From a virus, in IMG/VR virus record IMGVR_UViG_3300014819_000001, positions 1 through 64,000 of that record: a DNA stretch of 64,000 bases; one strand, given 5' to 3'. Position numbers and translations under genes: made by a program. Of the stretch, positions 1 through 64,000 are shown piece after piece (within the stretch, counting starts at the first letter, position 1; every line of letters begins with the position of its first letter). The notes under the pieces are model-generated. The model was given only the letters and a program-made list of their open reading frames with translations. It was not told the origin of the DNA and made no database searches.

Positions 1-1480
1 GGCCACCAGCCCATTTTTTCCATTCACTAAGTATTATCCTCCATACACCAGGATAACTTCCGCTAGCGGCATCTTCAATCATTAGTTCAAGATATTTACG
101 ACCATCAGCATGATAAAATAAAGGCCCGCAGAAGAAATTACATTCCCAATCTTTTTTACCATATTGTCCAAACACATCGGCTTTGACATTCGCACTGGCT
201 AGATCAGTGGTTGCTGATACTCCTTCATCCTCCGCCCAAACTTTTAATTTTACATCAGGGTAAAGACTGTTGAAGGCTTGTTTTACAACTCGAGCCATAT
301 ATCTTGAGGCCTTGGGAGACCAAACATCCATAAGTTTGCTTTCCCATTCTGGACCTGACTCTTGATTAGTGGCCTGTGGGTTCGGACCATCGGCAAAGTT
401 TTCAGTTAATTTAGGTTCTTGGGTTCGTAATTTATAGGCAAGTTTACGGAAAATTTGGTTTTCAATTGCACGTACTCTGTCTATACTGACACCAAACTCA
501 GCAGCTATTTCATCAAGAGTTAGATCATCAAAATATCTAAGTTTTATTAGAAGTTTTTCTCTATCGGAAAAATTGTCTATATGCTGTAGTAGTTTTTTTA
601 TATCAATTTGATCAGTATTCAATTCATAAGATCCTGAATCACGATTCGTGTATCTTCTAGCATTATCAACTGGATCAGGTTCTAGAGTTGGCATTCTTTT
701 TCCTCTATAAGTAGGACCATCATACCTATATTTGGAAATCTGTTGATTAGGATGAGCTTCAGTTAGTTTGGTCAAGTCTAACATTTGACGCAGACCAGGC
801 TTGATAGTGGTGGCTCTCAACTTTTTAGTATCTATTTCTTGATCCTGATATCCTTGGATCTTACTGATATTATTAACCACCCACTGCCATGCTTCTTCAT
901 CTGATTTAGCATGAAGTTTTATACTAGGCAAGTTAGGATCTTCTATGTGATAAACATAAAGTATAGGCTTGAACGCACTGTGTTGTGGTTTATTCACATC
1001 TTTATATTGTTTAGGAGCAGGACCTTTGGCTATGACAAAATTAAAATCAAGAGCATCAAGATAATCTATATAACGCTTCTGCATCTCATCGTAGGGAACC
1101 ACATGCCATCCAAACTTGGCTGCTACACGCTTACTTATTGTATCATACATACGAGCACGACTGGGTTCTTTGGCTGTGAATATAATAGTTTCTACATTAT
1201 CTTCCATGTCTCTAACATAGTCTGTTATAGCATTGATCACTGTGGCAAATATTACACTGACATTGCCTCTACCAGTTAGATTAAAATCATCATTTAGCGA
1301 GAAGAAAACCTCAGCAACACCATCACCTACTTCAGTAAATTTTATGCGTAAAACATCGCTTGGATGTCCAGGACGAGCAGGTAGCACAGCTTTGGCTTGT
1401 TGTTCTTCACCATAGCCATCCCACTCTAATTCTAATGGTTCAGTATTGAATAACTCTGTGATAAACTCTCGCGATCTCAT
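1..1480 (-). CDS. Predicted virion protein with sigma-70 region 4 helix-turn-helix (partial, runs off left edge)
   Basis: An uninterrupted minus-strand frame runs from ATG at 1480 to the window edge, giving 493 residues with no stop, so the C-terminus is missing. Residues about 304-350 (FSDREKLLIKLRYFDDLTLD, then EIAAEFGVSIDRVRAIENQI) match the sigma-70 region 4.2 fold, with the usual LTLDEIA, FGVS and RxRxIE signatures. The rest is not recognised. The start overlaps the stop of the upstream gene as ATGA, so the two are translationally coupled. The N-terminus, MRSREFITE, resembles a T4-type capsid-targeting sequence with an I-T-E cleavage site. The role is inferred: a packaged or structural protein that might also touch host RNA polymerase. 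The sigma-4-like domain is the firm part. Confidence 0.75.
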   Translation of the reverse strand, partial: MRSREFITELFNTEPLELEWDGYGEEQQAKAVLPARPGHPSDVLRIKFTEVGDGVAEVFFSLNDDFNLTGRGNVSVIFATVINAITDYVRDMEDNVETIIFTAKEPSRARMYDTISKRVAAKFGWHVVPYDEMQKRYIDYLDALDFNFVIAKGPAPKQYKDVNKPQHSAFKPILYVYHIEDPNLPSIKLHAKSDEEAWQWVVNNISKIQGYQDQEIDTKKLRATTIKPGLRQMLDLTKLTEAHPNQQISKYRYDGPTYRGKRMPTLEPDPVDNARRYTNRDSGSYELNTDQIDIKKLLQHIDNFSDREKLLIKLRYFDDLTLDEIAAEFGVSIDRVRAIENQIFRKLAYKLRTQEPKLTENFADGPNPQATNQESGPEWESKLMDVWSPKASRYMARVVKQAFNSLYPDVKLKVWAEDEGVSATTDLASANVKADVFGQYGKKDWECNFFCGPLFYHADGRKYLELMIEDAASGSYPGVWRIILSEWKKWAGG

Positions 1481-2343
1481 TGCTTGGGACTCCACTTGGC
1501 TTTCAATTTATTTACTAAATCCACCACTGTATTCATTCTATTGGCCTGCATATAGTTAATGATCTTAACTACATCACCACGATCTTGGCTGTTGGGCTTT
1601 CTTGAATTACTCATATCCACACTTAATATTTCTGCATTGAGTGAAGGATCTCTATAGGCCACATTATAACGTAGCTTATCCGCTTCTGGGCTGAGTTGGC
1701 TTTGGTTTTTGGCCTTGATAAGTTCAATCCAAGGCAGTAAGGATCTATCCTCACGTTTTACAGGATAGGTTATTCCAGTTCTTTCTTGTCCAACTAGAAT
1801 ACTAACATCGCCCTGTAGCCTATCATTACCTTGACGCCAGGCCTTGTCATCAGTAAAAAACCTAGTAGGGATGCCCTGTGTCTTACCCATTAATAATAAC
1901 TTTCTGGCCCTAGCCTTGATCTCGGGAAATATTTTTTCTTTAGCATCTACCCATACATCCATACTGACTATGGCAGCAGGTATGGTATTGTCTTTACTGA
2001 ATATACGATCTTCTGCTTCGCTGACCCTACCATGTAGATCATCGGGGCTTCTTCGCTTATAGTAATCGACTGGCCCGCCTGGATACCTTTTGTTATAGTA
2101 GTCACCATCTAATTCAAATAACACAGCGTCACCACTTACACCAGTATGGTATCCACCAAATCTTGTTCTTGTGGTGCTGAGGAAATAGGGATAGCCTTTT
2201 GGGGCATAGTGTGATTCTGCATCGTCACCCACAGTGCTGGCCAGTTCAAACTCACCACTCGTTAATATTTTTAAGGCAATATGAACTCTCGTATAGTGAA
2301 ATATACGACTACTTACGGCTTCATAAATTTCAATATATCTCAC
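1477..2343 (-). CDS. ADP-ribosyltransferase-like hypothetical protein with capsid-targeting-like N-terminus
   Basis: 288 residues. The N-terminal part reads IFHYTRVHIALKILTSGEFE, then a YPYFLSTTR segment, and later EAEDRIFSKDNTIP. This order (FHYT, hydrophobic helix, FLSTTR, acidic-rich E-x-E before an IP-strand) is reminiscent of ADP-ribosyltransferase folds such as DarT or Tpt1-like enzymes, but no diagnostic triad can be assigned with certainty. The first residues, MRYIEIYEA, fit the M[KR]xxE[FIL] pattern with an I-Y-E site. T4 packages an ADP-ribosyltransferase (Alt) in the same way, which makes the comparison attractive. The gene lies between a metalloprotease and the sigma-4-like gene and overlaps the latter by ATGA. 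The enzymatic call is tentative. Confidence 0.55.
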   Translation of the reverse strand: MRYIEIYEAVSSRIFHYTRVHIALKILTSGEFELASTVGDDAESHYAPKGYPYFLSTTRTRFGGYHTGVSGDAVLFELDGDYYNKRYPGGPVDYYKRRSPDDLHGRVSEAEDRIFSKDNTIPAAIVSMDVWVDAKEKIFPEIKARARKLLLMGKTQGIPTRFFTDDKAWRQGNDRLQGDVSILVGQERTGITYPVKREDRSLLPWIELIKAKNQSQLSPEADKLRYNVAYRDPSLNAEILSVDMSNSRKPNSQDRGDVVKIINYMQANRMNTVVDLVNKLKAKWSPKQ

Positions 2344-2352
2344 TATTCTATG

Positions 2353-2943
2353 CTATTCCGCTGGTTCTTTAAGATTTTTTATATGCGTATAGACTTTATC
2401 TAATTGTTCTTGATCGAGATCGTCTAAATGCTCTTTGCCTGTTAGTCGTTTGGTCATGCGTAGGAAACTGGGTTCGTCATCCCATGGTATACCTTTACGA
2501 TCTGCCAAGTCATGTATCATATTCTTTGTAGTTGATTCGGCTAGTAGAGCAGCATGTTGAAATAGTTCTGGATTCATCTTACCCCATAGTCTCATTATAA
2601 CTGCTGCTTTGGCATTGGCTTCGTTTTCATGTTCGCTACCATCTTCACCACTGTCTGATCTGAGTACGCCCATGGTGTCTTGTTTATAATGTACTAGTTC
2701 GTGTGCTAAGGTGCGTAGTACATCCATTATGTGTCGATTGCCTACATTGAGCTCAATACGCCCGCCCATATATCCACCAAAACTACGACGTGAAGCAGCC
2801 AGTTTTGGATCTGTGTGTAGTTTGATATTAGGTAAAGAATCTAATCCGATACGACGACTGGCAAACTTTAGAAAGTTTTGTATTATTTCTTTTGTAGCAC
2901 TATCTATATTAGACTTTTTTTCTTTAAGCTCGGTAAACTTCAT
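2353..2943 (-). CDS. Zinc metalloprotease-like protein (HELVH motif)
   Basis: 196 residues. Residues near 84-90 (TLAHELVHYKQ) carry the HExxH zinc-binding/catalytic motif of gluzincin or SprT-like peptidases. About 18 residues later GSEHENEANAKA offers a third acidic ligand. The preceding segment GGYMGGRIELNV looks like the edge strand that usually leads into the active-site helix. The protein begins MKFTELKE, again a possible capsid-targeting peptide with an L-K-E site. Its ATG overlaps the stop of the Cys-rich gene upstream (ATGA). Substrate unknown: it could process virion proteins or act on host proteins after injection. Confidence 0.7.
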   Translation of the reverse strand: MKFTELKEKKSNIDSATKEIIQNFLKFASRRIGLDSLPNIKLHTDPKLAASRRSFGGYMGGRIELNVGNRHIMDVLRTLAHELVHYKQDTMGVLRSDSGEDGSEHENEANAKAAVIMRLWGKMNPELFQHAALLAESTTKNMIHDLADRKGIPWDDEPSFLRMTKRLTGKEHLDDLDQEQLDKVYTHIKNLKEPAE

Positions 2944-3101
2944 AGGAACCTTTTATGTTTGTTTTGTTCAATATACTCTTGATGTCGACGAGCTCTACAA
3001 TTATCACAATCACATACAGTACATTCACAATCGCGACATTTTTCTTTGCTGCAATGATGTGCGTGTCCACATGTATGGCAGGGAGTAAACAAGCGTTTCA
3101 T
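2940..3101 (-). CDS. Small cysteine-rich protein, probable zinc binder
   Basis: 53 residues when started at 3101, where GGAGG sits 4 nt upstream of ATG. An in-frame ATG at 3143 lacks a ribosome site. The protein contains eight cysteines and several histidines arranged as CHTCGHAHHC, CRDCEC and CDCDNC, typical of a zinc ribbon or knuckle. No family name can be given. It is translationally coupled (ATGA) to the metalloprotease gene that follows. Confidence 0.6.
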   Translation of the reverse strand: MKRLFTPCHTCGHAHHCSKEKCRDCECTVCDCDNCRARRHQEYIEQNKHKRFL

Positions 3102-3145
3102 TTCCCCTCCATCTAGTAAATCCATAAAAGTAAAATTTGTCATTT

Positions 3146-4162
3146 TTAAGATAACTCTTTAATAGTAAAGGCGAACCATACGTCCAGTTCAGTGCCATTA
3201 TCCACACGCTTCATACATAGTGTCAGCATATTTGGTGTGGCTCCTCCGTATAGACTTGCTGGTCCTTCATCGCCACTGGAGTTTTTACCAATGATGATAC
3301 CACTGTGTCGCATATGGGTTCCTGTTGGTACTGTGAATGTGTTGCCTTGATTGCTGGAGTATTGATCCTGATAGATTCTATACTGTATCTTTGTACCAAG
3401 ATTGGTCCACGCAGGTATGGCTGCTCCTGATATCGTCAGCGGGCCTTCATACCATTCATATATGATAGTGCTTTGGTTGGCGTTGTTATTGCCGATTTCG
3501 TATTCTATGATTTTAATAATATCTGCTGTGGTAGTGCCTGTGTCTTTAACACGAACGCTGACCACTGGTCTCATGGTATCATCCATTACCCATCCACGAT
3601 GCACTGCGGCGGCGTGATTATTAAAGGAAAAGTTTAATCCGGCGTCTTCATTAACTATTACACTAACTACATCTGTTATACTAGTATTGACTGTACCTGT
3701 TATTGCTATAGGATTTCCTAAATCATTTTTAATTTCAACTTCTGGTATTGTACCAATATTCACTGTACCGCTTACTGGCTGTGTTGTTGGCCAAAATGTA
3801 CCAGTAACTGCTTGACTAGCAGGAAAGTTGGACACTGATACTGAACCATCTACAGTAAGACTACTACCATTGTCTGTTACCGCTAAAGGTTGATTTACTG
3901 TAACTGTACCACCTACAGGCATATACGGTACATTTAATACACCACTGGTTCCTATTTCTGTAATATGAGTGTGAATCGGGTCTTCGGGTGTTGAATTGAC
4001 TGTGACTGTTCCTGGAACATTGACATTTCCTGTTATTACAACATCTCCATCAAAAGTACTGTTTACTCTAATTTCAGGTTTGCCATCATTTCTATATTGC
4101 ATGGATTGAGTAAGATCATTTAATCTATAATCTTTACTATCGTGTTCATAATCACTGGACAT
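3146..4162 (-). CDS. Phage structural protein with repetitive beta-rich N-terminal half (tail fibre/decoration type)
   Basis: 338 residues. The N-terminal half is a run of short beta repeats rich in V, T, G and N (VITGNVNVPGTVTVN, VSVSNFPASQAVTG, QPVSGTVNIG), the NFPxxQxVSGT pattern common in phage tail and adhesion proteins. The C-terminal half (from about residue 170) is a globular beta-rich domain with YGGATPNMLTLCMKR near the end. There are no enzymatic motifs. It lies 2 nt upstream of the small structural-looking gene at 4164 in the same direction. Probably a virion surface protein; the exact part of the virion cannot be told. Confidence 0.65.
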   Translation of the reverse strand: MSSDYEHDSKDYRLNDLTQSMQYRNDGKPEIRVNSTFDGDVVITGNVNVPGTVTVNSTPEDPIHTHITEIGTSGVLNVPYMPVGGTVTVNQPLAVTDNGSSLTVDGSVSVSNFPASQAVTGTFWPTTQPVSGTVNIGTIPEVEIKNDLGNPIAITGTVNTSITDVVSVIVNEDAGLNFSFNNHAAAVHRGWVMDDTMRPVVSVRVKDTGTTTADIIKIIEYEIGNNNANQSTIIYEWYEGPLTISGAAIPAWTNLGTKIQYRIYQDQYSSNQGNTFTVPTGTHMRHSGIIIGKNSSGDEGPASLYGGATPNMLTLCMKRVDNGTELDVWFAFTIKELS

Positions 4163-4163
4163 T

Positions 4164-4373
4164 TTAATCTCCTATCCATGGTCTACCATCTTGTAGTCCA
4201 CCTATATTAGGATTATCTACAATATTGTTATCATCATATTTGGTAGGTAATAGATTGATATCATACGTGGTTCTAGGATAGCCCTGTGCGATTCTACGTT
4301 GAGCAGCCAAGTTTAACTTAGCGATTTGACGCTGTTCTTTAGTGGGTAGTGTGCTGATTCCGTTTTGAGCCAT
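4164..4373 (-). CDS. Small hypothetical virion-associated protein
   Basis: 69 residues, polar, with a Pro/Asp/Asn-rich tail (INLLPTKYDDNNIVDN, GLQDGRPWIGD). A good ribosome site (ACGGAG) precedes ATG at 4373. The upstream palindrome at 4388-4409 supplies a GATAAATA late-promoter octamer on this strand. It is the first gene of the minus-strand run down to 1 and sits next to a structural protein. Not recognised. Confidence 0.55.
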   Translation of the reverse strand: MAQNGISTLPTKEQRQIAKLNLAAQRRIAQGYPRTTYDINLLPTKYDDNNIVDNPNIGGLQDGRPWIGD

Positions 4374-4387
4374 AGTTACTCCGTTTT

Positions 4388-4409
4388 GAATATTTATCGA
4401 TAAATATTC
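4388..4409. promoter_or_regulatory. 22-bp perfect palindrome forming divergent T4-type late promoters
   Basis: The sequence from 4388 to 4409 is its own reverse complement and contains GATAAATA on both strands (4399-4406 plus, 4391-4398 minus). This octamer matches the T4 late-promoter -10 element (TATAAATA) in six or seven positions. The plus copy ends 8 nt before hemA and the minus copy 17 nt before the gene starting at 4373, so both genes should be late and co-regulated. Confidence 0.6.
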
Positions 4410-4414
4410 ATACT

Positions 4415-5611
4415 ATGATAGATAAAATTCACTTCAAACGCTTAATCGGCGATCTCAAAGATTCGGGCAAATATCGTGTGTTCAACAATATAGTCCGTGA
4501 AAAAGGTAGTTTTCCGAACGCAATTTGGTATGGTCCATACGCAATCAAGAACATCGTTAACTGGTGCTCTAACGATTACCTCGGAATGGGTCAGCACAAA
4601 GTTGTCATAGACGCAATGCACACTGCACTAGATCAAACTGGTTCAGGGTCAGGTGGTACTAGAAACATCGGCGGGACCAGTACTTATCACGTTGCTTTGG
4701 AAACAGAACTAGCATTCCTACATCGTAAGGATCGTGCTTTATTATTCAGCAGTGCTTATGTGGCTAATGAATGGAGCCTTATAGCATTGAGTAAAATTGT
4801 ACCTAATATACACTTTGTCAGCGACAGTAAAAACCACAATAGTCTAATAGTAGGTATAAGTCATAGTAAGGCTCCAAAGAGTGTGTTTACTCATAATGAT
4901 ATGGAAAATCTTGAAAGCATATTAAAATCAGTTAGAGATGCTGGAGAGACTCCTTGCGTAGTGTTTGAGAGCGTTTATAGTATGGATGGCGATGTTAGCA
5001 CTATGGTAGAAATTTGTGACCTTGCTGACAAATATGAAGCCATTACCTATATTGATGAAGTACATGCAGTTGGCCTATACGGTGAACGCGGTGCAGGTAA
5101 ATTAGAAGAACTTAAACTACAACATCGTGTGGACATTGTAAATGGTACATTGGGCAAGGCCTATGGTGTACAGGGTGGATATATAGCAGCAGATCAAGAA
5201 GTGGTAGATGCTATACGCAGTATAAGTCATGGCTTTATTTTTACAACATCAATGAGTCCTGTTAGTTGTGCTGGTGCATTATCAGCAGTTAAGTATCTTA
5301 AAGAACATAATGAAATAAGAGAAAAGCATCAGGAGCGTGCCAATAGACTAAAAACATTATTAAAACAAAATAATCTTCCACTTATGAATACTAGCACACA
5401 TATTGTGCCTTTACTCGTAGGTAATGCTGTTCGTGCTAAGGCCATGAGCGATGCCCTATTGGAAGATCATAACATATATGTTCAGCCCATAAATTATCCT
5501 ACAGTGGCAGTAGGCACAGAGAGACTACGTTTTGCTCCAACTCCATATCATGATGATGGTATGATGGAGAAGTTAATTATTGGATTGAAGGATGTGTTTA
5601 TTCGGATCTAA
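4415..5611 (+). CDS. hemA: 5-aminolevulinate synthase (ALAS)
   Basis: 398 residues, the normal length for bacterial ALAS, a PLP enzyme that condenses glycine and succinyl-CoA to 5-aminolevulinate, the first step of the Shemin (C4) heme pathway. Visible signatures are [10 protein letters not shown], the glycine-rich [25 protein letters not shown] (cofactor-stacking His about 141), YIDEVHAVG (Asp214, His217) and NGTLGKAYG with the Schiff-base Lys248. GGTRNI followed by a YH and [12 protein letters not shown] favour ALAS over the related 2-amino-3-ketobutyrate ligase or BioF. Apparently complete and intact. It is the only plus-strand gene in a minus-strand stretch, has its own late-type promoter, and overlaps dps convergently by 14 nt. 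A second heme gene, hemF, lies at 43.2-44.1 kb. Phage-borne ALAS genes have been reported from aquatic viromes. Confidence 0.92.
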
Positions 5612-6041
5612 GACTTGCACGTAGCATCCAGCGATGTTTGCTATGTGCATCAACCCTTTCAGCAATAAAATTACTAAAGCCATACTCGTTATGGCTTTCG
5701 CTTGTTTGAAACACCATTTTAAGTAATTTAATTAATTTTTCATTATCTTCTAATAACATTGCTACCATTTGTTCTTTAGGTAGTATGCTAGTTTCATCTT
5801 CAATAGTGGTCAACATATTAAATCTTGCTAGACTGGCGGGTACATAAGTTCCCATAGCACGTATTTTTTCAGCAAAGTCATCTATACTAGCATATACTTC
5901 TTCGTATATTTTACCAAACAAATCATGGTATTCTAAAAAGTCTGGGCCCTCTACATTCCAATGAAAGTTATGAGCCTTTAGATAAAAACTAAAGGTGCTG
6001 GCAAATGCTACTTTGGCGGCCTTGTGCAGTTGTTCCATCAT
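5598..6041 (-). CDS. dps: Dps-like ferritin-fold DNA-protection/iron-storage protein
   Basis: 147 residues from ATG at 6041; a GTG at 6047 is also in frame. The Dps ferroxidase signature is clear: [20 protein letters not shown] followed by [11 protein letters not shown], giving the H-x-x-H-W and D-x-x-x-E ligand pattern shared between subunits of the dodecamer. Dps oxidises Fe(II) with peroxide, stores iron and shields DNA. The short tail after the fourth helix lacks a long Lys-rich DNA-binding extension. The start overlaps the stop of the nuclease gene upstream (ATGA). Sitting next to hemA it suggests an iron/heme-related function, which is inference. Confidence 0.88.
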
Positions 6042-6475
6042 TGACACCAGCTGGTCTTGGCTTCTCCGTAATATTCACGGGCGAACCCATTCTTGATAAG
6101 TTCAGCTCGTAGGCTAACTCCGTTTAGAATCATATCACCTAATACTCGGCCACCGTATTTGTCCCAGCCATATAGTATGACCTGATGCTTTTGTGTACTG
6201 GCCACGGCCTTTTTAGTGAACTCTGTGGCTGCTAGTCCACGTTGTTTTTCTGATTCACATTTGGCGAGATAATTCTTCTCTGGCGTATCCACACCGTAAA
6301 TACGAACTGCTAGTTCTGGCTTTAATGGTGATGGAAGGAATGGAGCAGCAATAACTACTGTGTCACCATCGCTTACTCTGACGATTTGTGCATCATATGT
6401 AACGCCCTGTGGTTGTTTTTGTGCATAGGCCACGCTAATGAATAATAGTGTTAATAATGTTATAATAGTTTTCAT
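6038..6475 (-). CDS. Secreted staphylococcal-nuclease-like (SNase) protein
   Basis: 145 residues. The N-terminus (MKTIITLLTLLFISVAYAQ) is a typical signal peptide with likely cleavage after AYA. The mature part is an SNase/thermonuclease OB-fold: VSDGDTVVI, AVRIYGVDTPE (catalytic Arg and Asp), then YGWDKYGGRVLGDMILNG and the ending ELIKNGFAREYYG. It would be exported to the periplasm and cut nucleic acids in a calcium-dependent manner. An AATAAATA octamer at 6483-6490 (minus) lies 7 nt upstream of the ATG. Confidence 0.82.
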   Translation of the reverse strand: MKTIITLLTLLFISVAYAQKQPQGVTYDAQIVRVSDGDTVVIAAPFLPSPLKPELAVRIYGVDTPEKNYLAKCESEKQRGLAATEFTKKAVASTQKHQVILYGWDKYGGRVLGDMILNGVSLRAELIKNGFAREYYGEAKTSWCQ

Positions 6476-6488
6476 AGTATAATATTTA

Positions 6489-6908
6489 TTAAAAATTGTT
6501 ATTGAACCATCCCACTTTCTTACCTTCTGCTATGCGACGATCATGCTCTTCTGGTGTACTGGGCCAACGCCAAGCCCATATGGCCACACATAACATGAAT
6601 ATAGCAGTATATATTATGCCACGAGCAGGTACCCCACCAGTGTACATCAGTATTAGGCTAACACTCATACTAGCCAGCATGAAGAATTTAAGTTTCAATG
6701 GGAACACACGTTTGGTATTCCAATCGTTTAAGAATTTACCGAATATACGATGATTCATTATCCAGTTATACAAGCGTGGACTACTCTTGGCAAAGCAATA
6801 GGCAGCAAATACAATAAACGGACTATAGGGTAATCCTGGAAGGATAACACCCAAGTAAGCTACTCCTAGGCTCATAAAGCCCAATCCCATCCAAAGATAC
6901 CTTTTCAT
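6489..6908 (-). CDS. DUF454 (YbaN-family) inner-membrane protein
   Basis: 139 residues from ATG at 6908, which overlaps the stop of the radical SAM gene as ATGA and has GGGGA upstream. The family pattern is clear: LGVAYLGVILPGLPYSPFIV, then AAYCFAKSSPRLYNW and HRIFGKFLNDW, with three to four hydrophobic segments. DUF454 proteins are small inner-membrane proteins of unknown function, mostly bacterial. Its presence in a phage suggests a captured host gene. Confidence 0.75.
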   Translation of the reverse strand: MKRYLWMGLGFMSLGVAYLGVILPGLPYSPFIVFAAYCFAKSSPRLYNWIMNHRIFGKFLNDWNTKRVFPLKLKFFMLASMSVSLILMYTGGVPARGIIYTAIFMLCVAIWAWRWPSTPEEHDRRIAEGKKVGWFNNNF

Positions 6909-7774
6909 AATCTTCCCCAACTATTTTTACTTTTACGAGCCTGTAGATCAAATCCATTAGCACATAAATATTTTTGACACATTATTGGATCTGTAGGCCA
7001 ATTAATATCATTAGCAAAAACATTACCAATCTCTCCTCCTTGACTACACCATCCTCTATATACATTACCAAATTTATCTATAACAATTTGGTCTATGCCT
7101 GCCCAGCACATATGACCATGATATTCATTTAACTTATGTATCTTTATATGCTCAATTTGTTGTTCTATTTGATTATCTTCTACGTGTTTATCTTTATAGT
7201 AAAAATTTAATTGTTGTTCTGAATATTCATAATATTGATTATTACCTTTGGTAAAGTTTTTGTAAAGTAATTGTATTTCACAATTATAACCTTTATCTTC
7301 CAAAAGGTTTTTAACCTTAATAATATCGTCCCAATATTTTGGTGTTATAGGCAATTTAATATAAGTTTTAACATTTTTTTCTTTTAAAGTTTCAAGTACA
7401 AAAAACAAGTGTTCTTTTTGTAAAATTTGTTGATGATAACTTATAGTAACAAGATCAAAAAATTCTCCGTATTTGTTCCACCATGAAATCTCTCTTGAAC
7501 CATTTGTATCTATAGATATTTTTTTATTTTTATCTCTAGTAATATTATTAAGTGCCCAATCTAAACCTTTATAGGTTGTAGGCTCACCTCCCAATAGACT
7601 CATTTCAAATGAGTCAAATTTTGTATAGATAGTATCAAAGGCTCTTACAAATATTTGAGGATCAGGTAGAGTGATACTGCCCGACTTTAATATGTCTGGA
7701 CAGTACTCACAATTAAAATTACAATGATTTGTAAAATTCCATTGTATTCTTATTGGTTGATGTAATTCAGCCAA
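6905..7774 (-). CDS. Radical SAM enzyme with SPASM-like C-terminal cysteines
   Basis: 289 residues, starting at TTG 7774 since no nearby ATG exists. Residues 17-24 (HCNFNCEYC) give the CxxxCxxC site for the SAM-binding 4Fe-4S cluster, and SLLGGEPT about residue 60 is the GGE motif that binds the SAM amino group. Cysteines in the last third (HMCWAGIDQIVIDKFGNVYR, then GWCSQGGEIGN and CQKYLCANG) are spaced like an auxiliary SPASM cluster, found in enzymes that modify peptides or proteins. It overlaps the HNH gene by 25 nt and DUF454 by 4 nt. No precursor peptide was seen next to it. Substrate unknown. Confidence 0.8.
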   Translation of the reverse strand: MAELHQPIRIQWNFTNHCNFNCEYCPDILKSGSITLPDPQIFVRAFDTIYTKFDSFEMSLLGGEPTTYKGLDWALNNITRDKNKKISIDTNGSREISWWNKYGEFFDLVTISYHQQILQKEHLFFVLETLKEKNVKTYIKLPITPKYWDDIIKVKNLLEDKGYNCEIQLLYKNFTKGNNQYYEYSEQQLNFYYKDKHVEDNQIEQQIEHIKIHKLNEYHGHMCWAGIDQIVIDKFGNVYRGWCSQGGEIGNVFANDINWPTDPIMCQKYLCANGFDLQARKSKNSWGRL

Positions 7775-8262
7775 TTTGGATGCCTAACATTGAATGGTAT
7801 ATTCCTTCTTTTATTTACCAACTCAAAGTAAGCAGGTTTGTATGGCTTAATCTTTGGCTTCATCCTAGTATCACTACCCTTAGCTGCATTACAGGGCGTA
7901 CAGGCTGTGACTGTATTATCAAATACAGTACGTCCACCTTGACTCACTGGCTGTACATGATCCAATGTACAATCCTTTTTCTGTAGGCTTTTACCACAAT
8001 ATTGACAAACATAATTGTCCCGTAAGAATACATTGCCCTTGCTGAAACGAACAGTTTGTTTGGGTTTCATGTATTCTCTCAACATGATAATACTGGGTAC
8101 AAAAGTTTTCCAATTCACACTGCGTACGATCCAGTTGTCATGCCACTCAATCACACTGGCCTTATCTAGTACCATATAGCGTATTGACTCCTGCCAGTTA
8201 ATAGTACTGAGTGGGAGATAGTTTAAGGGTAATCCATCTGCGTTTAATACTAGTGTGTCCAT
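7750..8262 (-). CDS. HNH endonuclease
   Basis: 170 residues. An 85-residue N-terminal domain of the kind seen in free-standing HNH proteins (VLNADGLPLNYLPLSTINWQ) precedes the nuclease core: YVCQYCGKSL, then CTLDHVQPVSQGG, then NTVTACTPCNAAKG. The two CxxC pairs bind a structural zinc, and DHV plus the Asn supply the catalytic HNH residues. The family can be homing or DNA-packaging related; here it is not adjacent to a terminase in view. A gap of 54 nt separates it from the AlgH-like gene upstream. Confidence 0.82.
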   Translation of the reverse strand: MDTLVLNADGLPLNYLPLSTINWQESIRYMVLDKASVIEWHDNWIVRSVNWKTFVPSIIMLREYMKPKQTVRFSKGNVFLRDNYVCQYCGKSLQKKDCTLDHVQPVSQGGRTVFDNTVTACTPCNAAKGSDTRMKPKIKPYKPAYFELVNKRRNIPFNVRHPNWLNYINQ

Positions 8263-8316
8263 TTTGCATACTCAAAAATTTTTTGACTGTTCTACTATAC
8301 TACCAAAACTAAATTA

Positions 8317-8865
8317 TTAGAAGATTGATTGGACAAAATCGTTGCTGCTCTTTTCTACACTTTGAAGCCATTGATCCTTTAGGTCATGATTGAATACTAG
8401 ATTATAATCAGCACTGGCTATTAGCCAACTTGCATTACGATCTCTTGGTGGTGTGCCATCATACTCATCTTGTAGTTGATCAGGATTCCATCCACATAAT
8501 CCTAAAAATAATCTAAAATGTTTAGGGGCATCGCCATCGCCTAACCTTGGCAATAGGTCATCACTACTGCTTAGACAGAACTCGTTATTGACCTGCATGG
8601 TATTACTGCCTTGCCATTCACTACTATGCAGCATGGTTAATGCCTTTATATTTACTGGGCCACCTACATATATAAATCCTGGTATGTTGAGTCTTTCACC
8701 AATTTGTTCAGTAAAGTCTGAAATAGTAACACTGCTGCGTTTATTAAGTATCAGTCCCATACTACCATTTATATGATCCTCTGTGATAAAAATAACACTT
8801 TTGTACCAAAAACCCGTTTTCATTTTTGGTGGGGCAATAAGTAATTTTCCTGTAAAATTCATCAT
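8317..8865 (-). CDS. UPF0301/AlgH (YqgE, DUF179) family protein
   Basis: 182 residues, close to the bacterial length of about 187. The N-terminal segment FTGKLLIAPPKMKTGFWYKS, then VIFITEDHINGSMGLILN, with YVGGPV and the ending FLGLCGWNPDQLQDE match the AlgH family point by point. Function is not established in bacteria; it has been linked only loosely to transcriptional regulation. It is translationally coupled to the endolysin gene upstream, whose TGA stop overlaps its ATG. Confidence 0.82.
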   Translation of the reverse strand: MMNFTGKLLIAPPKMKTGFWYKSVIFITEDHINGSMGLILNKRSSVTISDFTEQIGERLNIPGFIYVGGPVNIKALTMLHSSEWQGSNTMQVNNEFCLSSSDDLLPRLGDGDAPKHFRLFLGLCGWNPDQLQDEYDGTPPRDRNASWLIASADYNLVFNHDLKDQWLQSVEKSSNDFVQSIF

Positions 8866-9602
8866 GTGTATTTTGGAGTTGCTGCCTTTGCATAAGCTAT
8901 ACGACGACCAGTATGTTCTCCACTGCTTCTTTCATAGTATTTGTCAAAAATCATAGCTGCTTCTTCTGGTGTCCTTGCTGTACTTAGCATCTGTCCTGCT
9001 CTACGTTCTGTATTTTGTAATTCCCAATGAATAAATGCTAATTGCTCATCTAATGTACTTTGTCTGATATCTTTCTTAAAGATACGTCTAAAGTTTGCTT
9101 GTCTAGGTAGATGCCATTGAGCTATTCCGTAGGCTTTACCACTATCACCTACAGCTCTATGATTAAGATGTACTCCACTTTCAGCCTTGAGATTACCTAC
9201 TATACCTGCCGCTTGAGCAGGAGTATAGCCTTTGTTAATAAAATATCTAGTGGCATATTTGGCAACGGCTGTGGTCTTACCTGCACTAGGAACATGTTTG
9301 ACATTCATAACGCCGTTATTAGGTTTAACATCAGCCTGTGTGCTCTGTGGTAAGTTTATGCCCTTATCCTTCAACATACTGTTGATAATGTTGATCATTT
9401 CTGTATCAGGACTACCATTGATAGTTAACTTATGATCTTTCTCAAATTGAGCAATTACTTTTTTAATTTCTGTATTAGCAATACCGTCAATACCAAATTG
9501 ATTAAGTTTGTATCCGAGTGCAGATAGTGCTTTTTGTAAGTCTGCCCATTCTGGTCCACGACTACCTCTGGGTACGCTAATATCAAATTCTTTAAGACGC
9601 AT
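8862..9602 (-). CDS. Endolysin: peptidoglycan-binding domain plus phage tail lysozyme
   Basis: 246 residues. After a linker, residues about 12-75 form a PG_binding_1-type domain (GPEWADLQKALSALGYKLN, FGIDGIANTEIKKVI). Residues about 120-240 match the phage-tail lysozyme family: YTPAQAAGIVGNLKAESGVH with the catalytic Glu, then GKAYGIAQWHLPRQ, EQLAFIHWELQ and the ending RRIAYAKAA. It would cleave the glycan strand. The N-terminus, MRLKEFDIS, fits the capsid-targeting-like pattern with an L-K-E site, so it may be virion-borne rather than a classic lysis enzyme. The start overlaps the preceding stop (TAATG). Confidence 0.82.
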   Translation of the reverse strand: MRLKEFDISVPRGSRGPEWADLQKALSALGYKLNQFGIDGIANTEIKKVIAQFEKDHKLTINGSPDTEMINIINSMLKDKGINLPQSTQADVKPNNGVMNVKHVPSAGKTTAVAKYATRYFINKGYTPAQAAGIVGNLKAESGVHLNHRAVGDSGKAYGIAQWHLPRQANFRRIFKKDIRQSTLDEQLAFIHWELQNTERRAGQMLSTARTPEEAAMIFDKYYERSSGEHTGRRIAYAKAATPKYT

Positions 9603-9841
9603 TAGCCATTACCTTTCCATACTGGTAATGGGCCTCCGTAATTGCCACCTTTGACTTTTTTGCCTTTGATCTTTTGACGCTTTTTGTTTATGGTAAATTT
9701 CTTTTCAGTGTCTCTAGAACGAAAGCCTTGACTCTTACAGCTACTCAATTGGCTGGCACCCAACTCACTATCTGGTTTTGTACTCTTGCATAGTTCTCTA
9801 CTGGCCTTGCCTGATTCTAAGATAATTTCATGAATCTTCAT
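9602..9841 (-). CDS. Small basic hypothetical protein with capsid-targeting-like N-terminus
   Basis: 79 residues, Lys/Arg/Ser-rich (KKFTINKKRQKIKGKKVKGG) with a glycine-rich tail. It begins MKIHEIILES, matching the shared M[KR]xxE[FIL] pattern with an I-L-E site. Its charge and size resemble T4 internal proteins, small basic proteins packaged with DNA. A GATAAATA octamer (9847-9854, minus) stands 5 nt before the ATG. Not otherwise recognised. Confidence 0.55.
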   Translation of the reverse strand: MKIHEIILESGKASRELCKSTKPDSELGASQLSSCKSQGFRSRDTEKKFTINKKRQKIKGKKVKGGNYGGPLPVWKGNG

Positions 9842-9845
9842 GCAA

Positions 9846-10667
9846 TTATTTATCGTAGTCTAACCATTCATATACATTAAGCCAACTACGTTTTCCTATG
9901 GTTTCTTTAAGATGTCTTATATCAGCCTGTGCGTTATCTCTATAAAATGGGCGTAATTCAGCATCTACATCGTTATATTCTATTCTAGCACCCTCTTGTT
10001 CTGCTATATATTCCGCTATGTCCATATAACTATGATTCAATCCTGTGCCCACATTCCATATACCGCTGCCCTTTACTGTATTGATAAAGTCCCAATGTAG
10101 TTTAACTACATCACCTACCCATACCCAATCTCTTTTGATCTTGTCGGCACCCCGCCATACTGTGATCTTGCCCTCTTTCTTAGCCTGTTGACGCCATTTG
10201 TGTAGAGCATTAGGGTCGCTTTTTAAGTGTTGCCATTTACCGTATACAGTGAAATACCTAAAACCCTGTACAAAACTACTATGCCTATATTTAAAAGCAT
10301 AACGATCAAATAAGTATTTGCTCCAAGCATATGGCCCTTGTGGCACACAGGCAGCACCTTCTTCAAAGTTATTGGTATTACCATATACCTTATGTGTGCT
10401 GGCATATTGTAGATTTACTCCGTTATGTTGACATTCTTCGTAGAGCCAACAACTGAAGTCATAGTTTTGTTTGAGTACTGTTTCAGTATCTAGTGTGTGC
10501 GTATCTGTTATGGCACCTAAGTGTATGACCCAATCATATTCTTTGACAATAGGTTTATTTTTTGGGTCCCAATCATATCCATCTACTATGACACCCTCCT
10601 GCTTGTGTAGAAAGGCACACATATTACGGCCTATAAAGCCTAAATGTCCGGTGACCAAAATACGCAT
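9846..10667 (-). CDS. NAD-dependent sugar epimerase, ADP-heptose 6-epimerase (HldD)-like
   Basis: 273 residues from ATG 10667, chosen because a perfect AAGGAGG lies 7 nt upstream; a longer frame upstream has no such site. The extended short-chain dehydrogenase hallmarks are present: MRILVTGHLGFIGRNM (Rossmann GxxGxxG), VIHLGAIT, ASTHKVYG, and PYAWSKYLFD with the catalytic YxxxK. FRYFTVYGKWQHLK is close to the FRYFNVYGP segment of HldD, which epimerises ADP-D-glycero- to ADP-L-glycero-manno-heptose for LPS core. The heptose-type nucleotidyltransferase/cupin fusion and KdsA at 60.9-63.9 kb support a surface-sugar role. Exact substrate uncertain. Confidence 0.78.
   Translation of the reverse strand: MRILVTGHLGFIGRNMCAFLHKQEGVIVDGYDWDPKNKPIVKEYDWVIHLGAITDTHTLDTETVLKQNYDFSCWLYEECQHNGVNLQYASTHKVYGNTNNFEEGAACVPQGPYAWSKYLFDRYAFKYRHSSFVQGFRYFTVYGKWQHLKSDPNALHKWRQQAKKEGKITVWRGADKIKRDWVWVGDVVKLHWDFINTVKGSGIWNVGTGLNHSYMDIAEYIAEQEGARIEYNDVDAELRPFYRDNAQADIRHLKETIGKRSWLNVYEWLDYDK
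9847..9854 (-). promoter_or_regulatory. T4-type late promoter octamer (GATAAATA)
   Basis: On the minus strand the octamer GATAAATA ends 5 nt before the ATG at 9841. T4 late transcripts start about 6 nt after this element, so the predicted transcript starts at or next to the start codon. Confidence 0.5.
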
Positions 10668-10684
10668 TCTACACCTCCTTGGTG

Positions 10685-10713
10685 TTGACATATACTTTAA
10701 TATATAGTAGTAT
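10685..10713 (+). promoter_or_regulatory. Consensus vegetative promoter (TTGACA-17-TAGTAT)
   Basis: TTGACA at 10685-10690, a 17-bp spacer and TAGTAT at 10708-10713. The ATG at 10721 is only 7 nt beyond, where transcription would start, so the mRNA is predicted to be leaderless. Confidence 0.6.
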
Positions 10714-10720
10714 TTACAGC

Positions 10721-11203
10721 ATGGACAAATATAAAGACTTTCCTGAACCGCCAAGGCGTATGACCGACGCTGAAGGTGAGGAGTATTTCGGTCGCATTGT
10801 TAAAGCCATTGGACATTTTAATCCTACAGTCGTTGTTGGAGTGGCCCGTACTGGATTAATCTATGCCACTTGGGTTAGCCAAGTGTTGGCTATACGTGAT
10901 ATAGGTATATATTATCCAGATAAGGATAAATTGTATATGCCAAATATGAATCCAGAACGTGTGGCCTTTGTGGATGACAACACGGTAACTGGTGGTAGCT
11001 ATCTTAAGTGTAAACAGATGATGGCACGAGATTATCCACAAACTCTATTTGTTTGGGCAGTATTATATACAGATTGGAATACTCCCGAACATGTGAGAAA
11101 CGAATTAATACAAGGTACTAGGCTTCCTTATTTTGCCGAGGAACCTTTTTGGGGCAGTAAAAAAATAAGCAAAGACTATGGAGTAAGATTTAGAGATGAG
11201 TAA
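10721..11203 (+). CDS. Type I phosphoribosyltransferase-like protein
   Basis: 160 residues from ATG 10721. The core motif PERVAFVDDNTVTGGSYLK is the PRPP-binding loop of type I phosphoribosyltransferases (hydrophobic strand, DD, TGG), and VVVGVARTGLIYA is the preceding strand with the pyrophosphate-binding turn. FWGSKKISKDYGVRF may form part of the hood. Substrate base not identifiable; salvage or regulation of nucleotides is likely. It overlaps the HAD gene downstream by 8 nt. Confidence 0.75.
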   Translation: MDKYKDFPEPPRRMTDAEGEEYFGRIVKAIGHFNPTVVVGVARTGLIYATWVSQVLAIRDIGIYYPDKDKLYMPNMNPERVAFVDDNTVTGGSYLKCKQMMARDYPQTLFVWAVLYTDWNTPEHVRNELIQGTRLPYFAEEPFWGSKKISKDYGVRFRDE

Positions 11204-11630
11204 AGGCAGCAATTTAACAGCATTTGATTTGGATGGCGTATTCATTCCAGACTGTGACCAAATTCCAGACTTAGGTGATCACGAAGCCTATTTGAATTTG
11301 ACCATGTACATGCAACCCGTGTTCAAACCAGTAGGTGAATGGATCCTATTAACTGGTAGACCAGCAGAATATGAAAGTATAACCAAAAGTTGGCTACTTA
11401 AATATTTTACAAATCAACCCAAATTAATTCTTCATCAACGAGATTCTGAAAAAGAAGATAATCAACAGTATAAGCTACGTATGATTGAAGAACATGATAT
11501 TGATGTGTATATTGAAAGCGATAAGAACATAGTAGAGTTTCTTAAATCCAGTTTGGATGTGGATAAAAAAATCATTGTACACTACAGTGAATTCTGTGAA
11601 ATGTATTTGAACTACAACGCTGGAGCTTGA
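11196..11630 (+). CDS. HAD-superfamily hydrolase-like protein
   Basis: 144 residues. Motif I (TAFDLDGVFIPD) has the nucleophile Asp and the DxD pattern, and motif II is ILLTGRP with the conserved Thr. Motifs III and IV are less clear (YIESDKNIVEFL). HAD proteins of this size in T4-like phages act as phosphatases on nucleotides, sugars or nucleic acid ends. It is coupled to the phosphoribosyltransferase gene by an ATGAGTAA overlap. Confidence 0.7.
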   Translation: MSKGSNLTAFDLDGVFIPDCDQIPDLGDHEAYLNLTMYMQPVFKPVGEWILLTGRPAEYESITKSWLLKYFTNQPKLILHQRDSEKEDNQQYKLRMIEEHDIDVYIESDKNIVEFLKSSLDVDKKIIVHYSEFCEMYLNYNAGA

Positions 11631-11655
11631 CATCATGTGCTAGTCCTAGTATAAT
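11627..11655 (+). promoter_or_regulatory. Perfect consensus promoter TTGACA-17-TATAAT
   Basis: TTGACA at 11627-11632 overlaps the stop of the HAD gene. After exactly 17 bp, TATAAT occupies 11650-11655. It should drive the lipoprotein gene at 11682 and the run of small genes that follows. Confidence 0.8.
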
Positions 11656-11681
11656 GCTTATATTGAAACTATAGGTGACTT

Positions 11682-11942
11682 ATGCCAAAACTAGCAGCTC
11701 TTTTACTGATATCTACATTGGCAGGTTGTGCCAATGTAGAACTCAAACCTCCATTATGTCCAGGTACAAGATCCTATGATGTACAACTATGTAGAGGTGA
11801 AAAGCCATATATGATCCCTAATCCTCCTTATGCGGCTTTTCAACGTAAGGCCAAATGCGAGCAGTGTATTGACATTGATCAAAATTGTGTTTGGGGTATT
11901 CCACAACATTGTAAACCTAAATGGCCATTTGAACAACGATGA
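11682..11942 (+). CDS. Small putative lipoprotein
   Basis: 86 residues. The N-terminus MPKLAALLLISTLAGCANVE is a lipoprotein signal with an LAGC lipobox, so Cys16 would be lipidated. The mature part has six further cysteines (CPG, QLCRG, CEQCID, QNCVWG, QHCK), suggesting disulfides in the periplasm. The gene is preceded by the consensus promoter at 11627-11655. Function unknown; superinfection exclusion or lysis are the usual roles of phage lipoproteins. Confidence 0.65.
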   Translation: MPKLAALLLISTLAGCANVELKPPLCPGTRSYDVQLCRGEKPYMIPNPPYAAFQRKAKCEQCIDIDQNCVWGIPQHCKPKWPFEQR

Positions 11943-12295
11943 AAATCACCGTACGCAATTCAAAATATCCTAAGCGAGATCGCTATTTCTTTGCCATACC
12001 AGAATTCGTAGAATATGAAGGTGAGGAAACTACTCTCAAGCACGTTGACAGCAACGCATATCTGTGCCTTACTACGGGCCTAAAAGACTTTCCCATTCGT
12101 GTTATTGATAGGAGTATGATCGTGGGTAATCGTATTGACTTTAGTCATCTACTTAAACTTCCTGTACCAGAGACCAAAGTGGTCAAAGGTAGTAAGGGTA
12201 ATGAATATGTATTAACCAAGACAAGTGGTAAGTGGGCCTGTACTTGTCCTGGTTTTGAATTTAGGTCCACTTGCAAACACGTTAAGGAAGCGTAA
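11939..12295 (+). CDS. SWIM zinc-finger protein
   Basis: 118 residues. The C-terminal segment KWACTCPGFEFRSTCKHVKE fits the SWIM pattern C-x-C-x(n)-C-x-H, which binds zinc and usually contacts DNA or protein. The N-terminal 80 residues are beta-rich and unrecognised. Coupled by ATGA to the lipoprotein gene. Confidence 0.72.
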   Translation: MKITVRNSKYPKRDRYFFAIPEFVEYEGEETTLKHVDSNAYLCLTTGLKDFPIRVIDRSMIVGNRIDFSHLLKLPVPETKVVKGSKGNEYVLTKTSGKWACTCPGFEFRSTCKHVKEA

Positions 12296-12296
12296 A

Positions 12297-12890
12297 ATGT
12301 TTGGTGATGATGAACGTTTAGGATTCGAAGTCCACGAGAAAAGATATGATTATTGGAATCTAACTGAAAAAGGTTTAGAATGGATGTTAGGACATGGTAG
12401 AGATTTTCTTCAGGATCTTGTTCCTGATGAGTATAATAGAACAGGTGCTAGCTTTACAAATATAAGCAATACATTATTTCCTTGGTATGAAGTTGTTTAT
12501 TGTTTGGCTAAAAAGCATAATAGCGCCAAATCACGAGCTTACCAAGATCGTAGGAGTGAAGATCTAACCTTAAGATTTTTAACAGAAATGTACCTCGATC
12601 AAAAGGGCCGTTGTAGTATCACTGGCATGATTATGAGTCCTAATATAGGTGATTATGATAAAAATCCTTATGTAATTAGTATTGATCGAATAGATAGTAA
12701 CGAAGGTTACGAAAGAGGTAATGTACGACTGTGCTGTCATTGGGCCAATAATTCAAAAAACGTTTGGAGTCAATCTATGTTAGACGAATTTATTCAATCA
12801 GCTAGCGTAATTCTAGCAGAAAAAAAACTGATGTCTAAAATAGTGGAATCAAATTTACAGAAATTTTCTAATTATCATGAATGTGATTGA
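12297..12890 (+). CDS. HNH-type endonuclease-like protein
   Basis: 197 residues from ATG 12297. The C-terminal half holds GRCSITGMIMS, then VISIDRIDSNEGYERGNVRL, then CCHWANNSKN. This resembles the variant HNH fold in which D-R-I-D and the later Asn/Asn/Lys surround the metal, seen in free-standing phage endonucleases. The N-terminal 100 residues are unrecognised and may bind DNA. It overlaps the next gene by 14 nt. Confidence 0.6.
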   Translation: MFGDDERLGFEVHEKRYDYWNLTEKGLEWMLGHGRDFLQDLVPDEYNRTGASFTNISNTLFPWYEVVYCLAKKHNSAKSRAYQDRRSEDLTLRFLTEMYLDQKGRCSITGMIMSPNIGDYDKNPYVISIDRIDSNEGYERGNVRLCCHWANNSKNVWSQSMLDEFIQSASVILAEKKLMSKIVESNLQKFSNYHECD

Positions 12891-13128
12891 AGTTGAACAT
12901 AAGGACCTACTAGGACGTAAGGTAGAAGTGGGTGACTTTGTGGCCTTCTCCCAAAGTAATACTATCTATGTTGGCCGTGTGATAAAATTAAATTCTAAAA
13001 TGTTGAGATTACAACACATAAGACAATGCAGGTGGTTGGCCGATGAGGTGAACAAGTACTCAAAAGATTGTGTGCTACTACCCAGTCGTGACATGGACTT
13101 TTACTTATTAAGGGTGGCTTCAAAATGA
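12877..13128 (+). CDS. Hypothetical protein, small beta-barrel-like
   Basis: 83 residues. VEVGDFVAFSQSNTIYVGRV resembles an SH3-like or KOW beta barrel, with no known catalytic residue. It ends YLLRVASK, a faint echo of the LRW endings of the following genes. Overlaps its neighbours by 14 and 4 nt inside one operon. Confidence 0.55.
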   Translation: MNVIEVEHKDLLGRKVEVGDFVAFSQSNTIYVGRVIKLNSKMLRLQHIRQCRWLADEVNKYSKDCVLLPSRDMDFYLLRVASK

Positions 13129-13325
13129 AAATGAGCAGTGTGGAAGTAGGCCTATTTAGACTACCAGGTGTTGTGTTCGAACGTGATTCACTTACTCAAG
13201 ATAAAGTGGAAGAAATCAATGCCTGGTGTGCGGAGAATAACTGTGGTCGGCAGATGACTGATGTACTATGGAGTTTCAAAAAGCCTACTCAACGTGACTT
13301 GTTCATCTTAAGGTGGAGTGAATGA
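13125..13325 (+). CDS. Small protein, WC...FxLRW family member
   Basis: 66 residues. It shows the two marks of a local paralogue family: a W-C pair (EINAWCAENNCGR) and a C-terminal LFILRWSE. Members are tiny, of different sequence otherwise, and packed head to tail with 4-nt overlaps. No known domain recognised. Confidence 0.6.
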   Translation: MKMSSVEVGLFRLPGVVFERDSLTQDKVEEINAWCAENNCGRQMTDVLWSFKKPTQRDLFILRWSE

Positions 13326-13531
13326 ATACACTGCCCTTATTGCCTTATTATAAAAATGCCTGTGACTACTATTATACCAACATATGGCAAGGTGGTAAGG
13401 TAGAAGTTCAACCTTGGTTGAGAGCAGAATTCGACGCTGGTGTCGCAGTGGGCCGTTGCCATCTCATATTCACTAGCAGTAAAAAGAGAAACTGGTTTGC
13501 TCTACGCTTTGGAGAATCATATGAACTCTGA
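13322..13531 (+). CDS. Small protein, FxLRW family member (diverged)
   Basis: 69 residues ending KKRNWFALRFGESYEL, where Trp of the LRW motif is replaced by Phe. The start overlaps the previous stop by 4 nt. Contains a Tyr-rich stretch (CDYYYTNIW). Function unknown. Confidence 0.55.
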   Translation: MNTLPLLPYYKNACDYYYTNIWQGGKVEVQPWLRAEFDAGVAVGRCHLIFTSSKKRNWFALRFGESYEL

Positions 13532-13823
13532 TGAAAATAAAAAGATTATATCTGGCCTATTGAGCATACTCAACGCCAAGGCAAGATATTTTTGGGAAGC
13601 CCAGGGTAAGTTAGAACTGGTATTGAAGGCAGAGTTGGATACAGGTAGTGGCCCAAAGATATTAGCACCAGATGCTTATATAGTACATCCTATACAAGAG
13701 TGGTGTTTGGAGAATAACTGTGGTAGACGTATGAGTTATGACACTTTTAGGTTTCGTAATCAAAAACAAAAAACCTTGTTCCTACTACGTTGGGAAGGCG
13801 TAAGTGACGACCACCAATTTTAG
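13521..13823 (+). CDS. Small protein, WC...FxLRW family member
   Basis: 100 residues from ATG 13521, with GGAG upstream; it overlaps the previous gene by 11 nt. QEWCLENNCGRRMSYDTFRF is nearly the same as the WCAENNCGR segment of the gene at 13125, and LFLLRWEG follows, so the two are recent relatives. An N-terminal helical extension of about 50 residues is unique to this member. Confidence 0.6.
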   Translation: MNSDENKKIISGLLSILNAKARYFWEAQGKLELVLKAELDTGSGPKILAPDAYIVHPIQEWCLENNCGRRMSYDTFRFRNQKQKTLFLLRWEGVSDDHQF

Positions 13824-13995
13824 AGGTTGGTATGTGGTAAGTACCTATCAACCAGATGGGAATACTGCCTGGACACCTTTGTTTAGGTGGTGCGAAGAAA
13901 CATTTGAACCGAGGACTTGGAGTTATGAGGGGGAGGGTGTGTTTGCTTTTCAAAATGAACGAGATGCCAATTGGTTTGCATTGAGGTGGATATGA
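13804..13995 (+). CDS. Small protein, WC...FxLRW family member
   Basis: 63 residues, GTG start with GGAAGG upstream. Shows FRWCEETFEP, then GVFAFQNERDANWFALRWI, the clearest form of the family pattern WC ... F-x-F ... WF-x-L-R-W. Overlaps both neighbours. Confidence 0.6.
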   Translation: MTTTNFRGWYVVSTYQPDGNTAWTPLFRWCEETFEPRTWSYEGEGVFAFQNERDANWFALRWI

Positions 13996-14339
13996 ATATT
14001 GGACATTCAGGAAAACATAAAGTATCTAAATTATTATTCAATCAATTATTTGTTAAAGTAGAGGAACCTATAATGAAAAAAGGTAAGATGGATCGTAGAA
14101 TGAAAGGTCATTATTATTTTGATTTTTACGTTGAATTTAGTGTATTAGATAGATTAAAGTTTGACGAAGTTCGTAGATGGTGCTACGCTACATTTGGTCC
14201 CAGCAGTGAATTAGCTATTTGGTTTTATTATCCTAGTGAAGAACGTGCTAACTGGTGTTGGATAGTTGATGACTATCGTTGTAAGTTATTGTTTAAGTCT
14301 AGCAAAGAATATAACTGGTTTCAACTCAAATACACATGA
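13992..14339 (+). CDS. WFxLKY family member, longer form
   Basis: 115 residues from ATG 13992 (GAGGTGG upstream); ATG 14074 also has a fair ribosome site. Carries VRRWCYATFG and ends KEYNWFQLKYT. The middle (GHYYFDFYVEFSVLDRLKFD) resembles a beta-alpha unit of a ferredoxin-like fold. Function unknown. Confidence 0.55.
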   Translation: MNIGHSGKHKVSKLLFNQLFVKVEEPIMKKGKMDRRMKGHYYFDFYVEFSVLDRLKFDEVRRWCYATFGPSSELAIWFYYPSEERANWCWIVDDYRCKLLFKSSKEYNWFQLKYT

Positions 14340-14385
14340 TATCTAGATAAAATGCTACTAGAACTGGCACGATAGTAAATACGTG

Positions 14386-14601
14386 ATGATAAAAGTCACA
14401 GTGCCAAACGAACACACTGGACAACTGATTGATATGGTTCGTGAATTAAAAAGTCAAGGCTTGGTACAGGGCAAGGATTTTGATTTTAGGTTTATGCCTG
14501 CCATCTATGATTTTATGAATAGTCACAGTGAACCAAGACACGCGGTGTTCAGTTTTTATGAGGAGAAGTGGGCAACATGGTTCACACTGAAATGGCTGTA
14601 A
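14386..14601 (+). CDS. WFxLKW family member
   Basis: 71 residues from ATG 14386 (GTG 14383 also possible). Ends KWATWFTLKWL and lacks the W-C pair. A GTAAATA element at 14375-14381 lies 4 nt before the start, so this gene may have its own late-type, leaderless transcript. Confidence 0.55.
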   Translation: MIKVTVPNEHTGQLIDMVRELKSQGLVQGKDFDFRFMPAIYDFMNSHSEPRHAVFSFYEEKWATWFTLKWL

Positions 14602-14801
14602 ATGATTTAGGTTATTTGGAGATACATCCTGGATGGACATATACTCTTAAAACCTACTGTAAACGCTGTGATGACCTATATGATATGTTTGACTGGTGTG
14701 ATCAAAAGATTGGCAAGTGCGGTGAGGATTGGGACTTTCAAGTTAATAGGTTTTTATTTCGAAGAGGGCGTGACTGTACATATTTTACATTGAGGTGGTG
14801 A
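14577..14801 (+). CDS. WC...YFTLRW family member
   Basis: 74 residues from ATG 14577, overlapping the previous gene by 25 nt; the exact start is uncertain. Shows CKRCDDLYDMFDWCDQ and ends RDCTYFTLRW with the stop directly after Trp. Five cysteines. Confidence 0.55.
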   Translation: MVHTEMAVNDLGYLEIHPGWTYTLKTYCKRCDDLYDMFDWCDQKIGKCGEDWDFQVNRFLFRRGRDCTYFTLRW

Positions 14802-14802
14802 T

Positions 14803-15096
14803 ATGGCTGGATTTAAGAGTAAACGAGCAATGGGTGTTGCTACATTTGGTATGCCCAAGGTAGCAAAGGATCCTCCGGTGAATGTGCTGAACAAGTTAGA
14901 CAATGGCTTTTATCTAGTGGCCTTTAATAAGGAAGCCATAGATGATTTTAGGAGTACTTATAAGGATAAAGAAGGTACAGCCTGGCAAGAATATTTAGAC
15001 AATGAATATATTATCTATCGTCGTAGATTAGAAGTTAGAGAAGACTTAGTCACATTATTAAAACTAAAATATACCCAGCACCTGGATCATAGTTGA
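14803..15096 (+). CDS. Hypothetical protein
   Basis: 97 residues, basic at the N-terminus, with LKLKYT near the C-terminus as a weak relic of the LKW/LKY ending. A GAGGTGG ribosome site precedes ATG. No domain recognised. Confidence 0.5.
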   Translation: MAGFKSKRAMGVATFGMPKVAKDPPVNVLNKLDNGFYLVAFNKEAIDDFRSTYKDKEGTAWQEYLDNEYIIYRRRLEVREDLVTLLKLKYTQHLDHS

Positions 15097-15106
15097 TATA
15101 TACTAG

Positions 15107-15391
15107 ATGTTAAACAAAGTCAAAGCCTTTTGGCACCATAGTTATACTACTGATCGTAGGGCCTTCTATTTAGAGATGATGGCCAGTATCTGCGTAGTCA
15201 GTACTACATTTGCCATTGCTTGGATGGCCTATCATCCTCCAATGGAATACATATACCCTGTTAGTTTTGTAGGCGCTGTATTCAGTATATTAGCCTACTG
15301 GCGTAGACAGTTAGCTTGGCCTTTTTTATTAACCTGTTATTTTGCCTGTATTCATGTATTTGGATTTGGGCGTGCTGTGGGGTATTGGTAA
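15107..15391 (+). CDS. Small membrane protein, two to three transmembrane segments
   Basis: 94 residues. Hydrophobic stretches at MMASICVVSTTFAIAWM, PVSFVGAVFSILAYW and PFLLTCYFACIHVFGFG predict three membrane helices with a short cytoplasmic N-terminus. The stop overlaps the next start (TAATG). No family recognised. Confidence 0.6.
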   Translation: MLNKVKAFWHHSYTTDRRAFYLEMMASICVVSTTFAIAWMAYHPPMEYIYPVSFVGAVFSILAYWRRQLAWPFLLTCYFACIHVFGFGRAVGYW

Positions 15392-16209
15392 TGCCAAATG
15401 TAGTACAACTACCTGAAGTATTAACTAGAAATGATTTTGTATCTATGATACCAAAATCGGCTCTTACCTTGGAAATAGGCCCATATAATAATCCTACGTT
15501 GAAGAAAAGTCAGTTTCCTAATGTACGCTATATGGACCTGTTTACCATAGACCAAATCCGTGCAGATAAAGATCGTTATACTAATGTAGGTGAAATGCCA
15601 GATCATATTGATATTATAGTTGACCCAGAACAACGCCCTACCTTTAAGACAGACCTTAAATTTGACTACATCTATAGTGCTCATAATATAGAACATCACC
15701 CTGATATCATATATCACTTAAACGAGATGGCTGGATTAGCACAAGGTATGCATACCAAATACTTTTTAACAGTTCCAGACAAGCGTTATTGTTTTGATTA
15801 TTATCAACACACCAGTGAGTATACTGATATGATTGAAGCATACCTCGAACAGCGTAAAAGTCATAGCTTAGGTAGTTATTTACGACACACAGTATTTGCC
15901 ACACACAACAATATATATGAACATTGGCATGGTATTCATGGGGAAGATCCTAGAACTATAGATATTAACATTAATCATGCTACTAACATTAGACATAAGT
16001 TAGATAGTGCAAGGGACGAACGTCAACGTAAGTTTGCTGATATTCATGCTTGGTATTTTACTGACAAAAGTTTTATGTACACAATTAATATGTTAAATCA
16101 ATTAGGTCTACAACCGTGGCGTGTGGAAACTGTGACTCCACCACAACATATGACTCCAGAGTTTCATGCAGTAATGAGCCTAACTAGATATGTCAACACA
16201 AGAAATTAA
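15391..16209 (+). CDS. SAM-dependent methyltransferase-like protein
   Basis: 272 residues from ATG 15391. TLEIGPYNNPTLKK is motif I, YMDLF after the second strand supplies the acidic residue for the ribose, FDYIYSAHNIEHHPD is motif IV, and KYFLTVPDKRYCFDYYQHTS follows. This order matches class I methyltransferases often found in polysaccharide or lipid modification loci (methyltransferase type 11 style). The start overlaps the membrane-protein stop (TAATG), and the stop is inside the next gene. Target unknown. Confidence 0.72.
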   Translation: MPNVVQLPEVLTRNDFVSMIPKSALTLEIGPYNNPTLKKSQFPNVRYMDLFTIDQIRADKDRYTNVGEMPDHIDIIVDPEQRPTFKTDLKFDYIYSAHNIEHHPDIIYHLNEMAGLAQGMHTKYFLTVPDKRYCFDYYQHTSEYTDMIEAYLEQRKSHSLGSYLRHTVFATHNNIYEHWHGIHGEDPRTIDININHATNIRHKLDSARDERQRKFADIHAWYFTDKSFMYTINMLNQLGLQPWRVETVTPPQHMTPEFHAVMSLTRYVNTRN

Positions 16210-16489
16210 ATTAGCAGAAGGCATTACTGCCATGTACAAGTTCATAGATAGCGAATGCTACGACTGGATTGTTTTAGCCCGTGTACCTATTGAAACACAA
16301 GATCCAAATTACTTTGCAGAAGAATATTTAAAGAGCTTTTTAGAAAGTACATATGGATCATGGTGTTTAAAGAATGTTAAAGATATAGAATATAAATTTA
16401 AACCAGGTGAAAAAACTCTATTTGATTTTGAATTGTTTGGCTATATCAAACCAGTTAAACTCACTGAGATGCGTATAAGATTTACATGA
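16190..16489 (+). CDS. Hypothetical protein
   Basis: 99 residues, overlapping the methyltransferase by 20 nt. Alpha/beta look with WIVLARVPI and FDFELFGYIKPVKL strands. No recognised family. Confidence 0.5.
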   Translation: MSTQEIKLAEGITAMYKFIDSECYDWIVLARVPIETQDPNYFAEEYLKSFLESTYGSWCLKNVKDIEYKFKPGEKTLFDFELFGYIKPVKLTEMRIRFT

Positions 16490-16725
16490 AGCAGCATTAT
16501 AGATACTTTTTTGTACTGCTAAAAGTATATTCAGATTATAAAAAATCAAACCCTTTAAGCATACAAATGGATACTAACTTTGCTGAATATGCTTTAGATA
16601 CCTATGGCATAGAAATATTGTTCGAGCCAAATGGACTGATACGTCCAGCATATAATATCAAAGATCCTAAAAAACACATTTTGTTCATGTTAAAATACAG
16701 CGATTTAATAGGTGAATTACAATGA
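16486..16725 (+). CDS. Small protein, LFMLKY-ending family member
   Basis: 79 residues. Ends with KHILFMLKYSDLIGELQ, a variant of the FxLRW ending, preceded by a beta-rich YRYFFVLLKVYSDY. Overlaps both neighbours by 4 nt. Confidence 0.5.
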   Translation: MKQHYRYFFVLLKVYSDYKKSNPLSIQMDTNFAEYALDTYGIEILFEPNGLIRPAYNIKDPKKHILFMLKYSDLIGELQ

Positions 16726-17099
16726 TTAAACAGGTAAATGCAGGTAAAGGAATCAATGTTATTAATAATTATAATTCCTATCCACATATAAGTCCAGGTA
16801 GTAATGGTGCTGGTATGGTGCGATGGAACAGTAATTCAAATTGTTTTGAAGTGAATGATGGGGCAGTTTGGCGACATATAACAATGAGTGATCCTACTAT
16901 AGAACTCAGCTCAGACGCTATTTCTGCTATAGAATGGGCACAGGCTCAAATGTTTAAAGAAAGAATGAGAGAACAACGTATTAAGAATAATCCTGCTCTA
17001 CAAAAGGCCTATGAAGCTATTCAACGAGCAGAGGCTAACTACGATATATTAGATAAGATTATAGGAGAGAAAAACAGTGTCCAACACCACCCTGTATGA
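16722..17099 (+). CDS. Hypothetical protein with structural-type N-terminus and helical C-terminus
   Basis: 125 residues. GAGMVRWNSNSNCFEVNDGA followed by VWRHI is the GxxRxN...xFEVxDGxxW pattern common in phage tail-associated proteins; residues 65-115 form an amphipathic helix (coiled coil). Its 3' end lies inside the 70-bp direct repeat (17048-17117), so its last residues may have been changed by that duplication. Confidence 0.55.
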   Translation: MIKQVNAGKGINVINNYNSYPHISPGSNGAGMVRWNSNSNCFEVNDGAVWRHITMSDPTIELSSDAISAIEWAQAQMFKERMREQRIKNNPALQKAYEAIQRAEANYDILDKIIGEKNSVQHHPV

Positions 17100-17117
17100 A
17101 TATGATAGAGAGCCACA
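17048..17117 (+). repeat. 70-bp direct repeat, copy 1
   Basis: Nearly identical (two differences by eye) to 18653-18722. It includes AGGAGAGAAAAAC, the GTG start region and the codons for SNTTLYEYD of the gene at 18682. In this copy the GTG frame stops after 15 codons. The two copies bracket the SGNH-like gene pair. Confidence 0.8.
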
Positions 17118-17242
17118 GTTATAAACAGCCCATCTACCATCAGATGATAGACCATAATATCTTTGGTTATAGATATGCCAAATCCGCTTTCCTCAAAGAA
17201 AAAGACTATACCTACTATTGTCTAAAATGGGCAGATAAATAA
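17102..17242 (+). CDS. Tiny protein ending CLKW, paralogue of the gene at 18682
   Basis: 46 residues from ATG 17102. IYHQMIDHNIFGYRY and YTYYCLKWADK match YQQFIDHYSMGYAY and YTFWCLKWGKA of the 18682 product. The 18682-type GTG start at 17077 is out of frame with this segment, so it is either a shortened but working copy or a decaying one. Confidence 0.45.
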   Translation: MIESHSYKQPIYHQMIDHNIFGYRYAKSAFLKEKDYTYYCLKWADK

Positions 17243-17258
17243 ATTTTTAGGAATTAAT

Positions 17259-17927
17259 GTGAGTAACTTAGGAAGAATCTGGATTTTTGGGGATGAATAT
17301 GGTGCCAAAGAATCTGACCTTGAAACTTATCACGACGTTCTGTTAAAACTGCTTGGTGTCCCTATTTTTAATTTTGCCAAAGAATTCACTTCTCAAGAAT
17401 ATTGTTTTCATACAGTAGTCGAAAATATTAGAAGTTTCTCTGACAACGATCTATTAATAATTTTTTTAACTGATATCAGGAGAGAATGGTTTTTTTCTGC
17501 ATTCCCAGATAAGTCGGATTTACAAACTATTCTACGAGCTTTTGGATCTAAGAAAAAGGATTTTTATGAAAATTTTTTTCAGCGTTATCAGCCTATTCAT
17601 ATAAAACAAGACCGTCAAAAACTTTTTATTAATTACATTAAATTACTGACGAAAGATTATTATCATTGTCCTTTAATTATTAAATCTTTCCCTAATAGTA
17701 GTGAAATGGAATTTCTTTCATCTATAGGAGACATGGAGGCAATTAGTCGTGGTGAATTTAAAAATCAAAATTATTTTTTAAACACTCAAAAAAGGCCCAA
17801 TAATTTATCTCAATCCAATCATCAACTATTTGGCAATAAAATCGTATCATATTTAGAAGGAAAATCCTTTAGTTTAACTAAAGGATTTGTTAAAAACCTA
17901 TATCAAAGTAAGGACGAATTAAAATGA
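17259..17927 (+). CDS. SGNH-hydrolase-like protein A
   Basis: 222 residues, GTG start. RIWIFGDEYGA replaces the usual GDS(F/L) block, so the nucleophile Ser may be lost here (GDEY). Middle strand LLIIFLTDIRREWFF. The end (NNLSQSNHQLFGNKIVSYLE) matches the NHLSEINH block of its neighbour, the position of the catalytic Asp/His region in SGNH enzymes. It is a paralogue of the next gene and AT-richer than its surroundings by eye. A GATAAATA sequence sits upstream at about 17234. Degenerate catalysis or a binding role is possible. Confidence 0.5.
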   Translation: MSNLGRIWIFGDEYGAKESDLETYHDVLLKLLGVPIFNFAKEFTSQEYCFHTVVENIRSFSDNDLLIIFLTDIRREWFFSAFPDKSDLQTILRAFGSKKKDFYENFFQRYQPIHIKQDRQKLFINYIKLLTKDYYHCPLIIKSFPNSSEMEFLSSIGDMEAISRGEFKNQNYFLNTQKRPNNLSQSNHQLFGNKIVSYLEGKSFSLTKGFVKNLYQSKDELK

Positions 17928-18574
17928 TTGAAAAAGTATGGGTTTTTGGAGATAGTTTTGCTGTGTTCGATAAGTTCTACGTAAAGTTAGTTACCTATCA
18001 TAGTATAATTACTGAATCCTTGCAGATTCCAGTTGAATCTTTAGGGGCTGACGGAAGCTCTTTTGAGTATTGTGTTCACACATTTTTAGAAACAGTAGAA
18101 CATATAGAGCCAAATCATCTTCTCATTTTTTTTATAACAGATAGAAAACGAACCTGGTTTGTAAAAGATAACCCTTGGCAAGCCTACCCTCATGCTTTAA
18201 GAATATTGGATGCAAAATTTTTTGACGAATGGTGGGTTGAAAAACCTTTACATGTAGAACATATAACGGAAAAAATTTTTTTTAATTATGTAGATCAATT
18301 AACTAAAAATTTCGAAAAAGCTCCAATTTTTATCCAAAATTTTCTACATAGTCCTTACAATTTTCCCAAATCTCTAAATGTTGCCAATGGTACTATCTAT
18401 GAAATTAGTAAGGATGAATACACAAAAAGATTAGATCAACATACGGATATTAGAGCAAACCATTTGTCAGAGATTAACCACAAGGTTCTAGCAACTAAAT
18501 TTATAGATTATATACAAGGACGAGAAAAAACAGTTGATTTAACAAGTGGTTTCGCTTCAAAATTCCTAAACTAA
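17924..18574 (+). CDS. SGNH-hydrolase-like protein B
   Basis: 216 residues. KVWVFGDSFAVFDKF holds the GDSF block with a plausible catalytic Ser, GADGSSFEYCVHTFLE the glycine/oxyanion region, NHLLIFFITDRKRTWF a core strand, and RANHLSEINHKVLATKFIDY the C-terminal DxxH-like site. This family hydrolyses esters, including acyl groups on polysaccharides. Coupled to its paralogue by an ATGA overlap; the pair sits between the 70-bp repeats, suggesting it entered as a unit. Confidence 0.55.
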   Translation: MIEKVWVFGDSFAVFDKFYVKLVTYHSIITESLQIPVESLGADGSSFEYCVHTFLETVEHIEPNHLLIFFITDRKRTWFVKDNPWQAYPHALRILDAKFFDEWWVEKPLHVEHITEKIFFNYVDQLTKNFEKAPIFIQNFLHSPYNFPKSLNVANGTIYEISKDEYTKRLDQHTDIRANHLSEINHKVLATKFIDYIQGREKTVDLTSGFASKFLN

Positions 18575-18600
18575 GACGGATTCGCAAAATAAAAAATTCC

Positions 18601-18629
18601 TTGACATATCCTAGTTTATTCAGTATAAT
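18601..18629 (+). promoter_or_regulatory. Perfect consensus promoter TTGACA-17-TATAAT
   Basis: TTGACA 18601-18606 and TATAAT 18624-18629 with a 17-bp spacer. It restarts transcription for the genes from 18682 onward, after the SGNH-like pair. Confidence 0.8.
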
Positions 18630-18652
18630 ACATACATGAATAACCCACTGTG

Positions 18653-18722
18653 ATTAGATAAGATTATAGGAGAGAAAAACCGTGTCCAACACCACCCTGT
18701 ATGAATATGATAAAGAGCCACC
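18653..18722 (+). repeat. 70-bp direct repeat, copy 2
   Basis: Second copy of 17048-17117. Here the GTG frame is intact and opens the 119-residue gene at 18682. Confidence 0.8.
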
Positions 18723-19041
18723 TTGGCTAGTACATTTGGATAAAAAAACAGGATTACCCATCAAAGTGTATAATGTATGTGTACATAAGTTTAAGATGGG
18801 GGATGTTGAAGATCCTGAAATCTATGCTGCTGGACCATTGTTAGATTGGCAAAATAGTGAAGCAGGTAAGTGGGTAATGGAACACGCTGAAGAACCTCCT
18901 ACATATCAACAGTTCATTGACCATTACTCAATGGGCTATGCTTATAACGTCTACGCCAAACTGGCAGATAAGAACTATACATTTTGGTGCTTGAAATGGG
19001 GCAAAGCGACCACACCCCAAGATATCTTAAAGAATACCTAA
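18682..19041 (+). CDS. Hypothetical protein, CLKW family member
   Basis: 119 residues, GTG start with AGGAGAG upstream. PTYQQFIDHYSMGYAYNVYA and YTFWCLKWGKA near the C-terminus relate it to the tiny protein at 17102 and, more distantly, to the FxLRW family. Function unknown. Confidence 0.55.
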   Translation: MSNTTLYEYDKEPPWLVHLDKKTGLPIKVYNVCVHKFKMGDVEDPEIYAAGPLLDWQNSEAGKWVMEHAEEPPTYQQFIDHYSMGYAYNVYAKLADKNYTFWCLKWGKATTPQDILKNT

Positions 19042-19265
19042 GCAATTTTATTTGGTATCACGTGGATGAGATGCATACCAGTGATATAGCTGCTTGGTTG
19101 GTTAATCACGGTCGTCAATATAGAGATTGGACTGTGATTGAAGGCCATATGTATGAGAATGCCTGCTTTGTTTATATAAGAGATCGCAGAGTGGGTATGT
19201 TGTTTGAAATCACATTCAGCGAATATATCTTAAACAAATATCTTGACAACCCATCAGACTTCTAG
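18984..19265 (+). CDS. Hypothetical protein (start uncertain)
   Basis: Up to 93 residues. Overlap with the previous gene is 58 nt if started at 18984; ATG 19071, with GGATGAG before it, would give 64 residues and no overlap. AAWLVNHGRQYRDWTVIEG followed by YENACFVYI looks like the WC/W...F unit of the small-protein family without the LRW ending. Confidence 0.45.
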   Translation: MVLEMGQSDHTPRYLKEYLSNFIWYHVDEMHTSDIAAWLVNHGRQYRDWTVIEGHMYENACFVYIRDRRVGMLFEITFSEYILNKYLDNPSDF

Positions 19266-19271
19266 TATAAT
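19243..19271 (+). promoter_or_regulatory. Perfect consensus promoter TTGACA-17-TATAAT
   Basis: TTGACA 19243-19248, 17 bp, TATAAT 19266-19271. Overlaps the end of the preceding gene and drives 19304. Confidence 0.8.
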
Positions 19272-19303
19272 TATATATACTGAAATCAAACTTGGAGTTA
19301 ATC

Positions 19304-19573
19304 GTGGCCTATTATGTTAGAGATGGTGAGATTGTACCCGTAGCAGTGCCCCTTGGTCGTAGAGTAAAGATTGGCAGCAACTATAGAGAACCATTACCGA
19401 ATTATATTGCCAATGATCAGTTGTGGATACAGGATGTATATACATTCAGCCGGATTCCGTTCTATGCTATCAAGTTTAGGTTTGAAAGGTATTTGACTGT
19501 GGCTGCTCTTTGGTTTGCCTGTTTTGTTGTATTAACATTTATTGGTAGATATTATTTAGGAGCACCTGTATGA
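19304..19573 (+). CDS. Small membrane-anchored protein
   Basis: 89 residues from GTG 19304, chosen because GGAG lies 6 nt upstream; a TTG at 19292 overlaps that ribosome site. One C-terminal membrane helix (AALWFACFVVLTFIGRYYLG) follows a polar beta-rich domain, a tail-anchored layout. Unrecognised. Confidence 0.55.
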   Translation: MAYYVRDGEIVPVAVPLGRRVKIGSNYREPLPNYIANDQLWIQDVYTFSRIPFYAIKFRFERYLTVAALWFACFVVLTFIGRYYLGAPV

Positions 19574-19785
19574 ACGAACGAATCCGAGAACTAGTTAGAG
19601 AATCCCATTTAGATGTGTATGGTTTAGGCAAAGAAAGGTATAAGTGGGAATACACTGTGGGAAAGTTTGCCGAGTTGCTTGTGAGGAAATGTGCTGATGT
19701 ATTGGATAATCAAATTGCGCCACCCAACCACCCCATGAACAGTTTGGGTCATAAATTGAAAAAACATTTCGGAGTTGAAGAATGA
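19570..19785 (+). CDS. MNxRIxEL...KKHFG small protein family, copy 1
   Basis: 71 residues: MNERIRELVRES at the N-terminus, KFAELLVRKCADVLD in the middle, and HKLKKHFGVEE at the end. This layout is familiar from small proteins of marine T4-like phages of unknown function. A second copy lies at 20136 and a looser relative at 23356. Confidence 0.6.
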   Translation: MNERIRELVRESHLDVYGLGKERYKWEYTVGKFAELLVRKCADVLDNQIAPPNHPMNSLGHKLKKHFGVEE

Positions 19786-19934
19786 AACTTAAATATTTCG
19801 TAGCCTTTTTTGTAGTATTTGTCATACCCATTTTAATTGGATTTGGTTTGTATTCAATTAGAAACGAACATCACGCTGTGACCAATGTTTGTAATGAATT
19901 TTTTTATCCCAAACTATGTGGGAATGATGAATAA
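19782..19934 (+). CDS. Tiny single-span membrane protein
   Basis: 50 residues, ATG overlapping the previous stop (ATGA). FVAFFVVFVIPILIGFGLY is one membrane helix; two cysteines follow on the far side. Stop overlaps the next ATG (TAATG), so it lies in an unbroken coupled chain. Confidence 0.5.
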   Translation: MKLKYFVAFFVVFVIPILIGFGLYSIRNEHHAVTNVCNEFFYPKLCGNDE

Positions 19935-20152
19935 TGGGTTTTATCAGAGCCACCTGCGGACACGAAGTTGAAAATATAGATGATCTTAAAACCGTTGCCT
20001 TGGCGGGATATAGCCGTCTCAATCAACGCTGTGTGTCCTATTCCAGTGTCTGTGAATCCTGTTATAAAAAGGCTGAACTTGAAGGCATTATACTCTATGA
20101 TCAAGGTGAAGAAAATAAATGGCTGGAGAGGACCGATGAATCCAAGAATTAA
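19934..20152 (+). CDS. Small Cys-rich protein
   Basis: 72 residues with CGHE, then QRCVSYSSVCESCYKK: four cysteines and a histidine that may bind zinc. Overlaps the next gene by 17 nt. Unrecognised. Confidence 0.5.
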   Translation: MGFIRATCGHEVENIDDLKTVALAGYSRLNQRCVSYSSVCESCYKKAELEGIILYDQGEENKWLERTDESKN

Positions 20153-20372
20153 AGAACTTATACTAGAGTCAGGTGTGGTAAACTACGAATCTGACGGCAA
20201 AATACGGGATGCTGAACGATTAGTTAGACTAGTCATAGAAGAATGCCTACTGGCCTTGGAACCAGATTGGTATGGTACAGAAATCGAATATGAGTTTGAA
20301 CAACGATTCTTTAGTCGTTGTAATGGTATTATAAAGAAACATTTTGGATTGAATAATGAAGGAACAAACTAA
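20136..20372 (+). CDS. MNxRIxEL...KKHFG small protein family, copy 2
   Basis: 78 residues from ATG 20136, with GGAGAGG upstream. MNPRIKELILES, RLVRLVIEECLLALE and GIIKKHFGLNNE match the gene at 19570 in order. Confidence 0.6.
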   Translation: MNPRIKELILESGVVNYESDGKIRDAERLVRLVIEECLLALEPDWYGTEIEYEFEQRFFSRCNGIIKKHFGLNNEGTN

Positions 20373-20733
20373 ACAATACGCACTGGCCCTGACCAGATTA
20401 ATCTATGTGGTTGGTACCATTATGACTATTGGATATCTCATATATGATAGACAACCTAAACCAGAACCTAAAATAGAAGTGGTATCACCTCCAGCAGTAG
20501 CACCGAAAGACTTTGAAGAATTGAAATTGGAACAACAGCGTCAAGAACAAGAACTCAAGCGCCTAGCCAAACAGATAGAAGAACAGGCTGCTATGGATAA
20601 GAAAATCGAACGCAAGCAGGATAATAACCTACAGGTAATGAAACGCATTTGTGAATACATTTGGGTTATCACCATAGATAAAAAGATCGCACCTCGCCAA
20701 TGCTATCCAGAATACAACTGGAGTAAGGAATGA
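20356..20733 (+). CDS. Membrane-anchored coiled-coil protein (possible inner spanin-like)
   Basis: 125 residues. One N-terminal membrane helix (LIYVVGTIMTIGYLIY), a Pro-rich linker (RQPKPEPKIEVVSPP), then a strongly charged coiled coil (about residues 55-95, QQRQEQELKRLAKQIEEQ). This is the layout of i-spanins, but no overlapping outer-spanin lipoprotein gene is seen next to it, so the lysis role is only a guess. Confidence 0.5.
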   Translation: MKEQTKQYALALTRLIYVVGTIMTIGYLIYDRQPKPEPKIEVVSPPAVAPKDFEELKLEQQRQEQELKRLAKQIEEQAAMDKKIERKQDNNLQVMKRICEYIWVITIDKKIAPRQCYPEYNWSKE

Positions 20734-20793
20734 TCAACTCAAAGACTAAAAATATGAAAGTTTTGGCTGTGCATAAAGAACAACATTATAAGA

Positions 20794-20822
20794 TTGACAA
20801 CAACAAAGACTCCTAGTATAAT
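20794..20822 (+). promoter_or_regulatory. Perfect consensus promoter TTGACA-17-TATAAT
   Basis: TTGACA 20794-20799, 17 bp, TATAAT 20817-20822, followed by AGGAG at 20842 for the gene at 20853. Confidence 0.8.
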
Positions 20823-20852
20823 ACTAGTATAGTAACTAACTAGGAGTTGATG

Positions 20853-21092
20853 ATGCGTATTGTAAGTGACTACGGTTTGGTCCGTATTGTACACGACGGT
20901 GATCCCTTTAACAATGCCTACGATATTCGTGTAGAGAGCAGAGACAGCATAGATAGCGATTGGACTCTGTTTCACGGATTCAATACCTTGAGCGATGACT
21001 ATGCTTACATTAATAGCCGTGAAGCAGCCGCTCGTGCCATTAAACAAGTGGCGGCTCGTGTAGCCAACAAAATTCAAGGAGTAGTCAAATGA
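20853..21092 (+). CDS. Hypothetical protein
   Basis: 79 residues from ATG 20853, 6 nt after AGGAG; ATG 20850 and TTG 20847 are in frame but too close. Beta-rich N-terminal half and an Ala/Arg-rich C-terminal helix (SREAAARAIKQVAARVANKI). Unrecognised. Confidence 0.55.
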   Translation: MRIVSDYGLVRIVHDGDPFNNAYDIRVESRDSIDSDWTLFHGFNTLSDDYAYINSREAAARAIKQVAARVANKIQGVVK

Positions 21093-21439
21093 GTGGATAC
21101 AACTTGGTTAGACGAATCCATAGCCTAGAAGAACAGTGCCGTGAATTGGGCCTTATGATGTGCCATAGTCGAAGTGATTATATGAACCAATTTGGTGATA
21201 TAGTTGCTGTCAAGCCTCGGGATCAAGATAGTCTGCCTGTATATAGCAGAGATGCTGAACTGTTTGTTGGCACCTTGGATGCTTTGGAAAATTGGATCAA
21301 AGGCATTGAGTGGGCACGTAGGTATGACTCAATGTTATTCGGTAATGCTCACAATGATCGTAGAGTGAAGAAAGAACAGAGCCATCGCAATCATCAACTG
21401 ATCAAGACTATCAAAGGCAGTGAAGTAGAAACAAAATAA
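21089..21439 (+). CDS. Hypothetical protein
   Basis: 116 residues, mostly helical: HSLEEQCRELGLMMCHSR near the N-terminus and ALENWIKGIEWARRYDSML further on. ATGA overlap with the previous gene. No known domain recognised. Confidence 0.5.
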   Translation: MSGYNLVRRIHSLEEQCRELGLMMCHSRSDYMNQFGDIVAVKPRDQDSLPVYSRDAELFVGTLDALENWIKGIEWARRYDSMLFGNAHNDRRVKKEQSHRNHQLIKTIKGSEVETK

Positions 21440-21448
21440 ATAGTTATT

Positions 21449-22096
21449 ATGAAAAAACTACTAACAATCGTGCCCAGTAGAGGCAGAAATCTACAACATA
21501 TAGAATTTATAAAAAACTTTCAAGAAAAAAGTCGTGTTAGTGAATTATTGATTGGGTTGGATGACGATGATCAAGCCAATTATGAACGACAACCTAATGT
21601 AATGTATGAAGTCAATCCTAGGATGAGAGTGATAGGTACAACAAATAAATTGGCCAATATGTATGTAGATCAGTATGAATACTTTGGCTTTATGGGTGAT
21701 GATCATAGACCCAGAACAGATGCTTGGGACGAACTACTAATTGAAAGTATTAAAGACAAGCGATTTGGTATAGCCTATGGTGAGGACAAGGTAAAAGGCG
21801 TTATGATGCCGACTGCTGTGATCCTAAAAAGCGAAATTGTAAAGATATTGGGTTATATTGGTCCTCCTACTCAAATACACTTGTGCATTGATACCTTTTG
21901 GAAAAACTTAGGTAATGCTCTTGGTACATTAACTTGGAACCCTCATATTGTTATCGAACATATGCATCCATTAAGACGTAAAGCACCAATGGATCAAACC
22001 TATGAAGATGCATATGCTCTACAAAAACAGGATTTGAAAAGTTTTAAAAAATATATGAAACATACCTTTCCTCAAGAGCTGGCCAAATTTAAATGA
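21449..22096 (+). CDS. Glycosyltransferase-like protein (GT-A type), tandem copy 1
   Basis: 215 residues. KKLLTIVPSRGRN at the start, ELLIGLDDDDQANYERQ, and EYFGFMGDDHRPRTDAWDEL with an acidic DDH in the DxD position fit a nucleotide-sugar-binding GT-A fold. The C-terminal HIVIEHMHPLRRKAP carries a His pair that often completes metal binding. It has a close paralogue directly downstream. An AATAAATA octamer (21435-21442) is 6 nt from ATG. Confidence 0.65.
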   Translation: MKKLLTIVPSRGRNLQHIEFIKNFQEKSRVSELLIGLDDDDQANYERQPNVMYEVNPRMRVIGTTNKLANMYVDQYEYFGFMGDDHRPRTDAWDELLIESIKDKRFGIAYGEDKVKGVMMPTAVILKSEIVKILGYIGPPTQIHLCIDTFWKNLGNALGTLTWNPHIVIEHMHPLRRKAPMDQTYEDAYALQKQDLKSFKKYMKHTFPQELAKFK

Positions 22097-22149
22097 TTAG
22101 ATATACATCTCGCAAGAATTGGACATTAAAAAAACTATTTTATAAATAA
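22093..22149 (+). pseudogene. Truncated copy of the gene at 22798
   Basis: Reads MIRYTSRKNWTLKKLFYK then stop. The first 14 residues are those of the 53-residue gene at 22798; the rest is missing. It is the scar of the glycosyltransferase tandem duplication: about 58 bp after each glycosyltransferase stop are nearly identical. Confidence 0.65.
22141..22148 (+). promoter_or_regulatory. Perfect T4-type late promoter TATAAATA
   Basis: TATAAATA ends 5 nt before the ATG at 22154, implying an mRNA start at or beside the start codon. Confidence 0.6.
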
Positions 22150-22153
22150 TATT

Positions 22154-22801
22154 ATGAAAAAACTATTAACTATTATCCCTAGCAGATGGCGTAATGAAAA
22201 TCATAAGGCCTATGCACAGAACTTTTTTGAAAAGAGTCGTGTGTCTGAATTACTCATAGGGTTGGATGATGACGATGCTCATAACTATGAAAGACTTCCT
22301 AACGTATTATATGAAGTCAACCCTAGACTACGATTAGTAGGTACTACGAATCTACTGGCCAATAAGTATTGCAATGAATACGAGTATTTAGGATTTATGG
22401 GGGATGATCATAGACCTAGGACAGACGGTTGGGATGAATTGTTGATTGATTCTATCAAACATTTACCCTTTGGTATTGCCTACGGTAATGATCTAATCAA
22501 AGGTAAGAGATTACCAACTGCCGTAATATTTAATAGTGAAATAGTTAGAAGAGTTGGTTACATGGGTCCGCCAACTCTAGTGCATTTATGGATGGATAAT
22601 TTTTGGTTAGAATTGGGCAGGGCCTTAGGTAGTATTGTTTATAACCCAAATGTCATTATTGAACATTTGCATTATGTTAGGCGCAAGGCACCTTGGGACC
22701 AAACATATGTTGAAGCTAACGGTTTTAAAGAAAAGGATAGAAAACAATGGGAACTCTATATGAGAAATCAATTTCATTTAGATGTCGCCAAATTTAAATG
22801 A
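22154..22801 (+). CDS. Glycosyltransferase-like protein (GT-A type), tandem copy 2
   Basis: 215 residues, same length as copy 1. Shared blocks: KSRVSELLIGLDDDD, EYLGFMGDDHRPRTDGWDEL, RRKAPWDQTYVEA. Differences spread over the whole length show an old duplication. Likely uses a different acceptor or donor. It is followed by the intact 53-residue gene of which copy 1 has only a stub. Confidence 0.65.
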   Translation: MKKLLTIIPSRWRNENHKAYAQNFFEKSRVSELLIGLDDDDAHNYERLPNVLYEVNPRLRLVGTTNLLANKYCNEYEYLGFMGDDHRPRTDGWDELLIDSIKHLPFGIAYGNDLIKGKRLPTAVIFNSEIVRRVGYMGPPTLVHLWMDNFWLELGRALGSIVYNPNVIIEHLHYVRRKAPWDQTYVEANGFKEKDRKQWELYMRNQFHLDVAKFK

Positions 22802-22959
22802 TTAGATATACATCTCGTAAGAATTGGACATTAAAAAACTATTTACTTAAGGTGTGGAGTGTGCTACACTATAGGAGTAGTCACGCAGCCAAACCCATAC
22901 AAGCAAAATGGCGGGCGCAGGCTCGTCGATTTGAACAGAAACATAGGAAAATATTATGA
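22798..22959 (+). CDS. Small, very basic protein
   Basis: 53 residues with about a third Lys/Arg/His (MIRYTSRKNWTLKNYLLKVW, then KAPIQAKWR-like and RRFEQKHRKIL). Overlaps the glycosyltransferase stop (ATGA) and the next start. Might bind nucleic acid; unrecognised. Confidence 0.5.
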   Translation: MIRYTSRKNWTLKNYLLKVWSVLHYRSSHAAKPIQAKWRAQARRFEQKHRKIL

Positions 22960-23150
22960 AGATTATGGTAGATCCCTTAAATGGTTGGAAGTATGACTTC
23001 CCCAAAGAATACGATCCAGATCGTGATGGCACAGATTTTTTTGCTTGGTTGTTGAAGGAAGGCTATCCACAGGAGATGATTGATCGTAGTATAAAGTTAT
23101 ATGGCGGTGAGTTCCGTTATCGTAGTTGGATTGTGGAAAAGGACTTTTAA
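22956..23150 (+). CDS. Hypothetical protein
   Basis: 64 residues, acidic: WKYDFPKEYDPDRDG, then EMIDRSIKLYGGEFRYRSW. Stop overlaps next start (TAATG). Unrecognised. Confidence 0.5.
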   Translation: MKIMVDPLNGWKYDFPKEYDPDRDGTDFFAWLLKEGYPQEMIDRSIKLYGGEFRYRSWIVEKDF

Positions 23151-23359
23151 TGCGATTTCAACCTATCAGCGCACTATACCCCAGCCAATTACATCGTTGG
23201 GATCAATGGGTCGTAGAAGATACTGCTGTGAATAGTATTGGTTCTAGACCTGTCAATGCCAGCTATCGTGATGTGAATAATCCCATACACGTAGAACCTG
23301 CGGCCAAGTTATATCTTAGCCCAGAGGCTTTGGCCATACTTACACAGTCAATGAAATGA
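23150..23359 (+). CDS. Hypothetical protein
   Basis: 69 residues from ATG 23150 (TAATG overlap). Segment RPVNASYRDVNNPIHVEPA; no recognised domain. Confidence 0.5.
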   Translation: MRFQPISALYPSQLHRWDQWVVEDTAVNSIGSRPVNASYRDVNNPIHVEPAAKLYLSPEALAILTQSMK

Positions 23360-23577
23360 ATAGCCATTTAAGAATATTGGTACAAAATGCCAGCAGGCGT
23401 ATTGATTTAACCTATCCTGGAGATGCTTATCCCACAGAGTTAGCCAGTACCATAGTCAGTGACCTATACAATGAACTAGGCAAACTCAAATGGGCAGGTG
23501 AGGATGAAGGATGGGACCGGGCCATTAAGGCGGTTAGAGAAGAACTAACCCGTAGATATGGAGTAAAGATCAAATGA
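23356..23577 (+). CDS. Hypothetical protein related to the MNxRIxEL family
   Basis: 73 residues: MNSHLRILVQNA, LASTIVSDLYNELGKL, EELTRRYGVKIK. Overall layout resembles the small proteins at 19570 and 20136, with the ending changed. Confidence 0.5.
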   Translation: MNSHLRILVQNASRRIDLTYPGDAYPTELASTIVSDLYNELGKLKWAGEDEGWDRAIKAVREELTRRYGVKIK

Positions 23578-23918
23578 TAGCAGGTAAAGTATGGGGCAAG
23601 ACAGAAATGTTAGAAGCCAATGGTGTATTAGAGTTTCATCGTATTGAAATAAAGAAAGGTGGAGTATGTAGTAAACACAAACACAAACACAAATGGAATG
23701 GTTTCTATGTGGAAAGAGGCTGTTTATCCGTTCGTGTATGGAAAAACAATTATGACCTAGTAGATGAAACTATATTAGGAGAAGGGCAATATACCAAAGT
23801 GGCTCCTGGAGAGTATCATCAGTTTGAGGCTCTATCAGATACAACGGCATTTGAAATATATTGGGCACAATTTGATCATGATGACATTGAAAGAGAAACA
23901 GTGGGGTTTGCCAAATGA
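23574..23918 (+). CDS. Cupin-domain protein
   Basis: 114 residues. GGVCSKHKHKHKWNGFYVERG provides the G-x5-H-x-H-x-E(R) cupin motif 1, and VAPGEYHQFEALSDTTAFEI the motif 2 (PG-x2-H). Small single-domain cupins bind sugars or metals; a sugar-isomerase or sugar-binding role fits the nearby glycosyltransferases. ATGA overlaps on both sides. Confidence 0.75.
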   Translation: MIAGKVWGKTEMLEANGVLEFHRIEIKKGGVCSKHKHKHKWNGFYVERGCLSVRVWKNNYDLVDETILGEGQYTKVAPGEYHQFEALSDTTAFEIYWAQFDHDDIERETVGFAK

Positions 23919-24268
23919 TTGAAGCTATGTTGTTAGCCTTCCTAATTGGTCTAGCTGTGGGCTTGGTGGCTGGGTTCTTCCGAGGCATGAACTTTTGGGT
24001 CAAACAGATGGTCGAGGATCCTGATGGTATGACCAGAGTATTAAACAATATTAAGAAGGATGAAGCCAAACCCACAGGCCAAGAAGAACCTATGAAGATT
24101 GAAAAGCACGGTGATATATACTATGCTTTCGCAGACAATGGAGATTTTTTAGCACAGGCAGTTACACCTACTGAACTAATAGATCGTATTGAGAAAAGAT
24201 TTCCTGACCGTGTGTTCAAAGGTGCTCTTACCAAGGAACAGGCCAAAGATATGGGTATTATACAATAA
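23915..24268 (+). CDS. Membrane-anchored hypothetical protein
   Basis: 117 residues. A single N-terminal membrane helix (AMLLAFLIGLAVGLVAGFFR) and a soluble domain from about residue 60 (HGDIYYAFADNGDFLAQA). Unrecognised. Confidence 0.55.
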   Translation: MIEAMLLAFLIGLAVGLVAGFFRGMNFWVKQMVEDPDGMTRVLNNIKKDEAKPTGQEEPMKIEKHGDIYYAFADNGDFLAQAVTPTELIDRIEKRFPDRVFKGALTKEQAKDMGIIQ

Positions 24269-24286
24269 CTAATCTTACCAATATGG

Positions 24287-24315
24287 TTGATGTATATAAC
24301 CTAATACAGTATACT
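24287..24315 (+). promoter_or_regulatory. Vegetative promoter TTGATG-17-TATACT
   Basis: TTGATG 24287-24292, a 17-bp spacer and TATACT 24310-24315, followed by AGGAG and the gene at 24339. The spacer length is the same as in all other promoters of the window. Confidence 0.65.
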
Positions 24316-24338
24316 TGGTGTACTTACTAGGAGATTTT

Positions 24339-24602
24339 ATGAAACTTTTTAACCCTGAAACCAAAACCTATTCAGTATTCAAATTCCTTTACGCAGGTAA
24401 TAGCCTTACACAAACCGAAGCAGAGCAACGCTTCAACGTAAAGAACCTTCGTGCTGAAGTCAGCCGTATCCGTCAAAATGGTTATGCTGTATATGCAAAT
24501 ACTCGTAAGGGCAGTGATGTTACTGAGTATGCAATTGGCAAGCCCAGCCGTGAAATCGTAGCATTAGGCTACAAGGCAAAATCAATGGGTATCACCCTCT
24601 AA
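24339..24602 (+). CDS. Small helix-turn-helix-like protein
   Basis: 87 residues from ATG 24339 (AGGAG upstream). LTQTEAEQRFNVKNLRAEVSR with a following IRQNGYAVYANT hairpin looks like a winged helix, as in short phage DNA-binding proteins. It is a one-gene unit with its own promoter and terminator, which fits a regulator or a strongly expressed protein. Confidence 0.65.
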   Translation: MKLFNPETKTYSVFKFLYAGNSLTQTEAEQRFNVKNLRAEVSRIRQNGYAVYANTRKGSDVTEYAIGKPSREIVALGYKAKSMGITL

Positions 24603-24627
24603 TATAGATAACTAAGTTAGAGACCAT

Positions 24628-24650
24628 AGGGGCTCCGGCCCCTTTCATTT
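24628..24650 (+). terminator. Rho-independent terminator
   Basis: AGGGGC at 24628-24633 pairs with GCCCCT at 24638-24643 around a TCCG loop, followed by TTCATTTT. It ends the unit 24339-24602. Confidence 0.75.
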
Positions 24651-24651
24651 T

Positions 24652-25377
24652 ATGTTAAAACTATTCTATCATATCTACACAACCGATGATCAATATGGCA
24701 GTTTATTCTTTGTAGACGAACAGATCAAACGACTACAATATAGTGAACTAATTGATGAAGCCAGTTGTTTTGCAGTGATCACAGGCCCTGCAGCCAATGC
24801 TGTTTGGTACTTGGTGGATCGTAGTAGACGATTCAGAATATTAGATTATGACGAATCCCCAGTAGATCCCTTGTACGAAGGACGTACACTGAAACAAATC
24901 TATGATCTTACCACAGAGGATGATCAAATAATCTATATTCATACCAAAGGTATTAGCTATCTTTTAGGAGATAGAACATTAAACGGCCAACTCAGTGTTA
25001 GAAATTTCAAATCCATAAATGGTTGGCGTGACACTATGGAACACTATTGTATAGATCAATGGCAACAGAGATTAGCCGCTAAGTACTGGCACACACAAGG
25101 CTGTTTTCTACGTACAGATCCATGGCCTCACTATATGGGTAATATGTGGTGGGCTCAAGGTAGTTATATTCGATCATTACCAGATCCTTTGACCTTTCCA
25201 GTGAAATCATATCCAGGTATGCAATTTGCAGAAACAGCTCCAGAACGTATGAGATACGAACAATGGATATTACTAAATCCTGGAGCTCATATGGATCTAA
25301 AACCAATCCCCAAAAACAAAAATCAAGATGGATACACTAGTGAATTTACTCCGTATGAAGATGAATTAGGACTATGA
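24652..25377 (+). CDS. Glycosyltransferase-like protein, member 1 of four tandem paralogues
   Basis: 241 residues. Shared marks of the four: the start KLFYHIYTTDD, EGRTLKQIYDL, IIYIHTKGISYL (strand with a conserved His-Thr-Lys-Gly), NGWRDTMEHYCIDQW, and HYMGNMWWAQGSYIRSLPDP. HTKG and GNxWWA occur in predicted capsular glycosyltransferases, so a transferase role is inferred. It begins 2 nt after the terminator T-run and overlaps the next member. Confidence 0.6.
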   Translation: MLKLFYHIYTTDDQYGSLFFVDEQIKRLQYSELIDEASCFAVITGPAANAVWYLVDRSRRFRILDYDESPVDPLYEGRTLKQIYDLTTEDDQIIYIHTKGISYLLGDRTLNGQLSVRNFKSINGWRDTMEHYCIDQWQQRLAAKYWHTQGCFLRTDPWPHYMGNMWWAQGSYIRSLPDPLTFPVKSYPGMQFAETAPERMRYEQWILLNPGAHMDLKPIPKNKNQDGYTSEFTPYEDELGL

Positions 25378-26207
25378 TTAAAGTATACTATCATATCTAT
25401 ACAAGCCAAAATCATAGAGTTGGTATGCTAATGGTGGATAACCAAATACGCAGACTCAAACGCAGTGGATTGTTCGATCGTGCAGATGAACTCAACTGTG
25501 TGATAGTAGGACCTTATGCTGAGGATATAGCAGAACTGGTTAAGATGCATGGAAAGTTTCGTATATTAGAAACCAGTTTAGATGATAAGGAATCAGAGTT
25601 TGAAGGACGTACATTAAAGCATCTATGGCGTGATGCCAAACCAGATGATAAGATAATGTATATGCACACCAAAGGTATCAGTTATGTTACAGCAGAAAAC
25701 AAGGTAAACAATTATGTTAGTCCACGCAACCTTAGAGCAGTGAATGGCTGGCGTCAAGGCATGGAATATTTTTGTATAGATGATTGGCGATGGCAAATTA
25801 GTGGACTAGGCAAGGCCTATCAAACTGTGGGCATCATACTATTATTTTGGCCCTTTTATATGTATGGCGGTAACTTTTGGTGGGCTACTGGTAGTCATGT
25901 TAGAAAACAGGCCGAACCTATAAGTTGGCCAGGACATGACTATGAGGCTAGACAACAAGAAGATAGCATAGATACCAATCCCATGACCATAAGTCGTATG
26001 CGTCATGAACAGTGGATATTCAGCCGTCAGGACGGTAGTTATTATAGTTGTCTATTCAATATACTAGATATTCCTAAAGATGATGAATTTCACTTATGTC
26101 GTAGTTTTTGGCTTTATGAAGATGATATTACTCCTTATGTTATCAAGCAGAAATATTATCTTAAAAAACAAATACGCCATAACGAAGACCCTCCTCCTGT
26201 AGATTAA
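25374..26207 (+). CDS. Glycosyltransferase-like protein, member 2 of four
   Basis: 277 residues. Blocks: KVYYHIYTSQNH, EGRTLKHLWRDA, IMYMHTKGISYV, NGWRQGMEYFCIDDWRWQ, YGGNFWWATGSHVRKQ. The longest member, with an extra C-terminal segment after about residue 225. Stop/start overlap with member 1. Confidence 0.6.
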   Translation: MIKVYYHIYTSQNHRVGMLMVDNQIRRLKRSGLFDRADELNCVIVGPYAEDIAELVKMHGKFRILETSLDDKESEFEGRTLKHLWRDAKPDDKIMYMHTKGISYVTAENKVNNYVSPRNLRAVNGWRQGMEYFCIDDWRWQISGLGKAYQTVGIILLFWPFYMYGGNFWWATGSHVRKQAEPISWPGHDYEARQQEDSIDTNPMTISRMRHEQWIFSRQDGSYYSCLFNILDIPKDDEFHLCRSFWLYEDDITPYVIKQKYYLKKQIRHNEDPPPVD

Positions 26208-26219
26208 GATACATACAAT

Positions 26220-26978
26220 ATGGCAAATAAACTATACTATCATATCTATACCAGTGCTGATGTTGTAATGAATCAGTTCTTAATAGATGATCAATTAAAA
26301 AGATTACAATGGAAAAATATTGCAGGTAATGTAGAATGCTACTGTACTATCAGTGGTTATAATGTTTTCCCTGCTCTAGACCTTGTCAATAAGCACAGAG
26401 ATTGGCTCAAAGTATTAGAATGGGAAGAAAACGATCCAGGTGGAGAATTTGAAGGACGCACATTAAAGCACTTATGGAAGGATGCTGAACCTGGTGATCG
26501 CATTTTCTATATGCACACTAAAGGTATTAGTTTTCTCAGTGGATTTAGAAATTGGGGGGACGACAGTTATAGGTTCGGACCCCGTAATGTTAAAGCCATA
26601 CACAGTTGGCGCTTGGTCATGGAAACTACTCTACTAGATGTATGGACCCAGCGTGTCAAAGAATTAGATCGTTTTGATACCATAGGCTGTTATTATTTGG
26701 ATGATCCATTTCCTCACTATATGGGCAACTTTTGGTGGGCTACTGGAGATCATATACGCAAGCTCAAACATCCATTTGACTTTTTAGTATTACCCTATCC
26801 TAATATGCACATACAAGAATGCACACCAGAACGTATTAGATACGAACAATACTTGTTCAGCGCACAGGGGTATCATATGAATGCTAGAGCTTGGCCATGG
26901 CATATTACTCCTGATCTACGAGAGCCAGGTTATAGCCCAGGCGTTAATCCTTATGAAGATGATTTTGCGGCACTATGA
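26220..26978 (+). CDS. Glycosyltransferase-like protein, member 3 of four
   Basis: 252 residues. Blocks: KLYYHIYTSADV, EGRTLKHLWKDA, IFYMHTKGISFL, HYMGNFWWATGDHIRKLKHP. Closest in layout to member 1, including the ending PYEDDF versus PYEDEL. Twelve bases separate it from member 2. Confidence 0.6.
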   Translation: MANKLYYHIYTSADVVMNQFLIDDQLKRLQWKNIAGNVECYCTISGYNVFPALDLVNKHRDWLKVLEWEENDPGGEFEGRTLKHLWKDAEPGDRIFYMHTKGISFLSGFRNWGDDSYRFGPRNVKAIHSWRLVMETTLLDVWTQRVKELDRFDTIGCYYLDDPFPHYMGNFWWATGDHIRKLKHPFDFLVLPYPNMHIQECTPERIRYEQYLFSAQGYHMNARAWPWHITPDLREPGYSPGVNPYEDDFAAL

Positions 26979-27784
26979 TTAAACTATACTATCACATCTA
27001 TACCAGTAGTCATAAAATATTAGGACTGAGTTTTGTAGATCAACAAATGAGAAGAATCTATGTCAGTGGTATACACAGATACGCAGAACTTAATTGTCTT
27101 ATACATGGACCTTATCATAAAGAAGTAGAAGAGATAGTGCATAGATATGATAAGAATTGGCGTATATTAGAGTCTAGGCCAGATGATCCTGGTGCTCAGC
27201 GTGAATGTAGAACATTAAAATATATTCATGCAGAAACTAGGCCAGAAGATTTAATATTATTCCTACATACCAAGGGTATCGCTATACACAGTGGTGAAAA
27301 TCGTATACATGGACTTACCTTACCACGTAACCTACGTGCCGTAAATAGTTGGCGTTATGCTTTGGAATACCTCTGCATTGATGAATGGCGTAGTCGTGTT
27401 AATAGATTAAGAACACAGCCAATAGATACAGAAAGTGCCTTTATGAACTTGGAACCATATTGGAACTATTGTGGTAATATTTGGTGGAGTAAGGGCAGTC
27501 ATATTCGACAATTACCTGATCCTACTACTATGGAAGGTATAGATTTCAAAAATGCTGCTCGTAGTTGGCTATTTTGGCACAAGGGAAATCATACAAGTAT
27601 ATTTCACGTGTTGGATAAACCACGTGAAGATGGTAGAGGGGGATATGGTACATTCCGTCTACATGAAGATGATCTAATGAAATATCTAATACATCATAGA
27701 GATAGTCCTGAACATGCTAGTATTACACAACTTACTCCAGAAGCCATGCAACAATTAGAAAAGTTCTTCATTGTAAGACAATAA
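26975..27784 (+). CDS. Glycosyltransferase-like protein, member 4 of four
   Basis: 269 residues. Blocks: KLYYHIYTSSHK, ECRTLKYIHAET, ILFLHTKGIAIH, NSWRYALEYLCIDEWR, YCGNIWWSKGSHIRQLPDP. The HTKG and GNxWW cores are kept although the rest has diverged, so selection on the same activity is likely. Confidence 0.6.
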   Translation: MIKLYYHIYTSSHKILGLSFVDQQMRRIYVSGIHRYAELNCLIHGPYHKEVEEIVHRYDKNWRILESRPDDPGAQRECRTLKYIHAETRPEDLILFLHTKGIAIHSGENRIHGLTLPRNLRAVNSWRYALEYLCIDEWRSRVNRLRTQPIDTESAFMNLEPYWNYCGNIWWSKGSHIRQLPDPTTMEGIDFKNAARSWLFWHKGNHTSIFHVLDKPREDGRGGYGTFRLHEDDLMKYLIHHRDSPEHASITQLTPEAMQQLEKFFIVRQ

Positions 27785-27786
27785 CT

Positions 27787-27794
27787 GCTAAATA
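27787..27794 (+). promoter_or_regulatory. Late-promoter-like octamer GCTAAATA
   Basis: GCTAAATA ends 4 nt before the GTG at 27799; matches six of eight positions of TATAAATA. Confidence 0.35.
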
Positions 27795-27798
27795 CCAT

Positions 27799-28035
27799 GT
27801 GGACAAGAAAAAGAGATACGAACGTTTGGCTGCTTGGCACATATTCCAAGTCATAGAACTATGCTATCAGCAGGGTGTCACTACCACATGGCGTGACATA
27901 TATCAATTCTTACGTGTACCAGAAGCTGTCTATGAAGATGAAGAGGATTTGGATGAACGTATAATCATACAAAATGATTATGAGTTAGAACAAATGAGAT
28001 TAACTCTAGAGAGTAAATTTAACACCCATCATTAA
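27799..28035 (+). CDS. Hypothetical protein
   Basis: 78 residues, GTG start without a visible ribosome site. KKRYERLAAWHIFQVIELCY, WRDIYQFLRVPEAVYEDEED: helical with an acidic C-terminal half. Unrecognised. Confidence 0.5.
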   Translation: MDKKKRYERLAAWHIFQVIELCYQQGVTTTWRDIYQFLRVPEAVYEDEEDLDERIIIQNDYELEQMRLTLESKFNTHH

Positions 28036-28038
28036 GTT

Positions 28039-28046
28039 TATAAATA
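28039..28046 (+). promoter_or_regulatory. Perfect T4-type late promoter TATAAATA
   Basis: TATAAATA ends 4 nt before ATG 28051. With the T4 spacing, the transcript would begin at about the first base of the gene. Confidence 0.6.
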
Positions 28047-28050
28047 TAAG

Positions 28051-28605
28051 ATGAGAGTAAGAGAATTTATCCTTAAAGAAAATACACAGGGTGGAGATGC
28101 TGAACTGGCTCAGAGCCAACAAATTATACAACAAACTAAACAGGCTTTCAAACAACAATTTGGTGTAGATATTAAGACTAATAGCGAACATAGAGATCGT
28201 GCTAAACAACAGGACTTATTTCAACGTGGACAACGAGGTGAACGAGGAATATTCATGCCTATAGATCCAAGTAGATATCCTGATGCCAAATACTTTCATT
28301 TGTTCAGCATGGACATAAGTCCACAGAACCTAACTCAACCACAGAGAAATTGGTTACAACAACAGGGATGGCAATTAGTACATGGTGCTAGAGATCCTGT
28401 ACATTGGCAATTTGTTGCCAAGGCACCTAAGGGTACTCCAACCACAGGACCAGCAACTACTCCTACAGGTCAGGATCCTGGTCAAGCATCATCACAGGAA
28501 CCAGAAAAGGAAGATAATCCATGGCAGGGATTAGGCAGTGGCACAGGTATGGATCTTAAAGGCCTAGCAGGTGATCTTAGAAAGTTAGTTGGATTTGGTA
28601 AATGA
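28051..28605 (+). CDS. M15-like peptidase (D-Ala-D-Ala carboxypeptidase/endolysin type) with capsid-targeting-like N-terminus
   Basis: 184 residues. After a helical segment, FGVDIKTNSEHRDRAKQQDL begins a VanY/M15-like domain, and ARDPVHWQFVAKAP ends it with the H-x-W pair typical of M15 zinc peptidases. SEHRDR supplies the first His, and a middle acidic ligand may be in FHLFSMDIS. The last 55 residues are Pro/Thr/Gly-rich and disordered. The start MRVREFILKE carries an L-K-E site and matches the shared pattern. Peptide cross-link cleavage during entry or lysis is the likely role. Confidence 0.62.
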   Translation: MRVREFILKENTQGGDAELAQSQQIIQQTKQAFKQQFGVDIKTNSEHRDRAKQQDLFQRGQRGERGIFMPIDPSRYPDAKYFHLFSMDISPQNLTQPQRNWLQQQGWQLVHGARDPVHWQFVAKAPKGTPTTGPATTPTGQDPGQASSQEPEKEDNPWQGLGSGTGMDLKGLAGDLRKLVGFGK

Positions 28606-29423
28606 TCATAGATCTACACTGTATGGTAAAGAATGAAGCTATACTATTAGAACACGTACTGCCTATTTGGAAAACCTACCCCATAAGAAATTATATATTT
28701 TACAACGATTCAAGCACAGATAATACAGAAGGTATAATATACGCAGTTTTAGGATCTAGAGCTAGAGTAATAACCAGTGATAGAAAAGAATTCAATGAAG
28801 CTGCTAACAGACAGGACATGCTGAATCAAAGCATGGATGCAGACTATGTATTGAGCATAGACAGCGATGAATTACTCACTGCTAATTTTTGGGATCATAG
28901 AGATCTAGTGTTTAATCAAAAAAACGATGTAGAATATAGAGTATACTGTTATAACCTAGCTGGCTCTTGGACTCATAGACGGACTGATCCAGCTTATAAA
29001 TCCAATTATCTTTGTATGACTGCTAGACCAAAAGATGTTGCATTAAATCTAGATCGAGCTCAATATCATACACAACGTAGATTGCCTTCTAGGGCCAGTA
29101 GGATAAAAAATATAGATGTCATAGGTAACATACACCTACAGAGCTTGAACCTCGGCTTCTATGCACTGAAACAATTATGGTATAAGCATTGGGAATATCA
29201 TAACTATCATAAATCAGTAGATAAAATCAATGCTCAATACGATAGGGTAGTACATAGACTTAAATGGCCTTGCAAGCCTTTGGCCATAGAACTAATTAAA
29301 GATTTGCATATTGATCCCACAGTATTTGATCGATTAGCAGAAGCCAAAGGATATAAACAATATATATTGAACAACCTTGTTCCTAAACTAGTTACCTTTG
29401 GCCATAAATACTTAGATGCCTAA
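28602..29423 (+). CDS. Glycosyltransferase family 2-like protein
   Basis: 273 residues. The GT-A start IIDLHCMVKNEAILLEHVLP, FYNDSSTDNTEGII, DYVLSIDSDELLT (DxD metal site) and a later DVIGNIHLQSL are in the order of GT2/GT92-like enzymes. Overlaps the M15-like gene by 4 nt and the tiny membrane gene by 8 nt. Confidence 0.72.
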   Translation: MIIDLHCMVKNEAILLEHVLPIWKTYPIRNYIFYNDSSTDNTEGIIYAVLGSRARVITSDRKEFNEAANRQDMLNQSMDADYVLSIDSDELLTANFWDHRDLVFNQKNDVEYRVYCYNLAGSWTHRRTDPAYKSNYLCMTARPKDVALNLDRAQYHTQRRLPSRASRIKNIDVIGNIHLQSLNLGFYALKQLWYKHWEYHNYHKSVDKINAQYDRVVHRLKWPCKPLAIELIKDLHIDPTVFDRLAEAKGYKQYILNNLVPKLVTFGHKYLDA

Positions 29424-29544
29424 ATACTGGTACACTTATCAATTAAGCTGTTATGCTCTATTGATAATATTATTATACACTACAGGTACTTTAGGTTATA
29501 TTATTGTCAGTGCCATAGCTGCTTATGGCATACTTACACACTAA
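29416..29544 (+). CDS. Tiny membrane protein
   Basis: 42 residues, two hydrophobic stretches (YALLIILLYTTGTLGYIIVS). CATAAATA at 29403-29410 is 5 nt upstream of the ATG. First of five tiny membrane genes up to 30303. Confidence 0.45.
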   Translation: MPKYWYTYQLSCYALLIILLYTTGTLGYIIVSAIAAYGILTH

Positions 29545-29545
29545 G

Positions 29546-29576
29546 GTCTAGCTGTGAGTATATACACTAGACTTTT
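29546..29576 (+). terminator. Hairpin terminator
   Basis: GTCTAG (29546-29551) plus TGT pairs with ACA plus CTAGAC (2967-29572 region, 29564-29572) and is followed by TTTT. It closes the unit ending at 29544. The string GGTCTAGCTGTG recurs at 29588 and 38811. Confidence 0.5.
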
Positions 29577-29622
29577 ACACACGCAATGGTCTAGCTGTGA
29601 ATATTAACCTTAGGAGTCTGGC

Positions 29623-29778
29623 ATGGAAATTTTTTGGTTACCTTTTATATTTTTATCCTTGATAGGTTTCTTGGCTGTCATTGTCACAGTTCTATGTGCT
29701 TATTTGGATGCTGATGAACCAGCTCGCACGGCCATTCACCATGATAAGCCATATGGTTATTGGAGGAACTTGCTATGA
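29623..29778 (+). CDS. Tiny single-span membrane protein
   Basis: 51 residues, one helix (FIFLSLIGFLAVIVTVLCAY) and a short polar tail. AGGAG precedes it by about 7 nt. Coupled to the next gene by ATGA. Confidence 0.5.
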   Translation: MEIFWLPFIFLSLIGFLAVIVTVLCAYLDADEPARTAIHHDKPYGYWRNLL

Positions 29779-29969
29779 GCCCAGATGTTATATTTGGATT
29801 GATCGTATTGGTAGGCGTTGTCTATTTGGTTGTTAACACAATGAAGTTGAGTGGAACCAAAATGGATGATGAGATCTTAGGGCGTAAATTGCAAGATCTC
29901 CGTAAATTGAAAGATCTAAATGATCCTAAGAATGAACCCCCGTTTCACGATCAAACCAAACCAAATTAA
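29775..29969 (+). CDS. Small single-span membrane protein
   Basis: 64 residues from ATG 29775. N-terminal helix (VIFGLIVLVGVVYLVVNTM), then a charged tail (KLQDLRKLKDLNDPKNE). Confidence 0.5.
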   Translation: MSPDVIFGLIVLVGVVYLVVNTMKLSGTKMDDEILGRKLQDLRKLKDLNDPKNEPPFHDQTKPN

Positions 29970-29971
29970 TC

Positions 29972-30059
29972 AGCGGAATAATTTACCCTTCAATGAACAC
30001 TAGAGCAACCGGTGAAAACTCTAGTGGTCAGGATCCTTATATGCACCGTTAACCCCGCT
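29972..30059 (+). ncRNA. Possible structured RNA element
   Basis: AGCGG (29972-29976) can pair with CCGCT (30055-30059), enclosing a perfect 8-bp hairpin CACTAGAG (29998-30005)/CTCTAGTG (30019-30026) and the palindrome AGGATCCT. No T-run follows, so it does not look like a simple terminator. Speculative. Confidence 0.3.
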
Positions 30060-30130
30060 CAATAATTATTTACGACATTCCCACACAGACATAAACTATA
30101 CTAAAATTGATTAGAACAAAGGATAGATTT

Positions 30131-30217
30131 ATGAATAATGATTTATTAGATATTGTAAAGCATAGCATGATAATAGGATTCTGTTTGGCCCTAATCGTTG
30201 TAGGAATGGTATTATGA
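30131..30217 (+). CDS. Tiny membrane peptide
   Basis: 28 residues: six polar residues, then one helix (SMIIGFCLALIVVGMVL). AAAGGA precedes ATG. Overlaps the next gene by ATGA. Confidence 0.4.
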   Translation: MNNDLLDIVKHSMIIGFCLALIVVGMVL

Positions 30218-30303
30218 ACGACGACAAGCATAGTTTAGAATTTAACTTGGTTTTGGTAGGATTATTTCTCCTAGTCTGCTACTTAATACTGACAGCACCT
30301 TAG
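30214..30303 (+). CDS. Tiny membrane peptide
   Basis: 29 residues: a charged start (MNDDKHSLEFN) and one helix (LVLVGLFLLVCYLILTA). Pairs with the preceding 28-residue gene; toxin- or holin-like size, function unknown. Confidence 0.4.
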   Translation: MNDDKHSLEFNLVLVGLFLLVCYLILTAP

Positions 30304-30480
30304 ACCTTAACCGAATAAATACTCCGCGATAGGCTTGTACCCTATCCAGGAGGCGCCTCAGCCCTGGAAATTCACGCAACGGCATAGCATTGTTTGATAT
30401 ACTGGGGCAACTCCAACTCAATTTAACCTTTATAATCTATAATGTATGTAAGATTATAACAGTATAAATTATGTTATTTG
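30304..30480. other. Non-coding stretch before the iteron-like repeats
   Basis: No gene seen. Holds GAATAAATA (30314), the nested inverted repeat CCAGG-AGGCGCCT-CCTGG around 30343-30376, and AT-rich sequence running into the repeats. Confidence 0.4.
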
Positions 30481-30577
30481 TAATGTTATAGGTTATATAA
30501 ATTATAATGTTATAGGTCATATAATTTATAATGTTATAGGTTATATTTTATGTAATCAATAATGTTATAGGTTATAT
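30481..30577. repeat. Iteron-like direct repeats (possible replication origin)
   Basis: The core TAATGTTATAGGTYATAT starts at 30481, 30505, 30529 and 30560, spacings of 24, 24 and 31 bp, in an AT-rich block. Regular iterated cores next to palindromes are typical of replication-initiator binding sites. No initiator gene is adjacent, so the origin call is inference. Confidence 0.65.
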
Positions 30578-30596
30578 AGATTATAACGGACAGGGT

Positions 30597-30649
30597 GTTG
30601 CGATATCGCAACGGTCGAGTGCGGCCCGGGTGTTGTTGGAATACAACAC
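30597..30649. repeat. Two palindromes next to the iterons
   Basis: A perfect 16-bp palindrome GTTGCGATATCGCAAC (30597-30612) and a 7-bp hairpin GTGTTGT/ACAACAC (30630-30649, loop TGGAAT). Between them lies CGAGTGCGGCC (30616-30626), which recurs at 38116-38126. Confidence 0.65.
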
Positions 30650-30689
30650 GAACAGCAGAATTCAAACCCCAATCCAATACCCACACCGT

Positions 30690-30718
30690 TTGACAGGTCT
30701 CTTGAATGGCGCTACAAT
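30690..30718 (+). promoter_or_regulatory. Family promoter TTGACA-17-TACAAT
   Basis: First of the near-identical promoters (TTGACAGGTCTcTTGaATGG core). -10 ends 6 nt before ATG 30725, so the mRNA would be leaderless. Confidence 0.75.
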
Positions 30719-30724
30719 AAGAGC

Positions 30725-31054
30725 ATGGAAAAGACGAAACGCACTGCTCGCAAAGACTCAAACTTCATCATCTATGAAGCCGTTAGCGCCTCGGGTGAAA
30801 ACTATATTGGGCTGACCCGCAAGACGCAGAGCACCGTGCTCAAAAGCCTCAAAGAGCGTTGGAGAAAGCATCTTAGTCGTGCTCGCAACGAAGACAGAGC
30901 GTGGCGTCTCTACGAATATATGAGAGCAGAAGGGCTCGAAGTCACGTGGGAGCATAGGGTTCTTGCTATAGTACGGGGCAGAGCTGAAGCATACGCCCTG
31001 GAGAGAACCGTTGTAAAAGAACAACGGCCCACGTTGAATGACCAGTACTGCTAA
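30725..31054 (+). CDS. GIY-YIG endonuclease-like protein
   Basis: 109 residues. FIIYEAVSASGENYIGLTRK is the GIY-YIG block (here IYE...YIG), followed by SLKERWRKHLSRA, WRLYEYMRAEG and an EAYALERTVVKE helix with the catalytic Glu position, then RPTLN. Short form without a separate DNA-binding domain, as in T4-like phage homologues. Confidence 0.72.
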   Translation: MEKTKRTARKDSNFIIYEAVSASGENYIGLTRKTQSTVLKSLKERWRKHLSRARNEDRAWRLYEYMRAEGLEVTWEHRVLAIVRGRAEAYALERTVVKEQRPTLNDQYC

Positions 31055-31066
31055 AGACCCTACAGA

Positions 31067-31095
31067 TTGACAGGTCTTTAGACCGATGCTACACT
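31067..31095 (+). promoter_or_regulatory. Family promoter TTGACA-17-TACACT
   Basis: TTGACA 31067-31072, TACACT 31090-31095; preceded by CCCTACAG as in its sister copies. Drives 31125. Confidence 0.8.
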
Positions 31096-31124
31096 ATAGA
31101 AACTGAAACACAACGGAGCACGAA

Positions 31125-31325
31125 ATGGCAAGATTGAAAGACGTAATGGTAGAACTACAGAACGAGATCTACCGTGCAGAACTCACGCTGGAGCAGATAG
31201 CAGTCAAGTACCATGTTCCTATGGACTGGGTGGACACGGCCTTTGCTGAGGTGCTGGAGCAGGAGCGTCAGGACTACGACATGGGTGACATTTTCCTCAA
31301 TGAGTTCGTAGAAGAGGACGAATAA
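31125..31325 (+). CDS. Small acidic hypothetical protein
   Basis: 66 residues. LTLEQIAVKYHVPMDWVDTA resembles a short helix-turn-helix; very acidic tail (FLNEFVEEDE). ACGGAGC ribosome site. Confidence 0.55.
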   Translation: MARLKDVMVELQNEIYRAELTLEQIAVKYHVPMDWVDTAFAEVLEQERQDYDMGDIFLNEFVEEDE

Positions 31326-31326
31326 G

Positions 31327-31548
31327 ATGGCAAAGGCCTTGTATAAAGATGTTGAATACTTTGTGATCAGCACCCTGGGTGACATGATCGAACTGGCTCC
31401 TACGGCACACGGAGCAGGGTCTTTTATAGTTCATAAGGATTTTATAGATGGAGATCCCGCAATGGCCACACCCCTAACAGACCAGCAGTTCAAAGAATGG
31501 ACTGAGCGGACTTGGCGCCAGTGCCAGGAGCGGGCTTGGCAGGGATAA
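31327..31548 (+). CDS. Hypothetical protein
   Basis: 73 residues, ATG 1 nt after the previous stop. C-terminal helix (LTDQQFKEWTERTWRQCQER). Unrecognised. Confidence 0.5.
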   Translation: MAKALYKDVEYFVISTLGDMIELAPTAHGAGSFIVHKDFIDGDPAMATPLTDQQFKEWTERTWRQCQERAWQG

Positions 31549-31557
31549 CCCTACAGG

Positions 31558-31586
31558 TTGACAGGTCTTTGGACTGGTAGTATACT
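31558..31586 (+). promoter_or_regulatory. Family promoter TTGACA-17-TATACT
   Basis: TTGACAGGTCTTTGGACTGG core; -10 at 31581-31586. Drives 31616. Confidence 0.8.
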
Positions 31587-31615
31587 TATGAAACTGGAGC
31601 ACAAAGGAGCCGACA

Positions 31616-31816
31616 ATGTGGAATAAAGAGGGTCATAAAGTTAGAGTCAACTATATGGGGCAAGAACTCGCGGGTATAGTGGTCGAGAGTCGTGTCAAAT
31701 ACGGCGGCAGGGGAGGGCATACCGTAGAACTCGACGAGCCCGTTCTACTCCGTTTCCGTACAGAGCCCGCCAGTAGAGTGCTGGTGGAAGAGCAAGATGT
31801 TGTTGAAGTCATTTGA
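31616..31816 (+). CDS. Small beta-rich hypothetical protein
   Basis: 66 residues, likely SH3-like barrel: HKVRVNYMGQELAGIVVESR, then HTVELDEPVLLRFRTEP. AAAGGAG ribosome site. Confidence 0.5.
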   Translation: MWNKEGHKVRVNYMGQELAGIVVESRVKYGGRGGHTVELDEPVLLRFRTEPASRVLVEEQDVVEVI

Positions 31817-31826
31817 GGAGCAGACA

Positions 31827-31964
31827 ATGTATTCATGCTTGAGTGTAGCAGGTGGATGGCAGACTATGGTCAAGTCCACTGGCGAATTGATTGGACCCGC
31901 ATTCCATCAGATTGGTGACTTGTGGGTATGGCAACGAGCAAACCTTTATAAGGATTCAGTATGA
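31827..31964 (+). CDS. Small hypothetical protein
   Basis: 45 residues; GAGGAG precedes the ATG by 6 nt, and the stop overlaps the next ATG (ATGA). Trp-rich (GGWQTM, LWVWQR). Confidence 0.5.
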   Translation: MYSCLSVAGGWQTMVKSTGELIGPAFHQIGDLWVWQRANLYKDSV

Positions 31965-32182
31965 GATTTTATGACTATACGGCCACCTTGCGGTTCAACA
32001 ACGAATTGACTGTTGAGCAGCCAATCCGTGCCAAAACCCAGGCAGATGCTTACGACATGGCAGTTACCATGTGTGAACTGACGGGTGCTGAATTGGTGTG
32101 CCTTAACAGAGAGGAAGACCAGTATAAGGAGGATCTCCAACTGGAGGCCCTCTATGAAGAACGTTATGATTTGGGGGACTAA
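31961..32182 (+). CDS. Hypothetical protein
   Basis: 73 residues: a beta strand pair (YDYTATLRFNNELTVEQPIR) and an acidic helical end (LQLEALYEERYDLGD). The pattern AKTQADAYDMA is common in small phage proteins. Confidence 0.5.
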   Translation: MRFYDYTATLRFNNELTVEQPIRAKTQADAYDMAVTMCELTGAELVCLNREEDQYKEDLQLEALYEERYDLGD

Positions 32183-32183
32183 G

Positions 32184-32357
32184 ATGCGATATCCGGATTA
32201 TATGACACAGGAAGACATTGAGGCCTTTGAGATGGATATGGCCCGCTTTGACCTGGACCCCAGCGTGCCCTTTGACGACATCAATCGTAGGCTGCGTGAG
32301 TTGGCTTTGGAGCAGTTGGCAGAGCAGGCCCAACTGTTGCAATTTTACAACGACTAG
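32184..32357 (+). CDS. Small acidic hypothetical protein
   Basis: 57 residues from ATG 32184, 1 nt after the previous stop. YMTQEDIEAFEMDMARFDLD and a Leu/Gln-rich helix. Unrecognised. Confidence 0.5.
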   Translation: MRYPDYMTQEDIEAFEMDMARFDLDPSVPFDDINRRLRELALEQLAEQAQLLQFYND

Positions 32358-32372
32358 CAAAAACCCTACAGG

Positions 32373-32401
32373 TTGACAGGTCTTTGGACCGGTGCTATAC
32401 T
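32373..32401 (+). promoter_or_regulatory. Family promoter TTGACA-17-TATACT
   Basis: Preceded by AAAACCCTACAGG; TTGACAGGTCTTTGGACCGG core; -10 at 32396-32401. Drives 32433. Confidence 0.8.
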
Positions 32402-32432
32402 ACGAACATGATGAAACAACAAGGAGCGATAG

Positions 32433-32642
32433 ATGGCTAATATGACCTACTGTATGTGCGAGAATACTGCTAATGATCTCCAGGACGTAGTGAATCGTCT
32501 TGTGGAAGAGGGCACGGATTGGATTGAAGATATGAACGAATTTGAATTGCGCGGCTTGCGTGACATTGTACAGTTGGCCCATGCTATTGTAGAGTTGGCA
32601 GAGAATGGCGTGATTGACCTTCGTCGTTTGGGAGTAGAATGA
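32433..32642 (+). CDS. Small acidic helical protein
   Basis: 69 residues: CMCENTANDLQDVVNRLVEE, then LRDIVQLAHAIVELAENG. Overlaps the next gene. Unrecognised. Confidence 0.5.
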   Translation: MANMTYCMCENTANDLQDVVNRLVEEGTDWIEDMNEFELRGLRDIVQLAHAIVELAENGVIDLRRLGVE

Positions 32643-32926
32643 TGGAGGGCACTTGTCCAGTATGTATGGGATCGGGGCGAATGTCTGCGGATGGTAATTA
32701 TCATACTCGCCATCTCGTGGCGGGCTATGATCCAGTGACAGACACTTTTCCCTGTACCAACTGTGGTGGCCAATATATGCACGGTCGTCCTACCGGACGA
32801 GTACGCCTAAACTCCAACGGAGAACCCTGTGTTCATCGTTATCGTAGTCGCTCAGTGGGCCGTTGTTTGACAGAATACACCTGTGACCTATGTGGTGACA
32901 GTTATCAAATTGACAGTGGAGATTAA
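32639..32926 (+). CDS. Zinc-finger protein (multiple CxxC knuckles)
   Basis: 95 residues. GTCPVCMGSGRM and FPCTNCGGQY resemble DnaJ-type CxxCxGxG knuckles, and EYTCDLCGDSY is a third CxxC. Probably binds two zincs; no J or peptide-binding domain. ATGATG start. Confidence 0.6.
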   Translation: MMEGTCPVCMGSGRMSADGNYHTRHLVAGYDPVTDTFPCTNCGGQYMHGRPTGRVRLNSNGEPCVHRYRSRSVGRCLTEYTCDLCGDSYQIDSGD

Positions 32927-32927
32927 T

Positions 32928-33077
32928 ATGAGTGAAGTGCGACGCAGAGTAGATGTCCTAGTTCGTATGTGGATTGATGCGGACGCAGATGTTACTGAAG
33001 TGATACAAGAGATGGACTATCACTTTGAGCATAGTGCTATTGCGGAAACTGAAATTGTAGATGTAAAGGAGTTCTAA
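32928..33077 (+). CDS. Small acidic hypothetical protein
   Basis: 49 residues from ATG 32928: VDVLVRMWIDADADVTEVIQ, one alpha/beta unit. First of three tiny genes without gaps. Confidence 0.45.
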   Translation: MSEVRRRVDVLVRMWIDADADVTEVIQEMDYHFEHSAIAETEIVDVKEF

Positions 33078-33254
33078 ATGACCTACGCAGAATTGTTGAA
33101 AGAATTAGAGAATTTAGACCCTTCACGCTTGTTGGACACGGTGACCCTCTATGACAATACCAGAGACGAGTTCTACGCTGTGAAGGATTTCCAAATCGCT
33201 GTCGGTGATCTTACTGATGTCATCGACGATGGTCACGCCTACTTGGAGTTCTAA
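33078..33254 (+). CDS. Small acidic hypothetical protein
   Basis: 58 residues directly abutting both neighbours, with AAGGAG before the ATG. AELLKELENLDPSRLLDTVT, then DLTDVIDDGHAYLEF. Unrecognised. Confidence 0.5.
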   Translation: MTYAELLKELENLDPSRLLDTVTLYDNTRDEFYAVKDFQIAVGDLTDVIDDGHAYLEF

Positions 33255-33404
33255 ATGAGCCAAGCATTGAAAGCTATCGTAGACGGCTATAGCGATTTGT
33301 TGATCCAGGCCTTGGAGATTAAGGTTTCAGATCAACTATTGCACGAAATTTTGCTATCCATTGACAAAACCCATTTAGAAATCGAATCTGGTCTACTCAA
33401 ATAA
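33255..33404 (+). CDS. Small helical hypothetical protein
   Basis: 49 residues, ATG directly after the previous stop, preceded by GGAG. Amphipathic helices (LKAIVDGYSDLLIQALEI). Unrecognised. Confidence 0.5.
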   Translation: MSQALKAIVDGYSDLLIQALEIKVSDQLLHEILLSIDKTHLEIESGLLK

Positions 33405-33415
33405 GGAATATAGAA

Positions 33416-33925
33416 ATGCCTAACTGGTGCTCAAACAATCTTACCCTTCGCCATAAAGACACTGAGAAACTCAACGCGGCCATAGCGGCCTTTGAGCGTG
33501 GCGGCTTCTTTGAACACTTCGTACCCTTGCCCAACGGCAAATGGGACTATGGTTTCTGTTGCGAACAATGGGGTACAAAATGGGACGCTGGCGGAGAGAA
33601 CAGTGTAGTCTCTGCCCTTGGAGATAACGCCTACGGTTTCAACTTTGACACTGCGTGGAGCCCACCCATTGAAGTATATCGTGTGATGTGCGCTCAGGGC
33701 TTTGAACTGGAGGCTACTTATTACGAACCTGGCATGGCCTTTGTGGGTCGGGTAGTGGGCAATGAAGATGAGTTTGATGACGACTTCTATGAATATGGCG
33801 GTGAAACCTCAGACACGGTAAGGGATCTTATTGGCCCTGAACTGGACGACGAGTACGGTATCAGCGAACAGATGGCAGAATGGGAAGAGGAACATAGAGC
33901 AGAGGAAGAAGACGTTGACAAGTAA
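33416..33925 (+). CDS. Api92/YubB-like (DUF1281) protein
   Basis: 169 residues. The MPNWCSNNLTLRHKD start, then WDYGFCCEQWGTKWDA, FDTAWSPPIEV and YEPGMAFVGR are the conserved blocks of a ferredoxin-like family widespread on phages and plasmids, of unknown function. Strongly acidic C-terminus. Confidence 0.72.
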   Translation: MPNWCSNNLTLRHKDTEKLNAAIAAFERGGFFEHFVPLPNGKWDYGFCCEQWGTKWDAGGENSVVSALGDNAYGFNFDTAWSPPIEVYRVMCAQGFELEATYYEPGMAFVGRVVGNEDEFDDDFYEYGGETSDTVRDLIGPELDDEYGISEQMAEWEEEHRAEEEDVDK

Positions 33926-34154
33926 GGTAAACGAAGCCTTACAATGGAGCGGGGCCTTGTTCATAGGGGCGGGCCACGTTCTGAACACGTTGGGTAGCCA
34001 ATATCATCATGATGTTTATAACATTATAGCCTTTGCCGTAGGCACCTTGTTTTTCCTTGCTTGGTCCATGCGTGTTGCGAATCGGCCACAGATGGCAACT
34101 AACGTGCTGGCATTGGCCACAATGGCAGTAGGGTTATTTAAGGGCCTGATTTGA
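33915..34154 (+). CDS. Small membrane protein
   Basis: 79 residues from TTG 33915, preceded by GAGGAAG; an upstream ATG at 33831 lies inside the previous gene. Two to three membrane helices (LFIGAGHVLNTLG, IIAFAVGTLFFLAWSM, NVLALATMAVGLF). Confidence 0.5.
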   Translation: MTSKVNEALQWSGALFIGAGHVLNTLGSQYHHDVYNIIAFAVGTLFFLAWSMRVANRPQMATNVLALATMAVGLFKGLI

Positions 34155-34179
34155 CAGAGCCGCAGAACGGTGCTAGACT
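34151..34179 (+). promoter_or_regulatory. Family promoter TTGACA-17-TAGACT
   Basis: Overlaps the stop of the membrane-protein gene. Spacer less like its sisters (GAGCCGCAGAACGGTGC), but the GGTGC before -10 is kept. Drives 34207. Confidence 0.7.
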
Positions 34180-34206
34180 GTGAACATGATGAATAAGGAA
34201 CAAAGA

Positions 34207-34437
34207 ATGATCTACGCTTTTGAAATTGAAACTCTATCCAAGTTGGACACGGCGGCTGTGGAGTCAGCCCTTCGTCGAAACTATCCCCAAGACCGTCTAA
34301 CCTCGAGCAAATTCGTAGGCATTACGGATGATGGGCAGTTTGCCTATCGTTGTAAATATCGGGAAGATGGCGAGGAGTCACAGGTAGCAGTGTATGTTTT
34401 TCGCAACAACCTTGGTGACATTGTAGCAGACTACTAA
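34207..34437 (+). CDS. Hypothetical protein
   Basis: 76 residues from ATG 34207 after AAGGA; ATGs at 34186 and 34189 are in frame but lie next to the predicted transcript start. Beta-rich with FVGITDDGQFAYRCKYRED. Confidence 0.5.
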   Translation: MIYAFEIETLSKLDTAAVESALRRNYPQDRLTSSKFVGITDDGQFAYRCKYREDGEESQVAVYVFRNNLGDIVADY

Positions 34438-34448
34438 AGACCCTTGAG

Positions 34449-34477
34449 TTGACTAGGCTATTGAATGGTGCTATACT
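34449..34477 (+). promoter_or_regulatory. Family promoter TTGACT-17-TATACT
   Basis: TTGACT 34449-34454, TATACT 34472-34477, then AAAGGAGC. Drives 34506. Confidence 0.75.
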
Positions 34478-34505
34478 TATGAAACTGAAGCACAAAGGAG
34501 CAACT

Positions 34506-34733
34506 ATGAACGTAGAACAGGGCTTTCTCATCGCAGAAACTGTAGAGGTACTCCCCCGCCTGAACAAAAGGGATCACATCTTTGCCGCACAGATGGTCAA
34601 ATTCTATGACGAGTTTGGCAAACTGAGTGCTCGTCAGGAGGCTGTACTGCGGGAGATCCTACTCCGTGCCCCTACTCAATGGATTGACAACGACGACTGC
34701 TACCGTCCCGAAGCAGAAAGCGCCTACAGGTGA
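34506..34733 (+). CDS. Hypothetical protein
   Basis: 75 residues from ATG 34506 with AAAGGAGC upstream. Helical; FGKLSARQEAVLREILLRAP near the C-terminus. Unrecognised. Confidence 0.5.
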   Translation: MNVEQGFLIAETVEVLPRLNKRDHIFAAQMVKFYDEFGKLSARQEAVLREILLRAPTQWIDNDDCYRPEAESAYR

Positions 34734-34738
34734 AGCCT

Positions 34739-34924
34739 ATGAACTCATATACACTCTCATGGCAGTTCCGCAATGAACACGAGTGGAGTAAGACCTTTGA
34801 CACAGATGACCAACGTTGGGATTTTACTTATCGCTGTGGATTGCAGACTCACCCAGACATTGTGCGAATTATTAGGACAGATCCCGACGGATCCCAACAA
34901 ATTCTAAAGGATGTGAAGGACTAA
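34739..34924 (+). CDS. Hypothetical protein
   Basis: 61 residues from ATG 34739 (AGGTGA upstream); GTG 34730 also in frame and overlapping the previous stop. YTLSWQFRNEHEWSKTFDTD suggests a beta sheet. Stop overlaps next ATG. Confidence 0.5.
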   Translation: MNSYTLSWQFRNEHEWSKTFDTDDQRWDFTYRCGLQTHPDIVRIIRTDPDGSQQILKDVKD

Positions 34925-35112
34925 TGGAATACCTTAAACAAGCAGAACTGTATGCAGAGGCCAGAGGTGACGAGTTCTACTTCAAAAACCTCTATACCCA
35001 ATTCAGAGAATTCAACGACGTTATAGATAGTGTATGGAAGACACTGAGCTATCTATACTCAAATGAAGTGGCGGATATGCTCACTTGCTGGAGTCACAGT
35101 GAAGATTATTAG
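34924..35112 (+). CDS. Hypothetical protein
   Basis: 62 residues, TAATG overlap with the previous gene. Aromatic and acidic (EFYFKNLYTQFREFNDVIDS). Unrecognised. Confidence 0.5.
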   Translation: MEYLKQAELYAEARGDEFYFKNLYTQFREFNDVIDSVWKTLSYLYSNEVADMLTCWSHSEDY

Positions 35113-35308
35113 ACCTAAAACGCTATATTATGTAGCATTGAACAAGCCCCATACCTTCCCGGACGGTGGATGGAGCAACTACATCTCCACGCCCAGTCTG
35201 GGTCGTGCTCGCTACCTGGCTCGGAGACTGAAACGAGCAGTGAGACAGATTGATGTGCGGGTACGGGGCCAGCGTGGATCCTACGTTCTCCCTGGAAGTT
35301 GGCTCTAG
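35099..35308 (+). CDS. Small basic hypothetical protein
   Basis: 69 residues from GTG 35099 (GGAG 5 nt upstream). Arg-rich: RARYLARRLKRAVRQIDVRV. May bind nucleic acid; unrecognised. Confidence 0.45.
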   Translation: MKIIRPKTLYYVALNKPHTFPDGGWSNYISTPSLGRARYLARRLKRAVRQIDVRVRGQRGSYVLPGSWL

Positions 35309-35334
35309 CAAGAAAACAACAATAACCCTATAGG

Positions 35335-35363
35335 TTGACAGGTCTTTTGAACGAACATATAAT
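35335..35363 (+). promoter_or_regulatory. Family promoter TTGACA-17-TATAAT (perfect hexamers)
   Basis: AACCCTATAGG precedes it; TTGACAGGTCTTTTGAACG core. Drives 35393. Confidence 0.82.
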
Positions 35364-35392
35364 ACGACTATGATGACAACAAGGAGTGCAAG

Positions 35393-35584
35393 ATGGGCTA
35401 CAAGGTATTGGGCAAGACAGAAGATCTTCTTAAGGGCTATGAGCCGCGCCAGGGTTTGGAGGGACCTTTCAACTTCAACGGGCGAGTACTCTACTACGAC
35501 CCACGGGCGGGAAAATACTACGACCCACGTACAGACTTCTACCTCTCCTATAACGAATGGTTTGAAATAGCGGGGCTGAAATGA
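35393..35584 (+). CDS. Hypothetical protein with YYDPR repeats
   Basis: 63 residues; AAGGAG upstream. The segment LYYDPRAGKYYDPRTDFYLS contains a duplicated YYDPR unit. Unrecognised. Confidence 0.55.
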   Translation: MGYKVLGKTEDLLKGYEPRQGLEGPFNFNGRVLYYDPRAGKYYDPRTDFYLSYNEWFEIAGLK

Positions 35585-35661
35585 AAGACTTGATTGTATT
35601 GATTGGCATTATGACGGCCGCGCTGGCTACGGCCATACTGTTACAACAGGGAGTTATCTAA
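35581..35661 (+). CDS. Tiny membrane peptide
   Basis: 26 residues, almost all one helix (LIVLIGIMTAALATAILL). ATGA overlap before and TAATG overlap after, so it sits in a coupled chain. Confidence 0.45.
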   Translation: MKDLIVLIGIMTAALATAILLQQGVI

Positions 35662-35867
35662 TGGTTAAGATAGAAGGACTCACAAAGAACCAAAAGATTA
35701 TAGCAGAATTCATGTGGAATCGGTGTGATACCCAGCGTGACGTAGAAGCCGTGCTAGAACTTTATGGACGGGACGCTCGTACTGTCTACGAACTGCTGAC
35801 TGCTACGGCCTTGGATCAATATATGGAAGTGGACGAGGCCCGTGTTATTTTACAACGGTTCCAATAA
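35661..35867 (+). CDS. Hypothetical protein
   Basis: 68 residues, helical: LTKNQKIIAEFMWNRCDTQ, ARTVYELLTATALDQYMEV. Possibly HTH-like. AGGGAG upstream. Confidence 0.5.
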   Translation: MVKIEGLTKNQKIIAEFMWNRCDTQRDVEAVLELYGRDARTVYELLTATALDQYMEVDEARVILQRFQ

Positions 35868-35876
35868 CCCTAGAGG

Positions 35877-35905
35877 TTGACAGGTCTCTTGAGCGATGCT
35901 ACACT
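35877..35905 (+). promoter_or_regulatory. Family promoter TTGACA-17-TACACT
   Basis: AACCCTAGAGG precedes; TTGACAGGTCTCTTGAGCG core. Drives 35932. Confidence 0.8.
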
Positions 35906-35931
35906 ATAGGGACTGAAACAAAGGAGCACGA

Positions 35932-36090
35932 ATGTATAGCAGACTTTTCAATGAACTAGCAGTAGGACGCTTGTTCCGTTATAACGGCAACGACTACGTG
36001 AAACAATCCTCTCGTACTGCTCGTCGGCTGGCCAATGGCAGAGTCATCTACTTTGGTCAGAACGAGACAATCCACCCCATTGCCTACTAG
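35932..36090 (+). CDS. Small basic hypothetical protein
   Basis: 52 residues after AAAGGAGC. Beta-rich and basic: GRLFRYNGNDYVKQSSRTAR, then VIYFGQNETIHPI. Unrecognised. Confidence 0.5.
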   Translation: MYSRLFNELAVGRLFRYNGNDYVKQSSRTARRLANGRVIYFGQNETIHPIAY

Positions 36091-36137
36091 GCAACGTCCT
36101 TGGACGCCGGGACAACATTCTCAATAAGATAGAAGGT

Positions 36138-36293
36138 ATGGTGACTCAAGTGTATAGATATAAACTTTGGATCCGACTCGACGACTTCAACACCATTGAC
36201 GCTTATGTCCATGCTGACACAGACTGGGCGGCGATCCAACTGGGAGAAGCACAATACGGTAAAGGCAATGTACTGAACTGGCGTAGAGACTAG
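36138..36293 (+). CDS. Hypothetical protein
   Basis: 51 residues; AGAAGG upstream. VYRYKLWIRLDDFNTIDAYV, then ADTDWAAIQLGEAQYGKGNV, the small-phage-protein pattern of a strand pair and a helix. Confidence 0.5.
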   Translation: MVTQVYRYKLWIRLDDFNTIDAYVHADTDWAAIQLGEAQYGKGNVLNWRRD

Positions 36294-36307
36294 AAAGACC
36301 CAAGGAC

Positions 36308-36336
36308 TTGACAGGTCTAGGGAATGAACCTATACT
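36308..36336 (+). promoter_or_regulatory. Family promoter TTGACA-17-TATACT
   Basis: TTGACAGGTCTAGGGAATG core, -10 at 36331-36336, then AAAGGAGC. Drives 36364. Confidence 0.8.
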
Positions 36337-36363
36337 TATTGAACTGAAACAAAGGAGCATGAA

Positions 36364-36744
36364 ATGGGAACGAGATCATTAACCTATGTCTATGAGGGCC
36401 GACACCCCGTAGTATGTCTCTATCGTCAATACGATGGCTACCCCTCTGGGCACGGAGCAGAACTTGCTGAATTCTTAATGGGCTATGACATCGTCAACGG
36501 CTTTGGAGAAAAGCGAGCAAAATTGGCCAACGGTATGGGCTGTTTGGCTGCTCAAATGGTAGCTCACTTCAAAACTGAAACGGGCAATTTCTATCTTCAT
36601 GCCCCCATACTAAAGAGAGACGATGGACAAGACTTTGAGTATCATGTCTACGACGAGGAGGTTATTATAATGGACTATAAGGGTGACCCCATGTTCAAAG
36701 GCACCCACGCTGAGTTCGCTGACTACTGCAAGGAACGGGCATAA
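36364..36744 (+). CDS. Conserved hypothetical protein (MGTRSLTxVYE family)
   Basis: 126 residues. MGTRSLTYVYEG, VCLYRQYDGYPSGHGAELAE, NGMGCLAAQMVAHFK and NFYLHAP are blocks of a phage/bacterial family of unknown function. Stop overlaps next ATG. Confidence 0.65.
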   Translation: MGTRSLTYVYEGRHPVVCLYRQYDGYPSGHGAELAEFLMGYDIVNGFGEKRAKLANGMGCLAAQMVAHFKTETGNFYLHAPILKRDDGQDFEYHVYDEEVIIMDYKGDPMFKGTHAEFADYCKERA

Positions 36745-36908
36745 TGGACGTGGTGAAATATAAGGGCACATTCTACTATCTCAAGGACGGCTGGATGCCC
36801 ACAGAACTGGACGCAACGAACTATCTGGATGCGGAGATTGAAGCAGATAGTAAATACGGTGCGAAAACTCTAGTTGAACTGCTTGACAACGAAGACGAAT
36901 CACTGTAA
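36744..36908 (+). CDS. Small acidic hypothetical protein
   Basis: 54 residues, TAATG overlap. YKGTFYYLKDGWMPTELDA, then acidic helix. Its 3' end carries the promoter for the ATPase gene. Confidence 0.5.
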   Translation: MDVVKYKGTFYYLKDGWMPTELDATNYLDAEIEADSKYGAKTLVELLDNEDESL

Positions 36909-36911
36909 TAT
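36883..36911 (+). promoter_or_regulatory. Promoter TTGACA-17-TAATAT inside a coding end
   Basis: TTGACA 36883-36888 and TAATAT 36906-36911 overlap the last codons of the previous gene. Drives the AAA ATPase at 36939. Confidence 0.6.
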
Positions 36912-36938
36912 TAAGCCTTAACGCTGAGGAGCGACGTT

Positions 36939-37802
36939 ATGCCTAAGATGATTGATGTTATGAACTTGACCCCTAATACTATTGAAATGACTGCTAAGAA
37001 CCCAACGAAACCCCGCGAGACTGACGAAGAAATCATCGAACGACTGCGCGAACGCTTCAACATCTTAGACGATATGACTCGTGCTGTGAAGAAGGGTGAC
37101 GTACGGGCTATGATTGTCTCTGGTCCCCCGGGTGTGGGAAAAAGCTATGGAGTTGAAAAGGTACTGAGCAGACATGACGTGTTCGCAGACGTGGCACAGG
37201 ACCAAAAACTGAAGAAGTACGAAGTGGTCAAAGGCGCAATGAGTGCCATTGGACTGTATAAGAAACTCTACGAGTTCTCTGCGAAGAAGAACATACTAGT
37301 TTTCGACGACTGCGACAGCGTACTGTTAGACGACTTGAGCCTTAACATACTGAAAGCGGCACTGGACAGCTCTGCGAAACGTACTATACACTGGAACACG
37401 GATAGTCGTAGTCTGCACAGCGAAGGAGTACCCAATAAGTTCGAATTCAAAGGTGGCGCTATCTTCATCACCAACATTAAGTTTGAGAACGTAAAGAGCA
37501 AGAAACTGCGTGACCACTTAGAAGCACTGGAGAGTCGTTGTCACTACTTGGATCTTACTATAGATACCGATCGTGAGAAACTGCTACGAATCCGTCAAGT
37601 TACAAAGGATCATAACCTCTTTGAGACTAATGGCTTCGAGTTCGCAGACTATGAGAAGGAAGAAGTCATTGACTTTATTGACACCAACAAGCATATGATG
37701 CGTGAACTGAGCTTACGAATGGTCATTAAGGTAGCGGCACTGAAGGCCTCTATGCCCAACTGGAAGAAAGTAGCACAATTGACTTGCATGAAAAGAGTAT
37801 AA
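36939..37802 (+). CDS. AAA-family ATPase
   Basis: 287 residues. Walker A IVSGPPGVGKSYG (about residue 65), Walker B NILVFDDCDSVL (about 125), sensor 1 FITNIKFEN (about 180), and an arginine stretch LESRCHYLDL that may give the finger. Phage AAA ATPases of this form have no assigned function; they may remodel complexes or load a helicase. Single-gene unit with its own promoter and strong double terminator, so it should be well expressed early. Confidence 0.78.
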   Translation: MPKMIDVMNLTPNTIEMTAKNPTKPRETDEEIIERLRERFNILDDMTRAVKKGDVRAMIVSGPPGVGKSYGVEKVLSRHDVFADVAQDQKLKKYEVVKGAMSAIGLYKKLYEFSAKKNILVFDDCDSVLLDDLSLNILKAALDSSAKRTIHWNTDSRSLHSEGVPNKFEFKGGAIFITNIKFENVKSKKLRDHLEALESRCHYLDLTIDTDREKLLRIRQVTKDHNLFETNGFEFADYEKEEVIDFIDTNKHMMRELSLRMVIKVAALKASMPNWKKVAQLTCMKRV

Positions 37803-37812
37803 CACAAGCCCG

Positions 37813-37873
37813 TAAAAACCTGATTCGCTCCCAGGTTTTTGATCCCCCGCTTCGCTCCCGGGGGATTTTTTTT
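37813..37873 (+). terminator. Double hairpin terminator
   Basis: Hairpin 1: AAAAACCTG/CAGGTTTTT (37813-37840). Hairpin 2: ATCCCCCG/CGGGGGAT (37842-37866) followed by seven or more T. Both loops contain TTCGCTCC. Confidence 0.85.
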
Positions 37874-38184
37874 GACTATGAACATAGAACATTATAGGAA
37901 CTTAGAGCAAGAGAGATGGATTGGACTACACAGAGTAACCATTTGAGCATAGTGGCCCGAAACCTCCCTTAACACTTTTCTACTACCCTAGCCGCATGGA
38001 GCAAGGACAGTCTTATGAAGTATAACGCTGATTTTGTCACACTTTTTCACACTTTTTCACACTTTTCTACACCGTTTAGGAGCCTAAGGACCCTGTGCCT
38101 GAGGGCTGGGCTAGGCGAGTGCGGCCGTTGTACTCTAGCAACACCTTGTAGTAGACTTACAACACAGGGTAAAGACCCTACAAG
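37874..38184. other. Non-coding region with short repeats
   Basis: No gene seen. TCACACTTTT occurs three times with a 10-bp period (38037, 38047, 38057). CGAGTGCGGCC (38116-38126) followed by GTTGT...ACAAC (38127-38163) repeats the arrangement beside the iterons at 30616-30649. It might be a second origin-related or regulatory site. Confidence 0.4.
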
Positions 38185-38213
38185 TTGACAGGTTTTTGGA
38201 ATGGACATATAAT
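38185..38213 (+). promoter_or_regulatory. Family promoter TTGACA-17-TATAAT (perfect hexamers)
   Basis: AGACCCTACAAG precedes; TTGACAGGTTTTTGGAATGG core. Drives 38245. Confidence 0.82.
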
Positions 38214-38244
38214 ATCTACATACTGTAAACAAAGGAGCAACGAA

Positions 38245-38526
38245 ATGGGAATGTGGACTACGCCAAACCAGGACTCGCTGAACATTGTACTAAAGAAGTT
38301 CAGTGAGGCCGCACACCAAAGATATCATCACAGTCATGCCTTCGAAGCAGGCTACTTGCAGAGTGTTCTCATATACTATATGCAGCATCTTCCCGCAAGA
38401 AAGCAGAAGCAGTTGATTGCAGACATGGTGGAGGCCACTCGCCGGCAGGAGCAGGCTCTCATGGAGCGTAGGGCCGCTGAGCAGAGTGGATTCTTCGTAG
38501 AACAGGTAAAAAGACCCTGCGATTGA
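38245..38526 (+). CDS. Hypothetical protein
   Basis: 93 residues from ATG 38245 (AAAGGAGC upstream). Helical; LIADMVEATRRQEQALMERR is a coiled-coil-like segment. Its stop overlaps the next promoter. Confidence 0.55.
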   Translation: MGMWTTPNQDSLNIVLKKFSEAAHQRYHHSHAFEAGYLQSVLIYYMQHLPARKQKQLIADMVEATRRQEQALMERRAAEQSGFFVEQVKRPCD

Positions 38527-38551
38527 CAGGGGTATTGATTGGTAGTATAAT
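38523..38551 (+). promoter_or_regulatory. Family promoter TTGACA-17-TATAAT (perfect hexamers)
   Basis: AAAGACCCTGCGA precedes; -10 at 38546-38551; AAAGGAGC follows. Drives 38583. Confidence 0.82.
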
Positions 38552-38582
38552 ATGGTTATGCTGTTAAACAAAGGAGCTGACA

Positions 38583-38777
38583 ATGGACAAGGAACTGTTT
38601 AAGAGAGATCCCAGAGACTTTGCCTTAAGTCTTGTAGAAGATGGCTTGGTAGATCCCATGCTCATGCTCAGTGAGGCACTGAACTGGCTGAGCACGGATG
38701 AGGTGCGTGACATGTTAGATGCCAACGAACTGAGCCCACGCTTTGCCTACGATGAGGAGGATCTAGATGATGAGTAA
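38583..38777 (+). CDS. Small acidic hypothetical protein
   Basis: 64 residues: FALSLVEDGLVDPMLMLSEA, LSTDEVRDMLDANELSP, DEEDLDDE tail. The first part resembles a short helical domain of phage early proteins. Overlaps the next gene by 11 nt. Confidence 0.5.
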   Translation: MDKELFKRDPRDFALSLVEDGLVDPMLMLSEALNWLSTDEVRDMLDANELSPRFAYDEEDLDDE

Positions 38778-38955
38778 GGCCATGGCTTGGACAGCGACTA
38801 CGATCAGTAATGGTCTAGCTGTGCGTGTGTGTACACATACACACGAACACATATACATGCCCACCAGTGCGGCTGTTGTGAATGGGCAACGATTAACGGC
38901 TAAACAATTAGCCAAATTCAATAAGGCAAGGCTTGACAAGTTCTGTGTTCGATAG
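38767..38955 (+). CDS. Hypothetical protein
   Basis: 62 residues; GAGGAGG lies 6 nt before ATG. Begins with a hydrophobic/Ala part and ends AKQLAKFNKARLDKFCVR. Its 5' part contains GGTCTAGCTGTG, also found at 29545 and 29588. Confidence 0.4.
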   Translation: MMSKAMAWTATTISNGLAVRVCTHTHEHIYMPTSAAVVNGQRLTAKQLAKFNKARLDKFCVR

Positions 38956-38961
38956 TACAAT
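38933..38961 (+). promoter_or_regulatory. Promoter TTGACA-17-TACAAT
   Basis: Overlaps the end of the previous gene; -10 at 38956-38961. Drives 39022. Confidence 0.72.
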
Positions 38962-39021
38962 ATGACTATGCTAAAAGATTAGCATTAATACTAACAGAGT
39001 TAAATACGAAAGGCAAATAAG

Positions 39022-39405
39022 ATGGCAACCAGTAAATTATTCACAGTAGCAGGTATCAGCAAGAGAGAAGGCGAGTACAAGGTACGTTTCGCCAATGATG
39101 TCATGCGTGTCAAAGTACTAATGAAGGGTGGACACGAGGATGTTCGTCTAGTAGAGTTGGATCAGCCCAGTACCAAGCTTGAGGCTGTGAAAGTATTACG
39201 TACAATGGCCGAGTTCAGTGATGTCATTGCACAGGCTACCTTTGCAGACTTCATTGACTCAAATACTCCTAAGGCTAAGACGGAGAAGGCACCTAAGGCT
39301 GTGAAGCCTGAGAGCTCACCCAAGGCTACTAAGGCACCAGCAGAGAAGAAGAGTGCGAAGAGCACGTACGATGAGGTAAAAGACATGGAGGATGCTCCGT
39401 ACTAA
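39022..39405 (+). CDS. Hypothetical protein with Lys/Ala/Pro-rich tail
   Basis: 127 residues. A beta-rich domain (residues 1-80, YKVRFANDVMRVKVLMKGGH) and a low-complexity basic tail with KAPKAVKPESSPKATKAPAE. Tail suggests nucleic-acid binding. A GTTAAATA element lies upstream at 38999. Confidence 0.55.
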   Translation: MATSKLFTVAGISKREGEYKVRFANDVMRVKVLMKGGHEDVRLVELDQPSTKLEAVKVLRTMAEFSDVIAQATFADFIDSNTPKAKTEKAPKAVKPESSPKATKAPAEKKSAKSTYDEVKDMEDAPY

Positions 39406-39595
39406 TGAGTTGGGAATTGTATGAAGTCATGGCCACAGACGATCGTGGCCATCAAAGTCTGTATTATGCTACAAAGAGTCTTAAAGAAGCAAGACAAATG
39501 GCACTACAGGCCTTGAAGGAAGGACATGTTTACGCCGAAGTCAATAGGGAAACCGAGGATGGAGACAGTGAGCAGGTCTATGCTTGCGGTACAAG

Positions 39596-39605
<10 letters not shown>
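39405..39605 (+). CDS. Hypothetical protein
   Basis: 66 residues, TAATG overlap. YEVMATDDRGHQSLYYATKS and a helix with LKEARQMALQALKEG. The last 10 nt overlap the tRNA gene at 39596. Confidence 0.5.
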
Positions 39606-39670
<65 letters not shown>

Positions 39671-39674
<4 letters not shown>

Positions 39675-39807
39675 TATTCTAGCACATTCAACACTGCGGC
39701 GTTCTGTCCATCCCTGATTCGAATCGGGATATCGCCAAGCATTTCAAGCCCCGGTCGCTCCGGTCTGGTGCCTAAAAAAGAGATGGAAGAGTGTGCTAGA
39801 ATATGGT
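39671..39807. repeat. 137-bp element bounded by 16-bp perfect inverted repeats at the tRNA 3' end
   Basis: ACCATATTCTAGCACA (39671-39686) is the exact reverse complement of 39792-39807. The left arm begins with the tRNA's own ACCA. The inside holds ATCCC/GGGAT around a GATTCGAATC palindrome (T-arm-like) and a CCGG-TCGCT-CCGG hairpin. A long transcript would fold on itself. Not recognised: MITE-like element, RNA or terminator. Confidence 0.6.
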
Positions 39808-39936
39808 GTCGGTAACATTCTATTATAATACCAATAACAGGCCCTGTCAAGCAGAACCATACAGGGATCCTGGGTATAGGTTGTAGATCGACAACATTAT
39901 AGGTAGTATAACGGTGGCCTAGAATACCCACACAGG
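39808..39936. other. Non-coding stretch between inverted-repeat element and promoter
   Basis: No gene seen. Contains AGGTAGTATAACGGTGGCC at about 39900, which resembles a -10 region (TAGTATAA) or a tRNA fragment, and leads into the promoter at 39937. Confidence 0.3.
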
Positions 39937-39965
39937 TTGACAGGGTATTAGAACCCCTGTATAAT
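39937..39965 (+). promoter_or_regulatory. Family promoter TTGACA-17-TATAAT (perfect hexamers)
   Basis: AATACCCACACAGG precedes (shared with the copies at 41328 and 41629). Drives 39995. Confidence 0.82.
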
Positions 39966-39994
39966 GCTTGTATAGTAAACAACAAGGAGCTGAG

Positions 39995-40282
39995 ATGTTG
40001 GCAACGACTAAAATTGTGCGTCTGTTTGCACGTTTCATTAACATGAAGAGTTTTGGCTATGCTGGCTCTTTTACAGACAAGTGCAAGCAGGACCACAGCT
40101 TGCGACATGTGGCGTTTAGGCTTTATAGCCGAGCAGAAGCAGACAAGTTGGCTAAAGAACTTGAGACTATGCTTTTTTTAGCAGGCTACACCAACAAGGT
40201 GAAACGTACCTCTTGTGACTGCGACGTGCAATTGCGAGTTGGCGGTGGAGAGTATGTGCGAGTAAAGGCACTATTAGGCTAA
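39995..40282 (+). CDS. Hypothetical protein
   Basis: 95 residues from ATG 39995 (AAGGAGC upstream). YSRAEADKLAKELETMLFLA is a helix, followed by TSCDCDVQLRVGGGEYV. Unrecognised. Confidence 0.5.
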   Translation: MLATTKIVRLFARFINMKSFGYAGSFTDKCKQDHSLRHVAFRLYSRAEADKLAKELETMLFLAGYTNKVKRTSCDCDVQLRVGGGEYVRVKALLG

Positions 40283-40292
40283 GGATTATAAC

Positions 40293-40619
40293 ATGCTAAA
40301 GAATATGACTATGACACACTTTGCAGAGGGCTGTGTAGAGCACAGCTTCACTGTTATAGATTCTGCGACTTGCGATGGCTCAAGTCTGTGGATGAACAGT
40401 AAAGGTATGAAGTTCAATGTAGATGCTATAACGATCAGGCATCTTGCCCTAGCAGACAGGATTGTAACAGAAGTCCTAGTGGCACACGATGGTCCCTGGG
40501 AAGTCTACACTGACAGGGGCTTTGAACAAGATGTCAGCAGGATCGTAGGCTTCCCAGTGAAGTTCACAGAACAAGGCATGCAGGAACTGGGCATAGCCAG
40601 CCTGGAACCCGCTAAATAG
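40293..40619 (+). CDS. Hypothetical protein
   Basis: 108 residues, beta-rich: HFAEGCVEHSFTVIDSATCD, DRIVTEVLVAHDGPWEVY. Ends 6 nt before a broken tRNA. Confidence 0.5.
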   Translation: MLKNMTMTHFAEGCVEHSFTVIDSATCDGSSLWMNSKGMKFNVDAITIRHLALADRIVTEVLVAHDGPWEVYTDRGFEQDVSRIVGFPVKFTEQGMQELGIASLEPAK

Positions 40620-40625
40620 ACACAG

Positions 40626-40665
40626 GCCCGTATGGTGGAATAGGTAGACACAAATCATGTTGGTT
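40626..40665 (+). pseudogene. 5' part of a tRNA-Leu (broken)
   Basis: GCCCGTA acceptor strand followed by TGGTGGAATAGGTAGACAC, the usual Leu D-arm, then the sequence departs from tRNA before a proper anticodon loop. The complementary acceptor strand TACGGGC with ACCA lies 590 bp away at 41224-41234, so one tRNA seems to have been split. Confidence 0.6.
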
Positions 40666-40677
40666 CTCCGTGTTTAT

Positions 40678-40685
40678 TATAAATA
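40678..40685 (+). promoter_or_regulatory. Perfect late-promoter octamer TATAAATA before the HNH gene
   Basis: Within the broken tRNA/HNH junction; 19 nt and a GAAGGGG ribosome site separate it from ATG 40705, so the HNH gene may be expressed late and separately from the tRNAs. Confidence 0.45.
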
Positions 40686-40704
40686 AATGTAGAAGGGGAT
40701 CAAT

Positions 40705-41142
40705 ATGAATTATTTAGATAAACCAAAAGAAGAAAGAAAACAACATTTAAGATTAAACACTCCTTGTAAAGAGCGTGGTGGATACTCAACAATGTTCCGT
40801 GGATTGCTAGCAGACTTTTTAGGCACTGATATTTTTATAGAAAAGAAAATAGTACTATGTCATGCTTGTCACAATGCAAAATGTTCTAATCCCGAGCACC
40901 TTTATTGGGGGTCCTACAAAGAGAATATAGATGATCAAATCGCTAATGGAACTTGGAAAAGTGCATGGGATCGCTCAGTAGATAAGTATGGTTACGAAGA
41001 GGCTTGTCGTAGGAATTCAAGAGGCAACAAGGCATCAGGAGGAAAGGCTAATAAAGGTAAACCTAAATCAGAAGAACATAAAAGGAAGATTGCAGAAGCG
41101 ATAAAGAGTAAGTATAATAGAAGTCATGCTCCGATGGCGTAA
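40705..41142 (+). CDS. HNH homing endonuclease
   Basis: 145 residues. VLCHACHNAKCSNPEHLYWG is the H-N-H core of the phage/intron homing type (CxxxxCxNPxHL). KSEEHKRKIAEAIKSKY is a NUMOD3-like DNA-binding helix. Its codons run 15 nt into the tRNA-Leu gene. Position between the two halves of a tRNA-Leu fits homing into a tRNA gene; target recognition is inferred. Confidence 0.82.
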   Translation: MNYLDKPKEERKQHLRLNTPCKERGGYSTMFRGLLADFLGTDIFIEKKIVLCHACHNAKCSNPEHLYWGSYKENIDDQIANGTWKSAWDRSVDKYGYEEACRRNSRGNKASGGKANKGKPKSEEHKRKIAEAIKSKYNRSHAPMA

Positions 41143-41212
41143 TAGGTAGCCGCAGTGGACTTAAAATCCACTTCTTTCGGGAGTCCCGGTTCGAGTCCGG
41201 GTCGGAGCACCA
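41128..41212 (+). tRNA. tRNA-Leu (anticodon TAA)
   Basis: 85 nt with encoded CCA. Acceptor GCTCCGA/TCGGAGC; anticodon arm GTGGA-CTTAAAA-TCCAC; long variable arm (TTCTTTCGGGAGT) typical of Leu; T-arm CCCGGTTCGAGTCCGGG. Lies inside the split older tRNA. Confidence 0.92.
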
Positions 41213-41216
41213 AAAG

Positions 41217-41234
41217 GTCCGGCTACGGGCACCA
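41217..41234 (+). pseudogene. 3' remnant of the broken tRNA-Leu
   Basis: GTCCGGC is a T-stem 3' half, then TACGGGC and ACCA. TACGGGC is fully complementary to the GCCCGTA at 40626-40632. Confidence 0.6.
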
Positions 41235-41235
41235 A

Positions 41236-41312
41236 CTGACTGTAGCTCAGTAGGATAGAGCAACGGATTTCTAATCCGTCGGTCGGGGGTTCGAATCCCT
41301 CCAGTCAGGCCA
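41236..41312 (+). tRNA. tRNA-Arg (anticodon TCT)
   Basis: 77 nt with encoded CCA. Acceptor CTGACTG/CAGTCAG, discriminator G, anticodon arm ACGGA-TTTCTAA-TCCGT gives TCT, T-loop GTTCGAATC. Decodes AGA, a codon frequent in the AT-rich genes of this window. Confidence 0.92.
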
Positions 41313-41327
41313 AAATACCCACACAGG

Positions 41328-41356
41328 TTGACAGGTCTTTAGAACGAACGTACAAT
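41328..41356 (+). promoter_or_regulatory. Family promoter TTGACA-17-TACAAT
   Basis: AATACCCACACAGG precedes; TTGACAGGTCTTTAGAACG core. Drives 41387. Confidence 0.8.
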
Positions 41357-41386
41357 ACGAACATACAGACACAGAAAGGAACACAG

Positions 41387-41632
41387 ATGTTTGACACTAT
41401 CCTGATCTACATTCTACAGAACTTGGGCCAACCCACACTGGCCAGCAGCCTCTTGGACCCAGACTACGATGGCACCTTAGGCTTCTACACTTCCCTGGAT
41501 GAGGCACTAGAGGCACAACGAGCCGCAGAACAACAACACCTCAGCCTCTACGGCACACTAGATCTCACTGACTTCTATATTCTTTCAGTGCCCATCCACA
41601 CTGTGAACTTAGCCAATACCCACACGGGTTGA
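41387..41632 (+). CDS. Hypothetical protein
   Basis: 81 residues: GTLGFYTSLDEALEAQRAAE and a TDFYILSVPIHTV strand, the common pattern of small phage proteins that begin with strand-helix-strand. Unrecognised. Confidence 0.5.
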   Translation: MFDTILIYILQNLGQPTLASSLLDPDYDGTLGFYTSLDEALEAQRAAEQQHLSLYGTLDLTDFYILSVPIHTVNLANTHTG

Positions 41633-41657
41633 CAGGCTTTTAGAACCTGCGTATACT
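41629..41657 (+). promoter_or_regulatory. Family promoter TTGACA-17-TATACT
   Basis: AATACCCACACGGG precedes; overlaps the stop of the previous gene. Drives 41693. Confidence 0.8.
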
Positions 41658-41692
41658 ACGAACACTTAGACATTAACACAAAGGACTAGCAA

Positions 41693-42025
41693 ATGGAACA
41701 ACAGGTACAACAGGCTGTAGAACAAGCACTCCAAGCCGCTAACAGCCAAGCACGTAAGAGCTTAGAACTACGTGGTGATAGGGACGCTTGTGGCTTTGCT
41801 TGGGTAGACGTCTACGGCGTTAGGGCTAACAGTAAACTGGGTCGGGCACTGTTAGCAGCAGGCTTTACTCGCAATGGCTACGAGCGTAGCCTACAGTACT
41901 GGAACCCCAGCAGACTAGGCGTACAGAGTGTAGGCATACTGGAGGACGGCGCTGAAGCCTTTGCACAGGTCCTGAAGGCTCAACTTGGACTTGAGCGTGT
42001 ATACGCAGGCAGTAGACTAGACTAG
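41693..42025 (+). CDS. Hypothetical protein
   Basis: 110 residues. DACGFAWVDVYGVRANSKLG, then ALLAAGFTRNGYERSLQYWN; reminiscent of a small family in phages that starts with an AxxxAxxA helix. Function unknown. Confidence 0.55.
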   Translation: MEQQVQQAVEQALQAANSQARKSLELRGDRDACGFAWVDVYGVRANSKLGRALLAAGFTRNGYERSLQYWNPSRLGVQSVGILEDGAEAFAQVLKAQLGLERVYAGSRLD

Positions 42026-42036
42026 GCCCCCTTTAG

Positions 42037-42070
42037 GTCCTGATGTGAGTACACCGTCAGGACTTTTTTT
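42037..42070 (+). terminator. Rho-independent terminator
   Basis: GTCCTGA (42037-42043) pairs with TCAGGAC (42057-42063), followed by seven T. It closes the plus-strand promoter-rich region. Confidence 0.85.
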
Positions 42071-42267
42071 ATCTCTGAAGGATGTCTTGGGTGGTGGCTT
42101 ATAAAAATAAATTATATATTTTATAGCGCTGCTGCTACAGAACCCATGGTGGCAGAAAAACCCCCTGAAAACTCTAAGTACTTCATATTAAAAAATTTTT
42201 TTACAGCTTTTTTTTAGTGTAGACCCGGTTCGGATTCTGCTAAATAATTCTTGAAAGGATCTGTATT

Positions 42268-42408
42268 ATGATAGACTATAGTGAGATTGATTTAGCTGTA
42301 TGGGTTGAGGTCATAGGATTTATCATATTTCTAGGATTTCTAGCCAGTTCTAGTCTGGGCAGTCGGCAAGAGGTCAAAGATTACGATTTAGATCGTTGGA
42401 ATAAGTAA
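42268..42408 (+). CDS. Tiny single-span membrane protein
   Basis: 46 residues with one helix (VEVIGFIIFLGFLASSS) and a charged tail. GAAAGGA precedes the ATG; CTAAATA is upstream at 42240. Confidence 0.5.
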   Translation: MIDYSEIDLAVWVEVIGFIIFLGFLASSSLGSRQEVKDYDLDRWNK

Positions 42409-42454
42409 ATTCTGTGTAATCAAAACTCCATAATTCTAGTGTAAATATAGTATT

Positions 42455-43108
42455 ATGGCCAAGCCCCGAGCAGCAGTTTTGCTGAACCATCCCCAGTGTA
42501 GCCTACACAGTGCACACGGTCTAGTAAGGGTATTGTCATCTTTATATGGACTCACCAACGTAGACTGTATCAGTCCAGACCAGTTAACCTTACAGAGATT
42601 ACGTAAGTATCAGTTATTCTGTGTGCCCGGTGGCCTAGGGGATGCGGACAGTTGGCATAGATTATTAGAGCCCTCCAAGCCCTTAGTCCAGCAGTACTGT
42701 TTAGAGGGTGGGCATTATCTTGGCATCTGTATGGGAGCCTACTGGGCCGGTCCCTTATATTTTGATCTAGTCAAGGATATCAATCCAGTGCAGTATATTC
42801 GGCGTCCCGGAGCCAGTGTACGTCGTAGTTACAGCACAGTAGTTAATGTTACTTGGATGGGTCATAATGAAACCATGTTTTTTTATGATGGGTGTAGCCT
42901 ATTAGGAGCCAAGCCTTCTAGTAGCATAGCCAGTTATACTAATGGTGACTGTGCGGCCCTAATTGAGGGTAGGGTTGGTCTAATTGGGCCTCATCCAGAG
43001 AGTGACAGTTTTTGGTATATGGATCGCTATATGCAGCAGCATTGGCATCAGTATACTCATCATGCTTTGTTAGCAGATTTCATAAGATTATTGGTTAATA
43101 AGTTGTAA
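42455..43108 (+). CDS. Class I glutamine-amidotransferase-like (biotin-protein-ligase N-terminal type) protein
   Basis: 217 residues. FCVPGGLGDADSWHRLL, HYLGICMGAYWAGP (nucleophile elbow G-x-C-x-G with Cys), and GLIGPHPESDSFWY near the end match the BPL_N-like branch of the DJ-1/amidotransferase fold. The catalytic His/Glu pair could be HPES. Reaction unknown. GTAAATA at 42441-42447 is 7 nt from ATG. Codon use differs a little from neighbours (more GTA/CTA). Confidence 0.65.
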   Translation: MAKPRAAVLLNHPQCSLHSAHGLVRVLSSLYGLTNVDCISPDQLTLQRLRKYQLFCVPGGLGDADSWHRLLEPSKPLVQQYCLEGGHYLGICMGAYWAGPLYFDLVKDINPVQYIRRPGASVRRSYSTVVNVTWMGHNETMFFYDGCSLLGAKPSSSIASYTNGDCAALIEGRVGLIGPHPESDSFWYMDRYMQQHWHQYTHHALLADFIRLLVNKL

Positions 43109-43169
43109 TCTGTTTGTAATGGTTTTAAAATTTGGGCTACCGTTTCTACCGCTTCGCGGAGCCTTCGGC

Positions 43170-44051
43170 CTATACGTACTGTTTAGGCACCAAGTTCTTC
43201 AATAAGTCATCTTCCCTAGTTCCATATGCTGGTTTATAGTCATACTGCCAACTAGCCAAGGGAGGCATACTCATCAATATACTTTCAGTACGTCCCATGC
43301 TCTGTAGGCCAAACAGTGTACCTCTGTCGTAGATTAGATTAAACTCTACGTATCTACCTCTACGATGTAGTTGCCAATCACGTTCTCGTTGTGTATAGGG
43401 CATATCCCTTCTCAGTGTTACTATGGGAGCATAGCCTTTAATAAAAGCTCGTCCAGTAGCTTTAACTATGTCAAATGCCTGTTCCATTGAAGGCCGGGAG
43501 AGATCGTCGAAGAATATGCCGCCAATGCCTCTTGATTCGTTTCTATGTTTAAGATCAAAGTAGTTATCGCACCATTGTTTATACTTGGGGTATAGGTTTG
43601 TGTCAATGGGGTCTAGTGCTTGTTTACAAATACCATGCCAGTGTACAGCGTCTTGTTCAAAGTAGTAATATGGGGTAAGATCCATACCACCGCCGAACCA
43701 ACCCTGTCCTGACTCTGTGATAAACATACGCACGTTAAGATGCGCTGTGGGCACGTAGGGATTCTTTGGGTGCATGACTAGGCTAACGCCTGCTGCCTCC
43801 CAACTCTGTCCAGCAAGTTCTGGTCTATGTTCACTGGCACTAGGTGGTAATTTTTTTCCAAATACATGGCTATAGTTACAGCCACCACGTTCAAATATGT
43901 TACCATCTTCTACCAGTCTACTAGTACCACCTCCACCTTCTGGTCTGTGCCAAGTATCTGTAATAAATTGTTTTCCATCTAATGATTCTAAGTCAGAGAT
44001 TATATCTGTCTGTAGTTGAATAAAAAATTCTAGAGCTTGATCTTTTAACAT
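43170..44051 (-). CDS. hemF: Oxygen-dependent coproporphyrinogen III oxidase
   Basis: 293 residues, the usual length of bacterial HemF, which decarboxylates coproporphyrinogen III to protoporphyrinogen IX using O2. The family signature is complete: [20 protein letters not shown] followed by GGIFFDDL. Other blocks are [52 protein letters not shown] and [10 protein letters not shown]. No damage seen. It is far from hemA (38 kb) and on the opposite strand, so the two heme genes were probably gained separately or moved. Needs aerobic conditions, which fits surface water. Confidence 0.93.
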
Positions 44052-44087
44052 AGCATTTTATATTATTAAAATACTATTTAATAGATA

Positions 44088-44165
44088 TCAATCGTCGTGC
44101 CACATTTCTCGAAATTGTCCTTGGCTATGTATAACGGTCCAAGCCACTTCAGCTAGAAAATCAAT
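44088..44165 (-). pseudogene. 3' remnant of a copy of the gene at 45075
   Basis: Minus strand reads DFLAEVAWTVIHSQGQFREM then WHDD and stop. The complete gene at 45075 ends DFLAEVAWTVIHSQGEFREM, so this is a diverged C-terminal fragment. The glycosyltransferase gene lies between the two. Confidence 0.6.
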
Positions 44166-44953
44166 TGTGGAAAATAATCAGTTAGATCAAATTCTATAGG
44201 TAATTTTTTATAATGGAAATCTAATGAGGTGGGGTCCGACATAAATCTTTCATATAGTTTATTTAAGTAATTTTGATCCAAATTCTCACAGGTAAAATTA
44301 GTTAGGTTTACGTATTCATAAAAATTACTTAAATTTTGCAGGCCACGTTGCCAATGCAAGTTAACTCCTGAATTTCTTTCAAGGTCGAGCATTTCTTGAT
44401 GAATTTCATTTCTTAAATTTAATCTATTTTTAGCTCGATCTGGATGCAAATATCTTATATGAGCCATGGGCAATGAAAAATTTACTATAGGTTGGTCGCA
44501 TCGATGAAATCCAAGGTCCCAATTAGGCAAGTCTTTAAACACACTAGGTTTGCTCATATTTGGATTCCAAAATCCTCTAAGTCTTCTTCCCTGTTCGGTT
44601 TGTCTATAAAACACTTCAAACCCTGTTACGTAATAAACTTCTTTATGAGTAAATTCAAGTTGAGGTAATGCAGAGAGATTGATTAATTCATCTATATCAA
44701 CTATAATGCCAAAATCATAAGAAAATAGCAGACTAGCTGCTATATGTCTCATGCTATGTAGTCTATTAAATTCACTGAATGGTTTGTTTCTAGGTATGTA
44801 TATTCTATCGTAGCCCGCTGTAGGTATAGGCATAGTGCTTCCGTGATCAATAATTTTTATATCTTCGGCATTTACATATTGTTGGTAATGCTTGAGAAAA
44901 ATAGGTAATAAGTAATCTTCGTTGTATTGCTGTGTTAATATAAAATATCGCAT
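44153..44953 (-). CDS. Glycosyltransferase-like protein (GT2/GT92 type)
   Basis: 266 residues. MRYFILTQQYNEDYLLPIFL at the start, IKIIDHGST, and FGIIVDIDELINL with DxDE as the metal site. Later HIRYLHPDRAKNR. Same general plan as the enzyme at 28602 but not closely alike. Its 3' end overlaps the remnant of the 45075-type gene by 13 nt. Confidence 0.68.
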   Translation of the reverse strand: MRYFILTQQYNEDYLLPIFLKHYQQYVNAEDIKIIDHGSTMPIPTAGYDRIYIPRNKPFSEFNRLHSMRHIAASLLFSYDFGIIVDIDELINLSALPQLEFTHKEVYYVTGFEVFYRQTEQGRRLRGFWNPNMSKPSVFKDLPNWDLGFHRCDQPIVNFSLPMAHIRYLHPDRAKNRLNLRNEIHQEMLDLERNSGVNLHWQRGLQNLSNFYEYVNLTNFTCENLDQNYLNKLYERFMSDPTSLDFHYKKLPIEFDLTDYFPQLIF

Positions 44954-45033
44954 TAGATTTAATTTTTAGTTTATAAGATAGGTATTTTTCGTGTGTGGTA
45001 TTTATATAATAGTAGCAGTTAATGGAGTAAAAA

Positions 45034-45065
45034 ATCGCTAACGGCGGTTTGCTGCGCTTCGCAGC
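45034..45065 (-). terminator. Possible terminator hairpin after the 45075 gene
   Basis: GCTGCG/CGCAGC with a 3-nt loop (45051-45065) lies 10 nt beyond the stop on the minus strand; a run of T follows about 15 nt further. Weak. Confidence 0.35.
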
Positions 45066-45074
45066 ATGTTCTCC

Positions 45075-45500
45075 CTACAGCCACATTTCCCTAAATTCGC
45101 CTTGGCTATGTATCACAGTCCAAGCCACTTCAGCAAGAAAGTCAAAGTGACGAATCATCATTTCAATTGTAGTGTCTGGGCCTGTATGTTGTAATAGTCT
45201 ATTGTAGCAGCCTTGTCCTAAGTCTGTGTAGTAGCTGGCACTAATACCTCTGCGTGTGCCTAGTTTGGGAAATACTGCACGAGTAAACCAGCAAGTATCA
45301 CCCAAGCTGCGTAGAGCCTGTGGTGAGCGTGCTGTAAGGTATTGTTCAGCGTAGCTGGGTTGCGGTTGCCAAGGATTTTTATCTACTTTATTAATAAGAA
45401 TAGAAACCATAGTCCTTTGCAAGGTTTTTGGGACCATCCATCCCTGATGTTCTAGAGTTTCAGAGAACAGTTGGTCAAAAGCTTGTTCAAGTCCTTTCAA
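45075..45500 (-). CDS. Hypothetical protein
   Basis: 141 residues, TTG start with AGGA upstream. CWFTRAVFPKLGTRRGISAS and YYTDLGQGCYNRLLQ in the middle; ends EVAWTVIHSQGEFREMWL. No family recognised. A partial copy lies at 44088, so the locus has been duplicated. Confidence 0.55.
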   Translation of the reverse strand: MKGLEQAFDQLFSETLEHQGWMVPKTLQRTMVSILINKVDKNPWQPQPSYAEQYLTARSPQALRSLGDTCWFTRAVFPKLGTRRGISASYYTDLGQGCYNRLLQHTGPDTTIEMMIRHFDFLAEVAWTVIHSQGEFREMWL

Positions 45501-45561
45501 ACTAGATCCTGTATAATGTATTTAAGTGATAAGTAATCTAAACAGTGTATAAGGGGAAAAA

Positions 45562-45789
45562 ATGAAGAACTTAATTCAAAGTCAATATAATGTAGAATCT
45601 AGTTTAGATAATAGACATAGTCCCCTAAGTATGGGCAGTGACAATGTGGCCAAGAACCCACAGGATTATGATCTTATGCGTATGTTGCAGCGTCAAATCA
45701 ATACTCTACAACAGGAGATTCGTCGCCTGCACAATAGACATAAAGAATTACACAACGAGGTCGCTAGATTACGTAGCCAAATCAAATAA
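45562..45789 (+). CDS. Coiled-coil hypothetical protein
   Basis: 75 residues; AAGGGG upstream. Residues 37-75 form a coiled coil (MLQRQINTLQQEIRRLHNRH). Ends 8 nt before the cyclase gene and may bind it. Confidence 0.55.
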   Translation: MKNLIQSQYNVESSLDNRHSPLSMGSDNVAKNPQDYDLMRMLQRQINTLQQEIRRLHNRHKELHNEVARLRSQIK

Positions 45790-45792
45790 ATA
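45785..45792 (+). promoter_or_regulatory. Late-promoter octamer AATAAATA before the cyclase
   Basis: Ends 5 nt before ATG 45798, overlapping the stop of the coiled-coil gene. Confidence 0.5.
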
Positions 45793-45797
45793 CTTGT

Positions 45798-47030
45798 ATG
45801 GAAACCAAACTAGCCACCATTATCTGTAGTGATGTTATTGGCTATAGCACACTGATGCAGCAAGATGAAGCAGGGACGTTGGCCAAGTTAGATGCCTGTC
45901 GTGCTGTTATTGATCCCTTAATCGACCGTAGTAGGGGTCGATTGTTCAACACAGGAGGAGACAGTGTACTTATTGAGTTCGCCAGTGTAGTGGATGCTGT
46001 ACGCTTTGGCATAGAAATGCAAGCACTAATACGCAGTCTCAATAATGGCATGCGTTGGCGTGTGGGTATGCACATGGGCGAAGTATGGATCTATGGTACT
46101 AACCTCATGGGCGATGCTGTGAATCTTGCTGCTCGTTGTGAAAGTCTAGCCGACCATGGTGGTGTTACCATGACCGATGCTGTCTATCGTCTAGTAGCTC
46201 CTAAGATAAAAAATCATAAATTTATCAGTAGGGGAGTACAAGAGTTTAAGAATGTAGCGCCCATGGAAATATGGAGTGTGGATATTGAAGGTGCAGAGCC
46301 CAATCCACATCTTAATAAAACAGTAAAAAAAACTCAAAATCAAACTATTTCTAAGAGCCATAGTGAACTAGTAGCCGCTGTGGTCAATGATCAAGCAGCC
46401 CGTAATCGTACACTAAATGATGCTATATCAATGAAACATGATGCCAAGTATGGCCCAGCTACACGTATCATGATGTGGCGTGTGAGCAAGCAGGATAGTC
46501 AAGCATTAGATGAATTAATCAATATGGTACAAAAAAACCTAGTGCCAACAGAGTTAAAACCCTATGTACATGCTGTATTCAGAGAGTTTTGTCAAAAGAT
46601 CAATAGCGATCTAGCCCTACGTATAGTAGACCTAGTTGAAGGTGAAAGTCGTAGTTTGGCCATGCAGTTTTTACGTCAAGCAGCCAAGGTCAATGAACAG
46701 GCCAGTTATAGATTAGCCATGATGGTGTTTAGTGATCCTAACAGCAGTGATAATGAAATAGAAAGTGTAATAGGTGATCTCAAGGAAGGTGCAATGAAGC
46801 GTAAGATACCAGCTATGCTAAGTCTTGGAAAATATTATACACAGATAGGTGATAAGAAAAATGCCTTCCGTTGGTTATATGCTGCTCGTGCTGAGCATAA
46901 TGCTGAGGCACAGAAATTATTAGAAGAGCTCAATAAGACCATCACTCGAAGTGATTTTAATAATTTCAAAACTGATGCGGATGCTCTAGTGGATGAAATT
47001 AAATTTATTGATGATAACAGAATGAAATAA
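45798..47030 (+). CDS. Class III nucleotidyl (adenylate/guanylate) cyclase with C-terminal helical repeats
   Basis: 410 residues. The catalytic domain is residues 1-160: TIICSDVIGYSTLMQQDEAG (first metal Asp12), RGRLFNTGGDSVLIEFASVV (second metal Asp55), RVGMHMGEVWIYG, and LMGDAVNLAARCESLADHGG (Asp106, Asn109 and Arg113 of purine and transition-state binding). Catalysis would make cAMP or cGMP from ATP or GTP. One notable change: the Lys usually before T-x-G-D (base recognition) is Asn51. The C-terminal part (about 190-405) is helical and includes a Sel1/TPR-like unit (AMLSLGKYYTQIGDKKNAFR). This domain order is common in alphaproteobacteria. Likely late expressed. Confidence 0.85.
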   Translation: METKLATIICSDVIGYSTLMQQDEAGTLAKLDACRAVIDPLIDRSRGRLFNTGGDSVLIEFASVVDAVRFGIEMQALIRSLNNGMRWRVGMHMGEVWIYGTNLMGDAVNLAARCESLADHGGVTMTDAVYRLVAPKIKNHKFISRGVQEFKNVAPMEIWSVDIEGAEPNPHLNKTVKKTQNQTISKSHSELVAAVVNDQAARNRTLNDAISMKHDAKYGPATRIMMWRVSKQDSQALDELINMVQKNLVPTELKPYVHAVFREFCQKINSDLALRIVDLVEGESRSLAMQFLRQAAKVNEQASYRLAMMVFSDPNSSDNEIESVIGDLKEGAMKRKIPAMLSLGKYYTQIGDKKNAFRWLYAARAEHNAEAQKLLEELNKTITRSDFNNFKTDADALVDEIKFIDDNRMK

Positions 47031-47245
47031 TGATGATGTTAGCTGCCCTATATACAGTATTTTTACTCTACGGATCAATATTATTTGTTACAGGATCTAG
47101 TACATTAAGCAAGGAAGTAAGACAAAGTTTAAACCCTAAAGAGATTGAATTATTTGAGGCGGAAATGGTTCAGAGACGAATGGTGGGTCTATTACTGTTG
47201 TATGTTCCCGTTTTCAGTTTTATTTGGTGGCTCATTATTAATTAG
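47030..47245 (+). CDS. Small membrane protein with two helices
   Basis: 71 residues, start overlapping the cyclase stop (TAATG). Helices at ALYTVFLLYGSILFVTG and MVGLLLLYVPVFSFIWWLI. Its 3' end overlaps the convergent gene at 47192 by 54 nt, which is long; one of the two ends may be wrong. Confidence 0.5.
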   Translation: MMMLAALYTVFLLYGSILFVTGSSTLSKEVRQSLNPKEIELFEAEMVQRRMVGLLLLYVPVFSFIWWLIIN

Positions 47246-47515
47246 GTCATCAAACTGTTCGGTTTCTTTTTCTATACGTTCGCCTCTCAATTCCATCACA
47301 GTTTCAACTTTTTGATTTAGTCGGATTAGGTCATTGTCCAACATTCGAATTCGATCAATCAATTCAAGTAGGGTTTCGTTGGCCTGTCCGATAACTGGTT
47401 TAATTTCTTTAGTTACCCAATTCCAAATATACCAAATCAATGCTCCCAAGCAGCCTGAGAACACTATGGGAAATCCATATTTGTTAATAAATGTGATTAG
47501 ATCGGTTGAATTCAT
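47192..47515 (-). CDS. Holin-like or membrane-anchored coiled-coil protein
   Basis: 107 residues: one N-terminal helix (GFPIVFSGCLGALIWYIW), then a long charged coiled coil (LLELIDRIRMLDNDLIRLNQ). The layout resembles the BhlA/UviB group of small holin-like phage proteins. Start overlaps the stop of its partner (TAATG). Confidence 0.5.
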   Translation of the reverse strand: MNSTDLITFINKYGFPIVFSGCLGALIWYIWNWVTKEIKPVIGQANETLLELIDRIRMLDNDLIRLNQKVETVMELRGERIEKETEQFDDLINNEPPNKTENGNIQQ

Positions 47516-47799
47516 TAGTCTTTTCTCTTATCCTTAATTTCGGATCTACTCAAACGTTCATAGTCTGGTTTTAGCCCTAGAGCAGTACTAACCTTAACAT
47601 CAATTTGTATAAGTTGATTAGTCATAGTAAAGACTCTACTATCTAATCCTCTGATGATCTTGGCCATTCCATTAACACTATTGGTCACGCCGGCTAGAAT
47701 AAATTTTATAGTAAGATATACAAAATAAAAGGCAATAATAGCAGCCGCAATAGGGCTGCCAATTTCCAGTAATTGTGTTATGATACCGATCTCGTCCAT
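47515..47799 (-). CDS. Holin-like membrane protein, partner gene
   Basis: 94 residues with one helix (IAAAIIAFYFVYLTIKFILA), then an amphipathic segment ending in a basic tail. CTTAAATA (47804-47811, minus) is 4 nt upstream of the ATG, so it should be late, as expected for a lysis gene. Lysis role is inferred. Confidence 0.5.
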   Translation of the reverse strand: MDEIGIITQLLEIGSPIAAAIIAFYFVYLTIKFILAGVTNSVNGMAKIIRGLDSRVFTMTNQLIQIDVKVSTALGLKPDYERLSRSEIKDKRKD

Positions 47800-47839
47800 A
47801 CTGTATTTAAGGAGTATGAACGAGACATAAACTACTAGT

Positions 47840-49252
47840 TTATAGGTCTTCGGTATTCAAGTTATTAAGTAGTTGCCTAAGTTTAGTAGTCTGTACATCA
47901 ACTCGACTAGTCTTCAAGCTTGAACCTTCTGTGGGATCTTCTCTTACTGTAGCACTACGTTGACGTATAGTATCTAATACTGTACTGCCCGGTTTATATT
48001 CAGTACCCATGTCCTCTTCTTTAAGATCTCTAATACGTAGAGTATCCATATCAAATTCAAGATCAATTTTAGTACCTACTCCGCTACTGCTACGAGTTTT
48101 CATCAATTGAATTTGATATCTACCTTTTTCCCTCATACCACGACTAGTAAAGATACCAAATACATTGTCAGCAGTTTGAATCTTGCTGAGTCCTCCACTG
48201 ATATGACTATGATCAAACTCAATTTCTTCAACTGCTCCTCTGTTCAATTGAGCAGCAGTTACTAGTACTACATTCTTTTCTACAGCCAAGTTTCTAAGTT
48301 CTTCACTGACAAATTTATCTTTGATAAACAAATTTTCTGCACTGATCTTACGACTCATAGGCATCAATAGATCTAAGTAGTCTACTAGCAAGATATCAAT
48401 CTTACGTCCAGCCTTTACTTCAAACTCCTTCATATAGCTACGTATATCGTTAGCAGTTTTACCGCTGGGCATATACTTAATTTGATAACTACCACTCTTC
48501 TTACCTATTATTCTTACACGCATTTCAACTTCGTCAATTTGTTTAAAAATTTCCTTAGTTGGTATATCTGTCACCATACTATCAATACGCATACTAACAA
48601 GTTCTTCACTAAGTTCCAATGTTACATAAAGTACATTAAGACCTGCTATAGACCAATTAAGTCCGAGATTGGCTAGGAATAAACTTTTACCGGCTCCACT
48701 ACCACCAGCGAAGATATTAAGTTCACCTCTATTAAATCCACCAAATAGTCTTTGATCAAGAGCAGTCCATCCTGTGCTAACTTGACCATTTTTATCTTTA
48801 ATACTCATTAGCCTACTTCTAGGATCTAAAAAGTAGTCAGTGCCCATGTCCTTCTGTAGACCAATTTGAACTGCTCGTTTAATTAGATCTTCTACTGGGC
48901 CATATTCACCTTTCTCCAACAAGTCTGCACTTTGGATAATGGCTCTTTCAAGTCCCTTATGTCTAATAAAGGTTTCAAAGTCTTGTAGTAGCCAATCATA
49001 GTGTTCTATTCTAATAGTACCAGGATTTACCAAGTTACTTTTAGTTGCAGCGTTAACAATTTCAAATGTTGGAAGAATATTATGTTCTACCACATAGTCA
49101 TTGATAAATTTTGCTGTAGGTTGTAATCGTCGATCAAAAAGTTCGTGATCGAATATGCTTTGACATCTAACAAATGTTTCGCTGTCATTAAGCATAAGTT
49201 CTAAATAAATTTTTTGGATGTCGTATCCATAATCAGCATTTTGTCTAGTCAT
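47840..49252 (-). CDS. Replicative DNA helicase (T4 gp41-like, DnaB family)
   Basis: 470 residues. A helical N-terminal domain (1-150), then the RecA-like core: Walker A FAGGSGAGKSLFLANLG, VLYVTLELSEELVSMR, Walker B IDILLVDYLDLLMP, VLVTAAQLNRGA (Gln sensor), and SRGMREKGRYQIQLMKTRSS near the arginine finger. It would unwind DNA as a hexamer with the primase at 50819. AAGGAC precedes the ATG. C-terminal extension of about 60 polar residues. Confidence 0.9.
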   Translation of the reverse strand: MTRQNADYGYDIQKIYLELMLNDSETFVRCQSIFDHELFDRRLQPTAKFINDYVVEHNILPTFEIVNAATKSNLVNPGTIRIEHYDWLLQDFETFIRHKGLERAIIQSADLLEKGEYGPVEDLIKRAVQIGLQKDMGTDYFLDPRSRLMSIKDKNGQVSTGWTALDQRLFGGFNRGELNIFAGGSGAGKSLFLANLGLNWSIAGLNVLYVTLELSEELVSMRIDSMVTDIPTKEIFKQIDEVEMRVRIIGKKSGSYQIKYMPSGKTANDIRSYMKEFEVKAGRKIDILLVDYLDLLMPMSRKISAENLFIKDKFVSEELRNLAVEKNVVLVTAAQLNRGAVEEIEFDHSHISGGLSKIQTADNVFGIFTSRGMREKGRYQIQLMKTRSSSGVGTKIDLEFDMDTLRIRDLKEEDMGTEYKPGSTVLDTIRQRSATVREDPTEGSSLKTSRVDVQTTKLRQLLNNLNTEDL

Positions 49253-49260
49253 ATAAGTCC

Positions 49261-50721
49261 TTATGTAAAAACTCTAATATTATGAGTTTGTTGAAAATAT
49301 TCTGCATCTTTAATATCATGCACTAGAGGTTGTCCTTTAATATTCAAGCTGGTGTTAAGCAACATAGGGCATCCTGTTTTTAAAAACCAATATTCTAAAA
49401 GTTGTCTAATTCTTGAACCATCTTTAGGTACTGATTGTACACGACTTGTTCCATCCTTGTGTACTATAGCAGGAAATTGCTCTGGATGTCTACATCTACT
49501 GGTGTATTGCATATATCTATGATGTCGAGGGGAACCCAATATTTCAAAATGTTCTGTAACGTATTCCTCAAGTATCATAGGAGCGAACGGTCTAAATTCT
49601 TGTCTACGTTTTATTTGATTAACACGGTCCTTAATATCAGGACCTCTTGGATCAGCAAGTAAGCTACGATTTCCGAAAGCTCTCGGACCAAATTCTTCTC
49701 TACCTTGAGCTACCCCACATATTTTATGTTCAATTAGATAATCGACTATTTGATTAACATCTGTTGTAGGTTCTATATTATGTCCTAGAAATGCATCTTT
49801 CCATCCTATGTTTTTTCTTGTATGTGCTAAAATTGCGCCCAAACTACTACCTGCATCACCAGGATTAGGCATAATCCAAATATCATTAAAATATTCAAAT
49901 GCTATAGAGTTAGCACTACAATTAAGAGCACAACCTCCCATTAATACTAGATTTTTACTAGGTACCAAAGACCTAGCCTTATTCAATGTAAAATCAAATA
50001 CTTTTTCATAAACACATTGAGTAGAGGCAGCAATATCAAATAAATCTTGTTTTGATTTCAGATCAGTCTTCCAATCTTTACAGCCACGATGTAGATTTTT
50101 TTTAAATTTTATATTTGAATAGGATGCATGAGTAAAGAAATCATCAAAAATATCAAAATAAAATCTATTAGGGTCACCAAAAGCAGCCATACCCATTAAT
50201 ATATATTCTTCTTCGTTAGGTTTAAGACCAATACGATCTGTCATAGCACTGTACCAAAGACCTATACTATTAGGATATTTTAAACTAAATTTTTTAATTA
50301 GTTTAGATCCTTCTGCCTGCCAAATACTCAAAGTTTCAAATTCACCTATAGCATCTATTACAAGTACACAGGCTCGATCAAACCCACTAGTAAAATATCC
50401 AGCAGCAGCATGGCTTAGGTGATGATTAACATTAATAATTTTTGATTTAGTATGATCTTTAAAATATTTTTTTAAAGAATTATTAATGATACCTTGTCCA
50501 GCTAAAAATTGTCTTAAACTTTTATTCCAAGGATTTTCGTGTTGAATGATTAGATTGGGAGGTCCATATTCTAATGCTGCTTTTATCAAATTAGAATCTA
50601 TATCACTATCGTTCTTAATTTTACTATAACGTTCACTATGAGCAGCAAATAATATCTGATTATCAGATACTATTGACAGACTACTGTCGTGGTTATTAGC
50701 ATTGACACCCCAATAAATCAT
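49261..50721 (-). CDS. Carbamoyltransferase (NodU/CmcH family)
   Basis: 486 residues. N-terminal ASKHA-type domain (WGVNANNHDSSLSIV, NHHLSHAAAGYFTSGF with the metal-binding histidines, VLVIDAIGEFETLS), then NLVLMGGCALNCSANS, and the C-terminal domain EFGPRAFGNRSLLADPRGPD and RPFAPMILEE. The family moves a carbamoyl group from carbamoyl phosphate, through carbamoyl-AMP, to a sugar or other hydroxyl. In a phage it may act on glycans or modified bases. It lies between helicase and primase in one operon. Confidence 0.88.
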   Translation of the reverse strand: MIYWGVNANNHDSSLSIVSDNQILFAAHSERYSKIKNDSDIDSNLIKAALEYGPPNLIIQHENPWNKSLRQFLAGQGIINNSLKKYFKDHTKSKIINVNHHLSHAAAGYFTSGFDRACVLVIDAIGEFETLSIWQAEGSKLIKKFSLKYPNSIGLWYSAMTDRIGLKPNEEEYILMGMAAFGDPNRFYFDIFDDFFTHASYSNIKFKKNLHRGCKDWKTDLKSKQDLFDIAASTQCVYEKVFDFTLNKARSLVPSKNLVLMGGCALNCSANSIAFEYFNDIWIMPNPGDAGSSLGAILAHTRKNIGWKDAFLGHNIEPTTDVNQIVDYLIEHKICGVAQGREEFGPRAFGNRSLLADPRGPDIKDRVNQIKRRQEFRPFAPMILEEYVTEHFEILGSPRHHRYMQYTSRCRHPEQFPAIVHKDGTSRVQSVPKDGSRIRQLLEYWFLKTGCPMLLNTSLNIKGQPLVHDIKDAEYFQQTHNIRVFT

Positions 50722-50822
50722 TTGTATATAAACGGATCTTGTTTTCTTAATTCCTCAAGTCTCTTTTTTATTCTTTGTTTTTCTTTTAGATAATAATATG
50801 GATAAGTGACATAATATATCAA
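50718..50822 (-). CDS. Possible tiny coupled ORF between primase and carbamoyltransferase genes
   Basis: 34 residues from TTG 50822, overlapping the primase stop and the carbamoyltransferase start. Basic helix (YLKEKQRIKKRLEELRKQD). It fills the only gap in the operon, which supports it slightly. Confidence 0.3.
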   Translation of the reverse strand: MIYYVTYPYYYLKEKQRIKKRLEELRKQDPFIYK

Positions 50823-51790
50823 AATTCTAAAGATTTTAACCATTCTCTGCTCCTAAGTTTAATTTTTAATTCACTTTCTAATATTGCATTTTTAATAATC
50901 AAAAGAGTTTTTAGTTTGCCATAATATTTAACTGCATCGTTAATATCTTTTATATCATTATCCCAATCTGGCATACTTACCTTATAATTATTGTCTAATG
51001 CACTTTCTATAATTTTTAAACCTGCTTGATCTCTATCAGGAACAACAACAACTTTTTTACCTAATTGATTAATTAACATACTTTGTTGTTTATTGATTTC
51101 GTTACTCATTACAGCAACTCCATCTATACTAATAGCATCAAACTGCCCTTCACAAACAATAATAAATTGTCTATGATAATTTTGACGATCTAAATTGAAC
51201 ACATAACCTGGTTGTTGCTCTGCTAGATATTTTGCCTTACCTTCATCAATTCTTCTACAGGTATATCCTACAATTTGATTTCTAAAGTAATAGGGAATAA
51301 TTAATCTATTGTCAAAACCTTCTTCTGAACTCCAATAAAAATCATAGTCCTCTAAGGTCAAAGCTCTACTGTATATATATTCTATCACTGATATTAATTG
51401 GTCGCTTGGGTCATCAAGTAAATCAATGATTCGTTTGCTACCTCTGGGTAATGTCTTAGGTACAAACTTTGGAACATGTAATTCTTGTTCAACTATTTCT
51501 GTATCTTTAAGACGCATTGCTTCAATATATATTTTACTGATTATATCTGTTGGTACTGATAATAATTGTAGCAACTGTCTCATTTTTACACTAATACTAC
51601 GCCCTGGTTGCCAACTTGCCTTAAATCCACAGTTAAAACAGTGGTAACTTAAACTTTCCCCATCTATAATGAAGCCGCCTCTATTACGACGATCACTACA
51701 ACAAATAGCATTAAAGCTGATCCATCCACTTGGAGTGGTCTTTCGACTGTAAGGTAAATGACTTAATATAGTATCAGCAATAAGGTTCAT
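50819..51790 (-). CDS. DNA primase (T4 gp61-like, Toprim)
   Basis: 323 residues. Zinc-binding N-terminus with NAICCSDRRNRGG and YHCFNCGFKASW; Toprim domain with IIVCEGQFDAISIDG (Glu) and KVVVVPDRDQAG (DxD). It would make RNA primers with the helicase at 47840. Length agrees with gp61 (342 in T4). Confidence 0.88.
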   Translation of the reverse strand: MNLIADTILSHLPYSRKTTPSGWISFNAICCSDRRNRGGFIIDGESLSYHCFNCGFKASWQPGRSISVKMRQLLQLLSVPTDIISKIYIEAMRLKDTEIVEQELHVPKFVPKTLPRGSKRIIDLLDDPSDQLISVIEYIYSRALTLEDYDFYWSSEEGFDNRLIIPYYFRNQIVGYTCRRIDEGKAKYLAEQQPGYVFNLDRQNYHRQFIIVCEGQFDAISIDGVAVMSNEINKQQSMLINQLGKKVVVVPDRDQAGLKIIESALDNNYKVSMPDWDNDIKDINDAVKYYGKLKTLLIIKNAILESELKIKLRSREWLKSLEF

Positions 51791-51798
51791 TCCTTATT

Positions 51799-52614
51799 TT
51801 ACACTAGAAGACTAACTGAATCAAGTGATCCGGCTGTTTTAATATATCTAACTCTTAAATAATTTAAATCATCAATAGGCAATGGATCTGTTGTCCAAAT
51901 CCCATTATATCCATCCCAAGTAAAGTTTAAAAGTATTGCAGGGTTTCTAAATGATTCATTACCAATAACTTCAGTTTTTGTACCTTCAACCTTTACAGTT
52001 CCGTAGAAATTAGTCATTTTAATTTTTAATTTAACTTCTGTTATTTTTTTGGCTCTATAATCATTTAAGCTAATGCCTTCGCTATTGTAGTAAGTTTTTC
52101 GGTCTTCCCATCTTCCAGCAGTGTAGTTAGTCTCTTGAGTAAACCTATCATATACTTTAGTGCTAGTGGTAATATAATTAAGTCCATTTAATAATTGCAT
52201 AGTTCCAACAGCACCGTATTGACTATCAGTATAAGTTAGCACTTCAGGACCCATCATTTGATCTTTTAGTACAGCAAATTTCAAAAATTGTGGATCCAAG
52301 TCGTCTAAGTCAGATGTAGGTATAGTAATTCGTGCAAGGCCTACTTGTGTACTGTCTTCCATATTTTCTGCGGTATAAGTACCAATGAGGTTTCGACTTT
52401 GATCCATTAAAACTAGTTTTAATAGATCATTACCAATCTCAATACGTTTCTGATCATGATTTTTTACTTCTATTTCTATGACATTATCAATGCCTTTATA
52501 TATTTTTACGTTACGCTGGTACACTATTCGCCACTCCGTATTAGCTGAATTATTATCCAAATTGGTAAGTACAGTTATACGATTTGGATATAAATAAACT
52601 TGAATTTTATGCAT
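51799..52614 (-). CDS. Phage structural-type protein, beta-rich
   Basis: 271 residues from ATG 52614, where AGGAG lies 6 nt upstream; a longer frame from 52629 covers that site. Starts IQVYLYPNRITVLTNLDNNS and has successive beta strands (VIEIEVKNHDQKRIEIG). The pattern suggests a virion component; the specific part is unknown. Confidence 0.5.
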   Translation of the reverse strand: MHKIQVYLYPNRITVLTNLDNNSANTEWRIVYQRNVKIYKGIDNVIEIEVKNHDQKRIEIGNDLLKLVLMDQSRNLIGTYTAENMEDSTQVGLARITIPTSDLDDLDPQFLKFAVLKDQMMGPEVLTYTDSQYGAVGTMQLLNGLNYITTSTKVYDRFTQETNYTAGRWEDRKTYYNSEGISLNDYRAKKITEVKLKIKMTNFYGTVKVEGTKTEVIGNESFRNPAILLNFTWDGYNGIWTTDPLPIDDLNYLRVRYIKTAGSLDSVSLLV

Positions 52615-52629
52615 TTGGACTCCTAACAT

Positions 52630-52637
52630 TATTTATA
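52630..52637 (-). promoter_or_regulatory. Perfect late promoter TATAAATA on the minus strand
   Basis: Located 15-23 nt before ATG 52614 together with AGGAG; its last base pair overlaps the plus-strand start at 52637. Confidence 0.55.
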
Positions 52638-53011
52638 TGGCTAAAAAGCTAAGAGATACAACAAAAGAGCAATTACCCTTTATCAGCGTGTTAAACTATG
52701 GTGAGCAGGAATATGTTGGGATCATAATTAATCAAGATCAATTTGTTACAACTTTCTACGATATTGATGCTATACGAACACCAGAAGAAAAAAATCAATT
52801 CATTCTGATGGGCGAAACTTGGTGGTGGGAAAGTAATCGTCAAATACCCATCAATATATTTTTGAAAGCTGAGATAGATATATTCAAATATTGTATTAAA
52901 ACTTTCAATAGTAAAGGTGTTCGTATAGTATTAGGTCCCACAGTAAACTTACTTAATATGAGTTTAAAAAGAGCTAAACGTCGTAGTGTTGAATTAGTTA
53001 GAAAGATCTAA
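52637..53011 (+). CDS. Hypothetical protein, lone plus-strand gene
   Basis: 124 residues. LPFISVLNYGEQEYVGIIIN, ILMGETWWWESNRQIPINIF and a basic C-terminal end (LKRAKRRSVELVRKI). Overlaps the DnaE-like gene by 4 nt at the 3' end. Blocks look like a conserved family of marine T4-like phages; function unknown. Confidence 0.55.
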   Translation: MAKKLRDTTKEQLPFISVLNYGEQEYVGIIINQDQFVTTFYDIDAIRTPEEKNQFILMGETWWWESNRQIPINIFLKAEIDIFKYCIKTFNSKGVRIVLGPTVNLLNMSLKRAKRRSVELVRKI

Positions 53012-53586
53012 CTATAATCATAACTCAAGCTTTCACAAATTAAATTCATCTGTACTACTACAGCCATAGCATAGGCTACAGCATGTGGCTTCTTAAAATA
53101 ATACTCGTCATTCTCTGGTTTCGTCCAAACTTCCATCATGATCTCGGGCCATGATTTTCCAATCAAGTGCCTCTTGGATGGTCGGATCATAGCGAGGACG
53201 GCAGCTAATTGTTCCACGGAAGTAGGTTGGGTCTTCTTCAGAATAGTCCCATGCCCTTTCAAATGAAATAGTAGATCCGTAAACTCGTCTTGTAGTAATA
53301 GTTCCCATAGTGGTTCTGTCTCCATTAATTGTGTTAAATGAGCTTCATTTTGTACATCTTTGTAGATGTTAACATTGAGAAAATCTATTTTAAAATAGCC
53401 ACGTTGTTCGGCTTGTTTGTATTCTATGCCTGCTATTTTTGTCAAAGGGTCATAAGGTATACTTTGAACATATATACCTGTATTATGTACAGCTACCCCA
53501 TCAGGTCCTTCACGTCTTGCCTTGATATGAGGTATCAAATTTAGTGCTTGATCTCTATTGGCAAAATCGATGTCGATGTCAGGCAT
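53008..53586 (-). CDS. Miniature DNA polymerase III alpha (DnaE)-like protein
   Basis: 192 residues. MPDIDIDFANRDQ has the two metal Asp of the PDxDxDF palm motif (Asp3, Asp5). VAVHNTGIYVQSIP aligns with the H-A-A-G-V-V block, GYFKIDFLNV with K-F-D-F-L-G-L (third Asp, 68), and KKPHAVAYAMAVVVQMNLI with the K-S-H-A-x-A-Y-A motif. The distance between the second and third Asp is about 63 residues, against about 150 in E. coli, so the finger/insert parts and the PHP domain are missing. Probably not a working polymerase on its own. Confidence 0.7.
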   Translation of the reverse strand: MPDIDIDFANRDQALNLIPHIKARREGPDGVAVHNTGIYVQSIPYDPLTKIAGIEYKQAEQRGYFKIDFLNVNIYKDVQNEAHLTQLMETEPLWELLLQDEFTDLLFHLKGHGTILKKTQPTSVEQLAAVLAMIRPSKRHLIGKSWPEIMMEVWTKPENDEYYFKKPHAVAYAMAVVVQMNLICESLSYDYS

Positions 53587-53762
53587 CAGTGCTTGACCTC
53601 ACTGTTAAACATTAGTAATGGTAGATTATCTGCCAAAAATTCAGTATATTCCTTAGCATCCTCTACAGTTTCAAAACCAGTGAACTGTACGTAAACTGCC
53701 TTATCTTCTTCGACTAGCCTAACTTCTATGTCTAATGGTATTTCTTTTACTTCAGTACTCAT
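53586..53762 (-). CDS. Small acidic hypothetical protein
   Basis: 58 residues. DIEVRLVEEDKAVYVQFTGF, a strand pair, then EDAKEYTEFLADNLPLLMF. Overlaps the gene upstream by ATGA and the DnaE-like start by one base. Confidence 0.5.
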   Translation of the reverse strand: MSTEVKEIPLDIEVRLVEEDKAVYVQFTGFETVEDAKEYTEFLADNLPLLMFNSEVKH

Positions 53763-54439
53763 AAGTTATGTTCCTTTACAACATGTTTGACTAGATCAAG
53801 ATCATCTGAGTTTGAACGAAACTTTTTAACCCAAAATTCTGGATCTATAGTATTACTGAGTTCTGCTAACTGTTCATCGCTAAATTGTGTTAATAATTTT
53901 CTACCACCAGTACTATTTAACAATAGCCAAGGACTCACTTTTCCATCTTTAATATCAAAGGTAGCTCTAGTCGGGCTAGCGTATAGAAAATAATGATTCC
54001 ATATGCTACTATGATCATCTGCCCAATCCATCATAGTAGCTATGCTTCTTTGCAGTGCAGTTTCTACACTTTCGTTTTTTATTAGTTCAAGAACATAGGA
54101 TTCATATAATTTTTCATTACACCAGTGATCAAGTTTTACTCCACTGACCACTACATAATCAATAAAATATTCTGGATACAAAGGATTTACATTGTGTAGA
54201 AAGCTACCAAATTTAACAAAAGCGTTATAATATTGGCTTCTAGCAAAATCATCATAACTTTTTTGTCCTTCAAATTTCTGTGATAATTTGTAAAATCTAC
54301 AATAGCTTAGAAAGCCCATTTGTACATGTTTTTCATTTTTAGCAAAATGGCGTCTTTTTTGTTCACACATATGCACCATCAAAGTTTTTTCCTTAGTAAA
54401 TTTACTTTGACAATGATTACAAATAAATGCTTGATTCAT
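53759..54439 (-). CDS. Zinc-finger (C2H2-like) protein
   Basis: 226 residues from ATG 54439 (TAATG overlap). Residues 7-24 (FICNHCQSKFTKEKTLMVHM, then C) form a zinc finger of C2H2/C2HC kind. The rest is helical: YCRFYKLSQKFEGQKSYDDF, MMDWADDHSSIWNHYF. Next to clamp-loader and recombination genes it may act in late transcription or replication; not identified. Confidence 0.6.
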   Translation of the reverse strand: MNQAFICNHCQSKFTKEKTLMVHMCEQKRRHFAKNEKHVQMGFLSYCRFYKLSQKFEGQKSYDDFARSQYYNAFVKFGSFLHNVNPLYPEYFIDYVVVSGVKLDHWCNEKLYESYVLELIKNESVETALQRSIATMMDWADDHSSIWNHYFLYASPTRATFDIKDGKVSPWLLLNSTGGRKLLTQFSDEQLAELSNTIDPEFWVKKFRSNSDDLDLVKHVVKEHNL

Positions 54440-54903
54440 TAAAAATATTTTTGAATTTGTGAATCGTCCCAACCTAAGTCTTTAGCTAAATTTTTAAGTT
54501 CTTTCACACCATTGATTTCAGCTAGGATTTCTAGGTCACACAGTTTTCTATCTGGATATATATCCTGTAAAAATTTTAATTTTTTAGTTTCGCCCTTTTT
54601 CTTTTTAAAACCAATCCATTCATGAAAATATTCTTGTTTATTTTCATATCCACAACAACACAATAACTGCCAAAGTAATTTAGGATGTTTATTAAACAAT
54701 GACCAGTGTTTATTATAAAATTCGTTTGTTGATAATACATAGTGTTCTTGAACTTCTCTTTTACTAGTTTTTACACTACTAACATATCTGTTCAATAAAA
54801 AGAAACTTACGCTCTTTTTTTGTTCATCAGTGAATAAATCCCAAAGGTCTTTACCGCCTTGATCTACTGCACTGAGTATGTCTTTTAATTCAAGTTTTGC
54901 CAT
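54439..54903 (-). CDS. Clamp-loader small subunit (T4 gp62-like), probable
   Basis: 154 residues. KSVSFFLLNRYVSSVKTSKR, HYVLSTNEFYNKHWSLFNKH and PKLLWQLLCCCG resemble gp62 of marine T4-like phages, where a short helical protein supports the gp44 ATPase. The gp44 and gp45 genes are not in view. Medium certainty. Confidence 0.5.
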   Translation of the reverse strand: MAKLELKDILSAVDQGGKDLWDLFTDEQKKSVSFFLLNRYVSSVKTSKREVQEHYVLSTNEFYNKHWSLFNKHPKLLWQLLCCCGYENKQEYFHEWIGFKKKKGETKKLKFLQDIYPDRKLCDLEILAEINGVKELKNLAKDLGWDDSQIQKYF

Positions 54904-55120
54904 CTTCTTTACCTAATCTATAGATCATTATAACACGTTCAACAGCCTTTTGTAAAGCAGGGTTGGAATCTTTTTTATACCATATTTCATTCCATTCTAA
55001 TTGATTTCTCCTATCTATAGCATATTGATCCATACTGACAAGAGCTCTTTCGGTGCTATTAGGTTTCCTTACATATACTGTATGACCACCGTCTGGACTT
55101 TCAAAAATCTCCCCCATCAA
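54890..55120 (-). CDS. Hypothetical protein
   Basis: 76 residues. IFESPDGGHTVYVRKPNSTE and ALQKAVERVIMIYRLGKE; conserved-looking but without known function. Overlaps both neighbours. Confidence 0.55.
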   Translation of the reverse strand: MMGEIFESPDGGHTVYVRKPNSTERALVSMDQYAIDRRNQLEWNEIWYKKDSNPALQKAVERVIMIYRLGKEDGKT

Positions 55121-55623
55121 AGAATCCTACCAATATCAATCAGCTCACTTTGCCTACTTACTTCTTTAACAAAAAATGCACATTCTGGCTTTTCTTCGTA
55201 ATTCAATGGAGTTACTAGTAAATGGTTATTACGCATTTTAGGAAAATACCATTTGACATCATTATAAAAATTTACAATCTCAATTGGCTTATATTCAATT
55301 TTGAAACTGCTCAAAGGGTTAAAAATTACAGCATCAAATCCTCGATCATTTAGGCTAGTTAGAGGTAATATTTCAGCGTCCACACTGCTAGTGCCATCTC
55401 CTACAACAATGCTCCAATCTATAGGCATACTGATTTCTTGATCACCTATTTTTAACACTATAGCTGGGCTGTTAAAACTTTCTAAAAATATCAATGGTAC
55501 AAAGAAGAAGTCTGGATTTTTTGGATCACTATTGTCTAATACAGCGAATCTTGTGTTTTCATCTACTTCGTCTGGTAAATTGTTTAATGAGAATAATTTG
55601 TTTTCTAATGTTAGTATTTGCAT
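55117..55623 (-). CDS. Hypothetical protein
   Basis: 168 residues, beta-rich: RFAVLDNSDPKNPDFFFVPL, WYFPKMRNNHLLVTPLNYEE. Directly downstream of the UvsW-like gene with a 2-nt gap. Not recognised. Confidence 0.55.
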   Translation of the reverse strand: MQILTLENKLFSLNNLPDEVDENTRFAVLDNSDPKNPDFFFVPLIFLESFNSPAIVLKIGDQEISMPIDWSIVVGDGTSSVDAEILPLTSLNDRGFDAVIFNPLSSFKIEYKPIEIVNFYNDVKWYFPKMRNNHLLVTPLNYEEKPECAFFVKEVSRQSELIDIGRIL

Positions 55624-55625
55624 GA

Positions 55626-57098
55626 TTATTGCCAGTCCATTTTTTGAATACTGAATGGATATTGGGCTTCCTTATAATATTTTTTACGTTCTGTAAGATG
55701 TCGTTTGCTGAACTTACAGGTGCTGGTTACATCCCAGATTTCAACATGGTCTTTGTCCTCCGCTCGACGGATACCCCTGCCAATGCTTTGTATAACACGT
55801 ACAAAGGACTTGCCAGACTCAATAAGAACCAAATTAAAAATGCGAGGAATATTGATGCCAACTGCCGCCACACCGTAGGTTGCGACGATGACTTTATTTT
55901 GACTCGTTGCCACTTCGTCATATTCTTCTTTCCTATCTTTTGTCTTTACATTGCCTGATATGAATACGCTGCCTTCTAATTCATTTACTATAAATTTGCC
56001 TGTGTCAATTCTATTTACTAATACTAATGTATTGCCTTTCTCTGCTACATTCTTAATAAATTTGCTAATATAAATCATCCTAGTTTCATCTGTAACAAGA
56101 TACTTTAGTTCATCTGCATAATTTTTAAATTCAGGTAAGTCAACAAGTTGTACAATGTTCACATGACAATTACTAAGGACTCCTCGCTCTTGTAATTCAC
56201 TAGCTTTAATGCCACCAACTAGTGGACCGATACTGGCGAAAATTTGTTCATGTTCATAAGGTTCTTTAGGCACAGTTCCAGTTAGGCCCCAACGTATACA
56301 AGCATTATTTAGGTTACGTGTTAACAAATTTTTCAATACCTCTGCTTTGGCCATGTGTACTTCGTCAACAATTACAGCAGTAACCCCATCTAAAAATTCA
56401 GCCAATGTAAGTTGATCTGTTTCTCCATTTTTACTTTTTTTATCCAATATGTTTAAACTTTGCCAAGTGCATATTGTATGCGTACAATTTAATTCTTTAC
56501 GATCACCATAATACACACCAACATCCAATCCTACATTACGAAAATCTTCTTCAGTTTGTTCAACTAGACTTTTGTTTGGTACTATGGTGATAGTCCTTCC
56601 ATATGGCTCACATAGTTGGCTTAAAGTAGCAGTGGTAATAGTTTTACCAGCACCAGTAGCAATCTCTTGTAGGCTTTGATGATATTGAAGGAAATTGTTT
56701 ATAGCATCTACTTGATAGTCACGTAGCAATATAGGTTGACCTTCTTGTTGATGACCTTTAGGCCATACCTTACCCTGATCAGCCCAATATGTTTCAGTTA
56801 CCGGAGTAAAACTGATTTGTTTACTGGATCTGTGATCTTCAATATCAGTTACTTCGATATCCATAGAATCCAATACCCCAAGTATTTTTTCTATGTGTGT
56901 TAAGTACCCTGATCCTCCAATACCAAATAGGCTAGTTGTACCATCCCAACGTCCTAACTTGTAAGCAGGTTGGAAACGTGCATAGGGCAATACATATTTG
57001 AAGGTGTTGGCTAACTTACGACGTGCTTCTAATGGCAACCCCTCAAATTTAATGTTTACTTCATCTTTTATTATTAATTTACAGGATTTCATGTACAT
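55626..57098 (-). CDS. uvsW: UvsW-like superfamily 2 helicase
   Basis: 490 residues, near the T4 length (503). Small N-terminal domain (1-90: LPLEARRKLANTFKYVLPYA), then LRDYQVDAI (Q motif), EIATGAGKTITTATL (motif I), VIVDEVHMAKAE (II, DEVH), WGLTGTVPKE (III), NTLVLVNRIDTG (IV), VATYGVAAVGINIPR (V) and IQSIGRGIRRAED (VI). It reanneals and branch-migrates DNA during recombination-dependent replication. ATG 57098 overlaps the upstream gene by 20 nt; ATG 57092 is possible. Confidence 0.9.
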   Translation of the reverse strand: MYMKSCKLIIKDEVNIKFEGLPLEARRKLANTFKYVLPYARFQPAYKLGRWDGTTSLFGIGGSGYLTHIEKILGVLDSMDIEVTDIEDHRSSKQISFTPVTETYWADQGKVWPKGHQQEGQPILLRDYQVDAINNFLQYHQSLQEIATGAGKTITTATLSQLCEPYGRTITIVPNKSLVEQTEEDFRNVGLDVGVYYGDRKELNCTHTICTWQSLNILDKKSKNGETDQLTLAEFLDGVTAVIVDEVHMAKAEVLKNLLTRNLNNACIRWGLTGTVPKEPYEHEQIFASIGPLVGGIKASELQERGVLSNCHVNIVQLVDLPEFKNYADELKYLVTDETRMIYISKFIKNVAEKGNTLVLVNRIDTGKFIVNELEGSVFISGNVKTKDRKEEYDEVATSQNKVIVATYGVAAVGINIPRIFNLVLIESGKSFVRVIQSIGRGIRRAEDKDHVEIWDVTSTCKFSKRHLTERKKYYKEAQYPFSIQKMDWQ

Positions 57099-58263
57099 TT
57101 GATATTAATGGCTTTACAGGTAAATGATAAATTATCAGGTCACAGTCATTACAATAAACATCACATTTATTGTTTCTAAGGCTATTGGTAAAACTGATTA
57201 CAGCATCTGGATACCAACTACTGTGTAGCATGAATTTTGGTAGTTTTCCATTACCAATACCTACTATGTCAGTATCGTTATCTAATTTTTTATTCAGTGA
57301 ATATTGTGATATAATCTTGTTAAATGCTAGTCCTTCTTGTTTGTTATCAAATCTAAAATAAATTCCAGTATTATATTCTTGAATATTTGACTCTAAAAAT
57401 TTTATCAATTTTTCAATTGAATGTATACTATTGATAGGTGAAAAATCGTCAAAAATTATCAAAATTCGATTTCTACTAAGATTAGACAGTGCGGTTAAAA
57501 GAGTATTAAAATTGACTATGTTACTATTGATAAAAACTTTATTTTGTACTCTGTTGGCTATCTTATATTCTAAACTATTTTTTGTATTTTCGTCAAACTC
57601 ACCATTGAAATTGTACTGGTACCGTATTTTTTGATCTAAAACAATTAACTGGTTAGTAGTATCTATTTTATGATTATTTGGTTCTAATTTACTCTTATAA
57701 AGGTGGTCAAATTCAAATTTTTCTTGGACTTGTTTTAAATCAAGTTTAGAAATTTTTTCATATAATTCCAAAAAATCATCGGAAAACTTAAATTTTAGTG
57801 GGGACAACTGATCATATAAAGTTACTATATTTTTTTCTGACAATGAGTATATGTAGCCTTTATTATTTAAATCATGCTTTTCATATTTCAATTGAGAGTT
57901 AATAATAGACAATATTTTTTTGATTTCTTTATCAAAACTAAATTCAACTAGAATTTGTGCTTCCTCATTTTTTGAGTATTTTAGTGAGATTTGACGAATT
58001 TTTTCATTAACTCTAAATTCTTTTTTCCACATTGGCATTGCCAATAATTCTAGCACAGAGTCTTTAAAATTTCCTAAGTGTTCTTGATTTTCTTTTAAGA
58101 TTTTTAATACTAGATTAGATTGGGATTCCGTAATATACAAATCCTTAGTCATCATAGATGATATATTTTTCAGTATTTTTCTATCTTTAAGAGGTATGGA
58201 TGAATTGATATTATCGAAACCTATTTGTTTTAAAGAATAAATTAAATCATCAACTGTATTCAT
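57079..58263 (-). CDS. Large hypothetical protein upstream of uvsW
   Basis: 394 residues, Lys/Asn/Ile-rich and AT-rich in codons. RILIIFDDFSPINSIHSIEK is a strong strand with DD, and YCNDCDLIIYHL near the end has two cysteines. The order helical half then alpha/beta half suggests a nucleic-acid enzyme, but no motif set is complete. Confidence 0.55.
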   Translation of the reverse strand: MNTVDDLIYSLKQIGFDNINSSIPLKDRKILKNISSMMTKDLYITESQSNLVLKILKENQEHLGNFKDSVLELLAMPMWKKEFRVNEKIRQISLKYSKNEEAQILVEFSFDKEIKKILSIINSQLKYEKHDLNNKGYIYSLSEKNIVTLYDQLSPLKFKFSDDFLELYEKISKLDLKQVQEKFEFDHLYKSKLEPNNHKIDTTNQLIVLDQKIRYQYNFNGEFDENTKNSLEYKIANRVQNKVFINSNIVNFNTLLTALSNLSRNRILIIFDDFSPINSIHSIEKLIKFLESNIQEYNTGIYFRFDNKQEGLAFNKIISQYSLNKKLDNDTDIVGIGNGKLPKFMLHSSWYPDAVISFTNSLRNNKCDVYCNDCDLIIYHLPVKPLISNVHEIL

Positions 58264-58289
58264 ATGTATATTGTATAAAATTAGATAAG

Positions 58290-59138
58290 CTATGTCAAGT
58301 CTACTTTACTCAATAACCTTCTAAGAGGTGTTCCTTCATTAATTTCTTCAATGGTCCATTCAGTATGTAGTATGGCATTAAACCAACTGCTTCTATCTAA
58401 AATTCTTGGGGAGTCTATATTAGACAGCATATCACTTTGTTCATAGGCTAGGCTAGATTCATCACAGATTAAGGGACAGCCATTGATAATACTTTGTATA
58501 CCTACACCACTATTAAAATTTATGATTGCCTTATAGTTGAAACTTAAATCAAACTTGTCATAAGTGCCTAATAATTTCTTAGGTGTATCAAGAATGACAT
58601 TATGGCCAAAATCTTGACCAAGATAGTTACGTGGGTGAGGCCTAGCGATGATTTTTTGATCTGTATATTTTCTAATCTCAAGAATTTTTTGTCTCATCCA
58701 ATCCTTACATGATCCAGAATATGTCCATTGTAAACTTTGATCATGCTGTCCGGCTATCAATATAGGTTTGTTATTATTAGGAGTGACATCGTTTAATTTA
58801 ATACCTAATTTTTTGTCTCTATCTGGTATAAAGTTTTCATTATGAGCATAAATTCCATCTCGAGTAATATTGTTTACACTGACCTTCCAAGTTTGTCCTC
58901 TGATCAAACTTCCGACTTCAAGAATAAAAACAGGCTTACCTAAATTTCTATAGTGATTGTAGATTTCTTGATTTTTCTGCATTCTACCACGCCACAGTAC
59001 ACTCCAAATTAAGGCACAGTCACAATCTAAAGAATTTGCTACAGGCTCAATACCTAATTTTTTACAGGCTTCTAAAAATCCCTGCCACACTGGTTCACTC
59101 TGTTGTGCTGTTTGATTTTCAAAGTAGGAAATTTTCAT
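58290..59138 (-). CDS. Capsular-polysaccharide/GT-B-like glycosyltransferase
   Basis: 282 residues. KIIARPHPRNYLG and KAIINFNSGVGIQSIINGCP then LICDESS match the C-terminal nucleotide-sugar-binding half of capsule synthesis (Kps/Wcb) transferases. The start KISYFENQTAQQSEPVWQGF is followed by a Rossmann-like half. Divergent from 59156 across a TTAAATATTTAA palindrome. Confidence 0.65.
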   Translation of the reverse strand: MKISYFENQTAQQSEPVWQGFLEACKKLGIEPVANSLDCDCALIWSVLWRGRMQKNQEIYNHYRNLGKPVFILEVGSLIRGQTWKVSVNNITRDGIYAHNENFIPDRDKKLGIKLNDVTPNNNKPILIAGQHDQSLQWTYSGSCKDWMRQKILEIRKYTDQKIIARPHPRNYLGQDFGHNVILDTPKKLLGTYDKFDLSFNYKAIINFNSGVGIQSIINGCPLICDESSLAYEQSDMLSNIDSPRILDRSSWFNAILHTEWTIEEINEGTPLRRLLSKVDLT

Positions 59139-59140
59139 AT

Positions 59141-59153
59141 GTTAAATATTTAA
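59141..59153. promoter_or_regulatory. Divergent late-type promoter (TTAAATATTTAA palindrome)
   Basis: The 12-bp palindrome provides TTAAATA on both strands, 8 nt from the minus ATG at 59138 and about 7 nt from the plus ATG at 59156. Same logic as the palindrome at 4388. Confidence 0.45.
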
Positions 59154-59155
59154 TC

Positions 59156-59959
59156 ATGAATACGCCGAATTTCATAGGAGAATTCCCCCAAAATTCCATA
59201 GTTTTTTATATGGCCGCTGACGAGGTCTATTTTAATCTTCATGCCAAAACTCTTATAGCCAGTATCAAAGAAAATTTTAATCATCCTATACATATTCATA
59301 TATATAACCCAAGTGATGCTACAAAAATCTATTGCGAAAGTAATAATGTAAGTTATAGTTTTGAATTCTTTGATGAAAAATTAGTTGAACGAGCCCACCA
59401 AATATATAAAAGGCCTTATTATGATTTTGAACTAATAAGACGTAAGGCAAAAATGCAAAGTGGCAAAAGAGATGACAAAGAACTTTGGAAATATCTGGTA
59501 AAAACTTATTACGCCTGTACAAGATTTGTTAGACTGTGGCAACTTTTACAAAAACCGACCTATGTCATACTTTTAGACGTTGACAGTTTGGTAAGGATGC
59601 CTTTTGTTCTTCCTACTAATGAATATGACATTCATGTATATATAAAAAAACATAAAAAGCATGTTCCATGGCCTCAACATTTAGCTAGTACTATTTTTTA
59701 TACTGGAACTGACGCTAGTTTTAAGCTAATTCGTGATCATGCCAATTTAATTATTGAAGAATATCAAAAAGATTTATTCTATTGGTTTTTAGATCAGGAA
59801 ACTTTAGATGTTGCCCTAGCCAAATATAAAAGAGCACCATTAGATCAAGCATTTGTTGACTTCGATATGGGCGAAACTAGTTTTATATGGTGTGCCAAGG
59901 GAAACTTAAAAGATAATCAAACTTGGCTCAGTGAAATTAAAAAATATCAAAGTTTATAA
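59156..59959 (+). CDS. Glycosyltransferase-like protein (GT-A)
   Basis: 267 residues from ATG 59156. SIVFYMAADEVYFNLHAKTL, then YVILLDVDSLVRMP with DxD at about 145, DQAFVDFDMGETSFIW at the end. Similar in plan to GT8 enzymes. Convergent with 59947, overlap 13 nt. Confidence 0.68.
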   Translation: MNTPNFIGEFPQNSIVFYMAADEVYFNLHAKTLIASIKENFNHPIHIHIYNPSDATKIYCESNNVSYSFEFFDEKLVERAHQIYKRPYYDFELIRRKAKMQSGKRDDKELWKYLVKTYYACTRFVRLWQLLQKPTYVILLDVDSLVRMPFVLPTNEYDIHVYIKKHKKHVPWPQHLASTIFYTGTDASFKLIRDHANLIIEEYQKDLFYWFLDQETLDVALAKYKRAPLDQAFVDFDMGETSFIWCAKGNLKDNQTWLSEIKKYQSL

Positions 59960-60858
59960 TAGCTTTTAAACTTGTTCCAATATACTCCTTGGAGAATTTC
60001 GTCACCAGTATGATGTATATGTGCAATTTTATGAAGCCATTCATTTCTGTCAGGCATTGGCGGGTCAGAAAGTTGCTCAAGATTAGTAAATCCCACATCC
60101 TTGGCCCAACTATTAGTAGGCTCATCAAGATAAACTGGGATACCTTCTATTACACTGACACAATTTGGTGTACTATTGAATCCTACACAACACCAAGCAT
60201 CAGCCAAATCATCTTTTATGTCACCTCCAGTACGAACATTCACAGTATGACCGAATCTTTTTCTTATTCTTTCAACATTTGCCTTATTATGGCCACTATC
60301 ACCTGGATGAAGCCTCACTGTGATTGGTCTATCAGTTATTTCTCTCACTCTTCCCACCATATTGCACACCCATTTGATGCCATTATGTCCTAACATGTTC
60401 CAACCTTCAGTTCTTTGACCTAAAATTACAATATGATTACCATTTTGACGCCATGGTTTAATTTCTAAGTCATGCATAGCTAAAAGTTTATCTAATTTTG
60501 TTGGGTCTTTTGGTAAACTTAAAAAATATTCACCATCTGTTGGGTAAACTCCATTAACACTGTATCTATAACAATGATTATCTTTTTTTCCGTAGTTAAA
60601 AATATTACTATCTATGTAAATTATAGGAATATCTCTAGATTTTAAGTTTCTAATAATTTTACTTCTAAAATTTTCACCTAAAGTATAGCCTAAAATAAAT
60701 CCTGCGTCAATATCTAAAATTTTTTGTTCATGTTTTTTAAAATTAACGATTTCGTCCCCAGCAGCTACCACTCCCAAGCCAAAATCTATCAATCTTGACG
60801 TTTTTAAGGAAGCAGTACGCCAATCACTTATACTGGTATAAAAAATTCCTACTTTCAC
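59947..60858 (-). CDS. GT-B-like surface polysaccharide protein
   Basis: 303 residues. NHIVILGQRTEGWNMLG, PITVRLHPGDSGHNKANVER and CCVGFNSTPNCVSVIEGIPV then YLDEP repeat the HPxD ... NS ... EGIP plan of the gene at 58290. Overlaps KdsA by 4 nt. Confidence 0.6.
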   Translation of the reverse strand: MKVGIFYTSISDWRTASLKTSRLIDFGLGVVAAGDEIVNFKKHEQKILDIDAGFILGYTLGENFRSKIIRNLKSRDIPIIYIDSNIFNYGKKDNHCYRYSVNGVYPTDGEYFLSLPKDPTKLDKLLAMHDLEIKPWRQNGNHIVILGQRTEGWNMLGHNGIKWVCNMVGRVREITDRPITVRLHPGDSGHNKANVERIRKRFGHTVNVRTGGDIKDDLADAWCCVGFNSTPNCVSVIEGIPVYLDEPTNSWAKDVGFTNLEQLSDPPMPDRNEWLHKIAHIHHTGDEILQGVYWNKFKSYYKL

Positions 60859-61682
60859 AATTTTTTTACAAGATCATCTATTTCTTTCAAGCTTTTCAGT
60901 AGGTTAGACATATCTTCCATCTTAATCATGTTAGGTCCATCACTGGGAGCGTTGTCTGGATCATCATGGCATTCGATGAAAACGCCGGCTAAACAGCCTG
61001 TTGCTACTGCTGCTCGGGCGAGATATGGGACCATCCCGCGATCCCCGCCAGAAGAGGAACCCAATCCTCCAGGCTGTTGGACTGAATGAGTACAATCGAA
61101 CACGACAGGGTAACCAGTACCGGCCATAATAGGCAAACTACGCATATCGACCACCAAATTGTTATATCCATGAGTATATCCTCTTTCACATAACATAATG
61201 TTATGATTTCCAGTACTGGCTATCTTCTCTGCTACATTTTTCATATCATGAGGGGCTAAGAATTGGCCTTTCTTCACGTTAATAACCAATCCAGTCCCAC
61301 CTGCTGCTATCAATAAGTCAGTTTGGCGACAAAGAAAGGCAGGAATCTGAATAACATCAATTTCATATGCTAGTGCCAGTTTGGCATGTTCCTTTTCATG
61401 TATATCTGTTAGTACAGGCACACTTAATTTAGTTTTTATTTCATTAAGTATGCTCAATCCTTTATGTAGACCTACTCCACGACGTCCATTGATGCTTGAT
61501 CTATTGGCCTTATCAAAACTACTCTTAAAAATTAAGTCCATACCTAAGTCTCTACAAATATCTAGTAATTCTGCGGCTATTTGATAGGCATGCTCTCTAC
61601 TTTCTATTTGGCAAGGTCCTGCAATCACCTTTATGGGACTTGAATTGTCTATAGTAAAGTTATTAAACGTAATTTGTTTCAT
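60855..61682 (-). CDS. kdsA: 3-deoxy-8-phosphooctulonate synthase (KDO-8-P synthase)
   Basis: 275 residues, about the length of E. coli KdsA (284). Blocks: KVIAGPCQIESREHAYQIA, FKSSFDKANRSS, RGVGLHKGLSIL, VPVLTDIHEKE, VIQIPAFLCRQTDLLIAAG, KKGQFLAPHDM, CERGYTHGYNNLVVDMRSLP, VFDCTHSVQQPGG. Condenses PEP with arabinose 5-phosphate for LPS inner core. Complete. Overlaps the GT upstream by 20 nt. Confidence 0.93.
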   Translation of the reverse strand: MKQITFNNFTIDNSSPIKVIAGPCQIESREHAYQIAAELLDICRDLGMDLIFKSSFDKANRSSINGRRGVGLHKGLSILNEIKTKLSVPVLTDIHEKEHAKLALAYEIDVIQIPAFLCRQTDLLIAAGGTGLVINVKKGQFLAPHDMKNVAEKIASTGNHNIMLCERGYTHGYNNLVVDMRSLPIMAGTGYPVVFDCTHSVQQPGGLGSSSGGDRGMVPYLARAAVATGCLAGVFIECHDDPDNAPSDGPNMIKMEDMSNLLKSLKEIDDLVKKL

Positions 61683-62436
61683 TTTTTCTCTTTTCTAATT
61701 CTTCTATAGGAATTTGCTCACGGATTAACCTATTTTTTTCATTTATGATAAAATTAACCATATTTTCGTAATTTCCAGAGTATAAAGCCCTTAATATTTT
61801 AGGAAATTTGCTACCATAATGCACAGTTCCCAATTCATAAGTATGTAGTCCTCCACCATGGTCAATATTATTAATTTTTATACTAGGATAATGTTCTTGT
61901 AGGTACTCTATGGCATTACCATCATAAAATCGTCTAAATTCGAATATTTTACCACTTTCCCAAACCTCTTCATAGTCAAAAATCAATCTTTTCACCTGCT
62001 GATGATTCATATTTACTATAATATGTCCAGCATCCAACTTATTTTTCTGACTCTGGCCTATGGCCCATATATAATTTGAATTTTTAAGCTCTCTGAAGGT
62101 ATCATTAAGAATATTCATATTAATACCGGTAATTTCTACATCTGTATCTAATAAGATAACGAAATCATAGTTGGTAAGACTTTTAAGTGCCCATATCTGG
62201 CTTTGCATCTTACGCCAAAAATTTAAAGGCTTAGTTCGTTGATATTTCTTAGTGAAAGTATTATTTTTGTTATAAATTTTGTTCCAATCTACAATTTCTA
62301 TATTAGACAAGGATATATCTGCTGCATCGTGAACTATAAATTTATTACCTGGTAAAGTTTGCCAAGAAGGTAAGCAATATTTTGCTATGTAGTGATAATA
62401 TACAGAGTCTGCTAGACCTGTCCATGCTATATTCAA
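61663..62436 (-). CDS. Glycosyltransferase-like protein (GT-A)
   Basis: 257 residues from TTG 62436, with AAGGGG 8 nt upstream; an AATAAATA octamer lies further up (about 62450). FWRKMQSQIWALKSLTNYDF then VILLDTDVEITG (DxD), GHIIVNMNHQQV. Same operon as kdsA. Confidence 0.65.
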   Translation of the reverse strand: MNIAWTGLADSVYYHYIAKYCLPSWQTLPGNKFIVHDAADISLSNIEIVDWNKIYNKNNTFTKKYQRTKPLNFWRKMQSQIWALKSLTNYDFVILLDTDVEITGINMNILNDTFRELKNSNYIWAIGQSQKNKLDAGHIIVNMNHQQVKRLIFDYEEVWESGKIFEFRRFYDGNAIEYLQEHYPSIKINNIDHGGGLHTYELGTVHYGSKFPKILRALYSGNYENMVNFIINEKNRLIREQIPIEELEKRKNETNYV

Positions 62437-62469
62437 AATATACCCCTTAATAGAGTATTTATTGATGCA

Positions 62470-63147
62470 TTATTTTTGTAGACAATAGGTAGTTAAACTA
62501 TATTCATTATGCCAGTCACTGGCCATTTCTGTATTTTTAAATTCATTAAAGCATGGTGCACCTAAAGTATAATGCAAAAGTTTTGCGTCAGGATTTGGGC
62601 CTAATTCATCTGGTAACCAGTTCCAATCTTTAGGTAATTCACCTATCATATCATCTTTTAACCATTGAAATCTGTGTAGATGACTTCCAGGGGCCTGCAT
62701 TACATATTCAGGTGTTAATATTCTATTTGCTACTGTAAAACAGTTCCAAATAATCACACTACTCCAATTTTTTCTAGGATAATCTTCATTCTTGCTGCCT
62801 AAGTATTTTATAGGCATCTTAGTTTTGTAGTTGTGCTTAACTACTTGAACATCGTAGCCTATTTCTCTTTGATTCCATAATTCTACTATATCTCCCTTGA
62901 TGATCATGTCTCCATCTATATAGATAGCATAACCATCATAACCTGTAAGATAAGGAACTAAGAATCTACTGTAGATAAAGGCATTACTACCGTCTTTATG
63001 CGTTTCTTCGTATTCTTTAAATAAATTTAGAGCTAGAGGAATGATACTAACAGGCTTAGAACTTTGTCTAATTATGCTGTTGGCACATGTATGAAAGACA
63101 ACGGCTTCTCTAGGATCATAGCCTATAAATATAGGAATTGTGTTCAT
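62470..63147 (-). CDS. Glycosyltransferase family 8-like protein
   Basis: 225 residues. IPIFIGYDPREAVVFHTCAN, then GYAIYIDGDMIIKGDIVELW with the DxD, SSVIIWNCFT, LPDELGPNPDAKLLHYTLG and PCFNE: order and spacing of GT8 (LgtC/glycogenin-like) enzymes. Overlaps the fusion gene by 4 nt. Confidence 0.78.
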   Translation of the reverse strand: MNTIPIFIGYDPREAVVFHTCANSIIRQSSKPVSIIPLALNLFKEYEETHKDGSNAFIYSRFLVPYLTGYDGYAIYIDGDMIIKGDIVELWNQREIGYDVQVVKHNYKTKMPIKYLGSKNEDYPRKNWSSVIIWNCFTVANRILTPEYVMQAPGSHLHRFQWLKDDMIGELPKDWNWLPDELGPNPDAKLLHYTLGAPCFNEFKNTEMASDWHNEYSLTTYCLQK

Positions 63148-63908
63148 TTACGTTCAATATCTTCTTCGACACAATTGTGTCCGTATTGAATTTCAACAAT
63201 TTTAATAGGAACATCACCTTCATTGACCAGTTGATGCCATTCTTCATAATTAATGAACAAACTATCAAATTCTTTATACGGGCCCATCCGTACTAATTCA
63301 CCGTTTGAATTGAGCGTATTCACATATCCCTCACCTTCCATAAAAAACCAAAATTCTTTACGATCAAAATGTCTTTGTAAACTTAATTTACTATGTGGAT
63401 TACAGACTAATTCTTTTACTTTAGTTTCTGGACCATTTTCATAAATAACCCTATAGTATCCCCAAGTTTTATCTGTACGCGGTGCTGCCCAATTTTCCAG
63501 TAGCCAACTACTAGAATTTATTTTATCTTGTCCACCCACACAAAAAGCAAATTTTACATTAGGATCTTGAATACGCATTTCAGGAATGTTTTCTTTTGTA
63601 CGATCCCCACCATTAGCAAAGATTATTTCATATCCAGGAAACATTTGTTGTGTTTGTCTTATAGCATCACAACTACTATCGTCATCATCATTATGTTGGA
63701 ATGCATAATCTACCATACGTAGATTTCTAATTATATCCATACGTTCATTTGCTGGCATAAAAGGGCGACCTTTTTTCCTTGTTAACCAAGCATCGCTGTT
63801 TATTCCAACGATAAGTTTATCACCTAATGTTTTTGCGTGTTCAAAATAACGTATATGACCAGAATGGATGGGGTCGAACCCACCAGTTACTAATACTATT
63901 TTTGACAT
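63144..63908 (-). CDS. Fusion of cytidylyltransferase-like nucleotidyltransferase (HldE type) and cupin
   Basis: 254 residues. Residues 1-135: KIVLVTGGFDPIHSGHIRYF (HxGH active site), GINSDAWLTRKKGRPFM, then ERMDIIRNLRMVDYA, like the adenylyltransferase domain of HldE/RfaE. Residues 140-254 are a cupin of mannose-6-P isomerase type 2 kind: HSKLSLQRHFDRKEFWFFME, EYVNTL-like and EEWHQLVNEGDVPIKIVEIQ. Related fusions activate and isomerise heptose-type sugars. It pairs with the HldD-like epimerase at 9846. Confidence 0.78.
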   Translation of the reverse strand: MSKIVLVTGGFDPIHSGHIRYFEHAKTLGDKLIVGINSDAWLTRKKGRPFMPANERMDIIRNLRMVDYAFQHNDDDDSSCDAIRQTQQMFPGYEIIFANGGDRTKENIPEMRIQDPNVKFAFCVGGQDKINSSSWLLENWAAPRTDKTWGYYRVIYENGPETKVKELVCNPHSKLSLQRHFDRKEFWFFMEGEGYVNTLNSNGELVRMGPYKEFDSLFINYEEWHQLVNEGDVPIKIVEIQYGHNCVEEDIERK

Positions 63909-63921
63909 AAATTCCTTAAGA

Positions 63922-64000
63922 TTATAAAACTATAGCTTCAACTAATTGTATTCCTGTATGATTAGATGATTCTAGAGCTATAGCAAATACATTAAAGCTA
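63922..64000 (-). CDS. C-terminal end of a gene cut by the right edge
   Basis: The last 25 codons read SFNVFAIALESSNHTGIQLV, then EAIVL and stop (TAA 63924-63922). Upstream of the nucleotidyltransferase fusion in the same direction, so part of the sugar operon. Too short to name. Confidence 0.4.
   Translation of the reverse strand, partial: SFNVFAIALESSNHTGIQLVEAIVL

Follow-up and report, generated by a model that had tools for sequence, protein, structure and literature searches.

Based on profile searches and comparisons to related phages, we identify ten small plus-strand genes at positions 13125-19041 as an array of homologous paralogues with mostly overlapping stop and start codons. The genes lie in the analysed window, a 64,000-nucleotide stretch of the 109,473-bp virus record IMGVR_UViG_3300014819_000001, and belong to a family, here named FKLxW, that is defined by a C-terminal W...F-x-F...D-A-x-x-F-x-L-x-W profile and reaches 99 matches in a single metagenomic contig. 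That family, array and mode of evolution are as described below is held with high confidence. As the best overall explanation, which we rate as approaching an even chance, we propose that the operon-like array constitutes a repertoire of host-takeover or counter-defence binders renewed by gene birth and death. The array is composed as follows, with the hold-out HMM described thereafter.

13125..13325, plus strand: family gene 1, 66 aa, ending FILRWSE (hold-out HMM E=1.2e-5; L100 orthologue 53%); the AGG TGG of its LRW lies upstream of the next gene's start.
13322..13531, plus strand: family gene 2, 69 aa, ending FALRFGESYEL, its start overlapping the gene 1 stop (L100 relative 34%, E=1.8e-6; hold-out HMM 0.51).
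13521..13823, plus strand: family gene 3, 100 aa, WC...FRF...FLLRW (hold-out HMM E=2.8e-7).
13804..13995, plus strand: family gene 4, 63 aa, the minimal domain, modelled as beta-alpha-beta-beta-alpha (hold-out HMM E=6.6e-9; AlphaFold2).
13992..14339, plus strand: family gene 5, 115 aa from ATG 13992, with a long insert separating helix 1 from the last strand (hold-out HMM 0.0096; L214 relative 33% over 109 aa, E=2e-16).
14340..14385, plus strand: copy-number-variable site (three-way DNA alignment of the window, L006 and L007, and open reading frames).
14386..14601, plus strand: family gene 6, 71 aa, divergent, lacking WC (L104 relative 41%, E=9e-17).
14577..14801, plus strand: family gene 7, 74 aa, ending FTLRW (hold-out HMM E=5.5e-7).
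16486..16725, plus strand: probable family gene 8, the weakest member, 79 aa, ending FMLKYSDLIGELQ (L100 relative 25%, E=2e-5; hold-out HMM 0.97).
17096..17242, plus strand: family gene 9, short, 48 aa, C-terminal half only (45% to the 18682 product, E=4e-13).
18682..19041, plus strand: family gene 10, 119 aa, ...FWCLKWGKATTPQDILKNT (L100 relative 54%, E=1e-31).
18984..19265, plus strand: eleventh family gene, start uncertain, ...MLFEITFSEY followed by a 14-residue tail (hold-out HMM E=3e-5).

All ten genes for which a preliminary description had noted a C-terminal signature are present on the plus strand, with F-x-F-(x)n-D-A-x-x-F-x-L-[RKT]-W in common; the gene at 18984-19265 had been overlooked there. 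Because the bare motif is weakly enriched as a regular expression (15 matches vs 8.6 in shuffles), profiles were used; beyond 13-19.3 kb, the loose motif occurs in the whole 109,473-bp record only in spurious-looking open reading frames. The member set was grown to ~320 by searching related contigs and cultured jumbo phages with profiles, and viral contigs with an exact DNA pattern encoding DAMLFKL[TR]W, which identifies 48 stretches. For a hold-out HMM, 236 members were taken from other records, with the window, L006 and L007 excluded. It recovers four of the ten named window genes as well as 18984 at E<=3e-5, and 13992 at 0.0096; among reversed and shuffled decoys, the lowest E is 0.26. The test is strong but not wholly independent, since its training set was iterated from window seeds. 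Alone it gives no support to 13322, 14386, 16486 and 17096 (E 0.18-1.3), and 18682 is absent from its listed matches; these genes are tied in via pairwise relatives, which lie in L100, in L104 or in the window itself. In combination, the HMM and the pairwise relatives support the earlier suggestion of a single family of tandem, strongly differing paralogues. Single-protein tblastn against phages yields next to no matches, as pairwise comparison lacks the sensitivity that this family demands.

The family was also confirmed as unrecognised: for 103 members, Pfam, NCBIfam, PHROGs and the defence proteins of PADLOC returned isolated single-member matches only (best E 0.0027), the profile has no credible match among PDB sequences, and hence no known family in these libraries accounts for the motif. 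No description was found in the literature, with subscription journals and supplements outside the scope of the search, and annotated copies are listed as 'hypothetical protein' where the annotation was read.

A gp41-type helicase at 47840-49252 on the minus strand is ~50% identical to the helicases of PA5oct, Phosso and Atu_ph07, and metagenomic relatives of the record extend up to 357 kb. Together, these sequence comparisons suggest that the record most likely represents part of a larger T4-related jumbo-phage genome near PA5oct and Atu_ph07. The array of the window is also present, with additional members, in two close relatives, L006 (97%) and L007 (89%). The closest helicase relative, G001 (82% identity), shows no match to the family, and the array neighbours are undetectable in it except for one methyltransferase-like gene, so that no syntenic empty site can be drawn.

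Orthologue pairs between the window, L006 and L007 have dN/dS values mostly of 0.1-0.25, with few-change pairs scattering up to 0.68, and a pooled pN/pS of 0.18-0.23. The orthologues are thus under purifying selection, and the fast divergence under diversifying selection previously put forward is unsupported, the paralogues being old. The arrays change instead via gain and loss of whole genes: at 14340-14385, L006 has two extra family genes (8816-9010 and 8995-9237), and in L007 an orthologue of the first extra gene is followed by a different gene set. Since only two pairs of copies within one genome align well over their length, the copies do not represent recent amplifications. BLAST 'best identities' of 70-90% among the paralogues of G052, a 417-kb contig, were discarded, as they stem from short local matches and only two pairs score well over longer alignments. 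Individual lineages are kept in distant phages (13125 at 53%, 18682 at 54% and 14386 at 41%). Purifying selection and old copies are compatible with any conserved function.

The gene ends carry a second signal. Of 85 LRW endings, 41 use AGG for the arginine, vs ~13% of arginine codons overall in the same open reading frames, and members ending in LTW are without such codon bias. AGG encodes the motif arginine in 43 of 65 cases if the next open frame begins 7-16 nt downstream, vs 3 of 29 otherwise (p=3.6e-7); a cruder test, disregarding the true start of the next open frame, shows no distance effect. From this excess, the C-terminal arginine codon probably doubles as the Shine-Dalgarno site of the next gene, which explains part of the R in the signature as first described, but not the remaining profile. 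In overlapping genes the ribosome-binding site commonly lies inside the preceding gene, so the reuse of AGG is an ordinary device in an unusual setting.

Copy numbers differ widely. Metagenomic jumbo contigs of 417, 462, 436, 465, 608 and 183 kb contain 99, 87, 84, 79, 64 and 63 matches, respectively. At E<1e-3, the 417-kb contig has 97 family genes, with a median length of 94 aa and ~28 kb of coding DNA, and tandem runs comprise 29, 18 and 13 members. Among cultured phages, Sinorhizobium phage Phosso has 59 copies, some of them in clusters such as those at 6.7-9.5, 12.9-14.0 and 369.5-371 kb, Atu_ph07 has 8 and PA5oct 3; the profile detects none in phage G, 121Q, RaK2, XacN1, XaC1, SCTP-2, BcepSauron, CcrColossus, S-CRM01, PTm1, Vibrio phage 2.275.O, P-SSM2, HTVC008M or T4. 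The exact DNA pattern, which catches most typical members only, occurs in only 3 of the 84,980 species genomes of bacteria and archaea. As some phages of the same clade (G001, Atu_ph07 and PA5oct) retain only 0-8 copies, most copies are dispensable. A family present in none of the searched libraries accounts for 59 Phosso genes and, in a phage contig of 417 kb, for ~28 kb; a large share of the 'ORFan' genes in this jumbo-phage clade is therefore one repeated family. Many genes of unknown function are thereby reduced to a single question that can be tested, for which Phosso on Sinorhizobium offers a cultured system.

At the conserved positions of the family, W is found in 95%, F in 84%, A in 83%, F in 94%, L in 93% and W in 79% of members, with D in 53% and K in 74%; the signature is mostly hydrophobic. 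Of the W-C pair initially described, the tryptophan holds (95%), but the pair is not universal, the following residue being L in 45% and C in only 36%, the only partly conserved cysteine. The conserved positions contain neither a catalytic set nor a basic patch. Charge is near neutral (median pI ~6.3; 4.6-9.1 for window members), and aromatic content is 14%, vs 7.5% in other open reading frames. The product of 13804-13995 was modelled as beta-alpha-beta-beta-alpha (AlphaFold2, 103-sequence alignment; pLDDT 85.1, pTM 0.71), predicting, confidently for one member, a compact fold in which the conserved residues are mostly located in the hydrophobic core and the C-terminal helix; core placement was judged from helix and strand spacing, not from coordinates. 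The 14386 model (pLDDT 82.9, pTM 0.57) has only the final strand and helix in common with it. The full fold is thus predicted confidently for 13804 only and may not extend to divergent members such as 14386. A two-domain version of ~220 aa recurs in four jumbo contigs.

Foldseek searches of the PDB using the 13804 model gave nothing significant (best E=1.2); weak matches to ribosomal, secretin and ring-building domains were non-significant and not counted as evidence. In BFVD, ~35 matches were obtained, nearly all to uncharacterised proteins of uncultured Caudovirales and one to a protein of Atu_ph07, with one match at E<0.001. This protein, A0A6J7WFP6 from uncultured Caudovirales, has the same predicted fold (E=6e-4, TM ~0.73, 43% identity) and probably belongs to the family, itself without annotation or function.

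Since the family lacks conserved catalytic residues, we infer that its members may act as small binding scaffolds in host takeover or counter-defence, a functional assignment that we consider possible but somewhat below an even chance. FKLxW would then represent a small single-domain family, greatly expanded in a clade of T4-related jumbo phages, in which each copy may serve as a scaffold for binding, having a surface and a variable N-terminal part of its own, and be retained for binding a different protein of the host, or of a competing element, during infection. The effector repertoire would be renewed through birth and death of whole genes, not rapid point evolution. A far-reaching version, which we regard as rather doubtful, is that one beta-alpha-beta-beta-alpha scaffold gave rise to a genome-wide repertoire of up to ~100 binders, each for a different host target and with the ribosome-binding site inside the coding end of the previous unit. 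If true, a single fold would have furnished a modular host-takeover arsenal. Indirect evidence for an accessory, non-structural role comes from mass spectrometry in PA5oct, where the ESI-MS/MS note present on many neighbours is missing from all three members (although proteins this small easily escape detection), from two small phage contigs in which members lie close to an integrase or resolvase, which is an accessory position, and from the widely varying copy number within the clade.

Ranked next after host-takeover or counter-defence binders, and in our view unlikely, are nucleic-acid-binding regulators, each for different transcripts or promoters. Cores of the beta-alpha-beta-beta-alpha type are common in small nucleic-acid-binding folds, and the members are rich in aromatic residues; the zinc-ribbon expansion of Bacillus phage G provides a precedent (PMC7824862). 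However, the median pI of 6.3, the net charge near zero, the missing basic patch and the lack of a significant match to a solved structure (best E=1.2) argue against such regulators. The expansion may also be largely non-adaptive, with easily duplicated cassettes filling headful-packaged genomes and persisting since gene ends supply the next ribosome-binding site. This would agree with the dual-use AGG codon, the very unequal copy number between related phages and the proposal by Hua et al. that genes accumulated once capsids had become larger (PMC5646251). Yet frames are intact, purifying selection is found in every lineage with enough measurable changes, and orthologues of single members are recognisable in distantly related phages; we consider a largely non-adaptive expansion improbable.

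A place in the virion or inside the head, with the proteins packaged alongside the genome and injected, would be in line with the many small virion proteins of jumbo phages, exemplified by Atu_ph07 with 112 additional virion-associated proteins besides the predicted structural ones (PMC6102473), but the absence of a mass spectrometry flag from all three PA5oct copies counts against it; even allowing for the ease with which very small proteins are missed, we assign this reading a lower probability than non-adaptive expansion. Least credible by far is that the common ending reflects convergence imposed by the Shine-Dalgarno sequence at gene ends rather than homology. The AGG TGG of LRW is indeed set in part by the next gene's start, but the signature also includes the upstream W, F-x-F, D-A and F-x-L, LTW-ending members are without codon bias, and 13804 yields a confident fold model. 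The hold-out HMM, moreover, splits members from decoys, which refutes convergence for most members.

Expansions of small proteins in jumbo phages have precedents (PMC5646251, PMC7824862), none of this family as far as tested. The tandem expansion reported in 2017 (PMC5646251) is likewise lineage-specific, but its copies are described as very similar, whereas FKLxW copies are old and strongly diverged; the 121Q tandem array has no profile match at E<=1. In Bacillus phage G, one small domain, the zinc ribbon, is similarly present in many copies (~35) in a single jumbo phage (Iyer et al. 2021, PMC7824862). FKLxW differs by the lack of conserved cysteine pairs, by the phage clade and by reaching up to ~99 copies, and its profile has no match in phage G. 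DNA mimicry, considered previously as a possible explanation, is disfavoured by the median pI, as Ocr-type mimics are strongly acidic and FKLxW is not. In T4, segmental amplification of dmd-tifA changes the copy number of an 85 aa counter-defence protein by recombination (Srikant et al. 2022, PMC9391042). Those copies are identical, recent and laboratory-selected; the T4 case may serve as a model for how such arrays begin.

A two-domain relative of the FKLxW family, about 220 aa long and of the form KKIYYKK...VTRKQLFY, is conserved in four jumbo contigs and may represent the family's ancestral or core form.

L213:8174-8872, minus strand, two-domain relative
L262:11082-11837, minus strand, two-domain relative
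L263:9758-10417, plus strand, two-domain relative
L264:16955-17614, minus strand, two-domain relative

Among the bacterial species genomes, the exact DNA pattern encoding DAMLFKL[TR]W, which finds only the most typical members, occurs in just three, those of Rhizobium (L228), Alkaliphilus (L229) and Novosphingobium guangzhouense (L230, NZ_LYMM01000033.1), the last with two family members near each other.

In the window, the array of FKLxW-family genes is broken up by one of three further paralogue groups.

17259-18574, adjacent pair interrupting the array, 222 and 216 aa, starting WIFGDEYG and WVFGDSFA
21449-22801, two tandem paralogues, 215 aa
24652-27784, four tandem paralogues, 241-277 aa

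Judged by eye, the interrupting pair appears SGNH-hydrolase-like, its second gene being without a Pfam match, and both tandem groups appear glycosyltransferase-like.

Pfam matches also point to a rich metabolic gene set.

5598-6047, ferritin-like
8317-8865, AlgH-like
42455-43108, BPL_N domain
49261-50721, carbamoyltransferase
60855-61682, DAHP/KDO8P-synthase-type enzyme

Two more enzyme genes occur together on this one phage fragment.

4415-5611, aminotransferase class only (Pfam)
43170-44051, coproporphyrinogen III oxidase (Pfam, E=2.8e-123)

By eye, the former product reads as a putative 5-aminolevulinate synthase. AlaS from phage has already been described (PMC11480375), in a paper with no mention of HemF. 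Unusually for a phage, the product of 45798-47030 has a catalytic domain that Pfam assigns to the adenylate/guanylate cyclases (E=1.6e-8), with a C-terminal region after it.
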